From assembly GCA_922989275.2 (NCBI GenBank), contig OV277864.1, forward strand, positions 70,684,158 through 70,748,157: a DNA stretch of 64,000 bases. The letters are read 5' to 3'. Of the stretch, positions 1 through 64,000 are shown piece by piece. Under the pieces are notes generated by a model that ran no database searches, was not told the origin of the DNA, and saw only the letters and a program-made list of their open reading frames with translations. The DNA comes from Gari tellinella. Taxonomy: Eukaryota > Mollusca > Bivalvia > Cardiida > Psammobiidae. Position 1 is the first letter of the stretch. Each line of letters opens with the position of its first letter. A program made the translations under genes and the position numbers.

Positions 1-670
1 GCATCTGACCAGAATCAAAACCGTTTCAGTTGACCTAACTTGATAAGGTTTTTAGCATTAATGCATTTATTTTGAAAGAATGACGTCTTTCCACTATAAA
101 GTGTTTCTTAGTCATTTAACCATCATGGTTGCTTACATGTGTTTGTAAGGTGTCCTTGTGGACCATATAAGTCACCAAAACATGAACCAGTCTTCCAGGT
201 AGCTTAAATACTGATCAAAATTAGCAATCAGTCTAGACCCTGATCAGAGGGCTCCTATAGGAGCACTCTGATCAGGGTCTACATTGTTTGCAAATGTAAT
301 GAGTATATCTTAAAGACATCTCCTGACGACCTTTTGGTCATAACGCATTGCCAGACAATTTCCTTGCAAAAAGCATGGGTCTTGTGCTTATTGAACCATT
401 GAAGCGTCTTGTGTGAGACTCCACCTTTATATTTGATAGTTTGGTTAGAAATAACCATTGAAAATCAATAGAGCATGAGTATAATCTGGACCTAGCCAGG
501 TAAACTGCATGTGATTTGACAGTTACATTGACACCTCCAGAACAATATGCTGGTGGTCCCTCAATGGACTGAGGAAAAGTCTTTAAACAGAACCATGGTG
601 TTGAAAGTTAAGGTGAACCTACCCATATACAAATTGAAAGTTGTATTTCAATAACTTGAACTGTCTTAAG
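1..670. other. Intron or flank without recognisable exon
   Basis: No exon is recognised. A near-perfect palindrome built on GACCCTGATCAGAGGGCTCC lies at 234-281 (hairpin family C). This stretch is presumably an intron of the ZIP transporter whose next exon starts at 2929; earlier ZIP exons would lie left of the window. Confidence 0.5.
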
Positions 671-671
671 T

Positions 672-2795
672 TAACCATAGCTGTATTTCAAAGACAAAGT
701 TTGGCTAAGCCACATGAAAATTTTGCTGCATTTCAAAGACAAGGTTTGGCTTAGCCATCTGTAAACTTGACTGTATTTAAAAGACAAAGTTTTGCTAAGC
801 AACATGTAAATTTGACTGTATTTCAACGAAAAAGTTTGGCTAAGCCACATGTAAATTTGACTGTATTTCAAAGACAAAGTTTTGCTAAGCAACATGTAAA
901 TTTGACTGTATTTCAACGAAAAAGTTTGGCTAAGCCACATGTAAATTTGACTGTATTTCAAAGACAAAGTTTTGCTAAGCAACATGTAAATTTGACTGTA
1001 TTTCAACGAAAAAGTTTGGCTAAGCCACATGTAAATTTGACTGTATTTCAAAGACAAAGTTTTGCTAAGCAACATGTAAATTTGACTGTATTTCAACGAA
1101 AAAGTTTGGCTAAGCCACATGTAAATTTGACTGTATTTCAAAGACAAAGTTTTGCTAAGCAACATGTAAATTTGACTGTATTTCAACGAAAAAGTTTGGC
1201 TAAGCCACATGTAAATTTGACTGTATTTCAAAGACAAAGTTTTGCTAAGCAACATGTAAATTTGACTGTATTTCAACGAAAAAGTTTGGCTAAGCCACAT
1301 GTAAATTTGACTGTATTTCAAAGACAAAGTTTTGCTAAGCAACATGTAAATTTGACTGTATTTCAAAGAAAAAGTTTGGCTAAGCCATATGTAAATTTGA
1401 CTGTATTTCAAAGACAAAGTTTGGCTAAGCCACATGTAAATTTGACTGTATTTCAAAGACAAAGTTTTGCTAAGCAACATGTAAATTTGACTGTATTTCA
1501 ACGAAAAAGTTTGGCTAAGCCATATGTAAATTTGACTGTATTTCAAAGACAAAGTTTTGCCTAGCAACATGTAAATTTGACTGTATTTCAACGAAAAAGT
1601 TTGGCTAAGCCACATGTAAATTTGACTGTATTTCAAAGACAAAGTTTTGCTAAGCAACATGTAAATTTGACTGTATTTCAACGAAAAAATTTTGGCTCAG
1701 CCATATGTAAAATTGACTGTATTTCAAAGACAAAGTTTTGCTAAGCAACATGTAAATTTGACTGTATTTCAACGAAAAAGTTTGGCTAAGCCACATGTAA
1801 ATTTGACTGTATTTCAAAGACAAAGTTTGGCTAAGCCACATGTAAATTTGACTGTATTTCAAAGACAAAGTTTGGCTAAGCCACATGTAAATTTGACTGT
1901 ATTTCAAAGACAAAGTTTGGCTAAGCCACATGTAAATTTGACTATTTAAAAGACAAAGTTTGGCTAAGCCACATGTAAATTTGACTGTATTTCAAAGACA
2001 AAGTTTGGCTAAGCCACATGTAAATTTAACTATTTAAAAGACAAATATTGGCTAAGCCACATGTAAATTTGACTGTATTTAAAAGACAAAGTTTGGCTAA
2101 GCCACATGTAAATTTGACTCTATTTCAAAAACAAGGTTTGGCTAAGCCAAATGTACTTTTGACTGTATTTCAAAAACAAGGTTTGGCTAAGCCACATGTA
2201 AATTTAACTGTATTTCAAAAACAAGGTTTGGCTAAGCCACATGTAAATTTAACTATTTAAAAGACAAATATTGGCTAAGCCACATGTAAATTTGACTGTA
2301 TTTAAAAGACAAAGTTTGGCTTAGCCACATGTACATTTGACTGTATTTCAAAAACAAAGTTTGGCTAAGCCATATGTACATTTGACTGTATTTCAAAGAC
2401 AAAGTTTGGCTAAGCCACATGCAAATTTGAATATTTCAAAGACAAGGTTTGGCTAAGCCACTTGTAAATTTGACTGTATTTAAAAGACAAAGTTTGGCTA
2501 AACCACTTGTAAATTTGACTGTATTTCAAAGACAAAATTTGGTTAAGCCACTTGTAAATTTGACTGTATTTCAAAGACACAGTTTGGCTAAGCCAAATGT
2601 ACTTTTGACTGTATTTAAAAGACAAAGTTTGGCTAAGCCACATGTAAATTTGACTATTTAAAAGACAAAGTTTGGCCAAACCACTTGTAAATTTGACTGT
2701 ATTTCAAAGACAAAGTTTTGCTAAGCCACATGTAAATTTGACTGTATTTCAAAAACAAAGTTTGGCTAGGCCACATGTAAATTTGTTTATAGTTT
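672..2795. repeat. 45-bp minisatellite with 90-bp higher-order unit
   Basis: About 47 tandem copies of a 45-bp unit (key words TTTGACTGTATTTCAA and GCTAAGCCACATGTAAA). Between about 780 and 1700 two variants alternate regularly (GACAAAGTTTTGCTAAGCAA and CGAAAAAGTTTGGCTAAGCC), giving a 90-bp higher-order repeat; further right the copies diverge and some lose bases. Because 45 is a multiple of three and the unit lacks stops in two frames, both strands carry long open frames of 15-residue repeats. These are by-products of the repeat. It ends about 130 bp before a ZIP exon. Confidence 0.95.
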
Positions 2796-2928
2796 AAAAT
2801 TTCAAGGTCACAATTTGTCAAAAAGTGAAGAGGGTCCATACACATGCATGACCCATGTTTTAATGTTCAGGAATTTCTTTTAGGGGTGTTTGTCACTCTG
2901 AAGTCTGTGACAGCTCTTGTTTTCTCAG

Positions 2929-3162
2929 AAAAAGAAGGAGAGGAGAGAGAAATGTTGTAAACCCAAGCCCCAAGATCCAGCCATCAGCATAGCATCATTC
3001 CACAAAGATATGCAGGATTCAGAGATGATCTGTTGTGATCCGGAGACTTGTTGTAACCCTGAGGATAGCAGATCATCAAGTGATGACCAGGATCAAGACC
3101 AGATGATGTCCTCAGGGGAGAATGGACTGAACATTGATGAGAAGCAGGACAATTTTAGCAAT
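2929..3162 (+). CDS. SLC39A8/14: ZIP8/14-type transporter, exon for TM3-TM4 cytoplasmic loop
   Basis: Internal exon of 78 codons, phase 0 at both ends, between acceptor TTTTCTCAG and donor AAT|GTATGT. It encodes a charged loop: a basic start (KKKERREKCCKPKP), then an acidic, Ser-rich part. Three Cys-Cys pairs occur (EKCC, MICCD, ETCCNPE), which could bind metal; that is inference. It is placed in the large cytoplasmic loop between membrane helices 3 and 4 because it splices in phase onto the exon at 5148 that encodes helix 4. Loops of this family are poorly conserved, so the assignment rests on splice sites, phase, orientation and position. Reading through the donor adds VCCD and a stop. Exons for the N-terminus and helices 1-3 are outside the window. 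Confidence 0.75.
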
Positions 3163-3197
3163 GTATGTTGTGATTAGTTTAGAGAATTATCTAGATT

Positions 3198-3390
3198 CAG
3201 GACTCCAGATAAGAGGGAGTAAACTGTACAAATTCAACCTTTTCTCACTCATTTTAGCAACTTATCCTATGGTGTTACTACTCATTAGAATCGTCTCTTC
3301 GAGACGATTCTAATGAGTAGTGACACCATAGGGTTTAATTAAGAGATAAAGATTTTAGTTTTTGAATTACCCCCGTTATCTGGAGCTGTG
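3198..3390. mobile_element. Hairpin MITE, CAGGRCTCCAGATAAG family, copy 1
   Basis: Terminal inverted repeats start CAGGACTCCAGATAAG and end TTATCTGGAGCTGTG. The centre is a palindrome, ATTAGAATCGTCTC then GAGACGATTCTAAT (3284-3320). The 6-bp direct repeat TAGATT flanks it on both sides (3192-3197, 3391-3396), and the copy at 18674 has flanks TTTAAT, which suggests a 6-bp target duplication. Superfamily unresolved: the CAG ends recall hAT elements, but hAT usually makes 8 bp. Non-autonomous. Confidence 0.8.
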
Positions 3391-3548
3391 TAGATTAATA
3401 GAATGAAGCAGGGGTTTTGTTAAAGATGGGTGATTTTATACCCAAGGTTGGTCTGCTCCCAGGGACCCAGTGGCAAACAAGCTTTTCTGTTGTGACTTAT
3501 ATAGAGATCTGAATAAAGACGTATGTTCAAAAGCTAACATAATTATGT

Positions 3549-4195
3549 TTATTACACCTCGCTTTGAGTTACGATGTTAATTTCTCATAGACCAAAATTA
3601 AACATTTTGCATGTCTTTTACATCTATCCAAAAAATATACTGTCACTCTGTATGATATTTTTTTGTGACGTTATATAAATATTAGATGGCAGTTTGCGTG
3701 ACATTCAAATTGTCAACCCGAGAAACAGCATGTCACCCCGAGGCGTAGCCAAGGGTGACATTGTTTTCGAGGGTTGACAATTTGGATGTCACGCAAACTG
3801 ACATCTAATATTTATTTTATTACACCGAGCTTATCAATTCTAGCTTTAGAATCGTCTCATTTGTATTTTATAAAATGTGTTGTGAATACTAATTTAGCGC
3901 AGACATGTACGTAACGCGGGAAACGACGTCGCCATCTATGACATCACATTGTTTGTAATTATGTTACCACTCTTTATAACGTTCCAACCTTCCAATGTAT
4001 CCAATAGCGAACTCAATGTCAATGCTGACAGTACGTTTTCGGACGGAGTAAAAAAGTAATGTCCTTTAGAGTGACGTCACAAAAAGAATATCATAAAGAG
4101 TGACAGTATATTTTGAATAGATGTAAAAGACATGCAAAATGTTAACTGTAGGTCTATGGGAATTTAACATTGTAACTCAAAGCGAGGTGTAATAA
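3549..4195. mobile_element. Element with about 125-bp terminal inverted repeats (TTATTACACCTCGC)
   Basis: The left end TTATTACACCTCGCTTTGAG is matched in inverse at the right end (CTCAAAGCGAGGTGTAATAA). The match runs for about 125 bp, through the word ACATGCAAAATG and its inverse. A second inverted pair lies inside (ATTAGATGGCAGTTTGCGTGAC near 3685 and its inverse near 3790) around GAGGCGTAGCC. Part of a second copy follows at 4196-4580, so the region is a nest of related foldback elements. It carries no coding sequence and lies in a ZIP intron. Confidence 0.7.
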
Positions 4196-4800
4196 CTCTC
4201 TTTATGATATTATTTTCTCTATTCTTAAAATACTGTCACTCTATATGATATCATTTTTGTGACGTCACTCTATAGGATATTATTTTCTCTATTCTTGAGT
4301 TGATATAAACAATGTGACGTCGTTTCACCCGTTACATGCATGGCGGCTCTAAATTGGTATTCACAACGTATTTTATAAAATAGGAACCAGGGTTGATGAG
4401 CTCGGTGTAATAAGATAAATATTAAATGGCAGTTTGTGTGCCATTTAAATTGAATGTCACGCAAACTGCCATCTAATATTTATATATTATTACACCTCGC
4501 TTTGAGTTACAATGTTAATTTCCCATAGACGAAAATGAAACATTTTGCATGTCTTTTAAATATATCCAAAAACAAATACTACATCATTATGTGATATTCT
4601 TATAGCTATGTGAATGTCGAAGAAAATCTATACCAAACCTTAGGGTGGGATTACTCATTAGAAACAATATCACATTGTGACAATTCTAATGTCAGTAGTA
4701 ACAACATAGGGTTTTGTGGAGACATAAAGAATAAAACATTAAGGAAAACTGTAAGTGAAAACAACCTTGTTTTATGCCACCACTAACTGATCAAACAAGA
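4196..4800. repeat. Second, partial copy of the TTATTACACC foldback element plus degraded MITE
   Basis: 4196-4580 repeats parts of the preceding element, including GAGCTCGGTGTAATAA, GCAGTTTG with its inverse, and TTATTACACCTCGCTTTGAG. 4640-4715 is a degraded hairpin resembling the centre of the CAGGRCTCC MITE (ACTCATTAGAA and its inverse). No exon is seen. Confidence 0.55.
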
Positions 4801-4805
4801 TGATT

Positions 4806-5131
4806 GTCAAACCCATTACCCCATAAATATGCATTTTTTCGCCTTTAATTTATTCCTCCACTGAGGACAATACTTTTACTGTATACAGGTATGAATATGT
4901 AGCATTAGAAATATTTTCTACATTCTAACAGATGGTAGCTTAAAGCAGGCTGAAATTAAAGCATAAGGCACATTCTGCTTTACTTTCAGCCTGCTTTAAG
5001 CTACCAGCTGCTAGAATGTAGAAATTATTTCCTATGTTAAATATTCACATCTGTTTAAATTGGAACTATTTTCTTCAGTGGAGGAATAAATAATAGACAT
5101 AAAAAGGCGTATTTATGAAGTAATGGTTAAC
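4806..5131. mobile_element. Family A palindromic MITE (piggyBac-like ends), ends 17 bp before a ZIP exon
   Basis: Ends resemble AACCCATTACCCCATAAA and its inverse. The centre is a long hairpin: TAGCTTAAAGCAGGCTGAAA at 4929 and TTTCAGCCTGCTTTAAGCTA at 4984, around AAAGCAGAATG-type arms. The right end TAATGGTTAA is followed at once by the pyrimidine tract and acceptor of the exon at 5148. Family A has about 20 copies in the window, and complete ones begin TTAACCC and end GGGTTAA. That fits a TTAA-targeting, CCC-ended piggyBac-type MITE (inference). Confidence 0.8.
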
Positions 5132-5147
5132 TGTTTTTTCATTTCAG

Positions 5148-5334
5148 CCACTTGTGCCAAAGCCCGGTCATCATCATCACCATGTTGCCCCAGTAGCCTG
5201 GATGATCATATTTGGTGATGGGCTGCATAATTTTGTTGATGGTGTGTCTATTGGAGCAGCCTTTACAGAGAGTGTTGTGACTGGAGTGTCCGTTTCCATA
5301 GCGATATTGTTTGAGGAGTTGCCCCATGAATTGG
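5148..5334 (+). CDS. SLC39A8/14: ZIP8/14-type transporter, exon for TM4-TM5 metal site
   Basis: Exon of 62 codons plus one base, acceptor TTTTTTCATTTCAG, donor TTGG|GTAAGG. It holds the family signature. Helix 4 has HNFVDGVSIGAAF and helix 5 has FEELPHELG, the two segments that form the transport site in ZIP proteins. In most LIV-1 ZIPs the helix-5 motif is HEXPHE; a Glu in place of the first His (EEXPHEXG) marks ZIP8 and ZIP14 in animals, which carry Zn, Fe, Mn and Cd. That Glu is present here, so a ZIP8/14 relative is the best call. Five consecutive His (PGHHHHHVAP) precede helix 4. Phase 0 at the start joins 2929-3162; phase 1 at the end joins 9077. Reading past the donor soon meets a stop. 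Confidence 0.95.
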
Positions 5335-5552
5335 GTAAGGATTATATTGTCTGTCTTTGCTGCATCAAATGACCAATTCTCTCTTGAAAATGCTCAGCGG
5401 TATATGAATTTTAGGCATGTCGGGTCAAGGTCATGGAGGTCAAAAGTTCAAATATTTGAAATGGAAATACCGGTAACCCTTGACATTCAAGATTTAGGGA
5501 CTTCATATTTGGTATTCACATTGGTTAATTATGAGGACTTAAGATATGTGTT

Positions 5553-6744
5553 TACAGTAAAACCTGTCCTAGCGGTCACCTGGTATAAGCGGTCACCTGG
5601 CTTTAACGGCCAGTTCGATCTCCCCCCGATTGAATTCATTCTATATTGCCCCTTGACTAGGAGGTCACCTGTATAACGCAGCCAGCGGCCAGAAAAATTC
5701 ATCCCAAACACTGTTTCCACACTGTATTAAACGGCCAAGTGGCCGCCCGCTGAAGTGTGATATGCCTGAATACCTGTGTCATTCAACAAATCCACGCGTC
5801 GATCCGTCTGTAACCTCATGTTGTCAAATTACGTGCTCGGCGGGGCGTGTTATTATCAACAAGTTTGTCTGGGAGATTAGCGATTACGTAATCAACATTT
5901 TCCATATCAAACCCACTGTAATGAACGGTCAGGCAACTTGAATACACGTGTTATGATTTCTGTCGAACGTGTCGCTCTTAATAACCGCCTAAATAACACA
6001 GCATATGGTACTGGTATCAAACTCTTTAATTAATCGTCAATTACACGGCCCGCGTCGATCTTATGTGTAATGTACATCACTAAAATTAGATTTAGTGACT
6101 TCCGAGAAAATCTCGCGTTATTATGCAAATGAATACTATCCACCAATCAAAACTTGCGTAATTCGAGGATGCTGGGGTGTTCCCCCAGTGTAAAAATAGC
6201 CGGTGTTAAATTTCCCATCCTGCAATTAATTTCCTCGACAACAATCAGAACTGAACAAAATGGTCGACCGATTTTTTACTTTAAATCTCTAATGCTGACT
6301 TGAAAGTACGTTTGACAACATTTGTAAAGTTTAAATGAGCTCCGGATAATCCGTAGACATGCGCACATGGATTCTGCCTCCGTGGCACAGAAAAATATGT
6401 GTACAAACGTAAGTGTAATGAAACAACATATAGATTCTACTGTATTCCATTTTCTGAAAATGAACATTAAGTTACCAGCACATGTTGATATGGAGATCAG
6501 ACTCCGAGTAACTGATGCTCGTGTCAATGTTTCTATAATCAAAAAGTGTACTGGTCATACACTTCTGTATGAGTTTGAGGACTTTTAATATGTTGTTGAC
6601 TTTTTAAATAGGAATGAATAGCGAACCGTGACCGTTTTCAAAATAGTAATCATTTTTCTTGCCCCTGGATAAAGCGGTCACCTGTCTTAAGCAGCCAATT
6701 TGGCTGCTTCCCTTCACTGGCTGCTTAAGACAGGTTTTACTGTA
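5553..6744. mobile_element. Mariner/pogo-like non-autonomous element
   Basis: About 1.19 kb bounded by inverted TACAGTAAAACCTGTC and GACAGGTTTTACTGTA, with TA at both ends as for Tc1/mariner-type insertion. Subterminal repeats of GGTCACCTG occur inside each end, with AAGCGGTCACC and CTGGCTGCTTAAGACAGG near the right. No transposase frame is visible; an open frame at 6367-6588 has no recognisable content. Lies in a ZIP intron. Confidence 0.75.
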
Positions 6745-7152
6745 TAGATATGTTGTGTTAAAGGTCTATATCTAATATAAAGTTAGTCAATCATATATAA
6801 TTATGTTGCCCATATGAAGAGGTCCACTAGTCATTCCCTCTATAAATGTTGGTAGCCATCCAACACAGGTTCAACTGTTATATTATAACTTCTATATGTA
6901 TAGTAGCATGCCAAAGGGGAGCAACTGCAAATTTTTTAATACAGCAAATTTCAAGAGTTTCCTCCCCTAGACACCCTTACCCCGGGGAAGAAAAGATTCA
7001 AACTGAAGATGCTTCGACTCTTGCCATAATCATACTGGGACTTTATTGAAATATTAGCAATAAAGTCTGGGATAAAACAACAAGGAAAAAGGGAAAACTA
7101 CATCTATAAAAGTTTGGACAGCTGTGAAAATCAGACTTTGTTCAAAAGTTTG

Positions 7153-7330
7153 ATTTAAGAAATAATAAATTCATACCAGTGTTTTATCGTGACAATAAAA
7201 CATGGGTAGGAGTTGAGATGTGTAGTAATTAAATCACGAGGCCGAAGGCCAAGTGATTTAATTATTAGCATCTCAACGACTACCCGTGTTTTATTATACG
7301 ATAAAATACTGGTATTAATTTATTATTTTG
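7153..7330. repeat. Long palindromic element centred on GAGGCCGAAGGCC
   Basis: Left arm (AATAAATTCATACCAGTGTTTTATCGTG, then AAAACATGGGTAG) is inverted on the right (CTACCCGTGTTTTATTATACG, then CCAGTATTAATTTATT with small changes). The centre CACGAGGCCGAAGGCCAAGTG separates the arms. It resembles foldback elements at 3671-3830 and 46420-46500, whose centres are GAGGCGTAGCC-like. No gene. Confidence 0.6.
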
Positions 7331-7547
7331 AATCTAACACGTAATTTAACCACATTTTGCACCGAAGAAACAGCGCTACATTTGGTGTACGCATTTTCGA
7401 AGCCATATGACGTCACGTTAGAACGTTACAGCATGTGATTGTTTTATTGAGAATTCAAACACAGACAAGGCTCTTCTTTGTATATATAGGGGCGTGCGCG
7501 AAGTGTGTTAAACATTACTTCCATGAAGAAGAATAATGCTATTAACC

Positions 7548-7740
7548 CCTTTGTCTGCTGACCGCAACTTTCCTGATTGTTGAAAACAGTTTAGATCCAG
7601 ATCAGACGTCGTGTAATGCAGCGTCTGATCTGGATCCAAATTTTTTGACACTCATCTTTAGGTATCTTTACCTAAACAATGTACAAATCTAATTTTAATA
7701 AGTTTTGCAGACAACAATTTAAAAGCAGACCTTATTACCG
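7548..7740. mobile_element. Family B1 MITE with GATCAGACG hairpin
   Basis: Begins TAACCCCTTTGTCTGC. The hairpin at about 7587-7640 is built on AGATCCAGATCAGACGTCG and its inverse. The tail carries TTGCAGACAACAATTTAAAAGCAGAC, typical of this family in the window (also near 23158, 27535, 28592, 54535, 54748 and 63065). Confidence 0.6.
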
Positions 7741-8776
7741 CAAGATAAGACTTAATCGGATGACAAGGTTTTATTCGCGAGAATATGATTTACGCTTTAA
7801 ATTCGCGAATAAAACCTTGTTTTGAAAATTGGTGACTTCTTAGAGCAGGTTGAAAGTAAAGCAGAATGTGCTTTAAGGCACAATCTGCTTTACTTTCAGC
7901 CTGCTTTAAGCTACCACCTGGTAGAAATATTGCATGATGTAGTGAATTAATATGGAAATGCATTACGCGAAATATTCATGACGAGAAAAATACCTGTTTT
8001 ACAGTATTGTGGTCTGAACTAGGGTATGTTGTAAGTTTATATATTTGGGACATTTAAGAAAGTAATGGTCTACATCTTAAAGAACATTTTCACAAGAGCA
8101 CTGTGTGTGTCCATTTTCAAGTGATTTAGAAAAAGCTGTTCACTCAGATTATTACAATTGTTCCTTAGTCTTGCATGAAGTACCGATTGGTGTATATGTC
8201 CAACTAGGTAGTACTCTGGAACTCTCCCTGGCTTTGATCTAGAAATATTAATTTTAAAAGAAGGGAATTTATTGCATCCAAAATTACTATCACGATAGTT
8301 ATCAATAGTTGAAAAAACTATCACGATAGACTATTGATACTTTGATTCACTATTGCAATACTATCACGATAGTTTATAACACATTATAATATTACAATGT
8401 GTGAATATAAACCATAAGGAATGTTTTCCGTATCCTAGCAGATGGTAGCTTAAATCAGGCTGAAAGTACAATAGAATGTGCCTTCATCAACCAACTTTAA
8501 GCATCCATCTGTCTTCTCAATATTGAAATCAAGCTAAACGGCTAAGGATTAAAAAGAGACTTAAAGAAACACTGGGGACAAAATCAAACACGCCATCTCA
8601 AAACTTGCGGAGGGGAACACTTATAAATGTTTTTGTTCTATCAATAGTAGCTCAAACTATTGTCGATAGCATGGAAAGTTTTATTTTGTAATCCATAGTC
8701 AGTTATCATGACTAAAGCTGTTGCGATAAGTAGATACTATTGACTATCGTGCAACTCCTACTTTTCACTAGACTGT
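7741..8776. repeat. Intronic stretch with degraded family A hairpins and TATCACGATAG repeats
   Basis: A family A hairpin core lies at about 7846-7912 and a more decayed one at 8446-8510. ACTATCACGATAG-type words cluster at 8288-8375 and 8640-8750 and recur at 10465-10500. A foldback near 7770-7820 pairs TCGCGAATAAAACC with its inverse. No exon is recognised. Confidence 0.5.
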
Positions 8777-9040
8777 TCAATGAGTTTAACCCTATTTACC
8801 CAATAGCCTTTCTCTAGTTTTGAATATAAGTGACTACTTAAAGCTGGTTGAAAGTAAAGCAGAATGCGCCTTGAGGCCCATTTGGCTTTACTTTCAACCA
8901 GCTTTAAGCTACCTACTGTTAGAAAAAAGACAATATTCCTTATATACATAATCATGAATGTAAAAATTGGAACTATTTTCTTCAGCAGAGGGATAATTTG
9001 AATGCGCTAAAAAGAGCTTACATGAGCGAAAGGGTTAAAA
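8777..9040. mobile_element. Family A MITE ending about 36 bp before a ZIP exon
   Basis: Begins GTTTAACCCTATTTACCCAATAG and ends GAAAGGGTTAA. The hairpin is at 8837-8909 (TTAAAGCTGGTTGAAAGTAA and its inverse). After the end only 36 bp remain before the acceptor of the exon at 9077, so this is the second ZIP acceptor abutted by the same MITE family. Confidence 0.75.
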
Positions 9041-9076
9041 GATTTTTCTGTACAATGTATTATGATTTTATTTCAG

Positions 9077-9264
9077 GTGATTTTGCTGTTCTTCTGAATT
9101 CTGGTATGAAGTTCAAGAAGGCGTTGTTGTACAATTTCCTGTCCGCTACTATGTGCTATCTAGGCCTGGTCGCCGGTATCTTCCTTGGAGCAAACACCTC
9201 CACTCATACCTGGGTGTTCGCCTTTGCTGGGGGCATGTTCTTGTATATAGCACTTAAGAATATG
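9077..9264 (+). CDS. SLC39A8/14: ZIP8/14-type transporter, exon for TM6-TM7
   Basis: 188-bp exon, acceptor ATTTTATTTCAG, donor AATATG|GTAAGA. Its first two bases complete the Gly codon of HELG. The product continues GDFAVLLNSGMKFKKALL (helix 6 start), then LSATMCYLGLVAGIFLG and WVFAFAGGMFLYIALKNM (helix 7), the usual end of ZIP transporters of this subfamily. It ends at a codon boundary (phase 0), matching the exon at 12730. The last part of the exon together with the donor (CTTGTATATAGCACTTAAG, then AATATGGTAAGAATGG) is copied many times in the following intron as a 40-bp minisatellite, so the true donor competes with nearly identical copies. Confidence 0.95.
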
Positions 9265-9363
9265 GTAAGAATGGTTGTTCTCGTATATAGCATTTAAGAA
9301 TAATTAAGGTAAGAATGGTTGTTCTTGTATATAGCACTTAAGAATATGGTAAGAATGGTTGTT
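9241..9363 (+). repeat. Junction minisatellite, left block (exon/donor copies)
   Basis: The authentic exon 3 end is followed by two more units of the same 40-bp sequence. Each contains TATATAGCA(C/T)TTAAGAAT and a donor-like GGTAAGAATGG. The array is then broken by a mobile element and resumes at about 10646. See the right block. Confidence 0.9.
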
Positions 9364-10645
9364 ATACGCCCGTCATCGACGGTCGTATTATGGTATACCC
9401 AGCGCTGTCCGTACGTCCGTCCGTACGTCCGTCCGTACGTCCGTCCGTCCGTTAACTTTTCTTGTTAGCGCTCTCTCACCTTCATTTATTTACCGATTTT
9501 GATTAAACTTCCTACAAATATTCCATACCACAATAGCTCGGACGAGTTCGCGTTTCAGACGTTGGCGGCTATTTTTAGCAGAGTTATGCCCCTTTATTGT
9601 CAAAAATGGGCATTTTTAAAAAAAAACCAGAACTTTTTTTTTAATCATTCAATTTATTTCAAATTTGATATGGTGATACAATGAATGAAGTTACTTAACA
9701 TATATTACGGGTTTTTGGTTTGACTTCGTATTTTCAGAGTTATGCCCCTTTACACAATTTTTTAACAATATATTGATTCCTGATAATAATTTTACTTACA
9801 TTTTGTCTATTGTAACCAAATTTCATATTTAGCTTTCTCATCATACAGGGAAGGCACCTGTGAATTTTGGTTCCTGTTAAATTATTTTTAGCAGAGTTAT
9901 GCCCCTTTACATCCTTAAAATTTAAAATAAGCCACACTTCGTCCGTTAACTTTTCTTCTTAGCGCTCTCTCACCTTCATTTATTGACCGATTTTGATTAA
10001 ACTTCCTACAAATATTCCATACTACAATAGTTCGGACGAGTTTGCGTTTCAGACGTTGGCGACTATTTTTGGCAGAGTTATGCCCCTTTATTGTCAAAAA
10101 TGGGCATTTTTAAAAAAAAAAACAGAACTTTTTTATTTTTCATTCAATTGATTTCAAATTTGATATGGTGATACAATGAATGAAGTGACTTAATATATAT
10201 TACGGGTTTTTGGTTTGACTCTGTATTTTCAGAGTTATGCCCCTTCACACAATTTTTTTAACAATATATTGTTTCCTGATAATAATTTTACTTACATTTT
10301 GTCTATTGTAACCAAATTTCATATTTAGCTTTCTCATCATACAGGGAAGGCACCTGTGAATTTTGGTTCCTGTTAAATTTCAGACGTTTGCGACGATTTT
10401 TAGCAGAGTTATGCCCCCTTTATTGTCAAAAATGGGCATTTTTTAAAAAACCCAGAACTTTTTTCTTGACTATCGCAATACTATCGGGATAGTACTTGAG
10501 CTATCGCAATACTACAGCATAGTCTTTTTGAGATTGATAGTCGGGCCTACACTCCGGGCGACTTTTTCCAGTCAGCCTGAGTCTGGACGACTTTGACACC
10601 TGCCGGCCGTGACGGGCGTATTTTGCCGCACTGCGGTGCTCTTGT
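9364..10645 (-). mobile_element. Inserted element (CAAGAGCAC family) splitting the junction minisatellite
   Basis: In the minus orientation it starts CAAGAGCACCGCAGTGCGGC, then TACGCCCGTCA; the left side shows the inverse-paired TACGCCCGTCA at 9364. The same terminal words start the element at 19541. GTCCGTACGTCC runs occur at 9410-9450, and a block of about 495 bp (CGTTAACTTTTCTT...AGCGCTCTCTCACC to TTATGCCCCTTTACA) is present twice in tandem (from about 9450 and 9944) with a third partial copy at 10380. No transposase frame is seen; the class is unknown. Confidence 0.7.
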
Positions 10646-11205
10646 TCTTGTATATAGCACTTAAGAATATGGTAAGAATGGTTGTTCTTATATATAGCAC
10701 TTAAGTATATGGTAAGAATGGCTGCTCTTGTATATAGCACTTAAGTATATGGTAAGAATGGCTGATCTTGTATATAGCACTTAAGAATATGGTAAGAATG
10801 GCTGATCTTGTATATAGCACTTAAGTATATGGTAAGAATGGCTGCTCTTGTATATAGCACTTAAGTATATGGTAAGAATGGCTGCTCTTGTATATAGCAC
10901 TTAAGTATATGGTAAGAATGGCTGCTCTTGTATATAGCACTTAAGTATATGGTAAGAATGGCTGATCTTGTATATAGCACTTAAGAATATGGTAAGAATG
11001 GCTGCTCTTGTATATAGCACTTAAGTATATGGTAAGAATGGCTGCTCTTGTATATAGCACTTAAGTATATGGTAAGAATGGCTGCTCTTGTATATAGCAC
11101 TTAAGTATATGGTAAGAATGGCTGATCTTGTATATAGCACTTAAGTATATGGTAAGAATGGCTGATCTTGTATATAGCACTTAAGAATATGGTAAAGAAT
11201 GGTCA
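10646..11205 (+). repeat. Junction minisatellite, right block of about 14 units
   Basis: About 14 nearly identical 40-bp units of CTTGTATATAGCACTTAAG then (A/T)ATATGGTAAGAATGGCTG(C/A)T. Each is a copy of the last 24 or so coding bases of ZIP exon 3 plus its 5' splice site. Units alternate AAGTATATGG and AAGAATATGG. All sit in the intron before the last ZIP exon. The array shows that the exon-intron boundary itself was amplified in tandem. Confidence 0.95.
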
Positions 11206-11434
11206 ACATGTACAGGTGGCACTGTCCAATCAATCATTGGAAACGGCAGATCTCCCAAAAATCAATTGGTCTGTCTGGAAAATCTGGACCGTGACAGTTG
11301 GATCATTCTATCATCAAACTGGTACATCGTCAAGCAATTATTATTAATATTTCATTGCATTTGAACATTTTACTGTTAAATTAGCTTGACATTACAAATC
11401 AATTATTATGGAAAAAGCAGCAAATTTCTTTCAC

Positions 11435-11690
11435 CCTTTGAACCCTAGTCACGCCTATAGGCGTCCTTTTTAAACAGTGTACATGTGAATAGTATACTTG
11501 TCCTGTGCAAACAGTGAAGACCCAGATCAGAGGGCTCCGAAAGGAGCCCTCTGATCTGGGTCTTCACTGTTTGTCATAATGCCAATCACTGACAAAAACA
11601 ACCCTTAAAAGTCAGAAATGGACTGGACTCAAATGGAAACTGGAATTGTCCATTTAAAGTTTCAGGGAGGAAAGAGTTAAAATACAATGG
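11435..11690. mobile_element. Family C MITE with AGGGCTCC hairpin
   Basis: The palindrome at 11509-11574 is AACAGTGAAGACCCAGATCAG, then AGGGCTCC and its inverse. The flanks carry CGCCTATAGGCG on the left and GGAATTGTCCATTTAAAGTTT on the right, as in other family C copies (20405, 32890, 55010 and 62870). Confidence 0.6.
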
Positions 11691-11871
11691 CAAACAGAAG
11701 TGAAAGTACAAGGATCTGAGTTTTATCGAATTTACTAGATGTTTATCTGCACTCTCTGTTATTGATGCCAATCAGATATTTTTGAAATGTCTCAAAAGAT
11801 CGATGTCAAACATATTCACACATCTGACTCTCATTTTAGACTCCATACAGATTGCACACATCTGAAAAACC

Positions 11872-12122
11872 CTTAAACCAATTAGCCCATAAATATGCCT
11901 GTTTATTATTTATTCCTCCATGGAAGAAAATACTTCCAATTTATACAATCATGAGTAGACCCCATAAGAAATAGTCAAATTCTATATCCTGTCAGATAGT
12001 AGCTTAAAGCTGGCTGAAAGCAAAGCAGAATGTGCCTGAAGGCACATTCTGCTTTACTTTTGACCTGCTTTAAGTGGTCATCTATCTTCAAGAGTAGAAA
12101 CAGGTTATGGTGTTATGGGTTA
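11872..12122. mobile_element. Family A palindromic MITE
   Basis: Ends CTTAAACCAATTAGCCCATA and TTATGGTGTTATGGGTTAA. Hairpin at 11999-12073 with TAGCTTAAAGCTGGCTGAAA and an almost exact inverse arm. Intronic. Confidence 0.75.
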
Positions 12123-12309
12123 AAGGGTTAAATGGAATATCTCACATACAATTTTATCTGAAAGGAATTTCTCATTGACTGTCAAAGGTATTAACTTCAG
12201 CCTCTGAAGACTTGTCCACTATCAAAAGAGTAATCTGTTGCCTCAAGGCAAGTACCACTTTGATAATTTGTGCAGATTTAGTACCCTTGATCTGACTTAG
12301 AATTTACTT

Positions 12310-12728
12310 TTATCACATAACCTGCTGTCTGAGAGTTGCATAAAACCATTATGTAAATATCATAATCCACTAGTGGAATATTGTTCTTTGAGCTCTGGCC
12401 CTACTTGTTTGTCCACAAGTGCTGCATGTAGCAGGAAACCAAATGAAGTCATTTGCTATGATGTTAACTCAAACAATGTGACGTTTTGGCGGAAAACCTA
12501 CATAGCAGAGGGTCTACAAACTACAGCTTCAATTGGTTTGATAGGTTCTTAAAAATGTTATGTGATAAATAGAATCTCATATTCTTGCTCATTATTTATC
12601 ACTTTTAATAAACTTGTTGACTAAAATTAATATAACGCTCGCCAAGGCTAGTATCATATTATTTTAGTCAACTCGTTTTTTCAAAATGATAAATAATGAG
12701 CACTCATACTCAAGATTCTCTATTTACA
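12310..12728. repeat. Interspersed repeat whose end forms the last ZIP acceptor
   Basis: Shares, in inverse orientation, a long stretch with 17610-17960: ATCCACTAGTGGAATATTG, CTGCATGTAGC, TGACGTTTTGGCGGAAAA, GAGGGTCTACAAACTACAG and GATAAATAATGAGCAC. The final part, ATTCTCTATTTACAG, matches the repeat's ATTCTATTTATCAC in the other copy, and it supplies the pyrimidine tract and AG of the exon at 12730. The pair makes an imperfect inverted repeat about 5 kb apart. Confidence 0.65.
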
Positions 12729-12729
12729 G

Positions 12730-12897
12730 ATGTCCGAGATGACCAGTGCTGCGGACGATCCTGAAAACAAAAGAGTGCTAGGAAGCTGTAAAATATTCCT
12801 GTTACAGAACTTTGGTTTAATAACAGGCTTCGGGTTGATAGTGCTGTTGGCGATATACGAAGAGGATCTGGAAACTGCTATCATGAACTTTTTATGA
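12730..12897 (+). CDS. SLC39A8/14: ZIP8/14-type transporter, last coding exon (TM8 and stop)
   Basis: 56 codons including TGA, acceptor CTATTTACAG, phase 0. It encodes MSEMTSAADDPENKR, then LLQNFGLITGFGLIVLLAIY and a short acidic end. ZIP8/14 proteins have the same order: an acidic FPEM-like segment, QNLGLLTGF and a final helix followed by a few residues. Spliced to the previous exon it reads LKNM-MSEMTS. Not linked to another exon in the window, so this is the C-terminus. AATAAA at 13456-13461, inside a MITE, is a possible polyadenylation signal (inference). Confidence 0.9.
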   Translation: MSEMTSAADDPENKRVLGSCKIFLLQNFGLITGFGLIVLLAIYEEDLETAIMNFL

Positions 12898-12911
12898 AAT
12901 CAAATGTTATA

Positions 12912-13080
12912 GACTTAGTGCTCTCTCTCTCTACAACAACACCTAATGGGGAGACAAAGATAGTGTGTGTTGTTCGGAGGGAGTTATTATAGGGTTGGAA
13001 ATTGGCTTACATTGCAAACAGCTTGAATCTAGATCAGACGCTGTGCAACGCAATATCAGGATGAAATAACATGCTTTAAT
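12912..13080. mobile_element. Truncated family B2 MITE in the ZIP 3' UTR
   Basis: Begins 15 bp after the stop with TAGTGCTCTCTCTCTCTAC and contains AATGGGGAGACA, TGTTGTTCGGAGGGAGTT and the hairpin start CAGCTTGAATCTAGATCAGACG, then breaks off. Complete B2 copies are at 17266, 18048, 21330, 31900 and 52893. Confidence 0.65.
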
Positions 13081-13427
13081 TGGTGGAAAAAGGGACATAT
13101 AGCTTGGTGCTCTGAAAAATGGGGAAAGTAAATAATGCTTGCTTTAGAAGCCGATAGGGCAGCTGGCTGGTTAGAAAGGCCAGTTATGGTTGCGATGGCG
13201 AAACTATTGGGTACAATTTAGGTGAATCAGGCCAGGTTCATTTGATACAGAAGAAAAACGAGTTTAGTTGGATTGATAGTGAAAATTCGGATAGAGAGTG
13301 CATGCTTGAGCCTGTTGAGAGTAAGACGTTGAATGTAGGTTCGAATCCCTTCTGGAGCTGGAGTGAGTTAGTAGTTGTTGACAAATGTGTCATCTTAAAG
13401 GAGAGTGAGACATGTAGGATAAATGGG
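13081..13427. other. Unassigned stretch, perhaps decayed retroelement
   Basis: A short open frame (13242-13442) has no recognisable domain. GGTTCGAATCCC at 13340 looks like a tRNA B box but no cloverleaf surrounds it. GA-biased composition like 13618-13966 suggests a common source with the protease fragment at 15830; this is a guess. Confidence 0.3.
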
Positions 13428-13617
13428 TGGTCTAGAGATTAGAGTGAGTAAACTGAATAAATATACATTTTCTCATTCATTTCAGCACCAATACTATGGT
13501 GTTACTACTCATTAGAATCGTCTCGAAGAGACGATTCTAATGAGTAGTGACACCATAGGGTTTAATTCAGAAATAAATATTTTAGTTTTTAAAAAACTCC
13601 CCTTATCTTGAGCTCTG
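13428..13617. mobile_element. CAGGRCTCC-family hairpin MITE, copy 2
   Basis: Central palindrome 13493-13557 with CTACTCATTAGAATCGTCTC and its inverse, and CCCTTATCTTGAGCTCTG at the right end. The left end is degraded (AGATTAGAGTGAGTAAACTG). Confidence 0.7.
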
Positions 13618-13966
13618 AGAGTAGGGAAACTCTTGGGATCCATTGATTGTGTCGGCGAATAGTCATTGGGGTAATGGAACGAGTCAAGTGGGAGTTCAAA
13701 GGTGTGGTTTTAAAGCAGAGCGGTGTTGTAGACCGCAGTCTTGAGGGGTCGAGGGTAAACTTTGCTGCCAAAAGGGTTAGGTTTGATGATAGGATGGATG
13801 GTTCAAATATTGGAAAATTGTAGGATAAAGGAAAAGGAATCTGACCAGTTTATGAGGTAAATAAAGGATCTTGAGGTCAATCAAAGTACTAGAGGTACTA
13901 TTGATCCAGATCAGGAGACTCTGTCCAACTAAGTATGGGTGGTCAATGCAAGATGATATTTGCATG
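13618..13966. other. Unassigned stretch between MITEs
   Basis: No exon or RNA is recognised. Short open segments interrupted by stops have the GA-rich codon look of a decayed retroelement, but no motif is visible. Confidence 0.3.
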
Positions 13967-14100
13967 TAAACCCTTCCCCATAGAAGCGCCTTTTAGCGCA
14001 CTCAATTTATTCCTTCACTGAAAAATAGTTCCAATTCATACAGTAATGAACATAAACTAAAAGAAATATTTCCATATCGTAGAAGATGGTAGCTTAACTC
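13967..14100. mobile_element. Half of a family A MITE
   Basis: Left half only: CCTTCCCCATAGAAGCGCC, TTTATTCCTTCACTGAAAAA, up to GATGGTAGCTTAA, after which family C sequence (CATTCAACCCAGAAAC) begins. The hairpin arms are missing. Confidence 0.55.
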
Positions 14101-14167
14101 ATTCAACCCAGAAACTTTAAATGGACAATTCCAGTATACATTTATATTTAGTCCATTATTGAATAAT

Positions 14168-15577
14168 AAGGGTGTTTTTAGCTCGCCTGTACGAAGTACA
14201 TGACAAGCTATTGCAATACCCCCGGTGTAGTCGGCGTCGTCGTGAACGGCGTAAACAATTTTAAGAAAATGTCTATAACTTCTATGTCCCTTGAGGTATT
14301 GCTTTTATAGTTGGTATGTGTGTGTATATGGACAAGACCTTTCCATGCACAGAAAAATTTGGACCCCTGTGACCTTGACCTTGAACTTGGGGCCCGTGTT
14401 TAGGTTTCGAAATCTGTGTTTAGGTTTCGAAAAATGCCTATAACTTCTATGTCCCTTGAGGTATTGCTTTAATAGTTGGTATGTATGTGTATATGGACAA
14501 GACCTTTCCATGCACAGAAAAATTTGGACCCCTGTGACCTTGACCTTGAACTAAGGGCCAGCGTTTAGGTTTCGAAATCTGTGTTTAGGTTTCGAAAAAT
14601 GCCTATAACTTCTATATCCCTTGAGGTATTGCTTTCGTAGTTGGTATGTGTGTGTATATGGACAAGACCTTTCCATGCACAGAAAAATTTGGACCCCTTG
14701 ACCTTGAACTTAGGGCCCCTGTTTAGGTTTCGAAATCTGTGTTTAGGTTTCGAAAAATGCCTATAAATTCTATGTCCCTTGAGGTATTGCTTTCATAGTT
14801 GGTATGTGTGTGTATATGGACAAGACCTTTCCATGCACAGAAACATTTGGACCCCTGTGACCTTGACCTTGAACTTAGGGCCCGCGTTTAGGTTTCGAAA
14901 TCTGTGTTTAGGTTTCGAAAAATGCCTATAACTTCTATGTCCCTTGAGGTATTGCTTTCATAGTTGGTATATGGACAAGACCTTTCCATGCACAGAAAAA
15001 TGTGTACCCCTGTGACCTTGACCTTGAACTAAGGGCCCGCGTTTAGGTTTCGAAATCTGTGTTTAGGTTTCGAAAAATGCCTATAACTTCTATGTCCCTT
15101 GATGTATTGCTTTCATAGTTGGTATGTGTGTGTATATGGACAAGACCTTTCCATGCACATAAATTTGTTGACCCCTGTGACCTTGAACTTAAGGCCTGCG
15201 TTTAGGTTTCGAAATCTTTGTTTAGGTTCCGAAAAATGCCTATAACTTCTATGTCCCTTGAGGTATTGCTTTCATAGTTGGTATGTGTATATGGACAAGA
15301 TCTTTCCATGCACAGAAAAATTTGGACCCCTGTGACCTAGACCTTGAACTTAGATCCAGGGTTAAGGTTTCGAAATCTGTGTTTAGGTTTCAAAAAATGC
15401 TTATATTTCCTATGTTCCCTGAGGTGTAACTTCATACATGTATTTGATTTTCATGTGTATATGGACAAGACCTTTCCATGCAGGCAAAAAGGTTGAACTC
15501 AGTGACCTTGAGTGTGCTTTTAAGTTTCTAAATGTGCCGATGGCGAGCTTTGTTGTCTCTCTGACAACTCTTGTTAA
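14168..15577 (+). repeat. Interspersed element expanded by a 165-bp tandem repeat
   Basis: About 7.5 copies of a unit of roughly 155-165 bp (words CTATAACTTCTATGTCCCTT, TATGGACAAGACCTTTCCAT and TGTTTAGGTTTCGAAA twice per unit). The outer ends are single: TAGCTCGCCTGTACGAAGTAC on the left and GAGCTTTGTTGTCTCTCTGA on the right. A hypothetical frame on - (14305-14511) comes only from this repeat. Confidence 0.85.
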
Positions 15578-15589
15578 CATTATTTTACA

Positions 15590-15820
15590 CTATGACAAAC
15601 ATTTAAGACTCTGATCAGGGTATACACTGTTTGCATAGAACAAGTGTACTCTTGATAAGTATATGATTTGTTCATGAAGTGTTTACTCATCACTAGGGCT
15701 CAATGTGTTAAAGCAGGCTGAAAGTCAAGCAGAATACACCTTCAGGTGCATTCTGCTTGACTTTCAACCAGCTTTAAGTGTTTTCATTTCTTCATAGCTA
15801 GAAATAGGTAAAGGGTTGAA
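15590..15820. mobile_element. Fused family C fragment and family A hairpin
   Basis: 15590-15710 carries ACTCTGATCAGGGTATACACTGTTTGCATAGAACAAGTG (family C tail). 15712-15780 is a family A hairpin with AAAGCAGGCTGAAAGTCAAG and its inverse. GGTAAAGGGTTGA ends it. Confidence 0.55.
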
Positions 15821-16160
15821 GTTCAAGGTAAAACATTCCCAATGTTGTTTGATACTGGATCTGTAGTCAGAAATTGTATCAGTAAATTGGTTCACATAAG
15901 CCTATGTTAAAAGACATAGGGGCTGATGCAAGCATGGTCGGTGAACCTAAAGAAAGTGAATATCTAAGGCAAAGATGTTTTCAGTTTTTCAAACTGATGT
16001 TAATAGTTGTTCATGACATCTTTTAGTGGAAGCTCTACAGGGGACAGAATCCGACAGATGGGATATTGGTGCTAGATTTATAAAGTCTCAGGGTATATGT
16101 TTTGATTTTCAAAGTTTAAAATGAGAAACGAAAGCTAGGATCTTACATTTAAATAGTTGT
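15821..16160 (+). pseudogene. LTR-retrotransposon aspartic protease remnant
   Basis: One frame reads MLFDTGSVV at 15842-15868, with the D-T-G-S active-site motif at 15851-15862; then, across stops and shifts, segments like DIGARFIKSQGICFDFQS follow at about the spacing of the second half of a retropepsin fold (hydrophobic strand, then fixed-distance FDF). Several stops break it, so it cannot make a protease. The family (Gypsy or BEL/Pao) cannot be decided. It may belong with the decayed stretches at 13081-13966, separated by inserted repeats. Confidence 0.5.
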
Positions 16161-16973
16161 AAGGGGAATATGTAGTGTCTTTATTCACGTGTGCCTTATT
16201 GCGAATGTAAAGGTTTGTCTAATGGTACAAATGTTCAACCGTTCTTACTTTTTAATCACCTTCCCACTTTTTCCTATTTTCTGCCAAAATCTCCTACTAA
16301 TCTTACTTAGATATTTGGCACATAGCATCATTAATTGGTCCTCTTTCAAGATTGTTCAAATTTTTGCAAATACCTTCTGCTCTACTGATTTTTTTCAGAT
16401 GAAATTTAATTCATTTAACCCTTAGCCCGCCAAATAAATTGTCGTCTGCTATATTTCTCGTCTGCATCAAGTTTCAAAGTTGCTCAAAATTGCTGAAAAT
16501 GTTGTCCGAGTGTCAAACAGCTTGGATCCGGATGAGACGCCGAGTGGCAGGCTAAGGGTTAAAGTTTGATAAGTGGAAGTGTTTTGCAAATGGTTAATAT
16601 CTCTTGCATCAATATCATGTGAGTTATTCTTCTTTACTGATGGTTGCTGGCAGGTGACACATGTGTTCCAATGAATACCTGTCTATTTTTATTTTTTAAA
16701 GGGATGGATACTTTTGAGATTATTTGAGTATGGAACTTGCATTCTTGTTAAAGGTATGTGTGTGGTTTTGTTCCTTTTTTGTATGTGTATGGATTTGTTC
16801 CTTTTTTATTTTTAAATTTAAAAGTCGTAATTATTCGGCTGTTTCCGACGTCTCTTTGGAGAATGGCGGATATTGTCGAAGTGTTTCGATTGCAATGACA
16901 TGTGCAGCTATTTTGTTTTTGTTCAGTTTATGTTTTAGTTTACTTTTGTAGATCTGTAGGGTTCTAGAATTAG
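16161..16973. other. Gene-free stretch
   Basis: 16425-16562 carries a reverse, truncated family B1 piece (GGATCCGGATGAGACGCC, ending GGCTAAGGGTTAA). Two open frames (16189-16425, 16724-16951) are hydrophobic but show no family features and lie among repeats; not called. Confidence 0.4.
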
Positions 16974-17227
16974 TTAACCAATTACCCCATAGCCTGTTTC
17001 TAAAATTGAAAATAGGTGACCACTTAAAGCAGGTTGAAAGTAAAGCAGAATGTTCCTTAAGGCACATTCTGCTTTACTTTCAGCCTACTTTAAGATACAG
17101 TCTGCTAGAATATAGAAAATATTTCTTATGATACATATTTATGACTGTATAAAAAGGAACTATTTTCTTCAGAGATACGATAAAAAAAAATGTGTTAAAA
17201 GGCGAATTTATGGGGTAATTGGTTAAG
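16974..17227. mobile_element. Complete family A MITE
   Basis: TTAACCAATTACCCCATAGC on the left, GGGGTAATTGGTTAA on the right. Hairpin 17024-17095, arms ACTTAAAGCAGGTTGAAAG and inverse, loop TTCCTTAAGGCA. One of the best-preserved copies; shows TTAA at both ends. Confidence 0.85.
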
Positions 17228-17265
17228 GGAGAATGCACTGATATTCATAGTGTATCTGTTTGAAG

Positions 17266-17598
17266 TACAGTAGTCCCTCCCTACAACGACTCCCTCCTTA
17301 TAACAACACTTGCCGCTGTTCCCTAAACAAGACACTTATGTCCAATATATTCACGACTGCAATGCCGTCTGCTTAAAATTGTCATCTGCTACTTTTCTCA
17401 AAGTTATGGACATTTTGACAGAAAAACCCCATAAATGACGAGTGACAAACAACTTGCTTCCAGATCAGATGACTCTTAAAGCGGCGTCTTATCTGGATTA
17501 AGCTGTTTGCAAATGTGCCTACTTATTACGGCTCCCGAAAAATGCACACAATGTTTGTCTCCTGTTGGGTGTTGTTGTAGAGATGTAGTTCTGTACAT
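17266..17598. mobile_element. Family B2 MITE (CCCTCCCTACAACGAC ends)
   Basis: Starts TACAGTAGTCCCTCCCTACAA and ends GGGTGTTGTTGTAGAGATG..CTGTA. The hairpin near 17450-17510 is degraded. TA-bounded TACAGT/ACTGTA ends suggest mariner-type mobilisation (inference). Confidence 0.65.
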
Positions 17599-17609
17599 GT
17601 AGCTGTGTG

Positions 17610-17960
17610 AATATGTAAATATTCATTTTAGTCAACGAGTTTATTAAAAATGATAAATAATGAACACGAATGTGATATTCTATTTATCACATTACAAGTT
17701 CAATCACCTATTAAATTGATTTGAAGCCGTGGTTTGTAGACCCTCCGCTATATAGATTTTCCGCCAAACGTTACGTTGTATACGTTAACGTCATAGTAAA
17801 TGACGTCATTTGGCACCCCGCTACATGCAGCGCTTATGGACGAACAAGTTAGGCCGGAGCCCAAAAAACCATATTCCACTAGTGGATTACGATATTTATA
17901 CAATCGCTTTATGCAACTCCCAGACTGCAAATTATGTAAATAAACCTAGATACACGTGCC
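17610..17960. repeat. Inverted partner of the repeat at 12310-12728
   Basis: Inverse match to 12310-12728 through GATAAATAATGAACACG, TTTGTAGACCCTCCGC, ACGTCATTTGGCACCCCGC and CATATTCCACTAGTGGATTA. No gene. Confidence 0.65.
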
Positions 17961-18047
17961 TATTATATAGGAAGTGTATACGAACAGTGGTAGTGCGATG
18001 TGGAAACATGTTCATGAGGTTTGGATCCCGTAACGATGTGTAATACA

Positions 18048-18556
18048 TGTACAGTGCTCCCTCTCTACATGACACCCAATTGGAGACGTATAGTGTGTGT
18101 TGTTGTGCGGAGGGAGTCGTTACAGGGAGGGAAAAGTAAGACTTGGCTAACATTTGCAAACAGCTTGAAATCAGATCAGACAATGAATAACGCTGTATCT
18201 GATCGGAATTCAAACTCTTTATCACTCATAATTAAATAATTAAGCGAGACTTACCTTTGGAAAAGGAAAGTTGAAGGTTAAACAGGTGTGAAAAGTACCA
18301 CCCGACAACCAAGAATCATCAATGAAATACACACTCGTGTGCCCCAATGACCGAAGGTAGGCGAATACGGGTTTCATTAATTTTGTCCAGAGTCTAGGAC
18401 TACAGGAATACCATTTAAACGTAACTTTGAGAAAACAGCAGATGAAAATTTTAAGCAGACAATATTGCAGCTGTAAAAGCGTTAAGACATTTAATTGTCC
18501 TGTTTAGTGAACTGCAACAAGGGTTGTTGTAAGGAGGAAGCCATTGTAGGGAGGGT
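18048..18556. mobile_element. Family B2 MITE, longer copy
   Basis: Starts TACAGTGCTCCCTCTCTAC, ends GGAGGGTGGGCTGTATTAC. Hairpin near 18158-18212 (CAGCTTGAAATCAGATCAGAC). About 100 bp of unrelated sequence is present between hairpin and right end. Confidence 0.6.
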
Positions 18557-18673
18557 GGGCTGTATTACATTTGTCTACTAGTTGTTTGTTTCTTTAGATT
18601 AAGTTTTTACAGTTCCTCTGGGTTAACTGAAATTAGGAATAATGCTGATAAATAACTTAGTCAAGAATTTAAT

Positions 18674-18876
18674 CAGGGCTCAGCCTCTGGACAGATAAGG
18701 GGAGTATTTAAATAACTAAAATCTTTATTTCTGCTTTAAACCCTATGGTGTCACTACTCATTAGAATCGTCTCAAAGAGACGATTCTAATGAGCAGTAAC
18801 ACCATAGGATTTGATGCTAAAATAAATGAGAAAATGTTGGATTTCTGCAGTTTACTCCCTCTTATCTGGAGTCTTG
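18674..18876. mobile_element. CAGGRCTCC-family hairpin MITE, copy 3
   Basis: Starts CAGGGCTCAGCCTCTGG, ends TCTTATCTGGAGTCTTG. TTTAAT is repeated directly at 18668-18673 and 18877-18882, a second example of a 6-bp target duplication. Central palindrome 18754-18792. Confidence 0.8.
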
Positions 18877-19022
18877 TTTAATGTACGACTTTTGTCAGAC
18901 TGGTGAATTTTATTTGTTTAGCCTGTGTATGATGTAAATAAATGAATTCTATAAGTGATGTATTATTCGTACACAATATCAGTAATTGAGGATTTGTCAA
19001 CTTCTGTCAAACTAGTGAACAT

Positions 19023-19270
19023 GGGGCCCGTTTCATAAAGCTTAGTATGACAAATGTTTTCATAAGTCGGATTATAAAAATCTCTATTATTTATTTCTCC
19101 ATCTAATCCTGTCTTGTGACATCTTTTTGGAATCGTCTTGAAAAGACGATTCGAAAGAGATGTCACAAACATGGATTAGATAGAGAAATCAGAAATTAAA
19201 TGTACATTTATATTTTAAAGTTTTGACTTATGACAACATTTGTTGTAAGTAGTTTTATGAAACGGGCCCC
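19023..19270. mobile_element. MITE with GGGGCCCGTTTCATAAA ends
   Basis: Inverted ends GGGGCCCGTTTCATAAAG and TTTTATGAAACGGGCCCC. The inner hairpin is CTCCATCTAATCCTGTCTTG, then TGACATCTTTTTGGAATCGTC and inverse. Two relatives at 20946-21164 and 32270-32464. Confidence 0.85.
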
Positions 19271-19540
19271 TAGTTTACATGCAGCATAATTAAAGAGTTG
19301 TCTTCCTTGATCTAGGGAACTCTTACAATGGCCTAGAGTTTGTACTTTAAGAAGAATTGAATCTGTTAATGGAATTCAGTTATTCTATATTTTGATTTAG
19401 AAATTGAATCAGTTGTTATTAAATGGTTAAGTCATTGAAATTATAAAGATGATTTATTGGTTAATATGTGAAATCTGACTACTCTGTTGTCATAGTATGC
19501 AGTCAAATTATTTGGTTAAAGTCAATTCTAAATTAAAACA
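19271..19540. other. Nothing recognised
   Basis: AT-rich sequence without open frame, hairpin or repeat noted. Confidence 0.4.
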
Positions 19541-20225
19541 AGAGCACAACAAACCGGGCACATAATACGCCCGTCAAATCCATCTTAGAATGTAGTCATA
19601 CTAAAACCCTATCAAGGTGAAGTGAGCAAAAGAGAAAGAACTCTGAAAGTTATGGGTCACATGACCAAGTTTGAAAAGGATTGGAATAAATGTGTTCGTG
19701 TTAGAGAGTGGACAAATCAGGGACAATCTTGCTGGTTATCAAAATTGTCCGAGACATTATAGTCAATTTTAGTCATACACATGCTGACCAAGTTTCAAAA
19801 GGATTGGAATAAATTTGTTTGAGTTAGAGAGAGACATACTAAAAATGCCTGTTTTGGACAAAAAAAGGGGCATAACTCTTGAGCCTCTAGTGCAATCTTG
19901 CTGGTTATCAAACGAGACATTATGGTCATACACATGCTGACTAATTTTCAAAAGGATTGGAATAAATTTGTTTCAGTAACAGAGCGGACAAACTAAAAAT
20001 GTCAATTTTTGACGATAAAAAGGGGCATAACTCTTAAATGTCTGGGGCAATCTTGCATGTGATTGAACTCGACAAAGACATGGTCATATACAAGCTGACT
20101 TAGTTTCAAAAGGATTGGAATAATTTTGTTTGAGTTAGAGAGGGGACATGAAAAAATTAACGGGCAGACAGACAGACAAGACGGACGGACTGCGCCATAA
20201 CATTATACGTCCCGTCTGAAGCATG
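19541..20225 (+). mobile_element. CAAGAGCACAAC interspersed element with GACGGACGG tail
   Basis: Starts CAAGAGCACAACAAACCGGG, then ATAATACGCCCGTC. Carries three imperfect repeats of about 150 bp with AGTTTCAAAAGGATTGGAAT and GGGGCATAACTCTT. Ends GACAGACAAGACGGACGGAC, then TATACGTCCCGTCTGAAG. Related in termini to the insertion at 9364-10645. Confidence 0.65.
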
Positions 20226-20404
20226 CTTTTCAGGCACATTATATGACAATGGGAGTTAGATTGGTTATATGTTTTATTCTTATTGAAAAAAAAGATATGC
20301 GGTAGATAATCATTGAGCCAGTCCCTTTTGTAAATAGTCACATGGTACTGTCTTCCTCTTACTTTCCACTGATCTCTGACTGGTAACGAAGAGTGCTTAC
20401 AGTT

Positions 20405-20660
20405 GTTAACTCATTCACCCCTGAACATTTTAATGGACAATTCCAATTTTAGAATAAGTTTAGTCCATTTTGACTATGTAGGGTTGATTTTAACAATATA
20501 TTTCAAAATGACTGTAGACCCTGATCAGGGGGCTCCTTAACCGTAAGGAGCCCTATGATCAGGGTCTACCCTGTTTGCATAGGACAAGTGTAATCCTCAC
20601 AGGTACACTGTTTGTAAATGAAGAGTATACTCCTCGCTATAGGGTTGAATGTGTTATCGG
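20405..20660. mobile_element. Family C MITE, good copy
   Basis: Left CTCATTCACCCCTGAACATTTTAA, hairpin at 20515-20575 with GACCCTGATCAGGGGGCTCC and inverse, right TATAGGGTTGAATGTGTTA. Confidence 0.65.
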
Positions 20661-20945
20661 TATATTAGGGCATTTCCGCATCAGAACAAGCCTGTAACCA
20701 TCCGGACGTTTGTCCGGGCCATTCCACGGCCAATGTTCTGCTCTGCAGACATATTTTTTAAATGATTACGAGCTTATTTTTGTTAATACATGCAGATTGA
20801 TGTTGCTTTAAATAAAAGCAGTACATTGAGTTCTGAGTTCTAGTCATATTTCAATCCCGCCAAGCTATACCTATAGTGTAGATCTACAAACTTGGGGAAT
20901 GTAGCGCTCCAGAGAAGGATCTAGGCAGCTGGGTCCCCTCGTCCT

Positions 20946-21164
20946 GGGACCCCTTTCATAAAACTGTGTACGACAAAAACGGTCGTAAGTCAAAACTTTA
21001 AAATAATTTAATTTCTGGTTTCTCTATCTAATCCTGTCTTGTGACATCTCATTCCAAAGAGATGTCACAATAAAGGATTAGATGGAGAAATAAATATTAA
21101 TTGAGAATTTGATAATCTGACTTACGACAACATTTGTCGTACACAGTTATATGGAACGGGTCCC
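20946..21164. mobile_element. MITE with GGGACCC/GGGTCCC ends
   Basis: Same family as 19023-19270: GGGACCCCTTTCATAAAACT on the left, AACGGGTCCC on the right, inner TCTATCTAATCCTGTCTTG and inverse. Confidence 0.8.
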
Positions 21165-21329
21165 AGCTACGCAAATTTTGAAATAGTATGTGTAAGCAGG
21201 TCACATAAGTTGAGATTTTTTAAAAATTGAAAAGCTCATTATCACATGAACTATTTTACTTGAGAAGAAATCTCAGTTTTGTTGACATTAAAACTTTTTC
21301 ACAATGAAAGTTAGTGACAATGGAGAAGA

Positions 21330-21905
21330 AATTCTACAACGGCCCTCCAAACAACGACCCCCTCCTTACAACGACCCTAGCCGCAGTTCCCTGCAGCTAT
21401 ATCGTCTGCTTAAACTAGTCGTTTGCTGTTTTTCTCAAAGTTACTGATAAGTGAACATTTATATAGAATAAATATAATTTTGAGTGACAAACAGCTTGAA
21501 TCCAGATCAGACGCCGCGTAACGCAGCGTCTAATCTAGATTCTAGCTGTTTGCAAATGTAAGTCAAATCTTTATTTTCCCTCCCGACAATGGCTCCCTCC
21601 GAACAACACACACAATAGGTCTCTCATTGGGTGTTGTAGAGAGGGAACGCTGTAGGACTAATCAATGGAATAGCTTTGGTGACAAGAATGTCGTTCCCAA
21701 CGATGTCTATCTAAATATAATTATGAGTGACAAACAGCTTGAATCCAGATCAGACGCCACGTAACGCCGCGTCTAATCTAGATTCTAGCTGTTTGCAAAT
21801 GTAAGTCAAATCTTTATTTTCCCTCCCGACAATGGCTCCCTCCGAACAACACACACAATAGGTCTCTCATTGGGTGTTGTAGAGAGGGAAGGCTGTAGGA
21901 CTAAT
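21330..21905. mobile_element. Family B2 MITE with a 243-bp tandem duplication
   Basis: Starts near TACAACGGCCCTCC. The segment from GAGTGACAAACAGCTTGAAT through the hairpin (AGATCAGACGCCGCGTAACG and inverse) to GGGAACGCTGTAGGACTAATC is present twice (from about 21481 and 21724), nearly identical. Confidence 0.75.
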
Positions 21906-21949
21906 CAATGGAATAGCTTATTGGTGACAAGAATGTCGTTCCTAACAAT

Positions 21950-23075
21950 GGATACCCCCCAAGTATAGCATGTTTTGTAGGTGAACACAGTATCAAGTTT
22001 TATCAACTTATGATGTAAAGTTCAGGAGATATGCTTCAGACAAAAATGATTTTTTTTATGAAAAAAGGGAGACAACTCAATATTTGGAGATGATGGGAGT
22101 TATAATTCTTGTGTACTACAATTCTTTTTTGTCATCCTCTAATACAGTATCAAGTTTCATCAAACTACAGTGCTCCAGAAAATTTAATTTTTCATTAAGA
22201 AAAAGGGAGATTATTCAATATTGGGAGAAGGCAGATTTATGGTTCTTGAGTACAGCACTTCCTCTTTCATCCCGTACCACTGTATCAAGTTTCATCAACT
22301 TACAATCATGAATGCAATGGTCAGGAGATATGCTCCAGCCAAAGTTTGATTTTTTATAACAGAAAAGGGGAGATAATTCAATATTGGGAGATGACAGAGT
22401 CATGGTTCTTGTATACTGCACCTTATGTCATCATCTATCATTGTATCAAGTTCCATTAACTTACGATGTAGCACCTTTCAACGGAAGTGTGCGATGCTAT
22501 GACCCATGATGAATCTTACATCCTTTGTGAAGAGAACTTGCGAATTCGCTGCTACGAAAATTCGCAACTGCCCTTCGTTAGAACGTGTTTATGGAACGCT
22601 CTTAACTTTTTCCGTACGAACTTCGTAAAAGACTTTCGTACGCTTAAGAATTTCTCAAGTTGCGAAGCTTTATGAAACGGGCACCAGAGATATACTCCGG
22701 AGAAATTATTATTTTCAGAAAAAATGTACATAATTCAATATTGGGAGATGACAGAGTTATCGTTCTTGTGTACTGCACTTCTTTCAGTCATCTCCTATCA
22801 CTGTAACACGTTTCATCAACTTACGGTGTAACAGTTTAGAGATATGCTCCGGACAAAATTGATTTTTTATGAGAAAAAGGGACATTATTCAAAATTGGGA
22901 GATGAGAGAGTTAGGGTTCTTCTGTACTGCACCTCCTGTCATTCTCTATCACTGTATCAAGTTTCATCAACATACGTTGTGCCGTTCAAGAGATATGCTC
23001 CGGACAAAAAAGCGAGATGGACGGACGGACAAAGCGGCGACTATATGCCCCCCCCCCCCCCTCCCCCTAAAGGGG
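21950..23075 (+). repeat. Interspersed element with about 155-bp tandem units and a nested insertion
   Basis: Six or so imperfect units with GTATCAAGTTTCATCAACTT, GGAGATATGCTCC(A/G)G and GAGA(T/C)AATTCAATATTGGGAG. Right end GACGGACGGACAAAGCGGC, then C13 and AAAGGGGAGCATAAC. Sequence at about 22470-22685 interrupts one unit; its right end GCGAAGCTTTATGAAACGGGC resembles the GGGGCCCGTTTCATAAA MITE end. Frames here are by-products. Confidence 0.7.
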
Positions 23076-23157
23076 AGCATAACAAAAGTAACGCAAAGAA
23101 CATTAATGCGTCCAGCTTATAATCAATATTTAGGATAACTTATAGAATTGTAAATTA

Positions 23158-23420
23158 ACCCTTTGCTCGCTGGTCACGGCTTCCCCGATTGATGCAAACA
23201 ACTTGTATCTAGATCAGACGTCGCGTAGCGCGGCGTCTGATATGGATCCAAACTGTTTGACACTCGTATTTTTGTTTGAACGCGGAGTAATTATATTACT
23301 TTTTTTTCATTTCTACGGCGATCGCAGAAAATAGATGGGTTCCTCGGAACACGTGTGTCACCTGCCAGCAAGCACCAGTCTCTTTCCATAAAAATCATTT
23401 AAAAATATTAAGTAAAACAG
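23158..23420. mobile_element. Family B1 MITE
   Basis: Starts TTAACCCTTTGCTCGC. Hairpin near 23200-23258 with ATCTAGATCAGACGTCGCG and inverse, then ACTGTTTGACACTCGT. Right end unclear. Confidence 0.6.
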
Positions 23421-23723
23421 ATGAAATCGGCATGAAAGGAAAATGTTGAAAAGGGAAATAACTCGCAATATGATGCAAGAGTTATGACCCTTGTGCAATA
23501 CTTTTTTCCTTTGTTAAGCTATTTCCATAAATGAAGTTTCATATTAAAAGCTTCACTAGAACAGGAGCTATGAGGCGTGACGCCGCAAAAAGCGAGACGG
23601 ACAGACAGATGGTCATAGGCCGGAAAAGTGATCCCCAAGTGTCACCTCTGCCTGCAGTAGGAGAGCGGCTTAGTCTGGTTACTTCCCCTGACACTGCGTG
23701 ATTGGGTCAGGTACAAACGAAAA

Positions 23724-23749
23724 ATGGCGGCGCCCTTGGAGAAGACCGG
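23724..23749 (+). CDS. Candidate first exon, MAAPLEKTG-
   Basis: ATG in strong context (AAAATGGCGGCGCCC), eight codons plus two bases, then donor GG|GTGAGT. The start overlaps the AANATGGCGGC motif that binds YY1 and often marks start codons of housekeeping genes in animals. No second exon fitting phase 2 was recognised downstream, so neither the gene nor the function can be named. The call rests on the start context and the donor only. Confidence 0.35.
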
Positions 23750-23974
23750 GTGAGTTAAAACAAGAAGGAACAACTTCAAATTTTGATGGCAGGCGCTTAA
23801 CATCTTAACATTTGATTCATACTATTAAGATAGGATTAAATATGATAATGATTAGTAGTGACGTTGTGTATTTTGTGTTTTAAAGCTTAAAGTCACATAT
23901 TTTCGCGACCGTGCTTGCAGACAGTATACGTTTCCTGAAAGATTTTATTGAAAAGTAACGATGTTTCGGTATTT

Positions 23975-24270
23975 TTATGCCCCCACTCAACTTAGTCGGG
24001 AGCATATTGTTTTTGTCTGCCTGTCTGTTTGTCTGTCTGTCTGTCTGTTTGTTTTTCCGTCTGTCCACAACTTTATCCTTGTCCATAACTCTGGAACTAC
24101 GTAGGATAGAGACTTTATATTTGTTTATGCACTCAACTCAAGAAGCTCTTGAGCTCAGTACCACTTTGATCATGTCCACAGGTGCCAGACGCATGCTTTG
24201 CCCCAACATGACATCTCAAAACACAAATAAAGGGCATAACACCATGAAAAGTCCTTTTCTATGACCAAAC
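23975..24270. repeat. Partial interspersed repeat with TGTCTG runs
   Basis: ATGCCCCCACTCAACTTAG, then a (TGTC)n-rich block at 24015-24065 and CATAACTCTGGAACTACGTAGG; same general type as the GACGGACGG-tailed elements, in inverse orientation. Confidence 0.5.
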
Positions 24271-24501
24271 ACCAGCTCATTTTTTGAAAACCTTAGTTAG
24301 GTGTCCAACTCCCACGGCAAACGTGCTTCGTGAAACGCACGGACTTCATTCCGAGTCTTCTTGCGCAGTCAATTCTCGATCGATTATGAATACAAAGATA
24401 CCATCGCACGCAGAAAACCCTATGGTACACAATAGAATTCCATATAAGATCAATTTCCATAGAAAACAAGCCCATCCGAATCTCGGAAGTCGCAACTTAT
24501 T

Positions 24502-24610
24502 CAGGCCCAACAAGTCTCTACCGTCACATACACAGTACTTTTTACCACAGGGGTCTTATCTTTACACCTTAAATCTACGACATGCACTCCGTGTCCTCCA
24601 TATTTCGATC
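24502..24610 (-). pseudogene. Unrecognised coding-like segment, part 2
   Basis: On - after an acceptor-like TGTATTTTAG, one frame reads SKYGGHGVHVVDLRCKDK and then TPVVKSTVYVTVETCWA before a stop at about 24502. The residue pattern (alternating hydrophobics, Gly, charged turns) looks like real protein rather than noise. It lies about 65 bp downstream of the segment at 24676-24938 and may be a second exon of the same unit. The family is unknown to me. Confidence 0.3.
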
Positions 24611-24675
24611 TAAAATACATTTAAAAGAATTATCAAAGCCAAACTACTCTACATTGTCGCGCATCGGCCGGGGCT

Positions 24676-24938
24676 TCAATTCATCTGCTTTCCGTGACCA
24701 GGAGGTAGATATATAAACGTCAACATGGACTGGTGCCGATTAATTTTGCTTCGAAGCATGATGTGCTGAACAGTGATTTTCACGGGGTATGCCAGCCTGA
24801 GGGAATTGAACCCTCCATCTTCAAGATGTACCAGTGACTGCTTTGGGCCCCATGGAGCATCAAAGTTTATAACATCAAATAGAGTGCGAGGTGGTGAATA
24901 ACACTCATTAATTATTTCTCTTATACAGCTAGTGGTTT
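24676..24938 (-). CDS. Unrecognised coding-like segment, part 1
   Basis: An open frame of about 87 codons on -, without an early ATG, following an acceptor-like CCACTAG. It includes CYSPPRTLFDVINFDAPWGP, then QSLVHLEDGGFNSLRLAYPV, then HIMLRSKINRHQSMLTFIYL, and ends PPGHGKQMN with a stop. Composition is that of a folded, partly beta-rich domain and there are no stops or frameshifts. I do not recognise the family. It could be the last exon of a gene on -, or a fragment of a captured or retroposed gene. It sits between two candidate first exons on +. Confidence 0.45.
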
Positions 24939-25005
24939 ACCTATGCAAATGAGATTATCTTACTAAACCGTATGTTTCTACGCGCTGTCAAAATATGTAA
25001 AAGAT

Positions 25006-25051
25006 ATGGCGTCAAACGACATTTCTGTCGGCGATCGAGTGGCTGTAGATG
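25006..25051 (+). CDS. Candidate first exon resembling a CAP-Gly start
   Basis: ATG then MASNDISVGDRVAVD plus one base, donor GATG|GTAAGG. The pattern VGDRVxVxG is how CAP-Gly domains begin (tubulin chaperones, dynactin p150, CLIP proteins); in these, a GTVRYVG-like strand follows, which would be in the next exon. No such exon was found in the next 5 kb, so this may be the start of a gene with a long intron, or a stranded exon. Reading through the donor stays open for 14 codons. Confidence 0.35.
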
Positions 25052-25499
25052 GTAAGGGACAAGGAATGTTTGCTCCCTTTATTTATACTGAATAAATCGA
25101 AATTAACCTTGGAACTACTTTCTGCATGTTTACTCACTTGGGCCGTCCATTTACTTGTATTGGGAAGATAGCAAGCTAAAAATACGTAAAAACAACATGG
25201 CCAGCTTATGTTATAGATAGAATCTAATATTCGTGTTCATAATTTATTGGATTTATAAAACTCGTCTTTTAGAAAATTATAACAAGAACGGCGTCACGAT
25301 AAGTGACAAATGCCCTCGAAGTCTTTTGTCAATTAAATGTATTCATTTGGCTGTAGAATAAAATAATACAGCAGGTATGGTACTCATTGCTGTTGTTGGA
25401 GTGAAAATGTTAAAAGATTTCTAGATAATAAACCAAATTTATGGCCAATCTTGACTTAACTATTTTCCCTCTAATGACCTTAACCTAGCTTTGTCTTAC

Positions 25500-25800
25500 C
25501 TTTAGACCGGCGGTAGTCGTCCAGTAGTACATATAGGGGTCGTGAGTTCGAACCCCCGCCGGACCAGCGACCTGACTAGGGGATTTTTTTCCCGAATCTC
25601 CGATTGTGTACAGGAATGTTCTTGAGCAAGATAATTATGTACTGCAAATTGCTCCTCTACCCAGGGATTTTAATGGGTACTTGTGAAGGGTCTAAGCCGG
25701 TGCTGAGCGCCATATGTTAGCATTGTTCAATATCGTAGGCAAGAGGGGAGTGAATGTCGTTCGCTGAACGGTCATTCATCATCTTCATTAATCGCATCAC
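25500..25800 (+). repeat. SINE-like element with tRNA-type B box
   Basis: Head AGACCGGCGGTAGTCGTCC, then GTGAGTTCGAACCCCCGCCGG at 25540-25562, a good B box with stem, but no complete cloverleaf. The body has CCAGGGATTTTAATGGGTAC and a foldback CATTCACT/TGAATG near 25750. A tRNA-derived SINE is the best guess; family unknown. Confidence 0.45.
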
Positions 25801-25879
25801 TCTGCATAGAGTATACTCGCGATATGGTTAAAATATGCATGCGCAGCCGACGGCGTGGCGTTGATCAATTACGAGCATC

Positions 25880-25965
25880 AATACCAATATTAACATCAAT
25901 ATTAATATTAATAATATAAATATTAATATAAATATTAACATCAATATTAATATTAAAAGCCAGTT
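25880..25965. repeat. AT-rich simple repeat (ATTAATAT)n
   Basis: Imperfect runs of ACATCAATATTAATATTAAT; it produces a false hydrophobic frame on -. Confidence 0.8.
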
Positions 25966-26205
25966 AAAAGAAACACTGGTGATGTTTTTTGTACAGAAAT
26001 CGAAATGCTGGTTTATAGGTTTATGACATTCGGACGGAAAGTAGACTATATGTAACTTGGTACTTATCTTTATAAGTAGATTGAAGCAAATTTCTCCAGT
26101 ATAGTGCATTAAAGGTCAAGCTTTTTTTCACAGAAATGCGGACATGCAGACGGATAGACTGGAAACAAAACATCAATATGTCTCCCACTGTATAGAGAGA
26201 GACAT

Positions 26206-26460
26206 AATTAACCCATTACCCCATAGACCGTTTCTAGTATTGAAGAAAAGCAACAGCTTAAAACAGGTTGAAAGTAAAGCAGAATGCGCCTTGAGGCGCA
26301 TTCTGCTACATTTTCTGCCTGCTTTAAGCTACCATTGGCTAGGAAAGAGAAATGTTTATGATATTGAACTATATTCATGGCTATATAAATTTGAACTTTA
26401 TAGGAGGAATAAATTAGAGACGTAAAAATGAGTATTACTATTTATGGGGTAATGGGTTAA
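26206..26460. mobile_element. Complete family A MITE
   Basis: TTAACCCATTACCCCATAG and TATGGGGTAATGGGTTAA at the two ends, an exact inverted pair with TTAA outermost. Hairpin at 26257-26333 (TTAAAACAGGTTGAAAGTAA; GCGCCTTGAGGCGC loop). This copy best defines the family ends. Confidence 0.9.
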
Positions 26461-27310
26461 AGCGGCCTCCAACCTCCCCTACAGCCGCACCTACACCACC
26501 ATGGATAAAATCAGTAACTTACCTACTAAGTTACTAACAGCTTCTGTCAGTGGGGTTGACCTTGACAATGAACAAACGAAGTTTGAGGTCGGTTTGATGG
26601 TTCCTAACCTTCACTTTATCGAAGATAAACTAAGACCGTACGAGCGTATTGTGTAAGTATGGGTTATATTATGTTTGAAGTCAGATCAGCTGGGTCCAAG
26701 GTGGCATTGAAGTTTAGTCTGAGATAGTTCTGAAGCATTTGATTGAACAGATTTGCGCCTAGGCCTAACTTTGACATCAATATGTATCCCCCGGTATATT
26801 GCGAGACATACGGTCGGATATGGAAATTAAAGCGGCCTCCAACCTCCCCTACAGCCGCACCTACACCACCATGGATTATATTAGTAAGTGGTTTGACCTT
26901 GACATCAAAAAACGGAGTTTGAGGTCCGTTTGATGGTTCCTTAACTTTACCTTATCGCAGATTACATCAGTAACTTTCCTACTAAGTTACTAATAGCTTC
27001 TGTCAGTGGTTTTGACCTTGACATCAAACAAACAAAGTTTGACGTCTGTTTGATGGTTCCTAAACTTCACATTATCGCCGATTACATCAGTAACTTTCCT
27101 ACTAAACTACTAATAGCTTCTGTCAGTGGGTTTGACCTTGACATCAAACAAACAAAGTTTGAGGTCTGTTTGATGGTTCCTTAACTTTACCTTATCGCAG
27201 AGAAACTGTGACCATACGAGCTTATTTGTCATAATGGGCCATATTATGGCTGACGCCAGACTAGCTGGGTCCAAGGTTATAAAGTCGAGTCTGAGATCGT
27301 TCTCAGGCAT
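26461..27310 (+). repeat. Imperfect tandem repeats with TTGACCTTGACATCAAAC
   Basis: At least four copies, of unequal length, of a unit with GTTTGACCTTGACATCAAAC, AAAGTTTGAGGTC(T/C)GTTTGA and TGGTTCCT; AGCGGCCTCCAACCTCCCCT occurs twice (26461, 26831). No exon. Confidence 0.7.
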
Positions 27311-27409
27311 TTGGTTGGTCAGATATTTATGTAAGCCTAGGCTACTTTAATAACTGCCTGTTATCTATAATTATGTATCTACAAATCAGATTATATAAAA
27401 CATGGACAA

Positions 27410-28555
27410 ACAAAATGAAAATCAATATAAAAAGACAAGCATCAATAGCCATGCCTGCAGATATTTTGGTACGTTTTCTTGAATATTTTTTGTTTTTTTG
27501 TATTTTATAACTTGTCTAAGATTAGATAGATAGTTAACCCATTCACTGCCTTACCCCTAGTACAACGGCTATTTGCAAACAATTTGGAGACTGCTCAGAA
27601 ACCGCGTAACGCTACATCTGACCAGGATCCAGACTGTTGAACACTCATTTAAATACGACTTAAATCAAACTGTTTAAGACTTTAATTTGAGAAATAACTG
27701 CAGACGACAACTGATTGCCGCTTGTGACGTCGTGGTAGCAAAGGGTTTAAAAAGCAAACACACACTCTATATAAAAACAAGCATTAATCAACATACTTGC
27801 AGATATTTTGGTACGTTTTCTTGATTATTTTATCCTTTTTTCCCCATATTTCTATTATTATAACAAATACAATACATATTTAGTAAAATAAGTAAAACAA
27901 ATGAAAATAAGCAATAGCCAAGCATTAATCACCATGCGTGCAGATATTTTGGTACGTTTTCTTGATTATTTTATCTTTTTTTTCGTATTTTTATTATTGT
28001 AACAAATACAATACATATTTAGTAAAATAAGTAAAGCAAATGAAAATAAGCAATAGCCAAGCATTAATCACCATGCGTGCAGATATTTTGGTACGTTTTC
28101 TTGATTATTTTATCTTTTTTTTCATATTTTTATTATTGTAACAAATACAATACATATTTAGTAAAATAAGTAAAGCAAATGAAAATAAGCAATAGCCAAG
28201 CATTAATCACCATGCGTGCAGATATTTTGGTACGTTTTCTTGATTATTTTATCTTTTTTTTCATATTTTTATTATTGTAACAAATAAAATACATATTTAG
28301 TAAAATAAGTAAAGCAAATGAAAATAAGCAATAGCCAAGCATTAATCACCATGCGTGCAGATATTTTGGTACGTTTTCTTGATTATTTTATCTTTTTTTT
28401 CATATTTTTATTATTGTAACAAACACAATACATATTTAGTAAAATAAGTAAAGCAAATGAAAATAAGCAATAGCCAAGCATTAATCACCATGCTTGCAGA
28501 TATTTTGGTACGTTTTCTTGATTATTTTATCTTTTTTTTTGTATTTTTTCGATAT
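27410..28555 (+). repeat. 139-bp tandem array
   Basis: Five almost identical units start at about 27901, 28040, 28179, 28318 and 28457 (ATGAAAATAAGCAATAGCCA, CATGCGTGCAGATATTTTGG, TACGTTTTCTTGATTATTTT). Two diverged units lie at 27420 and 27770, separated by a family B1 MITE at 27535-27752. Confidence 0.9.
27535..27752. mobile_element. Family B1 MITE inserted in the 139-bp array
   Basis: TTAACCCATTCACTGCC at the left, AAAGGGTTTAA at the right. Degraded hairpin at about 27582-27640 (ACGCTACATCTGACCAGGATCC). Divides the first and second array units. Confidence 0.65.
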
Positions 28556-28591
28556 AACCTATTACTAATCTACAATTAGTATCTACAATGT

Positions 28592-28802
28592 TAACTCTTC
28601 CACTACCAACGTCCCCAAAAGTCGACATTGCAAACAGTTTGGATCCTGATCAGACGCCGCGTGACGCGGCGTCTGATCAAGATCCAGACTGTTTGACACT
28701 CGTATCGACATTTCTTCAGTCAAAACAGCCCGAAATCTGACTTTGAAAATATTGCAGACGACACTACCAATGCAGACAATTTTTGGTGGTTAGAGGGTTA
28801 AA
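28592..28802. mobile_element. Family B1 MITE, well preserved
   Basis: TTAACTCTTCCACTACC to GGTTAGAGGGTTAA. Hairpin at 28632-28693 with GGATCCTGATCAGACGCCGC and inverse. Confidence 0.75.
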
Positions 28803-30170
28803 GCAGATGATAAAACTAGGCAGCGAAAGAGTTTATACACTAATGTGACTATACATGTACAATCTAAATGCAGATCAAATATCAATAAGATGTATTTGTG
28901 AAGCACTGTGTCCCCTGGTCTGACCGTGATATCTAAATGACCTTTACCTTTGTCAGACGTGACACAACTTGTACTGAACTTAAGAACTGCTTGGGTTAAG
29001 TACACAAGCCAAATATGACGTCACTATCACACGTAACTCAAACGTTATGGCCAAAGTTCAATTAAAATATATATATTTGACCCATAAATGACCTTGTCCC
29101 TTTTCGGAAAATGATTCAATACCTACTCAGCTCATTAGCTTCTTGAATTGAGTACACATGTTGAATATAAAGTCTCTATTAACTGTGAAAATGACACCTA
29201 AATTGCAACTGCGTACACAATAAAAGTAATCCTTAATGATGGACAGAAGGTAATGCAGACCAATCTATAATACAGAACCCGGGGTGACAAAGGTTGTCTG
29301 TACAATGTTGAACGCAAAAATGGTGGTTTTGTAATGACACGGCTCAAATATTTATAACTATCCGTCTATCACTACACTACACTACACTACTATACCTACC
29401 TATTTCAATACCTACCTGTTTATCAGACAATTTAATAAAGATGCCTGAAGTTGACATGGTTCTTGTTGATGTACACTTTAGAGGGTGGGAGGTAAACAGA
29501 TGTGTAGTCCCCACAGGCACGTTTTCTGCTGCCAGACTTACAGCCATCTGTAAATAAATAGATTATTTTGTTTTGAAATACATAATTGCAATTGCCCAAT
29601 GAGGTTTTCTATTGCCAGACAGCAATCTGTGAATGAAAACGTTGTTTTAAGTCTTAAATCAATGCTTATTCCGCATAGCAAACATTTATGGATACATGTT
29701 CACCATAGCTAAGTGGGCTATGGTAATCAAACAATACTGCTGTTCCATTTCTCAGTATGTTTTCAAATACCACTACCGGGTATGCATCTAAATTAAGATA
29801 ATATCGTAGTATATAAATCTTTGTCCAGTGGTTGTGGTTGCTGCAAAATTAATAGTTGAAGTTAAAATACCAATTGATTTTACCTGTTGAAATACTATAA
29901 AGATACTTAACATATCTACCTGGTTATTAGATTTAAAACAGCAAACGTGCTGCTTTTACATGTACTTTTATGTGAATAGCTTGTGGATTAGAAACATAAT
30001 CAACATTTACTTTTGCTTGAGCAAATTGTTAGCGATTGAACTGAAATTCCAATTTTTCACAATTAGTAAGTTTATCGCCCCACACCAACCAGTATCACTA
30101 TAAAAATATCACTCCGTCGCTAATATAAGCCCGTTTCTATGTGATTGTGGCTTTAAAGTTATTATCAAAT
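28803..30170. other. Gene-free stretch
   Basis: 28803-29300 resembles the interspersed repeats with short tandem phrases (ATGACCTTTACCTTTGTC, AAATGACCTTGTCCC). 29365-29420 is an (ACTAC)n microsatellite. From 29430 to 30170 nothing is recognised; it lies beyond the stop of the minus-strand gene and may include its 3' UTR. Confidence 0.4.
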
Positions 30171-30395
30171 TGGTTAACCATAGCACGATAAATGTATACG
30201 CCTTTAATTTATTCCTGAACTAAGGAAAATATTAGTTTAGTGCTAATTAATAATTTTATAGTCATGCATACTTATCACTCTAAATATATTTTATATACTA
30301 GCAGATGGCATTCAGGCACATTTTGCTTTACTATCAAGTTGCTTTAAGTAGGCACCTTTCATTTAAACTAAAAACAGGCTTAAGGGAACGGGCTA
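30171..30395. mobile_element. Degraded family A MITE just beyond the minus-strand gene
   Basis: TTAACCATAGCACGATAAA on the left; family words TTTATTCCTGAAC, GATGGCATTCAGGCACATTTTGCTTTAC and TTTAAGTAGGCACC follow; one hairpin arm is lost. On - it contains AATAAA (30208-30213), a possible polyadenylation signal for the gene ending at 30420 (inference). Confidence 0.6.
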
Positions 30396-30419
30396 ATACT
30401 GCAATTAGGTTATTTCTGT

Positions 30420-30525
30420 CTAACCTAGTACAGCTTGACCCCTGGTAGAAGCTGGGGTGCTGGCCAGTATCTCCTCTGCCTCTCTCCGCCACATATCCAT
30501 TTGCCTCTCATCGTCCTCAGTCACA
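30420..30525 (-). CDS. Exon 3 (last) of small Arg/Ser-rich protein gene
   Basis: On -, acceptor GGTTTGTGTTTAG; one base completes a Tyr codon, then VTEDDERQMDMWRREAEEI, LASTPASTRGQAVLG and TAG. The acidic/basic stretch with Trp looks like one amphipathic helix. It joins exon 2 in phase (exon 2 ends with two bases of the codon). The intron just upstream is a GT-rich minisatellite (CA-rich on +) whose units repeat this same acceptor sequence. Function unknown. Confidence 0.75.
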
Positions 30526-30529
30526 CTAA

Positions 30530-31065
30530 ACACAAACCAACAACACATGTGACAACACATGACACAGTACTGTACACAAACCAACAACACACATGACAAC
30601 ACAACACAATACTATACAAAAACCAACAACACACACGACAAAACAACACAACACAGTACTATACACAAACCAACAACACACATGACACAGTACTAAACAC
30701 AAACCAACAACACACGTGACAACAAAACACAATACTATACACAAAGCAACATCCATGACAACACAACACAACACTATACACAAAGTAACAACACACATGA
30801 CTACACATGACACAACAGTATACACAAAGCAACACACGTGACAGCACAGCACAGTACTATACACAAACCAACAACACACGTGACAATACAACACATTACT
30901 ACACACAAAGAAACACACAAGCGACAGCACAACACAGTACTATACACAAAGAAACACATGTCATGATGTGACAGCACAACACAGTACTACATGTATACAC
31001 AAAGCAACACACATGTGACAACACAACACAATACTATACACAAAGCAAAACACACGAAATTAGCG
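30530..31065 (-). repeat. Minisatellite made of acceptor-like units
   Basis: On - the units read TTGTTGGTTTGTGTATAG, TACTGTGTTGTGTTGTCA with variable length (about 37-60 bp), 10 or more copies. The unit nearest exon 3 is the real acceptor (GTTGGTTTGTGTTTAG). Each unit thus carries a decoy 3' splice site and UG-rich RNA. Open frames on - in this block (such as 30526-30930) come from the repeat. Confidence 0.85.
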
Positions 31066-31286
31066 GGGCTGTGTTTATACGGGTTGTATGTATGGTAGTT
31101 CACAAATATTAACAATCTTTGTAACCGACGTGTCTCTTTTGTTTGGTATATATGCTAATTTAGTTTGTATTAGCATAATTTTGCACGCCGTTCTTAATAG
31201 AACTTGATAAGGATGTATTAAAATTAGTGATATTGTTTCAAGATTAACAAGCATACACATATAAACTTGGCAAACAAAAAGTTAAG

Positions 31287-31540
31287 CTTGTTAACTTTTC
31301 CCCCATAGAAGCGCCCTATAGAGCATTACTTAATTATTTTTTCACAGAGGAAAATAGTTTCAATTGATACAATCATTAACATGTACCATAAGAAGTATTT
31401 TTAACATCCTAGCAAATGGTAGCTTATGAAGGTATAAAGTAAAACAGAATGCGCCTTAAGGCGCATTCTACTTTACTTTCAGCCTGCTTTATGTGGTCAC
31501 GTGTCTTCAAAACTAGAAACAGGCTATGGGGTAAAGGGTC
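31287..31540. mobile_element. Family A MITE close to exon 2
   Basis: GTTAACTTTTCCCCCATAGAAG on the left, CTATGGGGTAAAGGGTCAC on the right, hairpin core 31420-31490 with GCGCCTTAAGGCGC. It ends about 35 bp from the donor of exon 2 on -. Confidence 0.7.
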
Positions 31541-31573
31541 ACTTTACACTTAATTTGATTCTCATACACTTAC

Positions 31574-31873
31574 TATGTACCCCACAACTCTGGGAAAGTC
31601 ACTGGTTCTGGGGCCTCAATGACAGGGACAGGCTTGCTCACCACAGGAGACACAGATCGTCTACTCTTTCCATGGAGCGACCTGGACGAAGACGTCTCTT
31701 TGTAGTCTCTACTATGGTGTCTGCAGTGCTTGTCTTCCCTATGTCTGTCTCTCCTGTCACTGCTTCTATGCGCTGAATAGTGCGAGGACGTATAACGAGA
31801 GCTGGTCGGCCTGGAACTGTGGTAGTATGAGGACGTATGATGATATCTGTAATCCCTTTCTCGAGCGTACACC
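31574..31873 (-). CDS. Exon 2 of small Arg/Ser/His/Tyr-rich protein gene
   Basis: 300-bp exon on -, acceptor ATAATTTTCAG, donor ACATA|GTAAGT. Product: VYARERDYRYHHTSSYYHSS, then a run rich in Ser, Arg, His, Asp and Tyr with SR/RS and RDR/DR pairs (SSDRRDRHREDKHCRHH, SRSLHGKSRRSVSP), then a Pro/Val-rich end (VSKPVPVIEAPEPVTFPELW). The RS-like part suggests a nuclear, RNA-linked protein such as an SR-related splicing protein; no RNA-binding domain is present in the spliced 150 residues. Exon phases fit exon 1 (ends in two bases) and exon 3 exactly, giving 47+300+106 = 453 bp, a complete reading frame. Family not recognised. Confidence 0.8.
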
Positions 31874-31899
31874 CTGAAAATTATAAAAAGAAGGTCAAC

Positions 31900-32280
31900 T
31901 ACTGAGTTCCTTCCTTACAACGACAACCAAATGGGATACATAGATTGTGTGTGTTGTTTGGAGGGAGAACTTCGTTATAGAGAGGGAAACCGGCTTACAT
32001 TTGCAAACAGCTTGAATTCAGGTCAGACGCCGCGCTAAGCGGCGTCTGATTTGGATTCAAGCTGTTTGTCACTCATCATCATGTTTGTTTTCTTTAAAAA
32101 TGTCCATTATGTGACTTTGAGAAAACAGCATACGACACTTTTAAGCACACGATATTGCAGCCGTGAAAAGGTTGGACACAATTGTCTTGTTTGGTGAACA
32201 ACGACAAGCATTGTTGCAAGGAGGGAATCGTTGTTCGGAGGACCGTTGTTGGGAGGGAAAACTGTAAAATACAATTAATT
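31900..32280. mobile_element. Family B2 MITE
   Basis: GAGTTCCTTCCTTACAACGAC on the left, GTTGTTGGGAGGGAAAACTGTA on the right; hairpin at 32007-32070 with TTCAGGTCAGACGCCGCG and inverse. Confidence 0.7.
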
Positions 32281-32464
32281 TCTGATTTCTCTATCTAACC
32301 CTGTCTAACCCTGTCTTGTGACATCTCTTTGGAATTGTCTTTTCAAGACAATTCCAAAGAGATGTCACAAGACAGGATTTGACGGAGAAATAAATAGTAA
32401 TTGATACTTTTATAATCTGACTTGCGACAACATTTGTCGTATACAGTTTTTGAAATGGGCCCCT
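32281..32464. mobile_element. MITE of the GGGGCCCGTTTCA family, left end missing
   Basis: Inner hairpin TGACATCTCTTTGGAATTGTC and inverse; right end TTTTTGAAATGGGCCCC. The left end is replaced by the B2 element next to it. Confidence 0.65.
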
Positions 32465-33580
32465 AGTGAGACACCGAGTTAAGCCACTCTACGTCTAGTG
32501 TGGTGTATAATTCAATTTGTCTTAACAAAATGTTCGACTTCAGTAAGTTCGAGGTAGACACTAAACTATATGTAGATTCTATATTTGAATTTTGTTATTT
32601 AACCATTAAGCCCTTCATGTTGATCTAGATTAGATGTCACTGACCTAGACCTTCTATCTGCAGTATTTAGAATAACCGTGGGACTTTTTTGCATTCCAAT
32701 CTGCGTCAAAAACTCATTGTGATGTCACAGTAAGTGTGTGACGTCATGGCTAGTTTAATGTTTACACACACTTTGTGCAAGTTCTAGCTTATAAATTAAA
32801 TACACATGTTGATCTAGATTAGACTAATTTAGTAAAATTACTTTAACTGTTTCCTCGAATTTCTTATTTAGATCTAGTATCTAGTTACTCTTTTACTATA
32901 TAGGGTTGAGTTTTGTCAATATATTCTAATATGACAGACGCTGTAGATCCTGATCAGGACTAGATCTACATTAGGAGCTTTTTATCTGGCTCTTCACTGT
33001 TTGTATTGAAAGTGCACTCTTCAGGGGGAAACTATTTGTAAAGGACTTGACTATGGTTCAAGTGGTTAATATACTGTGTTTTCTTGCTAATTGCTAGATT
33101 CTAGTTCATGTTAATTGTGCAATATTTTTGTTAATTATATGATACCATTTGATATGTATGAAATGCAAGGTAGATTAGTCGCTTGACTAATTGAGTTACC
33201 CTCGTTACATAATGATAAATATAAAGTCGTTCATTCATTCTAATCTGGATCCAAACTGTTCGCACCAGTTATAAGGTCACCCGCAGCATGCAATAGGATT
33301 ATAAAAGTGTTACATTACATTGAATTCAAAACGCTTTTGACTGGCTAAATATACAAGGTTGAATCATACGTTTCACGAGAACTAATGAATCAGTAATATG
33401 TTATCGTTTCCACGTGTTTGCAAATAAATTCGGGGACAGGCAAAGAAGGGTTTCGTTTAAAGTAAATTCCAGTCTAACAGCCTAATATCGGTCCAACTTC
33501 AAATGCCATATAAACCAGTTAAGATTTGCTCTTAGTCTAAGGACACCAAATTAGCATTTGAATAATTTTTAACTTTGATG
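32465..33580 (-). other. Intron 1 stretch, no exon seen
   Basis: Contains GTGTGACGTCATGG (a CRE-like site) at 32746, a family C fragment at about 32880-33070 (ATATTCTAATATGACAGACG, GTAGATCCTGATCAGGAC), and at 33415-33580 the first instance of a sequence (AATAAATTCGGGGACAGG, CAGTCTAACAGCCTAATATC) that recurs through the duplicated array to 44.8 kb. Confidence 0.4.
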
Positions 33581-33581
33581 T

Positions 33582-33954
33582 ACAGTGAACCCCCTCTAAA
33601 CCGGACATGTGGGAGGACAACAAAAATGTCCGGTTCAGAGGGGTTTCCAGTTTAAAGGGCTTTTTAACTCATTACCAAATAGCTTGTTTCTAGTATGGAA
33701 TATATCTGACCACTTTAAGTAGGTAGAAAGAAAAGCAGAATACACCTTTTAAGGCGCGTTCTGCTTTACTTTCTACCTGCTTTAAGCTATCATCTGCTAG
33801 AATGTATTAACTATTTTCTTCAGTGTAGAAATAAACCAAAGACGTGAAAATAAGTATTTATGGTGTAAATGGTTAAAAGAAAGAAGGGTTGGAAACGGGA
33901 CTAAGTTTTTGTCCGGTTTAGAGAGAATTCCGGTATTTAGAGGTTTCACTGTAT
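33582..33954. mobile_element. TA-flanked MITE carrying a nested family A MITE
   Basis: Outer ends TACAGTGAACCCCCTCTAAA and TTTAGAGGTTTCACTGTA are inverted. The inner family A copy (33660-33877, hairpin with AAAGCAGAATACACC) interrupts it; outer halves resume with GGTTGGAAACGGGAC. The order of insertion is therefore outer first, family A second. Confidence 0.75.
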
Positions 33955-34245
33955 CACAAAAAATATTCTTGAAATAGATCTAGGCTACAGGTTAACGACA
34001 AATGAGTAAATATATTACCACTAAACATTGGTGTACGCATAAACATGTAAATGTAAAATGTCTTTTACTACCGATATTGAAAAAAAACACACAAAATAAC
34101 TACAGTAGTCTAGTACAGTTAGTAGTTACCCCACCCAAGCCATATGGAAGAATGGATGGACTAGATCTAGACATTTATATATTTTAAAATTTATCTCCCC
34201 CGACACATTTAATTTAAATTATTGTTTAAATAATATATTGATTAC

Positions 34246-34292
34246 CTTTTCACGAACATGCCTGATGAGTTTGTGATTAAATACCTGTCCAT
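34246..34292 (-). CDS. First exon copy 1 (MDRYLITNSSGMFVKR)
   Basis: On -, ATG plus 15 codons and two bases, donor AAAAG|GTAATC. AG joined to the first G of exon 2 gives Arg, then VYARERD, so it splices in phase. Upstream (34293-34520) lies the promoter-like block shared by all copies. This is the copy closest to exon 2. Five of the six copies differ in only two or three residues of the 16. Confidence 0.75.
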
Positions 34293-34530
34293 TTTACAGT
34301 TGAACGTTAGAATAATTCGAGAGCTTTAAAACACACAGCTGCTGCAACTTTGAATTAAGCGTTACTAAGGCAGTGCTAAGGAAGTGACGTCATACATGTA
34401 ACACATAAATCCCCGAAACTATCCGAATGCAACAATTTCCGCAATTATTCGGAACTTTACGAAGTTGGCCGAATCCATTTGCTGTTGTCCCAACGCAGAT
34501 CTAAGATACATGCGTGATACTGAGATGAAA
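34293..34530 (-). promoter_or_regulatory. Promoter/5' UTR block of first exon copy 1
   Basis: On - upstream of the ATG: a CRE-type TGACGTCA (34385-34392 region, AGTGACGTCATAC on +), then a cluster of CCGAA/TTCGG words (CCCCGAAACTATCCGAATGC, TTCCGCAATTATTCGGAAC, GGCCGAA). The block is shared with copies 2-5 at high identity and, in motifs, with copy 6. No TATA box was noted. Promoter activity is inference. Confidence 0.5.
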
Positions 34531-35089
34531 GTCGGTTAATTCTTTATTCTTTATAAAGGACTGAAATCTTAATGGTGTAATTGCAAAAATAAAAAATAGA
34601 TCTATATCTACTCAAATAAAAGCAAATGTGTGGTATTATCATGCATTTGGCATTGAAGAAATATGATCGATATGAAAAACAAATCATCAGTAAAATAAGG
34701 GAATCTTAGTTTTTTAAAAAAAGACTGAAATCTGATGGTTGTAATTGCAAAAATAAAAGCAAAAACTCAAATAACAGCAAACATGTGGCATCATCAGGCA
34801 TATGGCATTCATGAAGTATGATCGATATGAAAAAACAAATCAAATGCCATGGCGCCATCGAATAAAGAATTGTCGTCTGCTTTTATTTCTTGAATTTTAT
34901 GTAATTTGAATCCAGAAATATTGAAATGGGTGTATGACAGTTTGGAACCTGAGCAGACGCCGCATTACCCGATAATAATCCAACACTGTTTGCAAATAGA
35001 TTCGGGGTCTAGCAGTGAAAGGTTTTTAAAGTAAAATGCAGTCTTACAGCCTAATTCCGGTACAACTTCAACTAGAAATGGGTTTTGAG

Positions 35090-35330
35090 AAAAACGCATG
35101 TCTCCCCCGGGTTATTGTAAGAAAATAAAAAAGAAGTCAAAATCTCTTTATAGTCACAGAGCATGTGACCTTCGACCGACCAACCTGAAAAGCAATCCTA
35201 AGCATCCCATTCCCAACCAGTTCACCAAAAATAATGATGATCGGCCCATAAGAACAACAGTTATTGTCCGGAAACCAAAGCGTGACAGACAGACAGACGG
35301 ACTAAAAGTGTACACCTCGTATGGCAGTTA
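35090..35330. repeat. Interspersed repeat with GACAGACAGAC end (copy 1)
   Basis: GAGAAAAACGCATGTCTCCC, CATGTGACCTT(C/T)GACCGACC, ATAATCGGCCCATAAGAAC-like, ends GCGTGACAGACAGACAGACG. A second copy lies at 36635-36870. The small open frame here is not a gene. Confidence 0.65.
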
Positions 35331-35377
35331 AAAGTTTGGATCCTGATCAGATGTCGCATTACTTACTTACTCCCAGT

Positions 35378-35695
35378 GGAGCATAAGGCACCAATGAATC
35401 GTCTGCAGCCACCTCTGTCTGGAGCGAGCCAACTTATTTCAGTCCATGTCTTGCCTGCTGTAGCCATCTCTTCTTCTATTGTCCTCCTCCAAATACCCAA
35501 ATGGCCTTCCCCTCTTCCTCTTTCCGTGTGGTGCCCATCTCAAAGCAGTATGTGGATGTCTGCTCCTGTTCATCCGCAACACATGACCCAGCCATCTCCA
35601 GCGTCTCTGTTTGACCTCTTGCACAATGTTGTTGATTCCTGTGCGCTCTCTCAGATGCCGCATTACCCGATAATAATCCAACACTTTTTGCAAAT
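35378..35695 (-). pseudogene. LINE open reading frame 2, C-terminal fragment (RTE-like)
   Basis: On -: VRHLRERTG-type start, then QRRWRWLGHVLRMNRSRHPH, TALRWAPHGKRKRGRPFGYL, EEDNRRRDGY, and after a stop NKLARSRQRWLQTIHW. RWRWLGHVLRM followed by GKRKRGRP is the typical sequence just after the reverse transcriptase in many animal endonuclease-type LINEs. Truncated on both sides. Flanked by ATGCCGCATTACCCGATAAT on both sides (about 34960 and 35655), the likely target-region duplication. Confidence 0.75.
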
Positions 35696-35976
35696 AGATT
35701 CGGGGCTAGCAGTGAAGGCTTTGTTAAGTAGAATACAGTCTTACAGACTAATACTTTTACAACTTTAAATTAGAATGGGGTGGTCGTTCGGGACGGGCCT
35801 GGCTGTATCCTCAAGTAGACTACCTAGTACTTAAACTTCTGTTCTTATTTATTCTCTCCCTGTCTCACTTTTTATCTATATATTTTCTTTTTTCTGTTTC
35901 TTCCTCTACATTCACTTTCTTCTTCTTTATCTTCTTGTTATGTCGATTTTAATATTTTGCTTGCATTATTTATGCA

Positions 35977-36163
35977 CAGGGCTTCAAATAAGAGGGACTA
36001 AATTATCAAATAAAAAACTTAACTCATTTGAGTGATGAAACCATGCCATGTAAATACTCATTGAATAACGTCTCGAATAGACAATTGTTTTGGATGGCTG
36101 GCACCGTTGGCTAAATGAAGAGACATCCTTTTCTTATTATAATACCCCTTATCTGGAGCCCTC
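35977..36163. mobile_element. CAGGRCTCC-family MITE, degraded
   Basis: CAGGGCTTCAAATAAGAGGG on the left, CCCCTTATCTGGAGCCCT on the right; the central palindrome is mostly lost (ACTCATTGAATAACGTCTCG). Confidence 0.55.
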
Positions 36164-36204
36164 ACTTATGTTTACGTCATAGGTACCTGTTAGTTCGTGT
36201 TAGT

Positions 36205-36285
36205 CTGTGTGTGGGTGTGTGGGTGGGTGTGTGAATGTGTGTGTGTGCGTTCGTGCGTGCGTGCGTGTGAGTATGTGTGTACGGT
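36205..36285. repeat. GT/GC-rich simple repeat
   Basis: TGTGTGTGGGTGTGTGGG, GTGCGTTCGTGCGTGCGTG and so on. Confidence 0.9.
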
Positions 36286-36634
36286 CAATGTACAGTGGAC
36301 ACTCTGGAACAGGTGTGCATGAAATTTTACTAGAATTTTGGTAATCATATGCGGACACAGTATGATGGGGAATGCTCCTTATGGAGATTTCAGTGTCACT
36401 GTGTCCTGCAGCACTATACATCCGTAAACCATTCGGGGTTCTTTTACTTCTTACAGAGTGACTACTGTGCAAATGTACATAATTTGTATTTCCATATCAT
36501 GTGCCCATCTGTATATTATTTGTATCACTACTTGAATAGGGGAGGGCTGTAACTAATGTTGGTAGAACTTGTGGCCCGACCCGATTTCATGAATTTGAAA
36601 TAAAATATGGTTAAACAAAACTATTAGAATGGGG

Positions 36635-36870
36635 TTTTGAGAAAAACGCATGTCTCCCCCCGGGTTTAGTCACAGATCATGTGACCTTTGACCGACCAAC
36701 CTGAACTGCAATCGTAAGCACCATCTTCTCATAAGCAACCATTTCACCAAAAATGATGATAATCGGCCCATAAGAACAAAAGTTATTGTCCGGAAACCAA
36801 AGCGTGACAGACAGAAAGACGGACGGGTGGACGGAGAGCACAAACACAATATTATTAGGCGGTAAGGGGG
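36635..36870. repeat. Interspersed repeat with GACAGACAG end (copy 2)
   Basis: Second copy of 35090-35330, ending GCGTGACAGACAGAAAGACGG. Confidence 0.65.
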
Positions 36871-37581
36871 TACATAATAAGTCTTACAGCCTAATACTGG
36901 TCCTACTTTAAATGCCACATAACCAGTTAGGATTTGCTTTTATAGTTAGGCATGTAGTGAAGGTTTTTTTAAGTAAATTACAGTCTTGCTGTCTGATATC
37001 AGTCCAACCAGTTAGGCTTTGCTCCTAGTCTTATGCCACTAAAATAACATTTGATTGATTTTTCATATGATATAAATCTAAATATATTACCAGAAACAAA
37101 GCAACATGGTAAAGACAGACATGAGTAAATCTAATGTTACTAAACATTTGTGTATACATATGACATATTTACGCTTCATATAAAGGAAATTTATTAACTA
37201 CCGATATTGAACAAGCGAATGTCTTGTAGTTATATAGCTAAGGCCCCAATTGGCCTGACTATCTCTCTGGTATATTATCTCTCTGGTACAACTTTGTAAA
37301 TATAACTCGCAGGTAATTTTGAAACTGTTTGTGTGCACATTTACAAGGTTGAACAGTCTTAAATATCAAATCGCTTTGATTCAATAACGAAATTATCTAG
37401 GAGTCCTATGAGTGTTTTTCGGTCTTGGTAATGAGGATATTCTGTTAACACACTTAACAGCAGTTATTAGTTACCCCACCCACACTATTTGAAAGACTTG
37501 GTGGACAACACATTTATATTTGAAATCTCATCGCCCCTAAACCATTTAAAGTACACGTCATCTTTCAAATATATCGATTAC

Positions 37582-37628
37582 CTTTTCACGAACATGCCTG
37601 ATGAGTTTGTTATTGAATACCTGTCCAT
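37582..37628 (-). CDS. First exon copy 2 (MDRYSITNSSGMFVKR)
   Basis: Same 47-nt coding length, ATG and donor AAAAG|GTAATC as copy 1; in phase with exon 2. Leu5 of copy 1 is Ser here. Lies in a segment (about 37.1-40.1 kb, with copy 3) that was duplicated again as 42.7-45.6 kb (copies 4 and 5). Confidence 0.75.
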
Positions 37629-37860
37629 TTTACGGTTGAAAGTTATAATAATCGGAGAGCTTTAAAACACACAGCTGCTGCAACTTTGAATTAAGCGTTA
37701 CTAAGGCAGTGTTAAGGAAGTGACGTCATAGGACAGAAACCCCGAAACTATCCGAATGCAACAACTTCCGCAATAATACGGAACTTTACGAAGTTGGCCG
37801 AACCACGTTGCAGTTTAAGTGCCAACGCAGATCTAAGATACATGCGTGATACTGAGATGA
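37629..37860 (-). promoter_or_regulatory. Promoter/5' UTR block of first exon copy 2
   Basis: AAGTGACGTCATAGG on + at about 37718, then CCCCGAAACTATCCGAATGC, ACTTCCGCAATAATACGGAA and GGCCGAACC, ending at CATGCGTGATACTGAGATGA. Order and spacing as in copy 1. Confidence 0.5.
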
Positions 37861-38812
37861 AACTTAGTTAATTCTTTATTCTTTAAAAAGGACTGACATC
37901 TGAATGGTGTAGTTGCAAAAATAAAAGCAAATACTCAAAAAAAGCAAATACTCTAATAGAAGCAAATGTGTGGCATTATCAAACATATGGCATTCAAGAA
38001 ATATGATCGATATGAAAAACAAATCATCAGTAAAATCACGGAATCTTAGTTCTTAACGTTTTCCCATCGCCTTTTTTCTACTCCGACCTAAGGCGGGTAG
38101 TTCTTTGCTTTTGAACGTCGCTTTGTACAATTCATATACCTTAAAGTAGACAGTCATGTAAGAAATGCTTTAGACTGGCTTATGTACAAGGTTGAAACAT
38201 GCGTTTAGTAGAAATAATGAATCAATAACATTTTATCATTGCCCGACATGTTACACAGACAAACTGGTTTAATTCCTCCAACTTCATGCTGTCATCGAAT
38301 AAATAATTGTCGTCTGCTCTTATTTCTTAAATCTAAACATTTCGTATTTTGACTTTAGAAATATTGAAATGTAGTTCAAGCAGTTTGGATACGCGGATGC
38401 CGATTATGATAGAAACTGTTTGCAAATAAAACTATAAGCCGCGTATGGCAGTTAACAGTTTAAATCCTGATCAGACGCCGCATTACCCGATCAGAATCCT
38501 AAATTAAGGGTCAGGAAGTGAAGGTTTTAAATAAATTACAGTGTAACTAACAGCCTAAAACCAATCGAACTTCAATTTCCTCATAACCAGTTAGGTATTG
38601 ACGTTGCTCTTAGTCTTATCAGTTATGGCACTAAAATAGCATTTGAATAATGTTTAACTTTGATGCTCTATTACAAATATATTCTAGAAACAGCCTACAG
38701 GGTAACGACTAATGAGTAAATCTAATAGCTTTTAACATTTGTGCAGCATACATTGTACGCTTTACTTTGGATACGTGGCGTTTGATTAGGATAGAAAATG
38801 TTTGCAAATAAA

Positions 38813-39094
38813 CTGTTCAAACAGATTCTCTAACAGGATAGTTAATGACTGGAATGCCTTGTCAAGTGACACAGTAGAATCCAAGAATGTCAACTTATTC
38901 AAGAGTGCGTTAAATTCCTGTTGGAAGAACAAATCTAACAAGTTTTACTACCAGTAGACTGTAGCATCCATCGCGTACAACAAGCGCAACTGTATATAAC
39001 CATATTATATTGTGTACAACGATTGAAATTGGGCCACCATGAGCAACGCTCACCAACGGCCAGCAGGACAAAGGCAAAGGTAAACAAAGGTAAA
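38813..39094 (+). pseudogene. LINE 3' fragment with target duplication CAAATAAA
   Basis: Encodes NRIVNDWNALSSDTVESKNV, then NLFKSALNSCWKNKSNKFYY and stop: the RVVNDWNxLP...VNxFKxxLDxxW pattern at the end of CR1/L2-type reverse transcriptases. The 3' tail is GGTAAACAAAGGTAAA. Flanked by CAAATAAA at 38805-38812 and 39095-39102; the paralogous segment at 44575-44590 (GCAAATAAAACTATC) is the empty site, so the insertion came after the segmental duplication. Confidence 0.85.
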
Positions 39095-39331
39095 CAAATA
39101 AAACTATCAATGTACTCCCGCGTATGGCAGTTAACAGTTTTAATCCCGCATTACCTAATAAGAATCCAAAACGTTTTGCAAATAAATTCGGGTATTTAAA
39201 ATAAACTACAGTTTTATAGCCTAATATCAGTCCAACTTCAATTGCCACATAACTAGTTAGGCATTGACTTTGCTCTTAGTCGTATGGCACCAGAATAGCA
39301 TTTGAATGAGTTTTAACATTTATATAAGTAA

Positions 39332-39597
39332 CAGGACTGCCATAAGTTGGCATGAAAAATCCTAAGATTTCCAAATTTGCATTTTTCAAGTGCGAATTTA
39401 CGAATCGTATACCTTTACCCCATAGCCTGTTTCTAGTTTTGTTGACACGTGACTAGATCTACTTAAAGCAGACTGGAAGTAAAGCAGAATGCGCCTTATG
39501 GCGCATTATGCTTTACTTTCAGTCTGCTTTAAGCTTCCGTGATCTAGAAAAAAATCCGAAGATTTAGGAAAAATCCGGAGAAATGGCAGCCCTGTAG
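39332..39597. mobile_element. hAT-like MITE (CAGGACTGCCATAAG) with family A core, copy 1
   Basis: Ends ACAGGACTGCCATAAGTTG and AAATGGCAGCCCTGTA are inverted. Inside, TTTACCCCATAGCCTGTTTC and the family A hairpin are present (39468-39535) but the right family A end is missing: a family A copy nested in or fused to a hAT-type MITE. Paralogue at 44814-45078; third copy at 46072-46280. Confidence 0.7.
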
Positions 39598-39866
39598 TAA
39601 TACAAATATATCATAAACTGTTCAAACCAAAGGCGACAGGGTAACGACTAAGTAATCAGTAAATCTAATGCCACTAAACATTTGTGTCTCATACATGTAC
39701 GCTTCAATCAATGAAAATATATTTTAATACCGACATTGAGCAAGCTAATAACTACAGTTATTAGTTACCCCGCCCACTCCATTCAAAGGACAAGCAAATT
39801 ATATTTGATATTTTACCGCCCGTGAAACATTTAAAGTACAAACCATCTTTCAAATATATCGATTAC

Positions 39867-39913
39867 CTTTTCACGAACATGCCTGATGTATTTGTTATTG
39901 AATACCTGTCCAT
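39867..39913 (-). CDS. First exon copy 3 (MDRYSITNTSGMFVKR)
   Basis: 47 nt, ATG, donor AAAAG|GTAATC, in phase with exon 2. Encodes the same peptide as copy 5, from which it is separated by 5.49 kb. Confidence 0.75.
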
Positions 39914-40150
39914 TTTAGGGTTGAAAGGTACAATAATTCGAGAGCTTTAAAACACACAGCTACTGTAGCTTTGAATTAAGCGTTACTAATGCAGTGTTAA
40001 GGAAGTGACGTCATAGGACAGAAACCTCCGAAACTATCCGAATGCAAACATTTCCGAAATTACTCCGAAGTTTACGAAGTTGGCCGAACGACGGTGCCGT
40101 TTATGTATCAATGAATATCTAAGGTTCATGCGTGAAACTGAGATGAAAAT
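39914..40150 (-). promoter_or_regulatory. Promoter/5' UTR block of first exon copy 3
   Basis: GAAGTGACGTCATAGGAC at about 40003, CTCCGAAACTATCCGAATGC, TTCCGAAATTACTCCGAAG, GGCCGAACG. More diverged upstream than copies 2 and 4. Confidence 0.5.
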
Positions 40151-40504
40151 CGGTTAATTCTTTATTCATTAAAACACTGAAAACCGAATAGTGTAAGAGC
40201 AAAAAAGAAATGGAAACACTCAAATAAAAGTAATTTTGAAGCCCTTCGCTACATTAGATTAATATACGATAAAATAGTTGAAGTGGATCAAGCGCTGTTA
40301 CACTTTTACCGCGGATCATTATCATTACCTACTTCGCACAGGTCCGAGCTCCACCCATAGATATCTTAAGAGACGTTATTTTAAGATATCTATGGCTCCA
40401 CCAAACTCAATATTGTTGTTCTTTTCAATGTATTTTAACATAAATCTCATTCTTTATGTAATTTGAACTTATTTATGTAGGCGCATGCCATGTATACATA
40501 TCAT

Positions 40505-41690
40505 TGTTTTCAGTACCACAGGTATTACAATGGATTAGATCTTTTCTCACTGGAAGGTCACAGAGAGTTGCATTGGAAGGTCATCTCTCCGAGGAAGCAC
40601 CAGTCCTTTCTGGAGTTCCTCAGGGCTCAGTGGTTGGCCCATGTCTCTTTCTCGCCTACATAAACGACTTACCGGACAGCATCAAAAGCCGTGCACGACT
40701 CTTCGCGGATGACACGATCGTGTACCTGACGGTTAAATCCCAGGGCGACGCGTCAGACTTACAAAAAGACATTGACAGACTAGAACAGTGGGAGAGGGAC
40801 TGGTCAATGGACTTCAACGAGGATAAATGCGAAGTCTTACGCATCTCAAGAAAGAAAAAGACAGTCATTTATCCCTACAGACTCCATAACACTGTTCTAA
40901 AGGACACAGACAATGCCAAGTACTTAGGGGTTAACATTAACAAAGACTTGAACTGGACTGGACATATTGACAATACTGTTGCAAAGCAAAAAACACACTA
41001 CGATTTATTAAAAGAAATGTTAAGACTTCCAAACAAAATACCAAAGAAGCTGCATACATGACTTATGTTCGCCCCCAGCTGGAATACTGCTCTGTCATTT
41101 GGCACCCCTGGCAAAAACACCTCAGCAACAAGGTAGAAAGTGTCCAACGTGCAGCAGCCAGATACATTTTCAACGACTATGATTACACAAGTAGCGTGTC
41201 ACAAATGATTCTTACACTTCACTGGAACACTTTAGAACAACGTCGAATTCATAACTCCTTACTTATGATATACAAAATACAGCGCCAACTAGTCTATGTT
41301 GATCACCACCACCTCACTCCAACCAGATACCTTAATTTCCTGATACCACAGTCTCGTTCCCAATACCACATGAACTCGTTTTCCCCCAGAACTATACGAT
41401 ATTGGAATAACCTCCCAGGTCAAACTAAATCAAGCCCCAGTGTAGATGCCTTTAGGGTGGGACTGGGAGCAGTCACATTCTAAGCGCTGAGAGCTTGCTT
41501 TTATCTTTTAACTTAACCTTGCACCCTATATCTGTACATTCTGTAAACTTTGATTTATCTATCTCTTATCTATGATCTTTTAATTTAACACTTTACTAAC
41601 ACTGTCTTTCCCAGACAACGCGCCTCCCAATCATAATCTGTTTTGATTGTTCGGGAATATTGATGTTGATGTTGATGTATCGCCCTTTTA
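40505..41690 (+). pseudogene. 5'-truncated non-LTR retrotransposon (reverse transcriptase C-terminal part)
   Basis: Two overlapping frames encode one protein broken by a frameshift near 40985-40995. Seen: GVPQGSVVGPCLFLAYINDL (RT block 4-5), RLFADDTIVYL (the YxDD-type catalytic motif as FADD), DKCEVLRIS, AKYLGVNINKDLNW; then after the shift TYVRPQLEYCSVIWHPW and RYWNNLPGQTKSSPSVDAFR. This is the order of Jockey/CR1-group elements. The 5' end is cut within the RT; the 3' end has a TTGATG repeat (41670-41688). It carries no endonuclease and cannot move itself. It lies between first exon copies 3 and 4. Confidence 0.9.
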
Positions 41691-42270
41691 ACGAAGGAAA
41701 ACAAACTTTTTTTGTCCAAGGATAGTCTTTAGTGTGTTGGCGAAATGAAGAGTAAAAGTATTGCATAGAATACATACAATGGAAAAGACGCTATTCTTTC
41801 CCGTTAAAATTCAATCGAAACGCAAACAATTTCTAAAGATTAAAATTCATGTTTTGTTAGTAAGTTAGGTATGTTGCCTACAGAAATATTGAAATGGGTA
41901 TCCAAGCTATTTGAGAGAGAAAGAGAGATAGGGAGAGCGGGAGAGGGCAAATGCACGTTACTGGTACACAATAAACCAAGACTGGAAACACAAAGACAAT
42001 AAGTTTACGGTGTAATACCCTACTAGCAGATTATACTACCATCCTGTGAGGTGCTACAGTCATACTATATTTCAAGCTAAGTCCGAAGATCTTGATAGGG
42101 CCTAGACGAGTTTCAACTCAACGAACGGCTATCAACGGAAGGTAAAAGGTAACTAATTTCTACTAACTTATTGCCGGCCCCAAGCCCGTGCACAATATGA
42201 TCCTACTCATATATTTTCAGTTAGCTTTTTGTAGCCGGATGAGTTTATGATTAAATGGTGAGAGATTTGT
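41690..42270. other. Nothing recognised
   Basis: No exon or repeat beyond a short (GA)n run at about 41905-41950. Confidence 0.35.
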
Positions 42271-42274
42271 GTAA

Positions 42275-42350
42275 GCGGCCCGGTGGTTCATTCGGTAGAA
42301 CACTTGTCCTGTAAGCAAGGGGTCCTGAGTTCGAGCCCCGGTCTGGCTGC
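42275..42350 (+). repeat. tRNA-Thr-like sequence (tRNA-derived SINE head), copy 1
   Basis: GCGGCCC can pair with TGGCTGC as an acceptor stem; CTTGT-CCTGTAA-GCAAG forms an anticodon arm with TGT (Thr); the T arm CTGAGTTCGAGCCCCGG is imperfect. T33 is C and the 3' side is two bases too long, so this is more likely a SINE head than a working tRNA. CATATTTTTCTCACCATGTT follows, as in copy 2. Confidence 0.5.
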
Positions 42351-42534
42351 ATATTTTTCTCACCATGTTACATTTGGCGCCCAACGTAAATAACCCGTAG
42401 GATAATATGTAACTCGCAGAGTGTACAAATATAATAAAAAGAAACTCGAGGAGTGTTTTTTAGTAAGTTTTTCTAGTAGAGGGGGAGTGGGGGGTATCCG
42501 GGTTGAGTAGTTATGATTAAACGGTGAGAGATAA

Positions 42535-42610
42535 GCGGCCCGGATGTTCAGTCGGTAGAACACTTGTCCTGTAAGCAAGGGGTCCCGGGTTCGAGCCCCG
42601 GTCTGGCTGC
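42535..42610 (+). repeat. tRNA-Thr-like sequence, copy 2
   Basis: Direct repeat of copy 1, 260 bp downstream, with the same tail. The T arm is perfect here (CCGGG TTCGAGC CCCGG). Preceded in both copies by ATGATTAAA(T/C)GGTGAGAG. Confidence 0.5.
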
Positions 42611-42890
42611 ATATTTTTCTCACCATGTTACATTTTTACAATTTTTTATAGATCTGTTACAAGAAACATGCTGGGGTAATGACTCAATATAATACCACTT
42701 TACATTAGTGTACACATCTATGTCCGCTTCAACTAATGAAAATGTCTTTAACTGCCGATATTGAACAAGCTAATAACTACAGTTATTAGTTACCCCACCC
42801 ACGCGATTTGGTAACTATAAAATTATATCTAAATTTTTATCGCCCCTGAAACATTTAAAGTAAACATCATCTTTCAAATATATCGAATAC

Positions 42891-42937
42891 CTTTTCACGA
42901 ACATGCCTGATGGGTTTGTAATCGAATACCTGTCCAT
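42891..42937 (-). CDS. First exon copy 4 (MDRYSITNPSGMFVKR)
   Basis: 47 nt, ATG, donor AAAAG|GTATTC (position +4 changed from A to T, a weaker match to the donor consensus), in phase with exon 2. Ser/Thr at residue 9 is Pro here. Confidence 0.75.
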
Positions 42938-43170
42938 TTTACGGTTGAAAACTAAAGTAATTCGAGAGCTTTAAAAGACACAGCTGCTGCAACTTTGAAT
43001 TAAGCGTTACTAAGGCAGTGTTAAGGAAGTGACGTCATAATACAGAAACTCCCGAAACTATTCCAATGCAACAATTTCCGCAATTATTCGGAACTTTACG
43101 AAGTTGGCCGAACCACGTCGCAGTGTATGTTCCAACGCAGATCTAAGGTACATGCGTGATACTGATATGA
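42938..43170 (-). promoter_or_regulatory. Promoter/5' UTR block of first exon copy 4
   Basis: GAAGTGACGTCATAATAC at about 43027, TCCCGAAACTATTCCAATGC, TTCCGCAATTATTCGGAAC, GGCCGAACC. One CCGAA word is lost (TTCCAA) relative to copies 1 and 2. Confidence 0.5.
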
Positions 43171-43840
43171 AACATAGTTAATTCTTTATCCTTTAAAAAG
43201 GACTGACATCTGAATGGTGTAATAGCAAAAATAAAAGCAAATACATGTACTCAAATAAAAGCAAATGTGTGGCATTATAAAAAATATGGCATTCAAGGAA
43301 TATGATCGATATGAAAAACAAATCATCAGTAAAATCACGGAATCTTAGTTCTTAACGTTTTCCCATTGCCTTTTTTCTACTCCGACCTAAGGCGGGTAGT
43401 TCTTTGCTTTTGAACGTCGCTTTGTACAATTCATATACCTTAAAGTAGACAGTCAGGTAAGAAATGCTTTAGACTGGCTTTATGTACAAGGTTGAAACAT
43501 GTGTATAGTAGAAATAATGAATCAATAACATTTTATCATTGCCCGACATGTTACACTGACAAAATGGTTTAATTCCTCCAATTTCACGCTGTCATCGAAT
43601 AAATAATTGTCGTCTGCTCTTATTTCTTAAATTAAAACATTTCTTATTTTGACTTTAGAAATATTGAATTGGTGTTCCAACAGTTTGGATACGCGGAAGC
43701 TGATAAGAATAGAAACTGTTTGCAAAAAAAAAAAAAGCCGCGTATGGCAGTTAACAGTTTAGATCCTGATCAGACGCCGCATTACCCGATCATAATCCAA
43801 ACATGTTTGCAAATAAATTCAGGGTCAGGAAGTGAAGGTT

Positions 43841-44089
43841 TTAACCCTTTCCCCTATAGAAGCGCCTTTTAGCGAATATGATTTATTCATCCGCTGAAGA
43901 AAATAGTTCCAATTTTATCAGTCATGAACATATTACAGGGAATAGTTTCTATATTCTAGAACATGATAGCTTAAAGCAGGCTGAAGTAAAGTAGAATGCG
44001 CCCTAGGGCGCATTCTGCTTTACTTTCAACCTGCTTTAAGTAGTCACATATCTTCAATAGTATAACTAGGGTATCAGGTAAAGGGTTAT
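43841..44089. mobile_element. Family A MITE with an empty site in the paralogous segment
   Basis: TTTTAACCCTTTCCCCTATAG on the left, GGTAAAGGGTTATAAAGTAAAT on the right, hairpin 43969-44038 (GCGCCCTAGGGCGC loop). The paralogue at about 38530 reads GGTTTTAAATAAATTACAG without the MITE. Insertion at TTAA is thus visible within the window. Confidence 0.85.
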
Positions 44090-44361
44090 AAAGTAAATTA
44101 CAGTGTAACAGCCTAAAACCAGTCCAACTTCAATTTCCTCATAACCAGTTCGGTATTGACTTAGCTCTTAGTCTTATCAGTTATGGCACTAAAATAGCAT
44201 TTGAATAATGTTTTACTTTGATATTAATACATATGTAGCTCTATTACAAATATATTCTAGAAAAAGCCTACAGGGTAACGACTAATGAGTAAATCTAATG
44301 TCATTAAATATTGGCGCAGCATACATGTACACTTCACTTTGGATACGTGGCGTTTGATTAG

Positions 44362-44553
44362 CAGGGAATTTTTTTCACTCGAAGGGGAAACAATTGCCAC
44401 CCTTATTTATATAGTAAAATAAGTTAATTAGGGGAAAAAATAATGCGGATTTGCCAAAGGGGAAAGAAAAACCGGGGGTAAGCCCATTTTTAGGGGAAAA
44501 CTGCATGCTTTTAAAGAAAAGTGTGGGCATCTGTTATATAGGGAAAAAAAGCC
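44362..44553. mobile_element. 192-bp hAT-like insertion with 8-bp target duplication
   Basis: Flanked by TTGATTAG at 44354-44361 and 44554-44561; the paralogous segment has a single TTGATTAG (38782-38789) and no insert. Ends CAGGGAATTTTTTTCAC and GGGAAAAAAAGCC are roughly inverted. Contains several AGGGGAAA words. 8-bp duplications are typical of hAT. Confidence 0.85.
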
Positions 44554-44813
44554 TTGATTAGGATAGAAAATGTTTGCAAATAAAACTATCAATGTACTCC
44601 GCGTATGGCAGTTAACAGTTTTAATCCCGCATTACCTAATAAAAATCCAAAACTGTTTGCAAATAAATTCGGGTTTTTAAAGTAAACTACAGTTTTACAG
44701 CCTAATATCAGTCCAACTTCAATTGCCACATAACCAGTTAGGCATTGACTTTGCTCTTAGTCTTATGGCACTAAAATAGCATTTGAATGAGTTTTAACAC
44801 TTATATTAGTAAC

Positions 44814-45078
44814 AGGACTGCCATAAGTTGACATGAAAAATCCTAAGATTTCCAAATTTGCATTTTTCAAGTGCGAATTTACGAATCGTACACCTTTACC
44901 CCATAGCCTGTTTCTAGTTTTGTTGACACGTGACTAGATCTACTTAAAGCAGGCTGGAAGTAAAGCAGAATGGGCCTTACTGGGCATTATGTTTTACTTT
45001 CAGTCTGCTTTAAGCTACCGTGATCTAGAAAAAAATCCGAAGATTTAGGAAAAATCCGGAGAAATGGCAGCCCTGTAG
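44814..45078. mobile_element. hAT-like MITE with family A core, copy 2
   Basis: Paralogue of 39332-39597, so it was present before the 5.4-kb segmental duplication. Hairpin 44944-45015. Confidence 0.7.
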
Positions 45079-45351
45079 TAATACAAATATATCATAGAAA
45101 CTGTTCAAACCAAAGGCGACAGGGTAACGACTAAGTAATCAGTAAATCTAATGCCACTAAACATTTGTGTCTCATACATGTATGCTTGAAAATATCTTTA
45201 AATACCGACATTGACTGAGCAAGCTAATACATGTAACTACAGTTATTAGTTACCCCGCCCACTCCATTCAAAGGACAAGCAAATTATATTTGATTTTTTA
45301 CCGCCCGTGAAACATTTAAAGTACAAACCATCTTTCAAATATATCGATTAC

Positions 45352-45398
45352 CTTTTCACGAACATGCCTGATGTATTTGTTATTGAATACCTGTCCAT
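45352..45398 (-). CDS. First exon copy 5 (MDRYSITNTSGMFVKR)
   Basis: 47 nt, ATG, donor AAAAG|GTAATC, in phase. Protein identical to copy 3. The base just 5' of the ATG differs (CAAATGG versus AAAATGG in copy 3). Confidence 0.75.
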
Positions 45399-45585
45399 TT
45401 GAGGGTTGAAAGTTATAATAATTCGAGAGCTTTAAAACACACAGCTGCTGTAGCTTTGAATTAAGCGTTACTAAGGCAGTGATAAGGAAGTGACGTCATA
45501 GGACAGAAATCACCGAAACTATCCGAATGCAAACAGTTCCGCAATTACTGGGAAGTTTACGAAATTGGCCGAACGACATTGTAAT
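45399..45585 (-). promoter_or_regulatory. Promoter/5' UTR block of first exon copy 5, cut short
   Basis: GAAGTGACGTCATAGGAC at about 45488, CACCGAAACTATCCGAATGC, then GGCCGAACGACATT, where a foreign stretch (45590-46610) begins; the expected continuation (GCACATGCGTGGTAATGG, TTCTTTATTCTTTAAAG) resumes at about 46620. The upstream part of this promoter is therefore displaced by about 1 kb. Confidence 0.5.
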
Positions 45586-46610
45586 TGCAGTAATACGGAA
45601 AAAAGGCTTGCCTTTTTTCCGTTCTTAAGTAATGCACGATAAAATCAAAGGTATTCCAATTCTATTTAATCACTGATAGACTTTGAAAAGTGTTTGATTT
45701 GCGCGTGAATATTTTCCTCAAAACTAGGCAACTACAAAACATGGGGGCTGACATATTGGATGATGATGTCACGGCTTTTACGAAGAGTTGTGCGTGACGT
45801 TTCGGAATTCCCGATTTCGGTGATATTTTTAAACCATTTTAAGAATGAATAAACCACAACACTCACTTGTAATAATTTCCTCCAAATGACAAACTTTCAA
45901 ACAGTTCAATCCATACCCTTTAACGCTAAAAATGAACGTTATTTGCAAAAAGCTACTTCTCAATCGAACCGATAAAAATTAACGGATTACCTTACGTCAT
46001 CAATACAAAATAATGACGTCATTATGGGTGGTCAGATGACTTCCAAAAATAGTTTCAGATTGCATTATAATACAGGGCTGCCATAAGTTGAAATGAAAAA
46101 TCCTAAGATTTCCAAATATGCATTTTTCAAGCGCGATTTTACGAATCGTACCTTTACCCCATAGCCGATTTCAAGTTTTGTTGGCATGTGGCTAGATCTA
46201 CTTAAAGCAGACTGGAAGTAAAGCAGAATGAGCCTTATGGCGCATTCTGCTTTACTTTCAGCCTGCTTTAAGCTACCCTGATAATATAGCTGTACGGAGG
46301 AGTTTTAACTTTTAACATTGTATACACGGGTGCTTATATAATTTATTATCTATTTGATTATTGGGTAACAATATATGATAGATCTTGTCCCTTACAATTT
46401 AGGTTTATAATAAAAGTTCGAGTCGGTTGTGTAATCCAGATCTCAGTCACGAGAGGCGTAGCCTCGAGTGTGATCTGGAATACACAACGAACTGATACAA
46501 GAGCACTGATCACACACTGGCGATAGATCTATTCCGTTTTCATTAATACAATTTTGCTTTTTTCCGTCCATAGGCAAAGCCTAAATACATATTAATGTCC
46601 AATGCCCTGA
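45586..46610. mobile_element. Composite insertion between copy 5 and its upstream sequence
   Basis: Contains a palindrome GGAAAAAAGGCTTGCCTTTTTTCC at 45597-45620, an unassigned stretch, the third hAT-like/family A MITE (46072-46280), and a foldback at 46420-46500 around GAGAGGCGTAGCCTCGAG. Exact ends are not resolved. Confidence 0.45.
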
Positions 46611-46859
46611 ATGCAGGTCTATTAGTAATTTAGTACGTAAGCATAAGGCACATGCGTGGTAATGGTATTGAGATGACAATTTGTTAATTCTTTATTCTTT
46701 AAAGAGACTTACAACCAAATGGTGTAATTGCAAAAATAAAAGAAAAAATTAATATTTAAATAAAAGCAAGTTTGTAGCATTACCGTGCATATGGCTTTTT
46801 AAGAAATACAATCGATATAAAACACCCTTAGGTCATTAGTTCTTACCGTCGATAAAATA

Positions 46860-47340
46860 GAAACATGAACGGATGTTATTTTGCAGACAAGAAACTATAA
46901 CAAAGGGGAATTACTCCAAAAATATTGATACCAGAGTTATGGCCCTTTTCAATGACACTTTTCTCGCATCTTGTTCTTTTCACTAAGAAATTACATTTCA
47001 CTAGCTGTGACGCTCAGCAGAAAATGAGTTATTCTTCGGACAATAAACTATGACAAAAGGGAATAACTAAAAAGTTTTGATGCCGGAGTTATGGCCATTG
47101 TGAAATATATTTATACCAAGCTCTTTCTATATATTTGGGAAATTACATTTCACTAGCTCAGCAGAAGTGTATTATTTCTCCGGACAGGAGCATATGACAA
47201 AGGGCAATAACTCTACATATTGATGCCAAAGGTATGGCTCTTGTGCAAGACACTTTCTCTCATCAAGTTATTTTAATTAATGAAATGTCAACTCACTAGC
47301 ATCACGCTATCTAGAGCGAGACATATGCTGTAGTTAAACT
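46860..47340. repeat. Short imperfect tandem repeat
   Basis: Three units of about 130-150 bp with CTAT(A/G)ACAAA(G/A)GG, GAGTTATGGCC and AAATTACATTTCACTAGCT; same general type as the elements at 21950 and 50340. Confidence 0.55.
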
Positions 47341-48600
47341 TTTAGTCTGGTTTAAACAGTCATAATAATACATGTATGTACTTAACACTGAAACAAGCAA
47401 CAAAGTAAACTCAGATAGTTCACCAAATTGATTTTTTTCTCAAAGATGCATTTCAGAATTGTACAGAGCTACAACCTGTTTTAAACAACAACCTATTTCC
47501 GACAGCCCTGGAAAACCTTTTATTTTTCTATGAATATTCACGACTTCCGTTGTCTGCTGCGCGTGTTCTGTTTACAAACAGTAGTGAAATGTCAAGCAAC
47601 TTCATTTGACTCCAAATACTGATAAGAAGGGTTCTAAGCTTTTATAAAGAATATGTGAACAAATCATTTTTAGGTAGATTTACTATTCCTAAAACTTCAC
47701 TGTGAGTGAATCAATAGTTTATGTAAAAACATATACTGAATGATTTTGATTGCAAATGTATCCGTCTTCTACATAAGGTCACTAGCTATGAAGCGCCCCC
47801 TACGATATATGTTTGTAGTATATTTCACAGAAAAAATAAGGTGATAACACTGACCAGGGGCCTTATGTCAATTTCAAAGCTTGTTTACTAATTGAACTTT
47901 AATTAATTGATATGTTTTTTAACTTTACAGTATCTTTATGGGTTTTTTTTAGACTTTTTTCAACATCATGTGTCTAAAAGGGGTCATACAGACACTACGA
48001 CCCAGATAACATGACTAGGGCTTACACTAGTCTAAATTAAGGGTAAGAAGAACAGGTAACAATTCCTCTGCCCAGGCTGTAGTAGTCCCACTAACAAAAC
48101 ATTTGACATGACATCAAACATTTGTAAATACTAAATAGATCTACATTTGTGAAAGTTTAAATTGTTTAAAACAGTTAAACAAATTAAACAGATCTACTTT
48201 TATAAAGAAACCTTTTTGGTGACACATAAATGTTTTTGTACAGTATACTTTTAGAGCAATGGTACCTAAATCCGACAGGACCCTAAATTCGACCCCTTCT
48301 TAGTTCTTACAACCATATCCATTTCTCCTGATTAAATGTTTTATTCAATACAGTAGATCTATTTTGATTGATAATTTCATGACGTCAAATTTAAATGTTA
48401 ACGTCACGAAAAAGATTTGATCACACAAATGTCTGTCCCCAAACGTTTGGTTTGACATCATTTGTAGATACTGATAGAGGAGGTTGACAAAAAACTCACA
48501 TCTATCAAATATACCCCCACCCTCTTAAACTGCTCTTTAGTTGCAAGACATGTTCAAAAGAATTTTCAAATTTTACCGCCATTAAACAATACATATAGAA
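47341..48600. other. Nothing recognised
   Basis: AT-rich, no convincing exon, hairpin or tandem repeat. Confidence 0.4.
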
Positions 48601-48619
48601 CTTCAACTATGACCATTAC

Positions 48620-48666
48620 CTGTTCATGAACCTGTCTCGAGAGTTTGGTACCCAATATCTGTCCAT
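48620..48666 (-). CDS. First exon copy 6, divergent (MDRYWVPNSRDRFMNR)
   Basis: 47 nt on -, ATG, donor AACAG|GTAATG, in phase with exon 2. Nine of 16 residues match the other copies (MDRY, N, S, F, N/K-R end), yet length, start, donor and phase are all kept. The most upstream and oldest copy by divergence. That an intact frame persists through this divergence argues for selection, but 16 codons are too few to prove it. Confidence 0.6.
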
Positions 48667-48900
48667 TCTAAGTCAATATATGAGAAAACAATAGAGCATG
48701 AAAATACACAGCCTCTTAAACCTTGACAAAATGGTTACTAAGGTGGATGTTCTACGGATATGACGTCAAAAGTATTGTTTATATACGGAACAACTCGGAC
48801 ATTTTGCACTTTTAAACAGAAATATCCGAAACAATCCGCATACAAGCTTCCGCAATGTTTCGGACAAATTTCCGGAATTAACCGAACGAATGTTGATCAA
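48667..48900 (-). promoter_or_regulatory. Promoter/5' UTR block of first exon copy 6
   Basis: TATGACGTCAAAAG at about 48757 keeps the CRE core, and the CCGAA cluster is dense (ACGGAACAACTCGGAC, ATATCCGAAACAATCCGC, GTTTCGGAC, TTTCCGGAATTAACCGAACG). Intervening bases are mostly not conserved with copies 1-5. Motif retention amid divergence supports a regulatory role (inference). Confidence 0.5.
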
Positions 48901-48954
48901 TAGAACTTTTCTGTGCAAGTTTCAGACCTATGCTCGTCGTCGGCCTCCGTCCGT

Positions 48955-49332
48955 CTAAGACGATGGATTGCGCCAGGAGGAACTTGGGGTACTTGTGCTG
49001 GAGCAGCTTCTACGGTGACTGAAAAGGCCTATCCTAGAGCTGCAGTTCCTACTACAGCCATCGCAGATATAGTCCGAGCTACTCGCTGTATTTGATGAAC
49101 TTGATGATTTCCTTCTGAGCATCTTCTGTGTCTGCTCTACAATTCTCTCATCCTCTGCCATCCTTACAACAGACCTAACAGTGTGCCTCCAGGCCGTGCG
49201 ATTCTGTGCTATGTCTTCCCAGTGTTCGACATTGATGTGAGCAGACTTAAGGTCGCGCTTACATGCATTAGAAAACCGGAGATGGGGTCGGCCTACCGGG
49301 CGAGTTCCTTCTTCCAATTGACCATAATATGA
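48955..49332 (-). pseudogene. LINE ORF2 C-terminus with zinc-knuckle-like end (right piece of a split element)
   Basis: On -: YGQLEEGTRPVGRPHLRFSN, ACKRDLKSAHINVEHWEDIA, QNRTAWRHTV and, near the end, CDGCSRNCSSRIGLFSHRRS followed by Cys (C-x2-C, C, H, C). This is the usual C-terminus of endonuclease-type LINE proteins in molluscs and other animals. It continues directly from the piece at 52660-52895, from which it is separated by inserted DNA. Confidence 0.85.
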
Positions 49333-50339
49333 AATAGGCACAGCCTACAAGCGAGCGAAGCTGTTAAATAATGGAGCATTTTAACAAATTAACACATTAC
49401 CCCATAGCCTAATTCTAGTTTTGAAAACAGAATGAAGGGTTATTTAAAGCAAGTTGAAAGTCCCAACCTGCCTTAAGTCAGAATCTGCTAGGATATAGAA
49501 TATAATTTTATGGTACAGATTTTGGACTGTATCAAATGGAACTATTTACTTTTTGAACAGTTTGGATCCTGATCAGAAGCCTCGTAATTAGAGACTATAT
49601 TTTGCATGGGCACGAAATTTATTTTTCAAGCAGTTTGGATCCTGATCAGGAGCTGCGTACGGCGGCGAATGATCAGGATCTACCGTACACAATTGTTGAC
49701 ACTAATGTTAATATTTCGAAATTTTGAGAACTGAATCTTCAAAGATACTGTGGTGCATGGGTGCACAATTTATTTTCAATCAGTTTGGATCCTTATTAGA
49801 AGATGTGTACGGCAACGCATGGTCAGGATCAACATAATTATTGGCACTAATGTTTATATTAATAATTTCGAAACTTTGAGAACTGATGATCATAATGGCA
49901 AATTTGTTCCTAATGACTAAAGTTTCAAAGATACTGTTGTGTCTGGGTAAAAACTATACATCAAGACATATATTTAATACACTAGATCTAATTACGATAT
50001 TTACGCGAGGTTATATAATGTGCAAAAAACAATAAATTATCGACTAATAACATATTGAAAATGTTCCCTATGTATGCTTCGACCAAAAATGGTACGTTTT
50101 GACTTGGTACGCTTTAACCATGGTACGCTTTGACTATAACCCATTAAGGCGTATTTATTGGGTAATGGGTTAATAAACTAAATGATTTAATAACCTGAGG
50201 GCCCTGATATCGCTCAACTGTTGTACTGATGCTTGAAAGCTTAACCTTTCTGTTTCATCCGTTTTAATCTAAATCCATTCAAATTTGTAGTATACCATGT
50301 AAAACTTTTTGGAATACAACCTCATAGTTCTAGTATAGT

Positions 50340-51290
50340 AGAGTACATCAAGGGCAGATAACTAGAGCCTAAACAATACTGAAATGAAGCCTTTTTAGCA
50401 TTTCAGAGTATATCAAGGGCAGATAACTATTGCCACAATGATTAGATTTCAACAATAATCGCACTCCTTTGAGAACTTATAGCTATATACTTTGTGTGCA
50501 AGTATAATCAAAATCCATTGAAAACTCTAGTTGCAAGAGTGTAAACGCTGTAAGATATGGCATTTTCAGCAATTCAAGGGCAGACAACTCTTGACCTATA
50601 GGTCTTATTTCAACCATAATCACACATATCTACACTCTTATGGTCATATACAATCTGGCCAAGTTTGAAAAAGACTGGATAAAAATGGTGGCCTCTAGAG
50701 TGTAAACAGTGTTAAATATGGCATTTTAAGCAATTCAAAGGTAGATAATCCTCAACCTATTGGTCTGATTTCAACCATAATTAAACTCATCTAAACTGTT
50801 ATGGTCATATACAATCTGAGCAAGTTTGAGATAGATTATATAAAAATGATGGCCTCTAGAGTGTAAACACCGTTAAATATGGCATTTTCAGCAATTCAAA
50901 GGTAGGTTACTCTCAACCTATGGGTCCGATTTCAACCATATTCAAACTCATATGAATTCTTATGGTCATATCCAATCTGAGTAAGTTTAAAATAGATTGG
51001 GTAAAAATTGTGGCCTCTAGAATGTAAACACCCTTAAATATGGCATTTTCAGCAATTCAAAGGTAGATAACTCTCAACCCATTTGTCTGGTTTCAAGCAT
51101 AATCACACTCATCTGAACTCTTATAGTCATATACAATCTGAGCAAGTTTGAAGAAAAAGTGTGGCCGCTAGAGTGTAGACACTGTTAAATATGGCATTTT
51201 CAGCAATTCAAAGGTAGAAAACTCTTGATGTGATCTAGATCTATTGATCTGATTTCAAGCATAATCGAACTCATACAAAATCTTATGGTC
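50340..51290 (+). repeat. Tandem array of about 165-bp units
   Basis: Five to six units with AGTGTAAACACTGTTAAATA, GGCATTTTCAGCAATTCAAA, GATTTCAACCATAATC and CTTATGGTCATATACAATCT. The last unit is split by the MITE at 51294. Confidence 0.8.
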
Positions 51291-51293
51291 ATA

Positions 51294-51543
51294 TACAGTG
51301 GAGAATCTGTTATTCTTTCCCGTTTAAACGCAAACGTACGCAAACGCAAAACGCTAAAACGTAGAAAAGTACAACTTTTGGACAATTCTGATAATTCATG
51401 TTTATCTTGGTGGCAAACCGTTTGGAGCCTGATCAGACGCCGGGTTACCCGGCGTCTGATCTGGCTCCAAACTGTTTGCACTGCAAATAATAGTTTTAGC
51501 GTAAACGCGTTTATTGGGAAAGAATATCAGATTCTCCACTGTA
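51294..51543. mobile_element. MITE with TACAGTGGAGAATC ends, copy 1
   Basis: Inverted ends TACAGTGGAGAATCTG and GATTCTCCACTGTA; sub-terminal GTTTAAACGCAAACG; hairpin 51417-51475 with GGAGCCTGATCAGACGCCGG and inverse. It interrupts GGTCATATACAATCTGG of the host array; neighbouring units show the uninterrupted site, with TA or TATA duplicated. Confidence 0.85.
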
Positions 51544-52650
51544 TACAATCTGGCCAAGTTTGAGAAAGATTGGAGACATATTGTGGCTTCTAGAGTTTTA
51601 AAAACACTGTTGAACTTGGGTGGATTTGGGTGACTTTGGGTGAATTGATGAATGAGGATTAAGTGTATAGTTGGCACTAATATTATTACTTCCATATAGC
51701 TGACTGGCATTCAGATAACGAAAACTATTACAGAAAATGACTTTTTTCATGGCTATTGGACGGTGGGTTTTAATAGTGGATAGCCCTGGGTTTCTAGGTG
51801 TTTCGAAACCGGCTGAAACTGTCAACACTGCCAGACTATCTACGTAAATCTACCCCACCTGGCATGATCGAGCACAGTGTTGAAATCATCTGTGTATTAT
51901 ACACATGCACTTTGATATTGACAAGATTTAGAAACAACATATCTGATATCACAGAAATAAAGATCTAGGCCTAGTCGAAACCGGTCGAATGTGTGTGACA
52001 TTGTACTTTTCTAATCGTAGGAAGTGACGTCATAAACATCACAACTGATACATAAAGGGGTTTTGACTGTGTTGATAATTTCAGTAGGATGGTATAAACG
52101 AGCGAGGTTTTCTGATTTAAATTTGATGTGTGATTCTCGCAATTAATTATGTTTGCTTTGGAGATAACCGGAAATGTGCACTTAAAAAATCTCAAATAGA
52201 CTCGTCCAGAGCTGTGAGAGGTCAGTCAGAATAGTCGCGCGTGTTAGACAATAACATCCTAGGGTAACCGGAAGCAAAAATTTTAACGAAACTTTTTTTG
52301 TTCAACATGTTATAAATAAAACGCGAGCAGGGTCGACCAGTATGTGAAAAATAGCTGAGAGGTCGCAAGTGATAGACAATAACTTCCGGGTCAACGTATG
52401 GGTAACCGGAAGCAAAATTTTTAACGAAACTTTTTTTGTTCAACATATGTTCATAAATAAAACGCGAGCAGGGTCGACCAGTCTGTGAAAAATAATGTAG
52501 CAAGTAGATCCGGCGGAAGTACAAAAAAACTACGAAGAAAAATCTATTCAATGTACATACAGGTTCATTCATTCATATTCTAACATACAGGTCTAAAAAT
52601 GTGAATTTTAACTTGACATTTATTGTACACGTAGCTGTAGAAGCTCGCTT
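51544..52650. other. Gene-free stretch with a duplicated ETS-site block
   Basis: 52258-52500 holds two direct copies of about 120 bp (GGTAACCGGAAGCAAAA, ACGAAACTTTTTTTGTTCAAC, AAACGCGAGCAGGGTCGACC). ACCGGAAGC and ACTTCCGG are ETS-type motifs. A frame on - spanning the repeat has no known domain and is not called. Confidence 0.45.
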
Positions 52651-52659
52651 CGCTCGTTA

Positions 52660-52895
52660 TAAAAGGTCCTTTGGGAGTCTTCCTTTATCCATGCGGCGAA
52701 CATGGCCAAGCCAGCGTAACCGCCTCTGAGTAAGCATGGCAAATACTGTAGTTGTCCGTGCCTTGCTGAGAATGTCGCTGTTGGGTATTTTGTCCTTCCA
52801 GGTTATACCAAGGATTCGTCGGAGACATCGCATGTGGTATGTGTTGAGCTTCGCCTCCTGTCTTGTGTATGTTGTCCATGATTCACTGCCGTTAC
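52660..52895 (-). pseudogene. LINE ORF2 fragment (left piece of a split element)
   Basis: On -: GSESWTTYTRQEAKLNTYHM, RCLRRILGITWKDKIPNSDI, QRRLRWLGHVRRMDKGRLPK, DLL; then it is cut by the 3.3-kb insertion and resumes at 49332. Its upstream side ends at TA where a family B2 MITE (52893-53245) begins. Confidence 0.85.
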
Positions 52896-53245
52896 ATTGC
52901 TCCCTCTCTACAGCAACAACCAATGGGAGACAACTATTGTGTGCGTTGTTCGGAGGGAGTTGTTATAGGGAGGGGAATTGGCTTTCATTTGCAAACAACA
53001 ATTTGCATAACGCGGCGTCTGATCTGGATTGGAGCTGCTCGTCACTCTTCAATAAGTTTTTTTTTCAGTCAAAATGTCCAATATGTATGTGATTTTATGA
53101 AAAACAACAGGCGACAATTTTAAACGGACGATATTGCAGCCGTGAAAAGGTTAGACATAATTATTTTGTTCGGGCAACAGTGCCAAACGTTGTTGTAAGG
53201 AGGGAGTCGTTGTTCAACGGGCCGTTGTGGGCAGGGAGCATTGTA
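52893..53245. mobile_element. Family B2 MITE inserted at TA in the LINE
   Basis: TACATTGCTCCCTCTCTACAG to GGGCAGGGAGCATTGTA; hairpin remnant near 52990-53035 (GCGGCGTCTGATCTGG). The insertion point lies in a Tyr codon (TAC) of the LINE. Confidence 0.8.
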
Positions 53246-53287
53246 TGTGCTTGGTGGAAAAGTTCATTATAGACATTCAATGGTGAT

Positions 53288-53529
53288 ACAGTGAAGAAAA
53301 CGTTATTCTTTCCCAATAAACGCGTTTACGCTAAAACTATTATTTCAATAGCAAACAGTTTGGAGCCAGATCAGACGCCGGGTAACCCGGCGTCTGATCA
53401 GGCTCCAAACTGTTTGTCACTCAGAGTAAAATAAATAGTCAGAATTGCCAGCAAGTTGTTTCTGCATTTTATTGCGCTTCGTTTGCGTTTCGTTTAAACG
53501 GAAAATAATAACGCTTTCTCCACTGTATA
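53288..53529. mobile_element. MITE with TACAGTGGAGAA-type ends, copy 2 (inverse orientation)
   Basis: TACAGTGAAGAAAACG and ACGCTTTCTCCACTGTA at the ends; AACGCGTTTACGCTAAAAC and CGTTTGCGTTTCGTTTAAAC sub-terminal; hairpin 53355-53413 with GGAGCCAGATCAGACGCCGG. Confidence 0.85.
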
Positions 53530-53620
53530 AAGACACTGTGAAAAGTGTTATTATTTCATATAAATAGCAAACAGAGCAGATCATGACTAGTTCTGACTTT
53601 GGTCTGCACTGTTTGCTAAA

Positions 53621-53815
53621 ACAGTCGAACTTCGATATCTCGAACTCGGTTATGTCGAACATACCCGTATTTCAAAGTAAAAACGTGGCTTAGCCACGTT
53701 TTAACTTTGAAATATGGGTATGTTCGACTTAACCGAACGTGAAATATTGCAGATGATATGTTGAACTATCGGATACTTCGAGTTATGCCAGTTCGAGATA
53801 TCGAAGTTCGACTGT
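53621..53815. mobile_element. MITE with ACAGTCGAACTTCGATATC ends
   Basis: Inverted ends ACAGTCGAACTTCGATATCT and ATATCGAAGTTCGACTGT, central hairpin AACGTGGCTTAGCCACGTT. Tc1/mariner-like in look. Confidence 0.85.
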
Positions 53816-54143
53816 ATGTTTTTTGTAAACGATAGCCCAAGTATTAATTTAATCCTTTTAAGCCTATTTTCTATAAAGGGGGCACTGCTATACATGTACA
53901 TTGTTGGCACTGTTTACTATTGCATATGGAATACTCAGCTATATGGAAAACATTGCAGTGGCTTTAGATCACTTTTGTATATCTATAATGAAATCTTCCA
54001 GCAAGCACACGGGGGGCATTCAAATGACATTCACTGTCATAGAAAGTCAAATAAAACATGAACAGAACATAATTTTATTTCAATTGGTACAAAGTGCATA
54101 AATCTATATTATTACATAAAAATGGTTATCAAATACATGTTGA

Positions 54144-54282
54144 TACGGAAGCCGGATAGTGCCACTTTTACATTTTTTTTATCTTGAAAATTCAAGTTAT
54201 TATCTTGAATATTCAAGATGGTATGTTGAAAGTTTCAAGATAAAAAAAATTGTAAAAGTGGCACTATCCAGCTTCCGTATGT
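54144..54282. mobile_element. Foldback MITE, ACGGAAGCCGGATAGTGCC ends
   Basis: ACGGAAGCCGGATAGTGCCA on the left and TGGCACTATCCAGCTTCCGT on the right, nearly the whole element being a palindrome around ATCTTGAATATTCAAGAT. Confidence 0.85.
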
Positions 54283-54349
54283 TGATAATGTCAAATAGCT
54301 GCTGTTCTTTCACACCGGTAATATTTGAAGGACTTTACAAAGACTGTTT

Positions 54350-55400
54350 TGATATTTGCAAACATTTTGGACCCTGAGCAAACATAAAACTACCCGGCGT
54401 TTAAGCAGGATTCAACCTATTTGACACTCATATCATAAGACGCTTTAAGTTTAACTAACTAAAATCCAAATTTGAAAAAAAAAAAGCAGACGGCAATTGG
54501 CAAGAAGACCACGACCTGAAGTTGAAGGGAAAACATCCCTGCGCATTGGTGGCGAAACTGTGGTTACCTTTGTAAACAGTTTGAATCCAGACGAGACGCC
54601 GGGTAACACGGCGTCTCATTTGGATCCAAATTGTTACATATTCTAAGCGTATTTTTAAAAGAAATTTCGGAATTTTTGAATTTAGAACAATAGCAGACGA
54701 TACTTTCTGCAGACGAAATACATGTCAAGCGTTCAAAGAGTTAAAAGAGTTAAATCATTCACTGCCAATGGTGCCCTTAAGAGAATTTCGCGGCAAACAG
54801 TCTGGTTCCTGATCAGACGCCGCGTCACGCGGCGTCTGATCAGGAACCAAACTGTTTGACACTCGTATCGAAATTTCCTCAGTAAAAAACCCTTTAATTT
54901 GACTTAAAAAATACTGCAGACGACATTATCAATTCAAACGATATTTTGGTGGTGACAGCTAAGGCTAAAGCAAACATAGAACTTGGTAGTAAAAGAATTA
55001 AAAGGGGGATCATCCGAATTAAAACATTCAACCCTAGCGACGAGTATATTCGTCATAAACAAACAACGTACATGTGAAGAGTGAACTTGTTTTATGCAAA
55101 TACTAGCATACATGTGAAGAGTGAACTTGTTTTATGCAAACACTGTAGACCCGGACCAAAGGGCCCTCTGAGCAGGATCTGCATTGTTTTCCATTTTGCA
55201 ACTCGTTGCAATAAACATCCTTACTAGTCAACAAGACTAGACTTAATTGGAAATTGGAATTGTCCATGAGAATGTTCCTAAAGGAGCAATCTGATCTGGT
55301 CAAGTGTAATCTTCAAATGTGCACTGTTTGATTGAGTATATTCATAGAAGGGTTCAATGGGTTAAAATGGGATACTCCTAAGTAACACTTTATAGCGCGC
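54350..55400. mobile_element. Cluster of B1 and C hairpin MITEs
   Basis: Degraded hairpin at 54365-54420; B1 copies at about 54535-54745 and 54748-54970, with hairpins 54575-54640 (GACGAGACGCCGGGTAAC) and 54795-54860 (GGTTCCTGATCAGACGCCGC and inverse). A family C copy occupies 55010-55370, in which CATACATGTGAAGAGTGAAC is directly repeated. No gene. Confidence 0.65.
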
Positions 55401-55476
55401 CATTCAGGGCTCCAGATAATGGGAGTACACGTATTTCCAAAACTTAAATCTTTATTTCTGCATTAAACCCTATCAT

Positions 55477-58400
55477 TGGCGTAGCTTCCTATTAGGCAAG
55501 TAGGCACGTGCCTACACTTTTTTTCAGAAGTCCAAAAAATAAAAAAGGCTAAAAATGCAGAAAAAGCAATAAAATTGACATCTAAGGGGGGTTAGAGGTG
55601 AACCCCAATTATTTTTACATAGATTCATGTTTGTATTTTGTCATTATCAAACGCGGGAAAAGACCTCAGAACGCACCTAGAGACTATCTAGGAATAAAAA
55701 TTTCCCTGGGGACCATACCCCCGGACCCCCCTAGTAAGAAAGCGTACACTTATTAAGTGGTCTAATCACCCCGTTGGCACGCATGTACAATTGTACACGT
55801 AGCTGCCTTATGCAAAACACGCGCTACCGACCCATTCTCACGAAACAGTGACAAATAGTGTCTCCAATAGTTCTGGCTTCGTCATTGTCTTGTACAGTGT
55901 GTATTTATGAAAATTTTGGGTTTCTGATGTAGGACATATCATTAAAACTATTTTACAGTCCTAGGAACTGTACAATAGCAGTTTCTACTATACGACATGG
56001 CTTGCAGAATTCTAACAATCTGTTGAAAATCATATGTCTCCAAGCATAAAATGTGTTTTACATGCTTCTAACGATACGTTATATATCAGTGCAGCATGTA
56101 TTAGACACATGTGCCCAAAATCAGTCAAGTTGAGCTCAAGCCTCAAACGAAAACATATGTCATAAATTATATGATGGTGTGTTTTTAAAACGAAAATGAA
56201 GTGTCTCCAAACCAAGCCTAATCTACGAGTCCATAATAGATGTACAGACGAACATTTATAAACAACCTTAATACTGAGAAGATTTGTGTATTTTGGCATC
56301 GTTATTCATAAAATATATTGACAAAACATGCCTTATTTTATTATTTAAAAGATTAGAGAATTGATGTCAGTCAAACTTTCAAATTTCAAACCGGAAAATA
56401 TGATTCCTAATTTACGAGTCATTTTCTTATTTCACAATTTATTGAATACCATGCAACAAACTGCACTAATATCATACGAAGTTTGTAAATGACACACAGA
56501 ACTATGTAAAACAAAGTATGTTTAACGTTTTCAGCTAAAATGTACTTTTTCCGAAGGTTTGAAAGCATCAAAGAGGTGAAATTTTCTAATTTACGAGACC
56601 TAATTTACGAGTCCATACCATGCCTTTACCCTGCAATTTTGCTGTTTTTCTACACCGTTCCGTCGCTTTTCCCCCATTCCCTGCCCATACATTACAACCG
56701 GGTGTCAACATGTAGCGAAAATAGTAATTTTGACGTAATAGCTTTCGTTTGTATACCAAAGACATTAGGTAAGTTTTACTGTATCACTTTTATTCACTTA
56801 TGTCATGTATATAGTTATAATATATCATGTTTTGCGAGAAATCTGCTAACCGTTAATCAACAAATGCAGACATTGTACATACATAGTGCAAATGCATACA
56901 CAATCATGTGGATTTTCTCGACAACTGTGTGTCCCGTAGATTAGGTAAAATGTCCCGTAGATTAGGGTTTTATAGACACTTTTCATTTTCTTTTCTATGA
57001 CATGATTTTTGTATAGAACAACATCTATTTATGATGTAATTTACTTTGAACATGTGATAAAGAGAACATATACGATTCTTGATTAATCTTTGGGTTCGCT
57101 CCAGTAGAATGTGACATCTTAAAATTATAACTTTACTTTGCTGAATTTTATATACCTGTGAGAAATATTATTCAGTGACATCAGGCCCAGTAGATAAACA
57201 CAATGTATTTATTCGTGTTTTTTAAATGCATATAACGGTAGTCTGCTAAATTATGCCAGACAAGGTCACAAGATATAAATGTACAGAATTAGTGTTGCGC
57301 TTTATTTGAGTGTCCCGTAAATTAGAATCCAATTGTCCCATGAATTAGAATTCAGAATTTTGAACAATGGTTTGCTCGACATCTTATTAAGTATAATACA
57401 CAGTATATAATTCAGTTTTACATCAAAAGCATTCTACAAACATTCAACTTTTACGGATTTTCAGATTTAGAGCAGTCGAATTATGATCAACAATAACAAT
57501 ATCTGTATGAACTGATGATGCATTTTTTCAATTTCAGTTTTGGTTTCGTTTTACAGCAAGGCAAAATAAAAATGTGTACAGAGCATACAAAAAGAAGAAC
57601 AGCTGAGAGATCAATGGATGAAAAAAGAGAGAGAACAGATAATCCCTAAAGACAAGGTGAAAGTAAAATCGGAAGAGAAACAACAGAGACAAAGATAGAT
57701 GTATCTGACTTAATAGTGTGTGTGTATGATGACGGTACCTGTGATGTTGGACAGCTTGACAAATACTTGAATTTGACACTGAAGATGACACCATGGCCAT
57801 AAACTTAATGGCTCCAAGTGGCAAATCGGTCAACAGATTCAGATTGACATCGAAACCTGATCAAATTTGGATGATGAGGATAGATGTCCTTCGCAAAAAA
57901 GAGTCAACTGAAGCTACCGGAAATGGCGGGCCAATATTTTCAGTACCAGATGAAGTGATAAATTTCTGATATATAAAACAAATGATATATGATTTACACC
58001 CTGACAAACAATAGTGTTGTACTATTGCTTCAACAACTATTTCTCTAGTTTCTATTTCCATTCAGTTTATCACTTTGATCATCTTACAAAAGTTTACAGA
58101 AGTTTTGCACCAATTCTAATTTACGGGACAGACATAATTTGTGTCAGATGTAAAAGGGAGGGTGTTGTATTAGATTAATATAAAAGAGACATATTTGCAA
58201 AAGTCTTTAAATAATGTGAATGAATAGTAGCATACTCTTTCATCTTGCAGTTACTAGATGTGTCTGGGTATTGGAACTATTGGTCTATTGGAGTGTTGAA
58301 CCAAAGTCTGCATTGTTTCAGTCATCCATACCCAATCAGTAGTACATTCTAGTCAAATTTTAGAACAGCACTTGTGAAACTTTTTACTTATGAAAACTTA

Positions 58401-59731
58401 TTAATTGCTTTTAAGATTGTATCATTCTGAAACATGATCTGTTTAAAAATTATATTTTACGGGACAATTCATTCTAATTTACGGGACAAGTAGAACTAAT
58501 AAAACTATGCTTTGTCAATGATTCAAACACGGAAAATGGCTCTCTAACTTGATTAAGCTAATACATAATGTGTATACAAGGGCCATAGATTTATATAAAG
58601 AGAGCTTTGATTTTAGTTATGTTAAAATTTTAAAAGGTGAATTTTAAAATACACAGTTCAGTATTAACATTTCTATTAGTTATTATTATTAATCCTGGGA
58701 TACACAACATGCACAGCTTGGTAAGCAATTGATTCCTAGAGTTTAATGTCACCATGGACATATAGTGAAAAAAACGATAACATATAACAAATAATTTATT
58801 TTAATAAACAGTCTCTAACAAAGATGTGTTTGTTTAAAATACACATAAAGAAATAAAGACTTACATCTTTTCAATCTATATGAAGGTCAATTCAGTATTA
58901 AATGATGTTAAAATCCTTCTAGATACAGCTTCAGTAGACTTTACACAAACCATATGAAAAACAATAAATTGTCTATTTCAAAGATTTAAAAAATCGTTTT
59001 TGAGAGGCCAATTGTCAACTGTACATGAGAATGAGTCTACCGCGTACACACTGTCCTCGCATGATATATACATGCGACAATTAAAAAAAAAATGCAATAA
59101 AATAGGAATAGGGTGGTGTTAGAGTCTAACTTAGAGATTAATGGAAGACAACCTGTAAACAATTACATTGTAATAACCTGGAATAAAAAATTTATGTCAT
59201 TTTCAGCCGAGTTTTTACATATATTTATGGCAGAATTTTACCTGTCTTGGACGCGCAAAAACGCCCCTCAGAACAAGCCAGAGGCTATCTAGGAATCAAC
59301 CCTCCCCAATCCCCTCCTAGTAAGAGTGAGTTCATAGATTGGTATAGTTACTTTGGATTTCATACGGGCCTGTAGTGTGCTCGATCAATTTGTTCCGAAA
59401 AGAAAGTTACATCCAAATAATTTCAAGTAGCGAACTCGTATTTAAAGACAAAAATACGGTATCAGACCCTATGATATACTTATTAACGTGGGGTTGTTTT
59501 TTGGTGAGTTTTTTCAAGAAAATATGAAGACATGTTCCTTTGCAAAAAAATAAAATTGTCTGTTGTTTGAAGCTTTTTATTTCATTAATTCTTCATATAA
59601 ATGTCTCCCCAGACCCTCCTTAAATGCGTCTACAGTGTTGTAGAACTCAAAATTTTCCCGGGGGAGCATGCCCCCGGACCCCCCTAGAAAAGATATGCCT
59701 ACACTTTCATTTCGGCCAAGCTACGCCCCTG
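55477..59731. mobile_element. 4.26-kb hAT-like element
   Basis: Flanked by CCTATCAT (55469-55476) and CCTATGAT (59732-59739), an 8-bp duplication with one change. Ends (T)GGCGTAGCTTCC and GGCCAAGCTACGCCCCTG are inverted; the CAGGGGCGTAGC form is common at hAT ends. Both ends carry AGGCTATCTAGGAAT-like and CCCCCGGACCCCCCTAG words. No transposase is recognised. Inside are a coding remnant (57600-57969) and a set of CTAATTTACGGGAC motifs. Confidence 0.75.
57600..57969 (+). pseudogene. Broken coding sequence of unknown family inside the hAT-like element
   Basis: Pieces in different frames read on in sense: QLRDQWMKKEREQIIPKDKV, IVCVYDDGTCDVGQLDKYLN, and after a frameshift near 57780 TMAINLMAPSGKSVNRFRLT, SKPDQIWMMRIDVLRKKEST and GGPIFSVPDEVINF with a stop. 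The first stop is at about 57696. Composition looks like the C-terminus of a real protein. I do not recognise it; it may be captured host sequence or part of the element's own protein. No acceptor or donor is certain. Confidence 0.45.
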
Positions 59732-59841
59732 CCTATGATGCTACTACTCATTAGAATGTCTCTTCGAGACGATTCTAATGAGTAGTAACACCTTAGGATT
59801 TGGTACTGAAATGAGTAATGGATTTGTTCGTTTTCTCCCTC

Positions 59842-62640
59842 TTATCTGGAGTCCTGGCCTCTAGGTGTAATAAAATCATCATCGACCTCCTCCTCGGTAC
59901 TGTCCACGGGTGACACTGCCACTTTATCTCTTGCCAAGTTGAAGTGTTTCTCGGACAACAGTATTTTCGACTGTAACGGAGATATTGCTTTCTTATCATG
60001 TTTGTTCGATGCATGTCTTATTGTAGTACTGTTGACTGGAGAAGCTGTACCGTTCAGTTGATTCTCTAACTGTAAAACATTGTCTAAATCTTTCCGTTTT
60101 GGTTCACGCATAGCATCCAACTTAAATGCACCTTTCGGTTCCACAAATGTTAACCGTTTGTCGTTACACTCCTGATTCTGTAGTTGCAAAACTTTTTCTA
60201 AATCTTTTCGATTTTGTCCATGCATTGCATTTCCATTTAGTGCATGTTTAGGTTCAACAAATTTTAACCGATTGTCGAGACACTTTTCATTCTCTAATTG
60301 TAAAACATTGCGTATGTCTTTTCGTTTTGGTTCATGCATTGCATTCCCATTGCATGCTTGTTTAGGTTGCACAAATCTTACATTGGCTATAGGTGGATTG
60401 ATTGTATTTCTGTCAAGCTGCTCTACTCTGTGTATAGCTATATCATCTCCAATGTCATCAAACGACTCGCGCGTGTCCCCTCTAACTGGAGCGGTATCTT
60501 CACGTGGCAGCACAAAGTTCCCGTCTTCCCCTGTACCTCTGCCCCTTTTCGGCAGTTCGTAACGCAATTTTGACCAAAACATTCTCTGACCACACGTAAG
60601 AACTGTTTTATCTTTCAATCGCGATTTCCAAGGTTCTTCTTCTAATGTTTGAAGCAGTTTTTCGTTATCTTTGTTGTGAATAATGTAGATAATCTTAGCC
60701 GCTGTCTCGACCCTTTCTTCTATCGAATCCAGTTCATTTTCATCTGGTTCATCAACAGCGACAGATTGTAAATGATCTTGTGCTTGAACCTCAGTCAAAA
60801 AATTCTCAGCAATATCCACCATGTCACCTTCCCTTTCCAATAGTTTCTCTGAGAGAAGAATTACCACTCTTCGTGATTTACTGATCCACTTTGACCTGTT
60901 GTCTACCTCTGGACCTCCCTCTGTAAATCGACAAGGGTTCAATATGCTATAACGAGGTGTCTTCCTGTTTAGTTTGTTTATAAAATACCTGATGTATCCA
61001 AGCGCGTCATCATCTTCCTTGTCAAATATCAAATAGATATCCACTTCTTTGTCGTCGTCCCCATCAACTTCATATTTGTCTGAGGGATGGATATTAAATA
61101 TCTTATGCAAAATTACTTTCGTCTCGTATGGGCAAATTCTGGAAAATGCGAGAATGGCAAATGCTAAAGCCACAACTATTGATATACCTACATATAATGT
61201 CGTCAGATTTGTAGGGATACAACCGAGTTCTTCAAGAGAAATATCGATCAGCGTATGCACCCCCTCCTTTGACGTGCACGTGACACCCGTGTCCCCTGAA
61301 TCTCTGTACAGCTGTATCCACTCGGATATCCACATAGAGTTACAGTCACAGCTTAGCGGATTTCCCCGAACTTGTACATTCTCATAGCTAAACTTTTCGA
61401 TATCTCTCGGAAGGTCACTGATTCTATTAGACCGTAAGTCCAAATGAGAATCATCCGGCAAAGCTTTGATGATACTTGTATTCAAACTCTCAATTAAATT
61501 ATTGCTGAGAGACAAATTGTATATTTGGTTGATATAGTTGAAACCGGATACATACTTTATTTGGTTATTATCGAGAAACATTTCTATTTTAGATCTGTTA
61601 TGTTGGGGAATGGAGGCTGGCATTTCTGTCAATCCTGCGCCAATGCAGTTGATATAGAAGGTATCGTTATGTGGTCTGTCCTGACAGAAGCATCCTGACG
61701 GGCAGTCGATTGTTATATTACAGACAAGTTCACTGAGGTAAACATCGTGTAACCAGTCTAAGCCTGATAACTGGGAAGGCTGGATGCATCGATACCTATA
61801 GCTTTCAATATCCTGGTAACGCAATATACTGTCTTTTATTATTTCAGCTATACTATACACATGACAATCGCAGATATAGCCGTTATAGGTAGAATTTAGA
61901 TTCATAGAAAACCATATGGTAAGCAAATCATTTGGGTCGGTAAAGTTGGTAAACTGTTTAATTAGTGGAGTTCCCAACGTAGTAATGTTGTTATTTTGTA
62001 GATTGACAATAACTTGAAATGGCCACTTTAGATTGTGTGTCCAATTCATATTATTGGTGAAATTAGCTATATTATTGTACTTAATGTCAAACACTCTATC
62101 CAGATACCGGTCGCCTGTGATTTTGGTGAGATAGGGCCAAGGCTCAAAAGTTGTAAGAGAATTGTTATTGAGGTTCACGTAGTTTAAATTCTCGTTCTTC
62201 TCACTGACAATTCCAGGTTCAATCTCACTGATCATATTGTTGTGCAAATATAACTTTCGTAAATGGAACAGATCGAACAGTCCTGCCTCAAGCTTGGTCA
62301 GTAAGTTATAACTTAAATCCAACTCTTCTAGTTTAGTCAGACTGGTGAAGGTTGTTTTATTGAGTTCGGCGATTTCGTTTGTCGAGATGTTTATTATTCT
62401 GACGTTATAAAACGTGACAAAGGTACCAGGGTCTACACCAGTAATACTGTTACCTGACATGTCTATATATTCTATGTCACTATGGTTTGCGATACACGAG
62501 CTGAATGTCGCCGAGTTGATATGCCCTTTCAGGTTAGACAGAGTGAGGCTTCCACCGGTGACCGTGCAGGCAGATGCTACAGACCAGCACCAGGTTAAAC
62601 TCAGATACAGCAGAATCGGAACGGAAAAACAGTCAGCCAT
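59842..62640 (-). CDS. TLR: Toll-like receptor with two LRR blocks, divergent TIR domain and repeat tail
   Basis: 932 residues, no introns. Signal peptide 1-24 (hydrophobic to VASA|C). LRRs at about 50-250 with an LRR-CT like cysteine group (CDC at 257-259, C285, C307); then an LRR-NT (CPSGCFCQ, 313-320), a few LRRs (330-425), and an LRR-CT (NPLSCDC, 427-433, closing Cys 455 and 474). This two-block, multiple-cysteine-cluster order is that of protostome Toll receptors. Membrane helix 481-501. TIR-like domain about 533-696: box 1 is VDIYLIFD instead of YDAFISY, the box 2 RDxxPG is absent (CRFTEGGPE), and box 3 keeps FW (688-689). Residues 753-866 are three 38-residue repeats (KF/TFVEPK, RKDL, VLQLEN). 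Role: cell-surface or endosomal immune sensing is expected of the family; signalling through the usual adaptor is uncertain given box 2. The start ATG lies 7 bp after an acceptor-like CCTTTTCAG on -, so a 5' UTR intron is likely. Confidence 0.9.
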   Translation of the reverse strand: MADCFSVPILLYLSLTWCWSVASACTVTGGSLTLSNLKGHINSATFSSCIANHSDIEYIDMSGNSITGVDPGTFVTFYNVRIINISTNEIAELNKTTFTSLTKLEELDLSYNLLTKLEAGLFDLFHLRKLYLHNNMISEIEPGIVSEKNENLNYVNLNNNSLTTFEPWPYLTKITGDRYLDRVFDIKYNNIANFTNNMNWTHNLKWPFQVIVNLQNNNITTLGTPLIKQFTNFTDPNDLLTIWFSMNLNSTYNGYICDCHVYSIAEIIKDSILRYQDIESYRYRCIQPSQLSGLDWLHDVYLSELVCNITIDCPSGCFCQDRPHNDTFYINCIGAGLTEMPASIPQHNRSKIEMFLDNNQIKYVSGFNYINQIYNLSLSNNLIESLNTSIIKALPDDSHLDLRSNRISDLPRDIEKFSYENVQVRGNPLSCDCNSMWISEWIQLYRDSGDTGVTCTSKEGVHTLIDISLEELGCIPTNLTTLYVGISIVVALAFAILAFSRICPYETKVILHKIFNIHPSDKYEVDGDDDKEVDIYLIFDKEDDDALGYIRYFINKLNRKTPRYSILNPCRFTEGGPEVDNRSKWISKSRRVVILLSEKLLEREGDMVDIAENFLTEVQAQDHLQSVAVDEPDENELDSIEERVETAAKIIYIIHNKDNEKLLQTLEEEPWKSRLKDKTVLTCGQRMFWSKLRYELPKRGRGTGEDGNFVLPREDTAPVRGDTRESFDDIGDDIAIHRVEQLDRNTINPPIANVRFVQPKQACNGNAMHEPKRKDIRNVLQLENEKCLDNRLKFVEPKHALNGNAMHGQNRKDLEKVLQLQNQECNDKRLTFVEPKGAFKLDAMREPKRKDLDNVLQLENQLNGTASPVNSTTIRHASNKHDKKAISPLQSKILLSEKHFNLARDKVAVSPVDSTEEEVDDDFITPRGQDSR
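60061..60386 (-). repeat. In-frame 114-bp triplication encoding the receptor tail
   Basis: Three units of 114 bp (38 codons), with words CTAACTGTAAAACATTG, TCTTTTCGTTTTGGTTCATG, CATTGCATTCCCATT on +. Units differ by many substitutions but no frameshift, so the triplication is not very recent and the frame is kept. Confidence 0.85.
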
Positions 62641-62662
62641 AGCGAATCTGAAAAGGATATTC
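62641..62662 (-). promoter_or_regulatory. Likely 3' splice site of a 5' UTR intron of the receptor
   Basis: On - the sequence reads TATCCTTTTCAG, seven bases, then ATG. Toll-like genes often have an intronless coding region preceded by a UTR intron. No upstream exon is identified. Confidence 0.5.
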
Positions 62663-63318
62663 GAAATCTAATCACAACGCCAAATGATAACATTCTTAAA
62701 ACCATTACTTCAAAATCCATAGAAGAAAATAAATGTACTGTAGTTCCACTTAATTCAGTGATAAATGTTCGTCTTCACAAATCAGTGTTTTCCTTAATTC
62801 AGTATATGTTAGCCTAAAGCAGCCTGAAAGTAAAGCAGAATATGCATTAACACATGCGACACTAGCGACGAGTATACTCGTCATTTATAAACATTGTTTC
62901 TATATAAAGAGTACATTTGTCCAATACAAACAGTGTAGACCCAGATCAGAGGGTTCCTGTTTGTTTATTTGCAATATAATGCAGAAAGCACCCCTTAATT
63001 GTCGTAGATGGACTAAACTTATTTGGGAAAATTGAACTTTCCATTAAAAGTTTAGGGTGAATGAGTTCAACCTTTCACTCTCGATGACGTCATACATCTC
63101 ATTCGCAAACAATTTTAATCCTGACTAGACGCCGCGTCAGGATCAAAACTGTTTGCCACTTGTTTTGAAATTACATCAGTTAGACTTCCTCAATTCTAAC
63201 TTTCAAACATTATTGCAGACAACAATATTGAAGCAGACGACAATATGGCGGTGAATGGGTAAAAACCTCACGATACATTAGAACATAAAGGGGTTTAGGC
63301 ATTCTGTTTTCTTTTTAA
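62663..63318. other. MITE fragments upstream of the receptor
   Basis: Family A fragment at 62810-62850, family C at about 62870-63070, B1 at 63065-63262 (ATGACGTCATACATC near its left end, hairpin 63113-63150). No exon is seen. Confidence 0.5.
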
Positions 63319-63565
63319 CCCTTTACCTGATGGCTTTTTTTTACAATTGAAAATAGGTGACTTCTTAAAGCAGGTTGAAAGTAAAGCAGAATGCGCCTTA
63401 AGGCGCATTCTGCTTTACGTTCAGCCTGCTTTAAGCTATCATGTGCTAGAATATAGAAAACATTCCCTATAATATATATTCATGATTGATTAAATTGGAA
63501 CTATTTTCTTCAGCGGAGAAGTATATATATACGCGCTAAAAGGCGCTTCTATGGGGGAAAGTAAA
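63319..63565. mobile_element. Complete family A MITE
   Basis: TTTAACCCTTTACCTGATGG to TATGGGGGAAAGTAAATGGG; hairpin 63363-63437 with TTAAAGCAGGTTGAAAGTAA, loop GCGCCTTAAGGCGC, and inverse. Confidence 0.8.
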
Positions 63566-63739
63566 TGGGCAAATTGGAGTCAACTCGGTGTTCATGGTTT
63601 TTTTGGTTCTCGCTACCATAACCAGGAAGTGGACTCCGACGCCGAGTGCACTACAATAGTCCCTCCTATTCTTAGAACAGGCTAGCTATTTCAAAACATT
63701 TGCACACGTGACCCACCGCGCGAACCCACATCGTTGAGA

Positions 63740-63776
63740 ATGGTAGATGATGAGAGAGAATGTATATGAGAGAGAG

Positions 63777-63808
<32 letters not shown>

Positions 63809-64000
63809 AGATAGAGAGAGGGACAAACACACTCTCAGAGAGATAGAGAGGAGAGAGAAAGAAAAAAGAAAGAAAGAAAGAAGAAAGAGAGAGCATACTC
63901 ACACAGAAAGACACAGAGAGAAGGACAGATATATATTCAGAGAGAGAGAGAGCGAGAGAGAGAGAGAGAGAGAGAGAGAAGATAGAGAGAGGGACACACA
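63740..64000. repeat. GA-rich simple repeat, continues beyond the window
   Basis: (GAGA)n with AGAAAGAAAG and GACACACA interruptions to the last base. A frame on - here is low-complexity and not a gene. Confidence 0.95.

Follow-up and report, generated by a model that had tools for sequence, protein, structure and literature searches.

Does one short coding segment, repeated six times at a bivalve locus, represent a set of alternative first exons feeding a single gene, or is it the residue of passive duplication? We examined a stretch of 64 kb (the window, meaning the whole stretch analyzed) for which a preliminary description had proposed six such segments, each with its own promoter-like block, and one two-exon body. 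The six 47-nt segments were recovered on the minus strand at the positions reported there, with the same peptides and with a GT after each (Table 1). The bivalve origin is supported by a neighboring gene.

Table 1. Features of the locus, in positions of the 64-kb window.
Feature	Position	Strand	Remarks
First-exon copy 1 (MDRYLITNSSGMFVKR)	34246-34292	-	Closest copy to exon 2
First-exon copy 2 (MDRYSITNSSGMFVKR)	37582-37628	-	
First-exon copy 3 (MDRYSITNTSGMFVKR)	39867-39913	-	
First-exon copy 4 (MDRYSITNPSGMFVKR)	42891-42937	-	Donor GTATT
First-exon copy 5	45352-45398	-	Exon identical to copy 3
First-exon copy 6, divergent (MDRYWVPNSRDRFMNR)	48620-48666	-	
Promoter-proximal block, copy 1	34293-34400	-	TGACGTCA 34385-34392, TTAGTAAC 34361-34368
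Promoter-proximal block, copy 2	37629-37736	-	TGACGTCA 37721-37728, TTAGTAAC 37697-37704
Promoter-proximal block, copy 3	39914-40021	-	TGACGTCA 40006-40013, TTAGTAAC 39982-39989
Promoter-proximal block, copy 4	42938-43045	-	TGACGTCA 43030-43037, TTAGTAAC 43006-43013
Promoter-proximal block, copy 5	45399-45506	-	TGACGTCA 45491-45498, TTAGTAAC 45467-45474
Promoter-proximal block, copy 6	48667-48843	-	TGACGTCA 48761-48768, TTAGTAAC 48734-48741
Predicted exon 2, Arg/Ser/Tyr/His-rich	31574-31873	-	Strong acceptor, GTAAGT donor, no in-frame Met
Predicted exon 3 (TAG stop)	30420-30525	-	Weaker acceptor
AATAAA, candidate polyadenylation signal	30208-30213	-	Within match to fold-back repeat 30184-30392
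Two-copy segment, copies 2 and 3	37455-40092	-	Collinear with 42774-45577
Two-copy segment, copies 4 and 5	42774-45577	-	Duplicate of 37455-40092; fold-back repeat 43842-44088 extra
Possible seventh-unit remnant	46072-46825	-	Flank matches alone

Six Copies of a Short Coding Segment

All six copies keep an ATG, a GT donor, and an open frame in one shared phase. When the exon of copy 1 was slid along both strands of the 64 kb with up to 18 of its 47 positions allowed to mismatch, these six sites were found and no others. A nucleotide profile built from the exon, 190 nt upstream, and 15 nt downstream gave six full matches (E 1e-84 to 9.6e-53) and one partial match directly upstream of copy 6 (48826-48891, E 1.8e-6); no seventh full copy was found in the 64 kb, the remaining profile matches being no better than E 0.2. 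The exons of copies 1 to 5 are 91-100% identical to one another, and their peptides vary at residues 5 and 9, as had been described. Copy 6 is 70-74% identical to the others and is older than they are. Each first exon has a usable donor in the same phase, that of copy 4 being weaker, and the donors rank 31, 58-61, and 300 among the 3828 GTs on the strand. These and all other splice-site ranks come from a crude score with splice matrices.

A Single Candidate Gene Body

The window holds one candidate body for these exons. Joining copy 3 to exons 2 and 3 yielded, as claimed, 150 open codons ending in TAG. The exon-2 acceptor (31873) ranked 37 of 3530 AGs, while the exon-3 acceptor was mediocre (565 of 3530). 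Between 30000 and 48620 there are 1039 AGs, of which 16 are followed by a correctly phased open frame of 80 codons or more, five of them in the exon-2 frame, and 31873 was the best of the 16 by far (rank 37 vs. 166 and 248 for the next two). No Met occurs in the exon-2 frame before the first stop upstream is reached, so the exon needs an upstream start. A tblastn search of the window for a second exon 2 or exon 3 found none that was convincing (best others E 0.029 and 0.22).

Coding statistics for this body were marginal. Shuffling left exon 2 with an open frame in 0.9% of cases; the joined reading scored -18.3 in its own frame vs. -35.4 and -49.1 in the other two; the exon-2 codon score had a shuffle P of 0.043, and the period-3 signal had P 0.058 for exon 2 and P 0.24 for exon 3. 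By LRR-frame codon use, exon 2 was negative in all frames, with a frame containing two stops at -14.5 vs. -15.5 for its own.

Searched with the 150-aa conceptual protein, a protein database gave no match at E ≤ 10 among 43 candidates; residues 86-150 likewise gave none among six. The gene model is thus without comparative support, even though Mercenaria and Mactra proteins were included in this database. No Pfam family was found at E ≤ 1 for the joined product, the UGT1, protocadherin, and Dscam domains included, and a PDB search returned nothing meaningful (two weak matches to Ser/His/Arg-rich stretches, best E 0.09).

Shared Sequence Upstream of the Copies

The same upstream block had been attributed to every copy. 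This description suits copies 1 to 5, which agree at 89-93% over -90 to -1, but is too generous for copy 6, which agrees with them at just 57-60%. Copy 6 retains TGACGTCA near -100 and TTAGTAAC near -76, and a block carrying both motifs is common to all six copies. In the window TGACGTCA has 16 sites, 10 of them outside the promoter-proximal blocks; the five sites of CTTAGTAAC in the 64 kb all lie inside the blocks. A loose X-box consensus is matched by four of the six copies and has 80 matches in the window, and a stricter form is matched by five of the six only at two mismatches, with 190 places in the window at two or fewer. Control by RFX/CRE factors, as in a sperm or ciliary gene, is speculative given the frequency of TGACGTCA outside the blocks and of the loose X-box; the CRE-like and half X-box-like motifs perhaps point to start sites used in the male germline or in ciliated cells. 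In mouse, RFX2-dependent and CREM-dependent genes form nearly distinct sets, as outlined in PMC4498915.

No strong acceptor was found directly before the first exons, where the best AG within 120 nt of each ATG ranks 381-679 of 3530. An upstream acceptor is still conceivable, since these ranks are no worse than that of exon 3 and the score is crude.

Growth of the Array and Constraint on Its Units

The block containing copies 2 and 3 was duplicated as copies 4 and 5. The two segments agree at 89.0% over 1093, 86.6% over 283, and 94.2% over 1010 aligned bases, and the fold-back repeat in the second is missing from the corresponding place in the first. At the possible seventh unit, 46072-46282 matches the 3′ flanks of copies 3 and 5 at 90-91% and 46663-46825 matches the 5′ flanks of copies 1 to 4 at 75-77%; neither an exon 1 nor a promoter block was found between 46282 and 46663. 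Tandem and dispersed repeats are abundant in the window. The fold-back repeat, present at 19 places in the 64 kb, sits 3′ of copies 1, 3, and 5 at a distance of 0.3-0.6 kb.

The signals of selection, like those of coding, are weak. Core plus exon was more alike than the flanks in six of the 10 pairs among copies 1 to 5 (uncorrected P < 0.05; best for copies 2 and 3, P = 0.0021) and not significantly so in pairs 1-4, 4-5, 2-4, and 3-5. None of the four computed pairs involving copy 6 had a significant excess. In the nine differing pairs of copies 1 to 5, pN was 0.03-0.06 vs. 0.11-0.33 for pS. The intactness of copy 6 was considered as proof of selection and rejected (chance P 0.09).

Competing Readings of the Locus

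Our preferred reading, held tentatively at a probability of about 0.45, is an orphan bivalve gene in which repeated tandem duplication of a promoter and first exon gave six units in front of one body, which would work in the manner of Drosophila hydra or UGT1A. This gene would consist of three predicted exons, the last two forming the body, and would encode an Arg/Ser-rich protein of ~150 aa. A promoter-proximal block, an ATG, and a donor in matching phase come with each unit, and with no strong acceptor just upstream, any unit could splice to 31873; its transcript would use its own first exon and skip the downstream copies. Because the peptides of copies 1 to 5 are nearly alike, the likely outcome would be extra or differently regulated start sites and not new protein function, while copy 6 would supply a distinct N-terminus. 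The array may thereby provide several alternative on-switches. The array itself, the phase, the donors, the one candidate body in the window, and the block duplication are seen in the sequence, whereas promoter activity, transcription, splicing, and the use of more than one copy are what we infer. The original proposal of a promoter/first-exon array on a gene of no known family fits most structural tests, but is tempered by the marginal coding statistics and weak constraint.

Passive segmental duplication, named as the alternative in the preliminary description, would have come about by unequal exchange, leaving one live copy (perhaps copy 1) and the others decaying. It would suit a window so abundant in repeats, the loss of the exon from the possible seventh unit, and the young pairs 2-4 and 3-5, in which exon and core are conserved no more than the flanks. 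It is harder to reconcile with six intact exons and with several older pairs that have core-plus-exon conservation and low pN/pS, although the counts are small, and we consider it unlikely, if by no means negligible. That the gene model itself is wrong, with the copies starting a transcript that does not code for protein or is spliced in another way, or with exon 2 having a first exon outside the array, seems quite unlikely to us: a phase-matched 100-codon frame follows a top-ranked acceptor, ends at a GTAAGT donor, and lacks an in-frame Met, even though the joined protein has no homolog, its coding statistics are marginal, and its exon-3 acceptor is weak. Other acceptors in the region score level with 31873, but their frames reach 47 codons at most.

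Bivalve assemblies are known to be at risk of containing divergent haplotypes as false duplicates. Copies 2 and 3 and copies 4 and 5, collinear at 86.6-94.2% with a transposon-like insertion in one segment, could on this account be alleles of a highly heterozygous animal laid end to end. Copies 1, 2, 3, and 6 occupy distinct places regardless, however, and a divergence of 6-13% seems high for alleles, so that we hold such an artifact to be highly improbable. Hardly credible is the suggestion that each copy is a stand-alone mini-ORF of 16 codons (MDRY...KR stop) and no exon. Unspliced, five of the six copies do run into TAA right after the 47 nt, but a GTAA donor in this phase supplies that TAA anyway, and copy 4 has lost the TAA and retained the GT, which favors a donor over a mini-ORF stop.

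Relation to Known First-Exon Arrays

Alternative-first-exon arrays are a known architecture, found in UGT1A, the clustered protocadherins, sDscam, and Drosophila hydra, a parallel that the preliminary description does not draw. At the clam locus, several homologous first exons share an orientation and precede one predicted body. As outlined in the literature, hydra of Drosophila melanogaster is, like the clam array, lineage-restricted, with recurrently duplicated tandem initial exons and one body. The two are alike in architecture only. Hydra is expressed in testis, and its exons have been discussed under UTR duplications, whereas the clam exon carries an ATG and 15 codons. The fold-back repeat near clam copies 1, 3, and 5, when compared with hydra, may be there by chance because it is so frequent in the window. 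It is possible, though doubtful, that a hydra-type architecture evolved independently in an orphan bivalve gene, with start sites multiplied or diversified rather than N-termini and the older sixth copy as an alternative N-terminus.

In the UGT1 cluster, an alternative-first-exon array as summarized in PMC9013439, each first exon is of exceptional size and, because it codes for the substrate-binding part, diversifies the protein; the clam exon has 15 codons plus two bases and, unlike UGT1, its peptides are nearly invariant in copies 1 to 5, and the Pfam search gave no sign of UGT1 homology in the 150-aa product. Summaries of sDscam (PMC4835542) and of the clustered protocadherins (PMC1885805) describe tandem 5′ variable cassettes or exons with promoters and constant 3′ exons. 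Chelicerate sDscam cassettes number from 2 to at least 40 in the former summary, compared with six very short exons in the clam, and both are cell-surface recognition genes, to which the predicted Arg/Ser-rich clam product is unrelated. Among the matches listed, no mollusc array of this kind was described in titles or abstract openings.

The arrays compared here mostly belong to large, domain-rich receptor or enzyme genes of vertebrates and arthropods. If the orphan-gene reading is true, a compact mollusc array with near-invariant 16-residue N-termini would set the multiplication of promoters apart from the diversification of proteins. Together with fly hydra, it would make two cases in which a gene that has no known relatives underwent recurrent duplication of its first exon, and first-exon multiplication would be a recurring way in which young genes acquire promoters. 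The prediction is easily testable with ordinary RNA data.

Six predicted first exons in tandem

The preliminary description had claimed six minus-strand 47-nt exons, and all (copies 1 to 6, c1-c6, in coordinate order) were found with the peptides it gave, with a GT directly after each; their equal length and phase were borne out. When the copy-1 exon was slid over both strands of the 64-kb window with up to 18 mismatches, six matches and no others were returned. A profile built from the exon plus 190 nt upstream and 15 nt downstream gave six full matches in the window (E 1e-84 to 9.6e-53) and a partial match adjoining copy 6 (48826-48891, E 1.8e-6), with none further better than E 0.2. Because both searches yield the six, the array is real and far beyond chance, and its structure stands. 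That it works as a multi-promoter array is the likeliest of several readings, at a probability of roughly 0.45.

Self-comparison of the window showed the segment with copies 2 and 3 (37455-40092) to be collinear with that holding copies 4 and 5 (42774-45577), with identities of 89.0%, 86.6%, and 94.2% over 1093, 283, and 1010 aligned bases. At least one step therefore duplicated a two-copy block. In a tree of the six copies built from 250 columns around the exon, copy 3 groups with copy 5 (support 100/99), no order is resolved for copies 1, 2, and 4, and copy 6 lies on a long branch whose placement the program flagged as unsure. Two stretches between copies 6 and 5 resemble flanks of other copies: 46072-46282 the 3' flanks of copies 3 and 5 (90-91%), and 46663-46825 the 5' flanks of copies 1-4 (75-77%). 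An exon or promoter block was looked for between them and not found. The two stretches may represent a dead, exon-less seventh unit, or could be repeats that each moved independently. Between copies 3 and 4, a reverse-transcriptase frame overlaps a second plus-strand frame (40971-41483) that has no Pfam match, and the region 40462-41483 is probably a broken retroelement.

The promoter-like block

Two motifs occupy alignment columns common to all six copies: TGACGTCA, starting at -100 in copies 1-5 and -102 in copy 6, and TTAGTAAC, starting at -76 (-75 in copy 6). The five occurrences of CTTAGTAAC in the window all lie within first-exon blocks, the stretches directly 5' of each copy; the copy 3 block carries a shorter form only. 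Four sites for TTAGTAAC lie outside these blocks. TGACGTCA has 16 sites in the window, 10 of them elsewhere, against 0.7 expected from base composition, and so does not single out the array; the excess may reflect a repeat or a preference across the genome. A loose X-box consensus matches four of the six copies, yet has 80 matches across the window, and a stricter one fits five of six only with two mismatches, as do 190 places in the window. A CRE/RFX reading of the block would be a guess, since TGACGTCA and X-box matches are common elsewhere in the window. Human X-boxes are described as located near transcription starts (PMC5838959). The combined reading is not helped by a mouse study in which RFX2-dependent and CREM-dependent genes are reported as nearly distinct sets (PMC4498915).

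Splicing and the predicted protein

Splice sites were ranked with splice matrices among 3828 GTs and 3530 AGs on the strand. The six donors rank 31, 58, 59, 60, 61, and 300, the exon-2 donor 128, and the exon-2 and exon-3 acceptors 37 and 565. Of the 1039 AGs at 30000-48620, 16 are followed by an open frame of 80 codons or more in the phase required, five of them inside the exon-2 frame, and 31873, the exon-2 acceptor, scores best among the 16 (next ranks 166 and 248). No strong acceptor was found within 120 nt upstream of any of the ATGs, but the best AGs there (ranks 381-679) are not weaker than the one predicted for exon 3. Met is absent from the exon-2 frame as far back as the preceding stop, so the start must come from upstream. 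A tblastn search of the window for further copies of exon 2 or exon 3 found none (best other E 0.029 and 0.22).

As had been claimed, copy 3 joined to predicted exons 2 and 3 yields an open frame of 150 codons that closes with TAG. The assignment to no known family also held: the conceptual protein had no Pfam match at E≤1, no relatives among 5.8 billion proteins at E≤10 in searches that depend on shared 5-residue words, so that distant relatives can escape them, and no meaningful match in the PDB.

Tandem first exons are already known as a kind of architecture. In UGT1 clusters, variable first exons are described as lying in tandem, every one under a separate promoter and with a conserved motif upstream (PMC1885805), and chelicerate sDscam is described with promoter-bearing 5' cassettes in tandem (PMC4835542). 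The closest likeness in architecture is Drosophila hydra, reported to have nine homologous initial exons, of which four or more can serve as start sites, and DINE-1 at the 3' flank of seven (PMC9013439). It is described as confined to the melanogaster subgroup and expressed in testis (PMC2374699), and a review table enters it as de novo from intergenic DNA (PMC3395120). In the array here, a fold-back repeat lies 3' of copies 1, 3, and 5, a placement that may be chance because the window holds one per 3.4 kb. This MITE-like repeat of ~250 nt, with a long central palindrome and matching ends, occurs at 19 distinct places in the 64 kb at E≤1e-3 (e.g., 16976-17225, 43842-44088, and 63316-63560). 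One lies in predicted intron 2, and another covers an AATAAA ~200 nt past the stop.

Constraint and alternative readings

Core (-105 to -1) plus exon is less divergent than the flanks in six of ten pairs among copies 1-5 at uncorrected P<0.05 (c2-c3 0.0021, c2-c5 0.0052, c1-c5 0.0083, c3-c4 0.024, c1-c3 0.032, c1-c2 0.035), the pairs being non-independent and flanks counted only within reach of local alignment. The other four showed no significant difference (c1-c4 0.067, c4-c5 0.081, c2-c4 0.67, c3-c5 0.83), nor did the four computed copy-6 pairs (all but c4-c6; P 0.37 to 0.90). The nine differing pairs among copies 1-5 have pN 0.03-0.06 and pS 0.11-0.33, and copy-6 pairs 0.26-0.29 and 0.30-0.43. 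Fourteen simulated random substitutions in exon plus GT left ATG, frame, and GT all intact in 9% of simulations. These comparisons suggest constraint on the copies, short of proof; that the promoter/first-exon units were passively duplicated is unlikely, if the most serious rival. An artefact of haplotypes behind the segment of copies 4 and 5 is quite improbable.

An error in the gene model is less likely than passive duplication, and the coding statistics are mixed. An open exon-2 frame arose in 0.9% of shuffles. Shuffle P values for the codon score are 0.043 (exon 2) and 0.0074 (exon 3), and of the three frames of the joined sequence the predicted one scores highest (-18.3 vs -35.4 and -49.1). 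Codon scores are negative throughout, an alternative exon-2 frame with two stops is slightly higher (-14.5 vs -15.5), and period-3 P values are 0.058, 0.24, and 0.078 for exon 2, exon 3, and both together. Least probable is that the copies are mini-ORFs rather than exons: unspliced, five of the six would stop immediately because GTAA yields TAA in this phase, but copy 4 has GTAT, losing the stop and retaining the GT, one case that favors a donor over a mini-ORF stop.

Neighboring genes and repeats

Coordinates of the predicted exons and neighboring features in the window
Feature	Position	Strand	Remarks
Copies 1-6	34246-34292, 37582-37628, 39867-39913, 42891-42937, 45352-45398, 48620-48666	minus	
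Predicted exon 2	31574-31873	minus	
Predicted exon 3	30420-30525	minus	
Reverse-transcriptase fragment	40462-41061	plus	RVT_1 E 8.7e-19; between copies 3 and 4
LRR open frame	59842-62667	minus	941 codons, uninterrupted
ZIP zinc transporter exons	5124-5372, 8923-9297	plus	
Two tRNA matches	42277-42349, 42537-42609	plus	within 89% direct repeat
Tandem array, ~45-nt units	671-2799		long open frames, both strands
Tandem array, 161-nt unit	50413-51297		four 300-nt windows in register, 65-74% to reference copy

The LRR frame matches 405 proteins at E≤0.001; among the 120 best of these, its top named relatives come from Mercenaria mercenaria (41% identity) and Mactra antiquata (42%), the best, in Mercenaria, being labelled toll-like, yet Pfam gives no TIR domain for the frame at E≤0.01. 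The DNA thus likely comes from a bivalve, probably a heterodont. ARAGORN called the first tRNA match tRNA-Thr(tgt), the second matches Rfam only, and the pair is possibly a tRNA-derived SINE.
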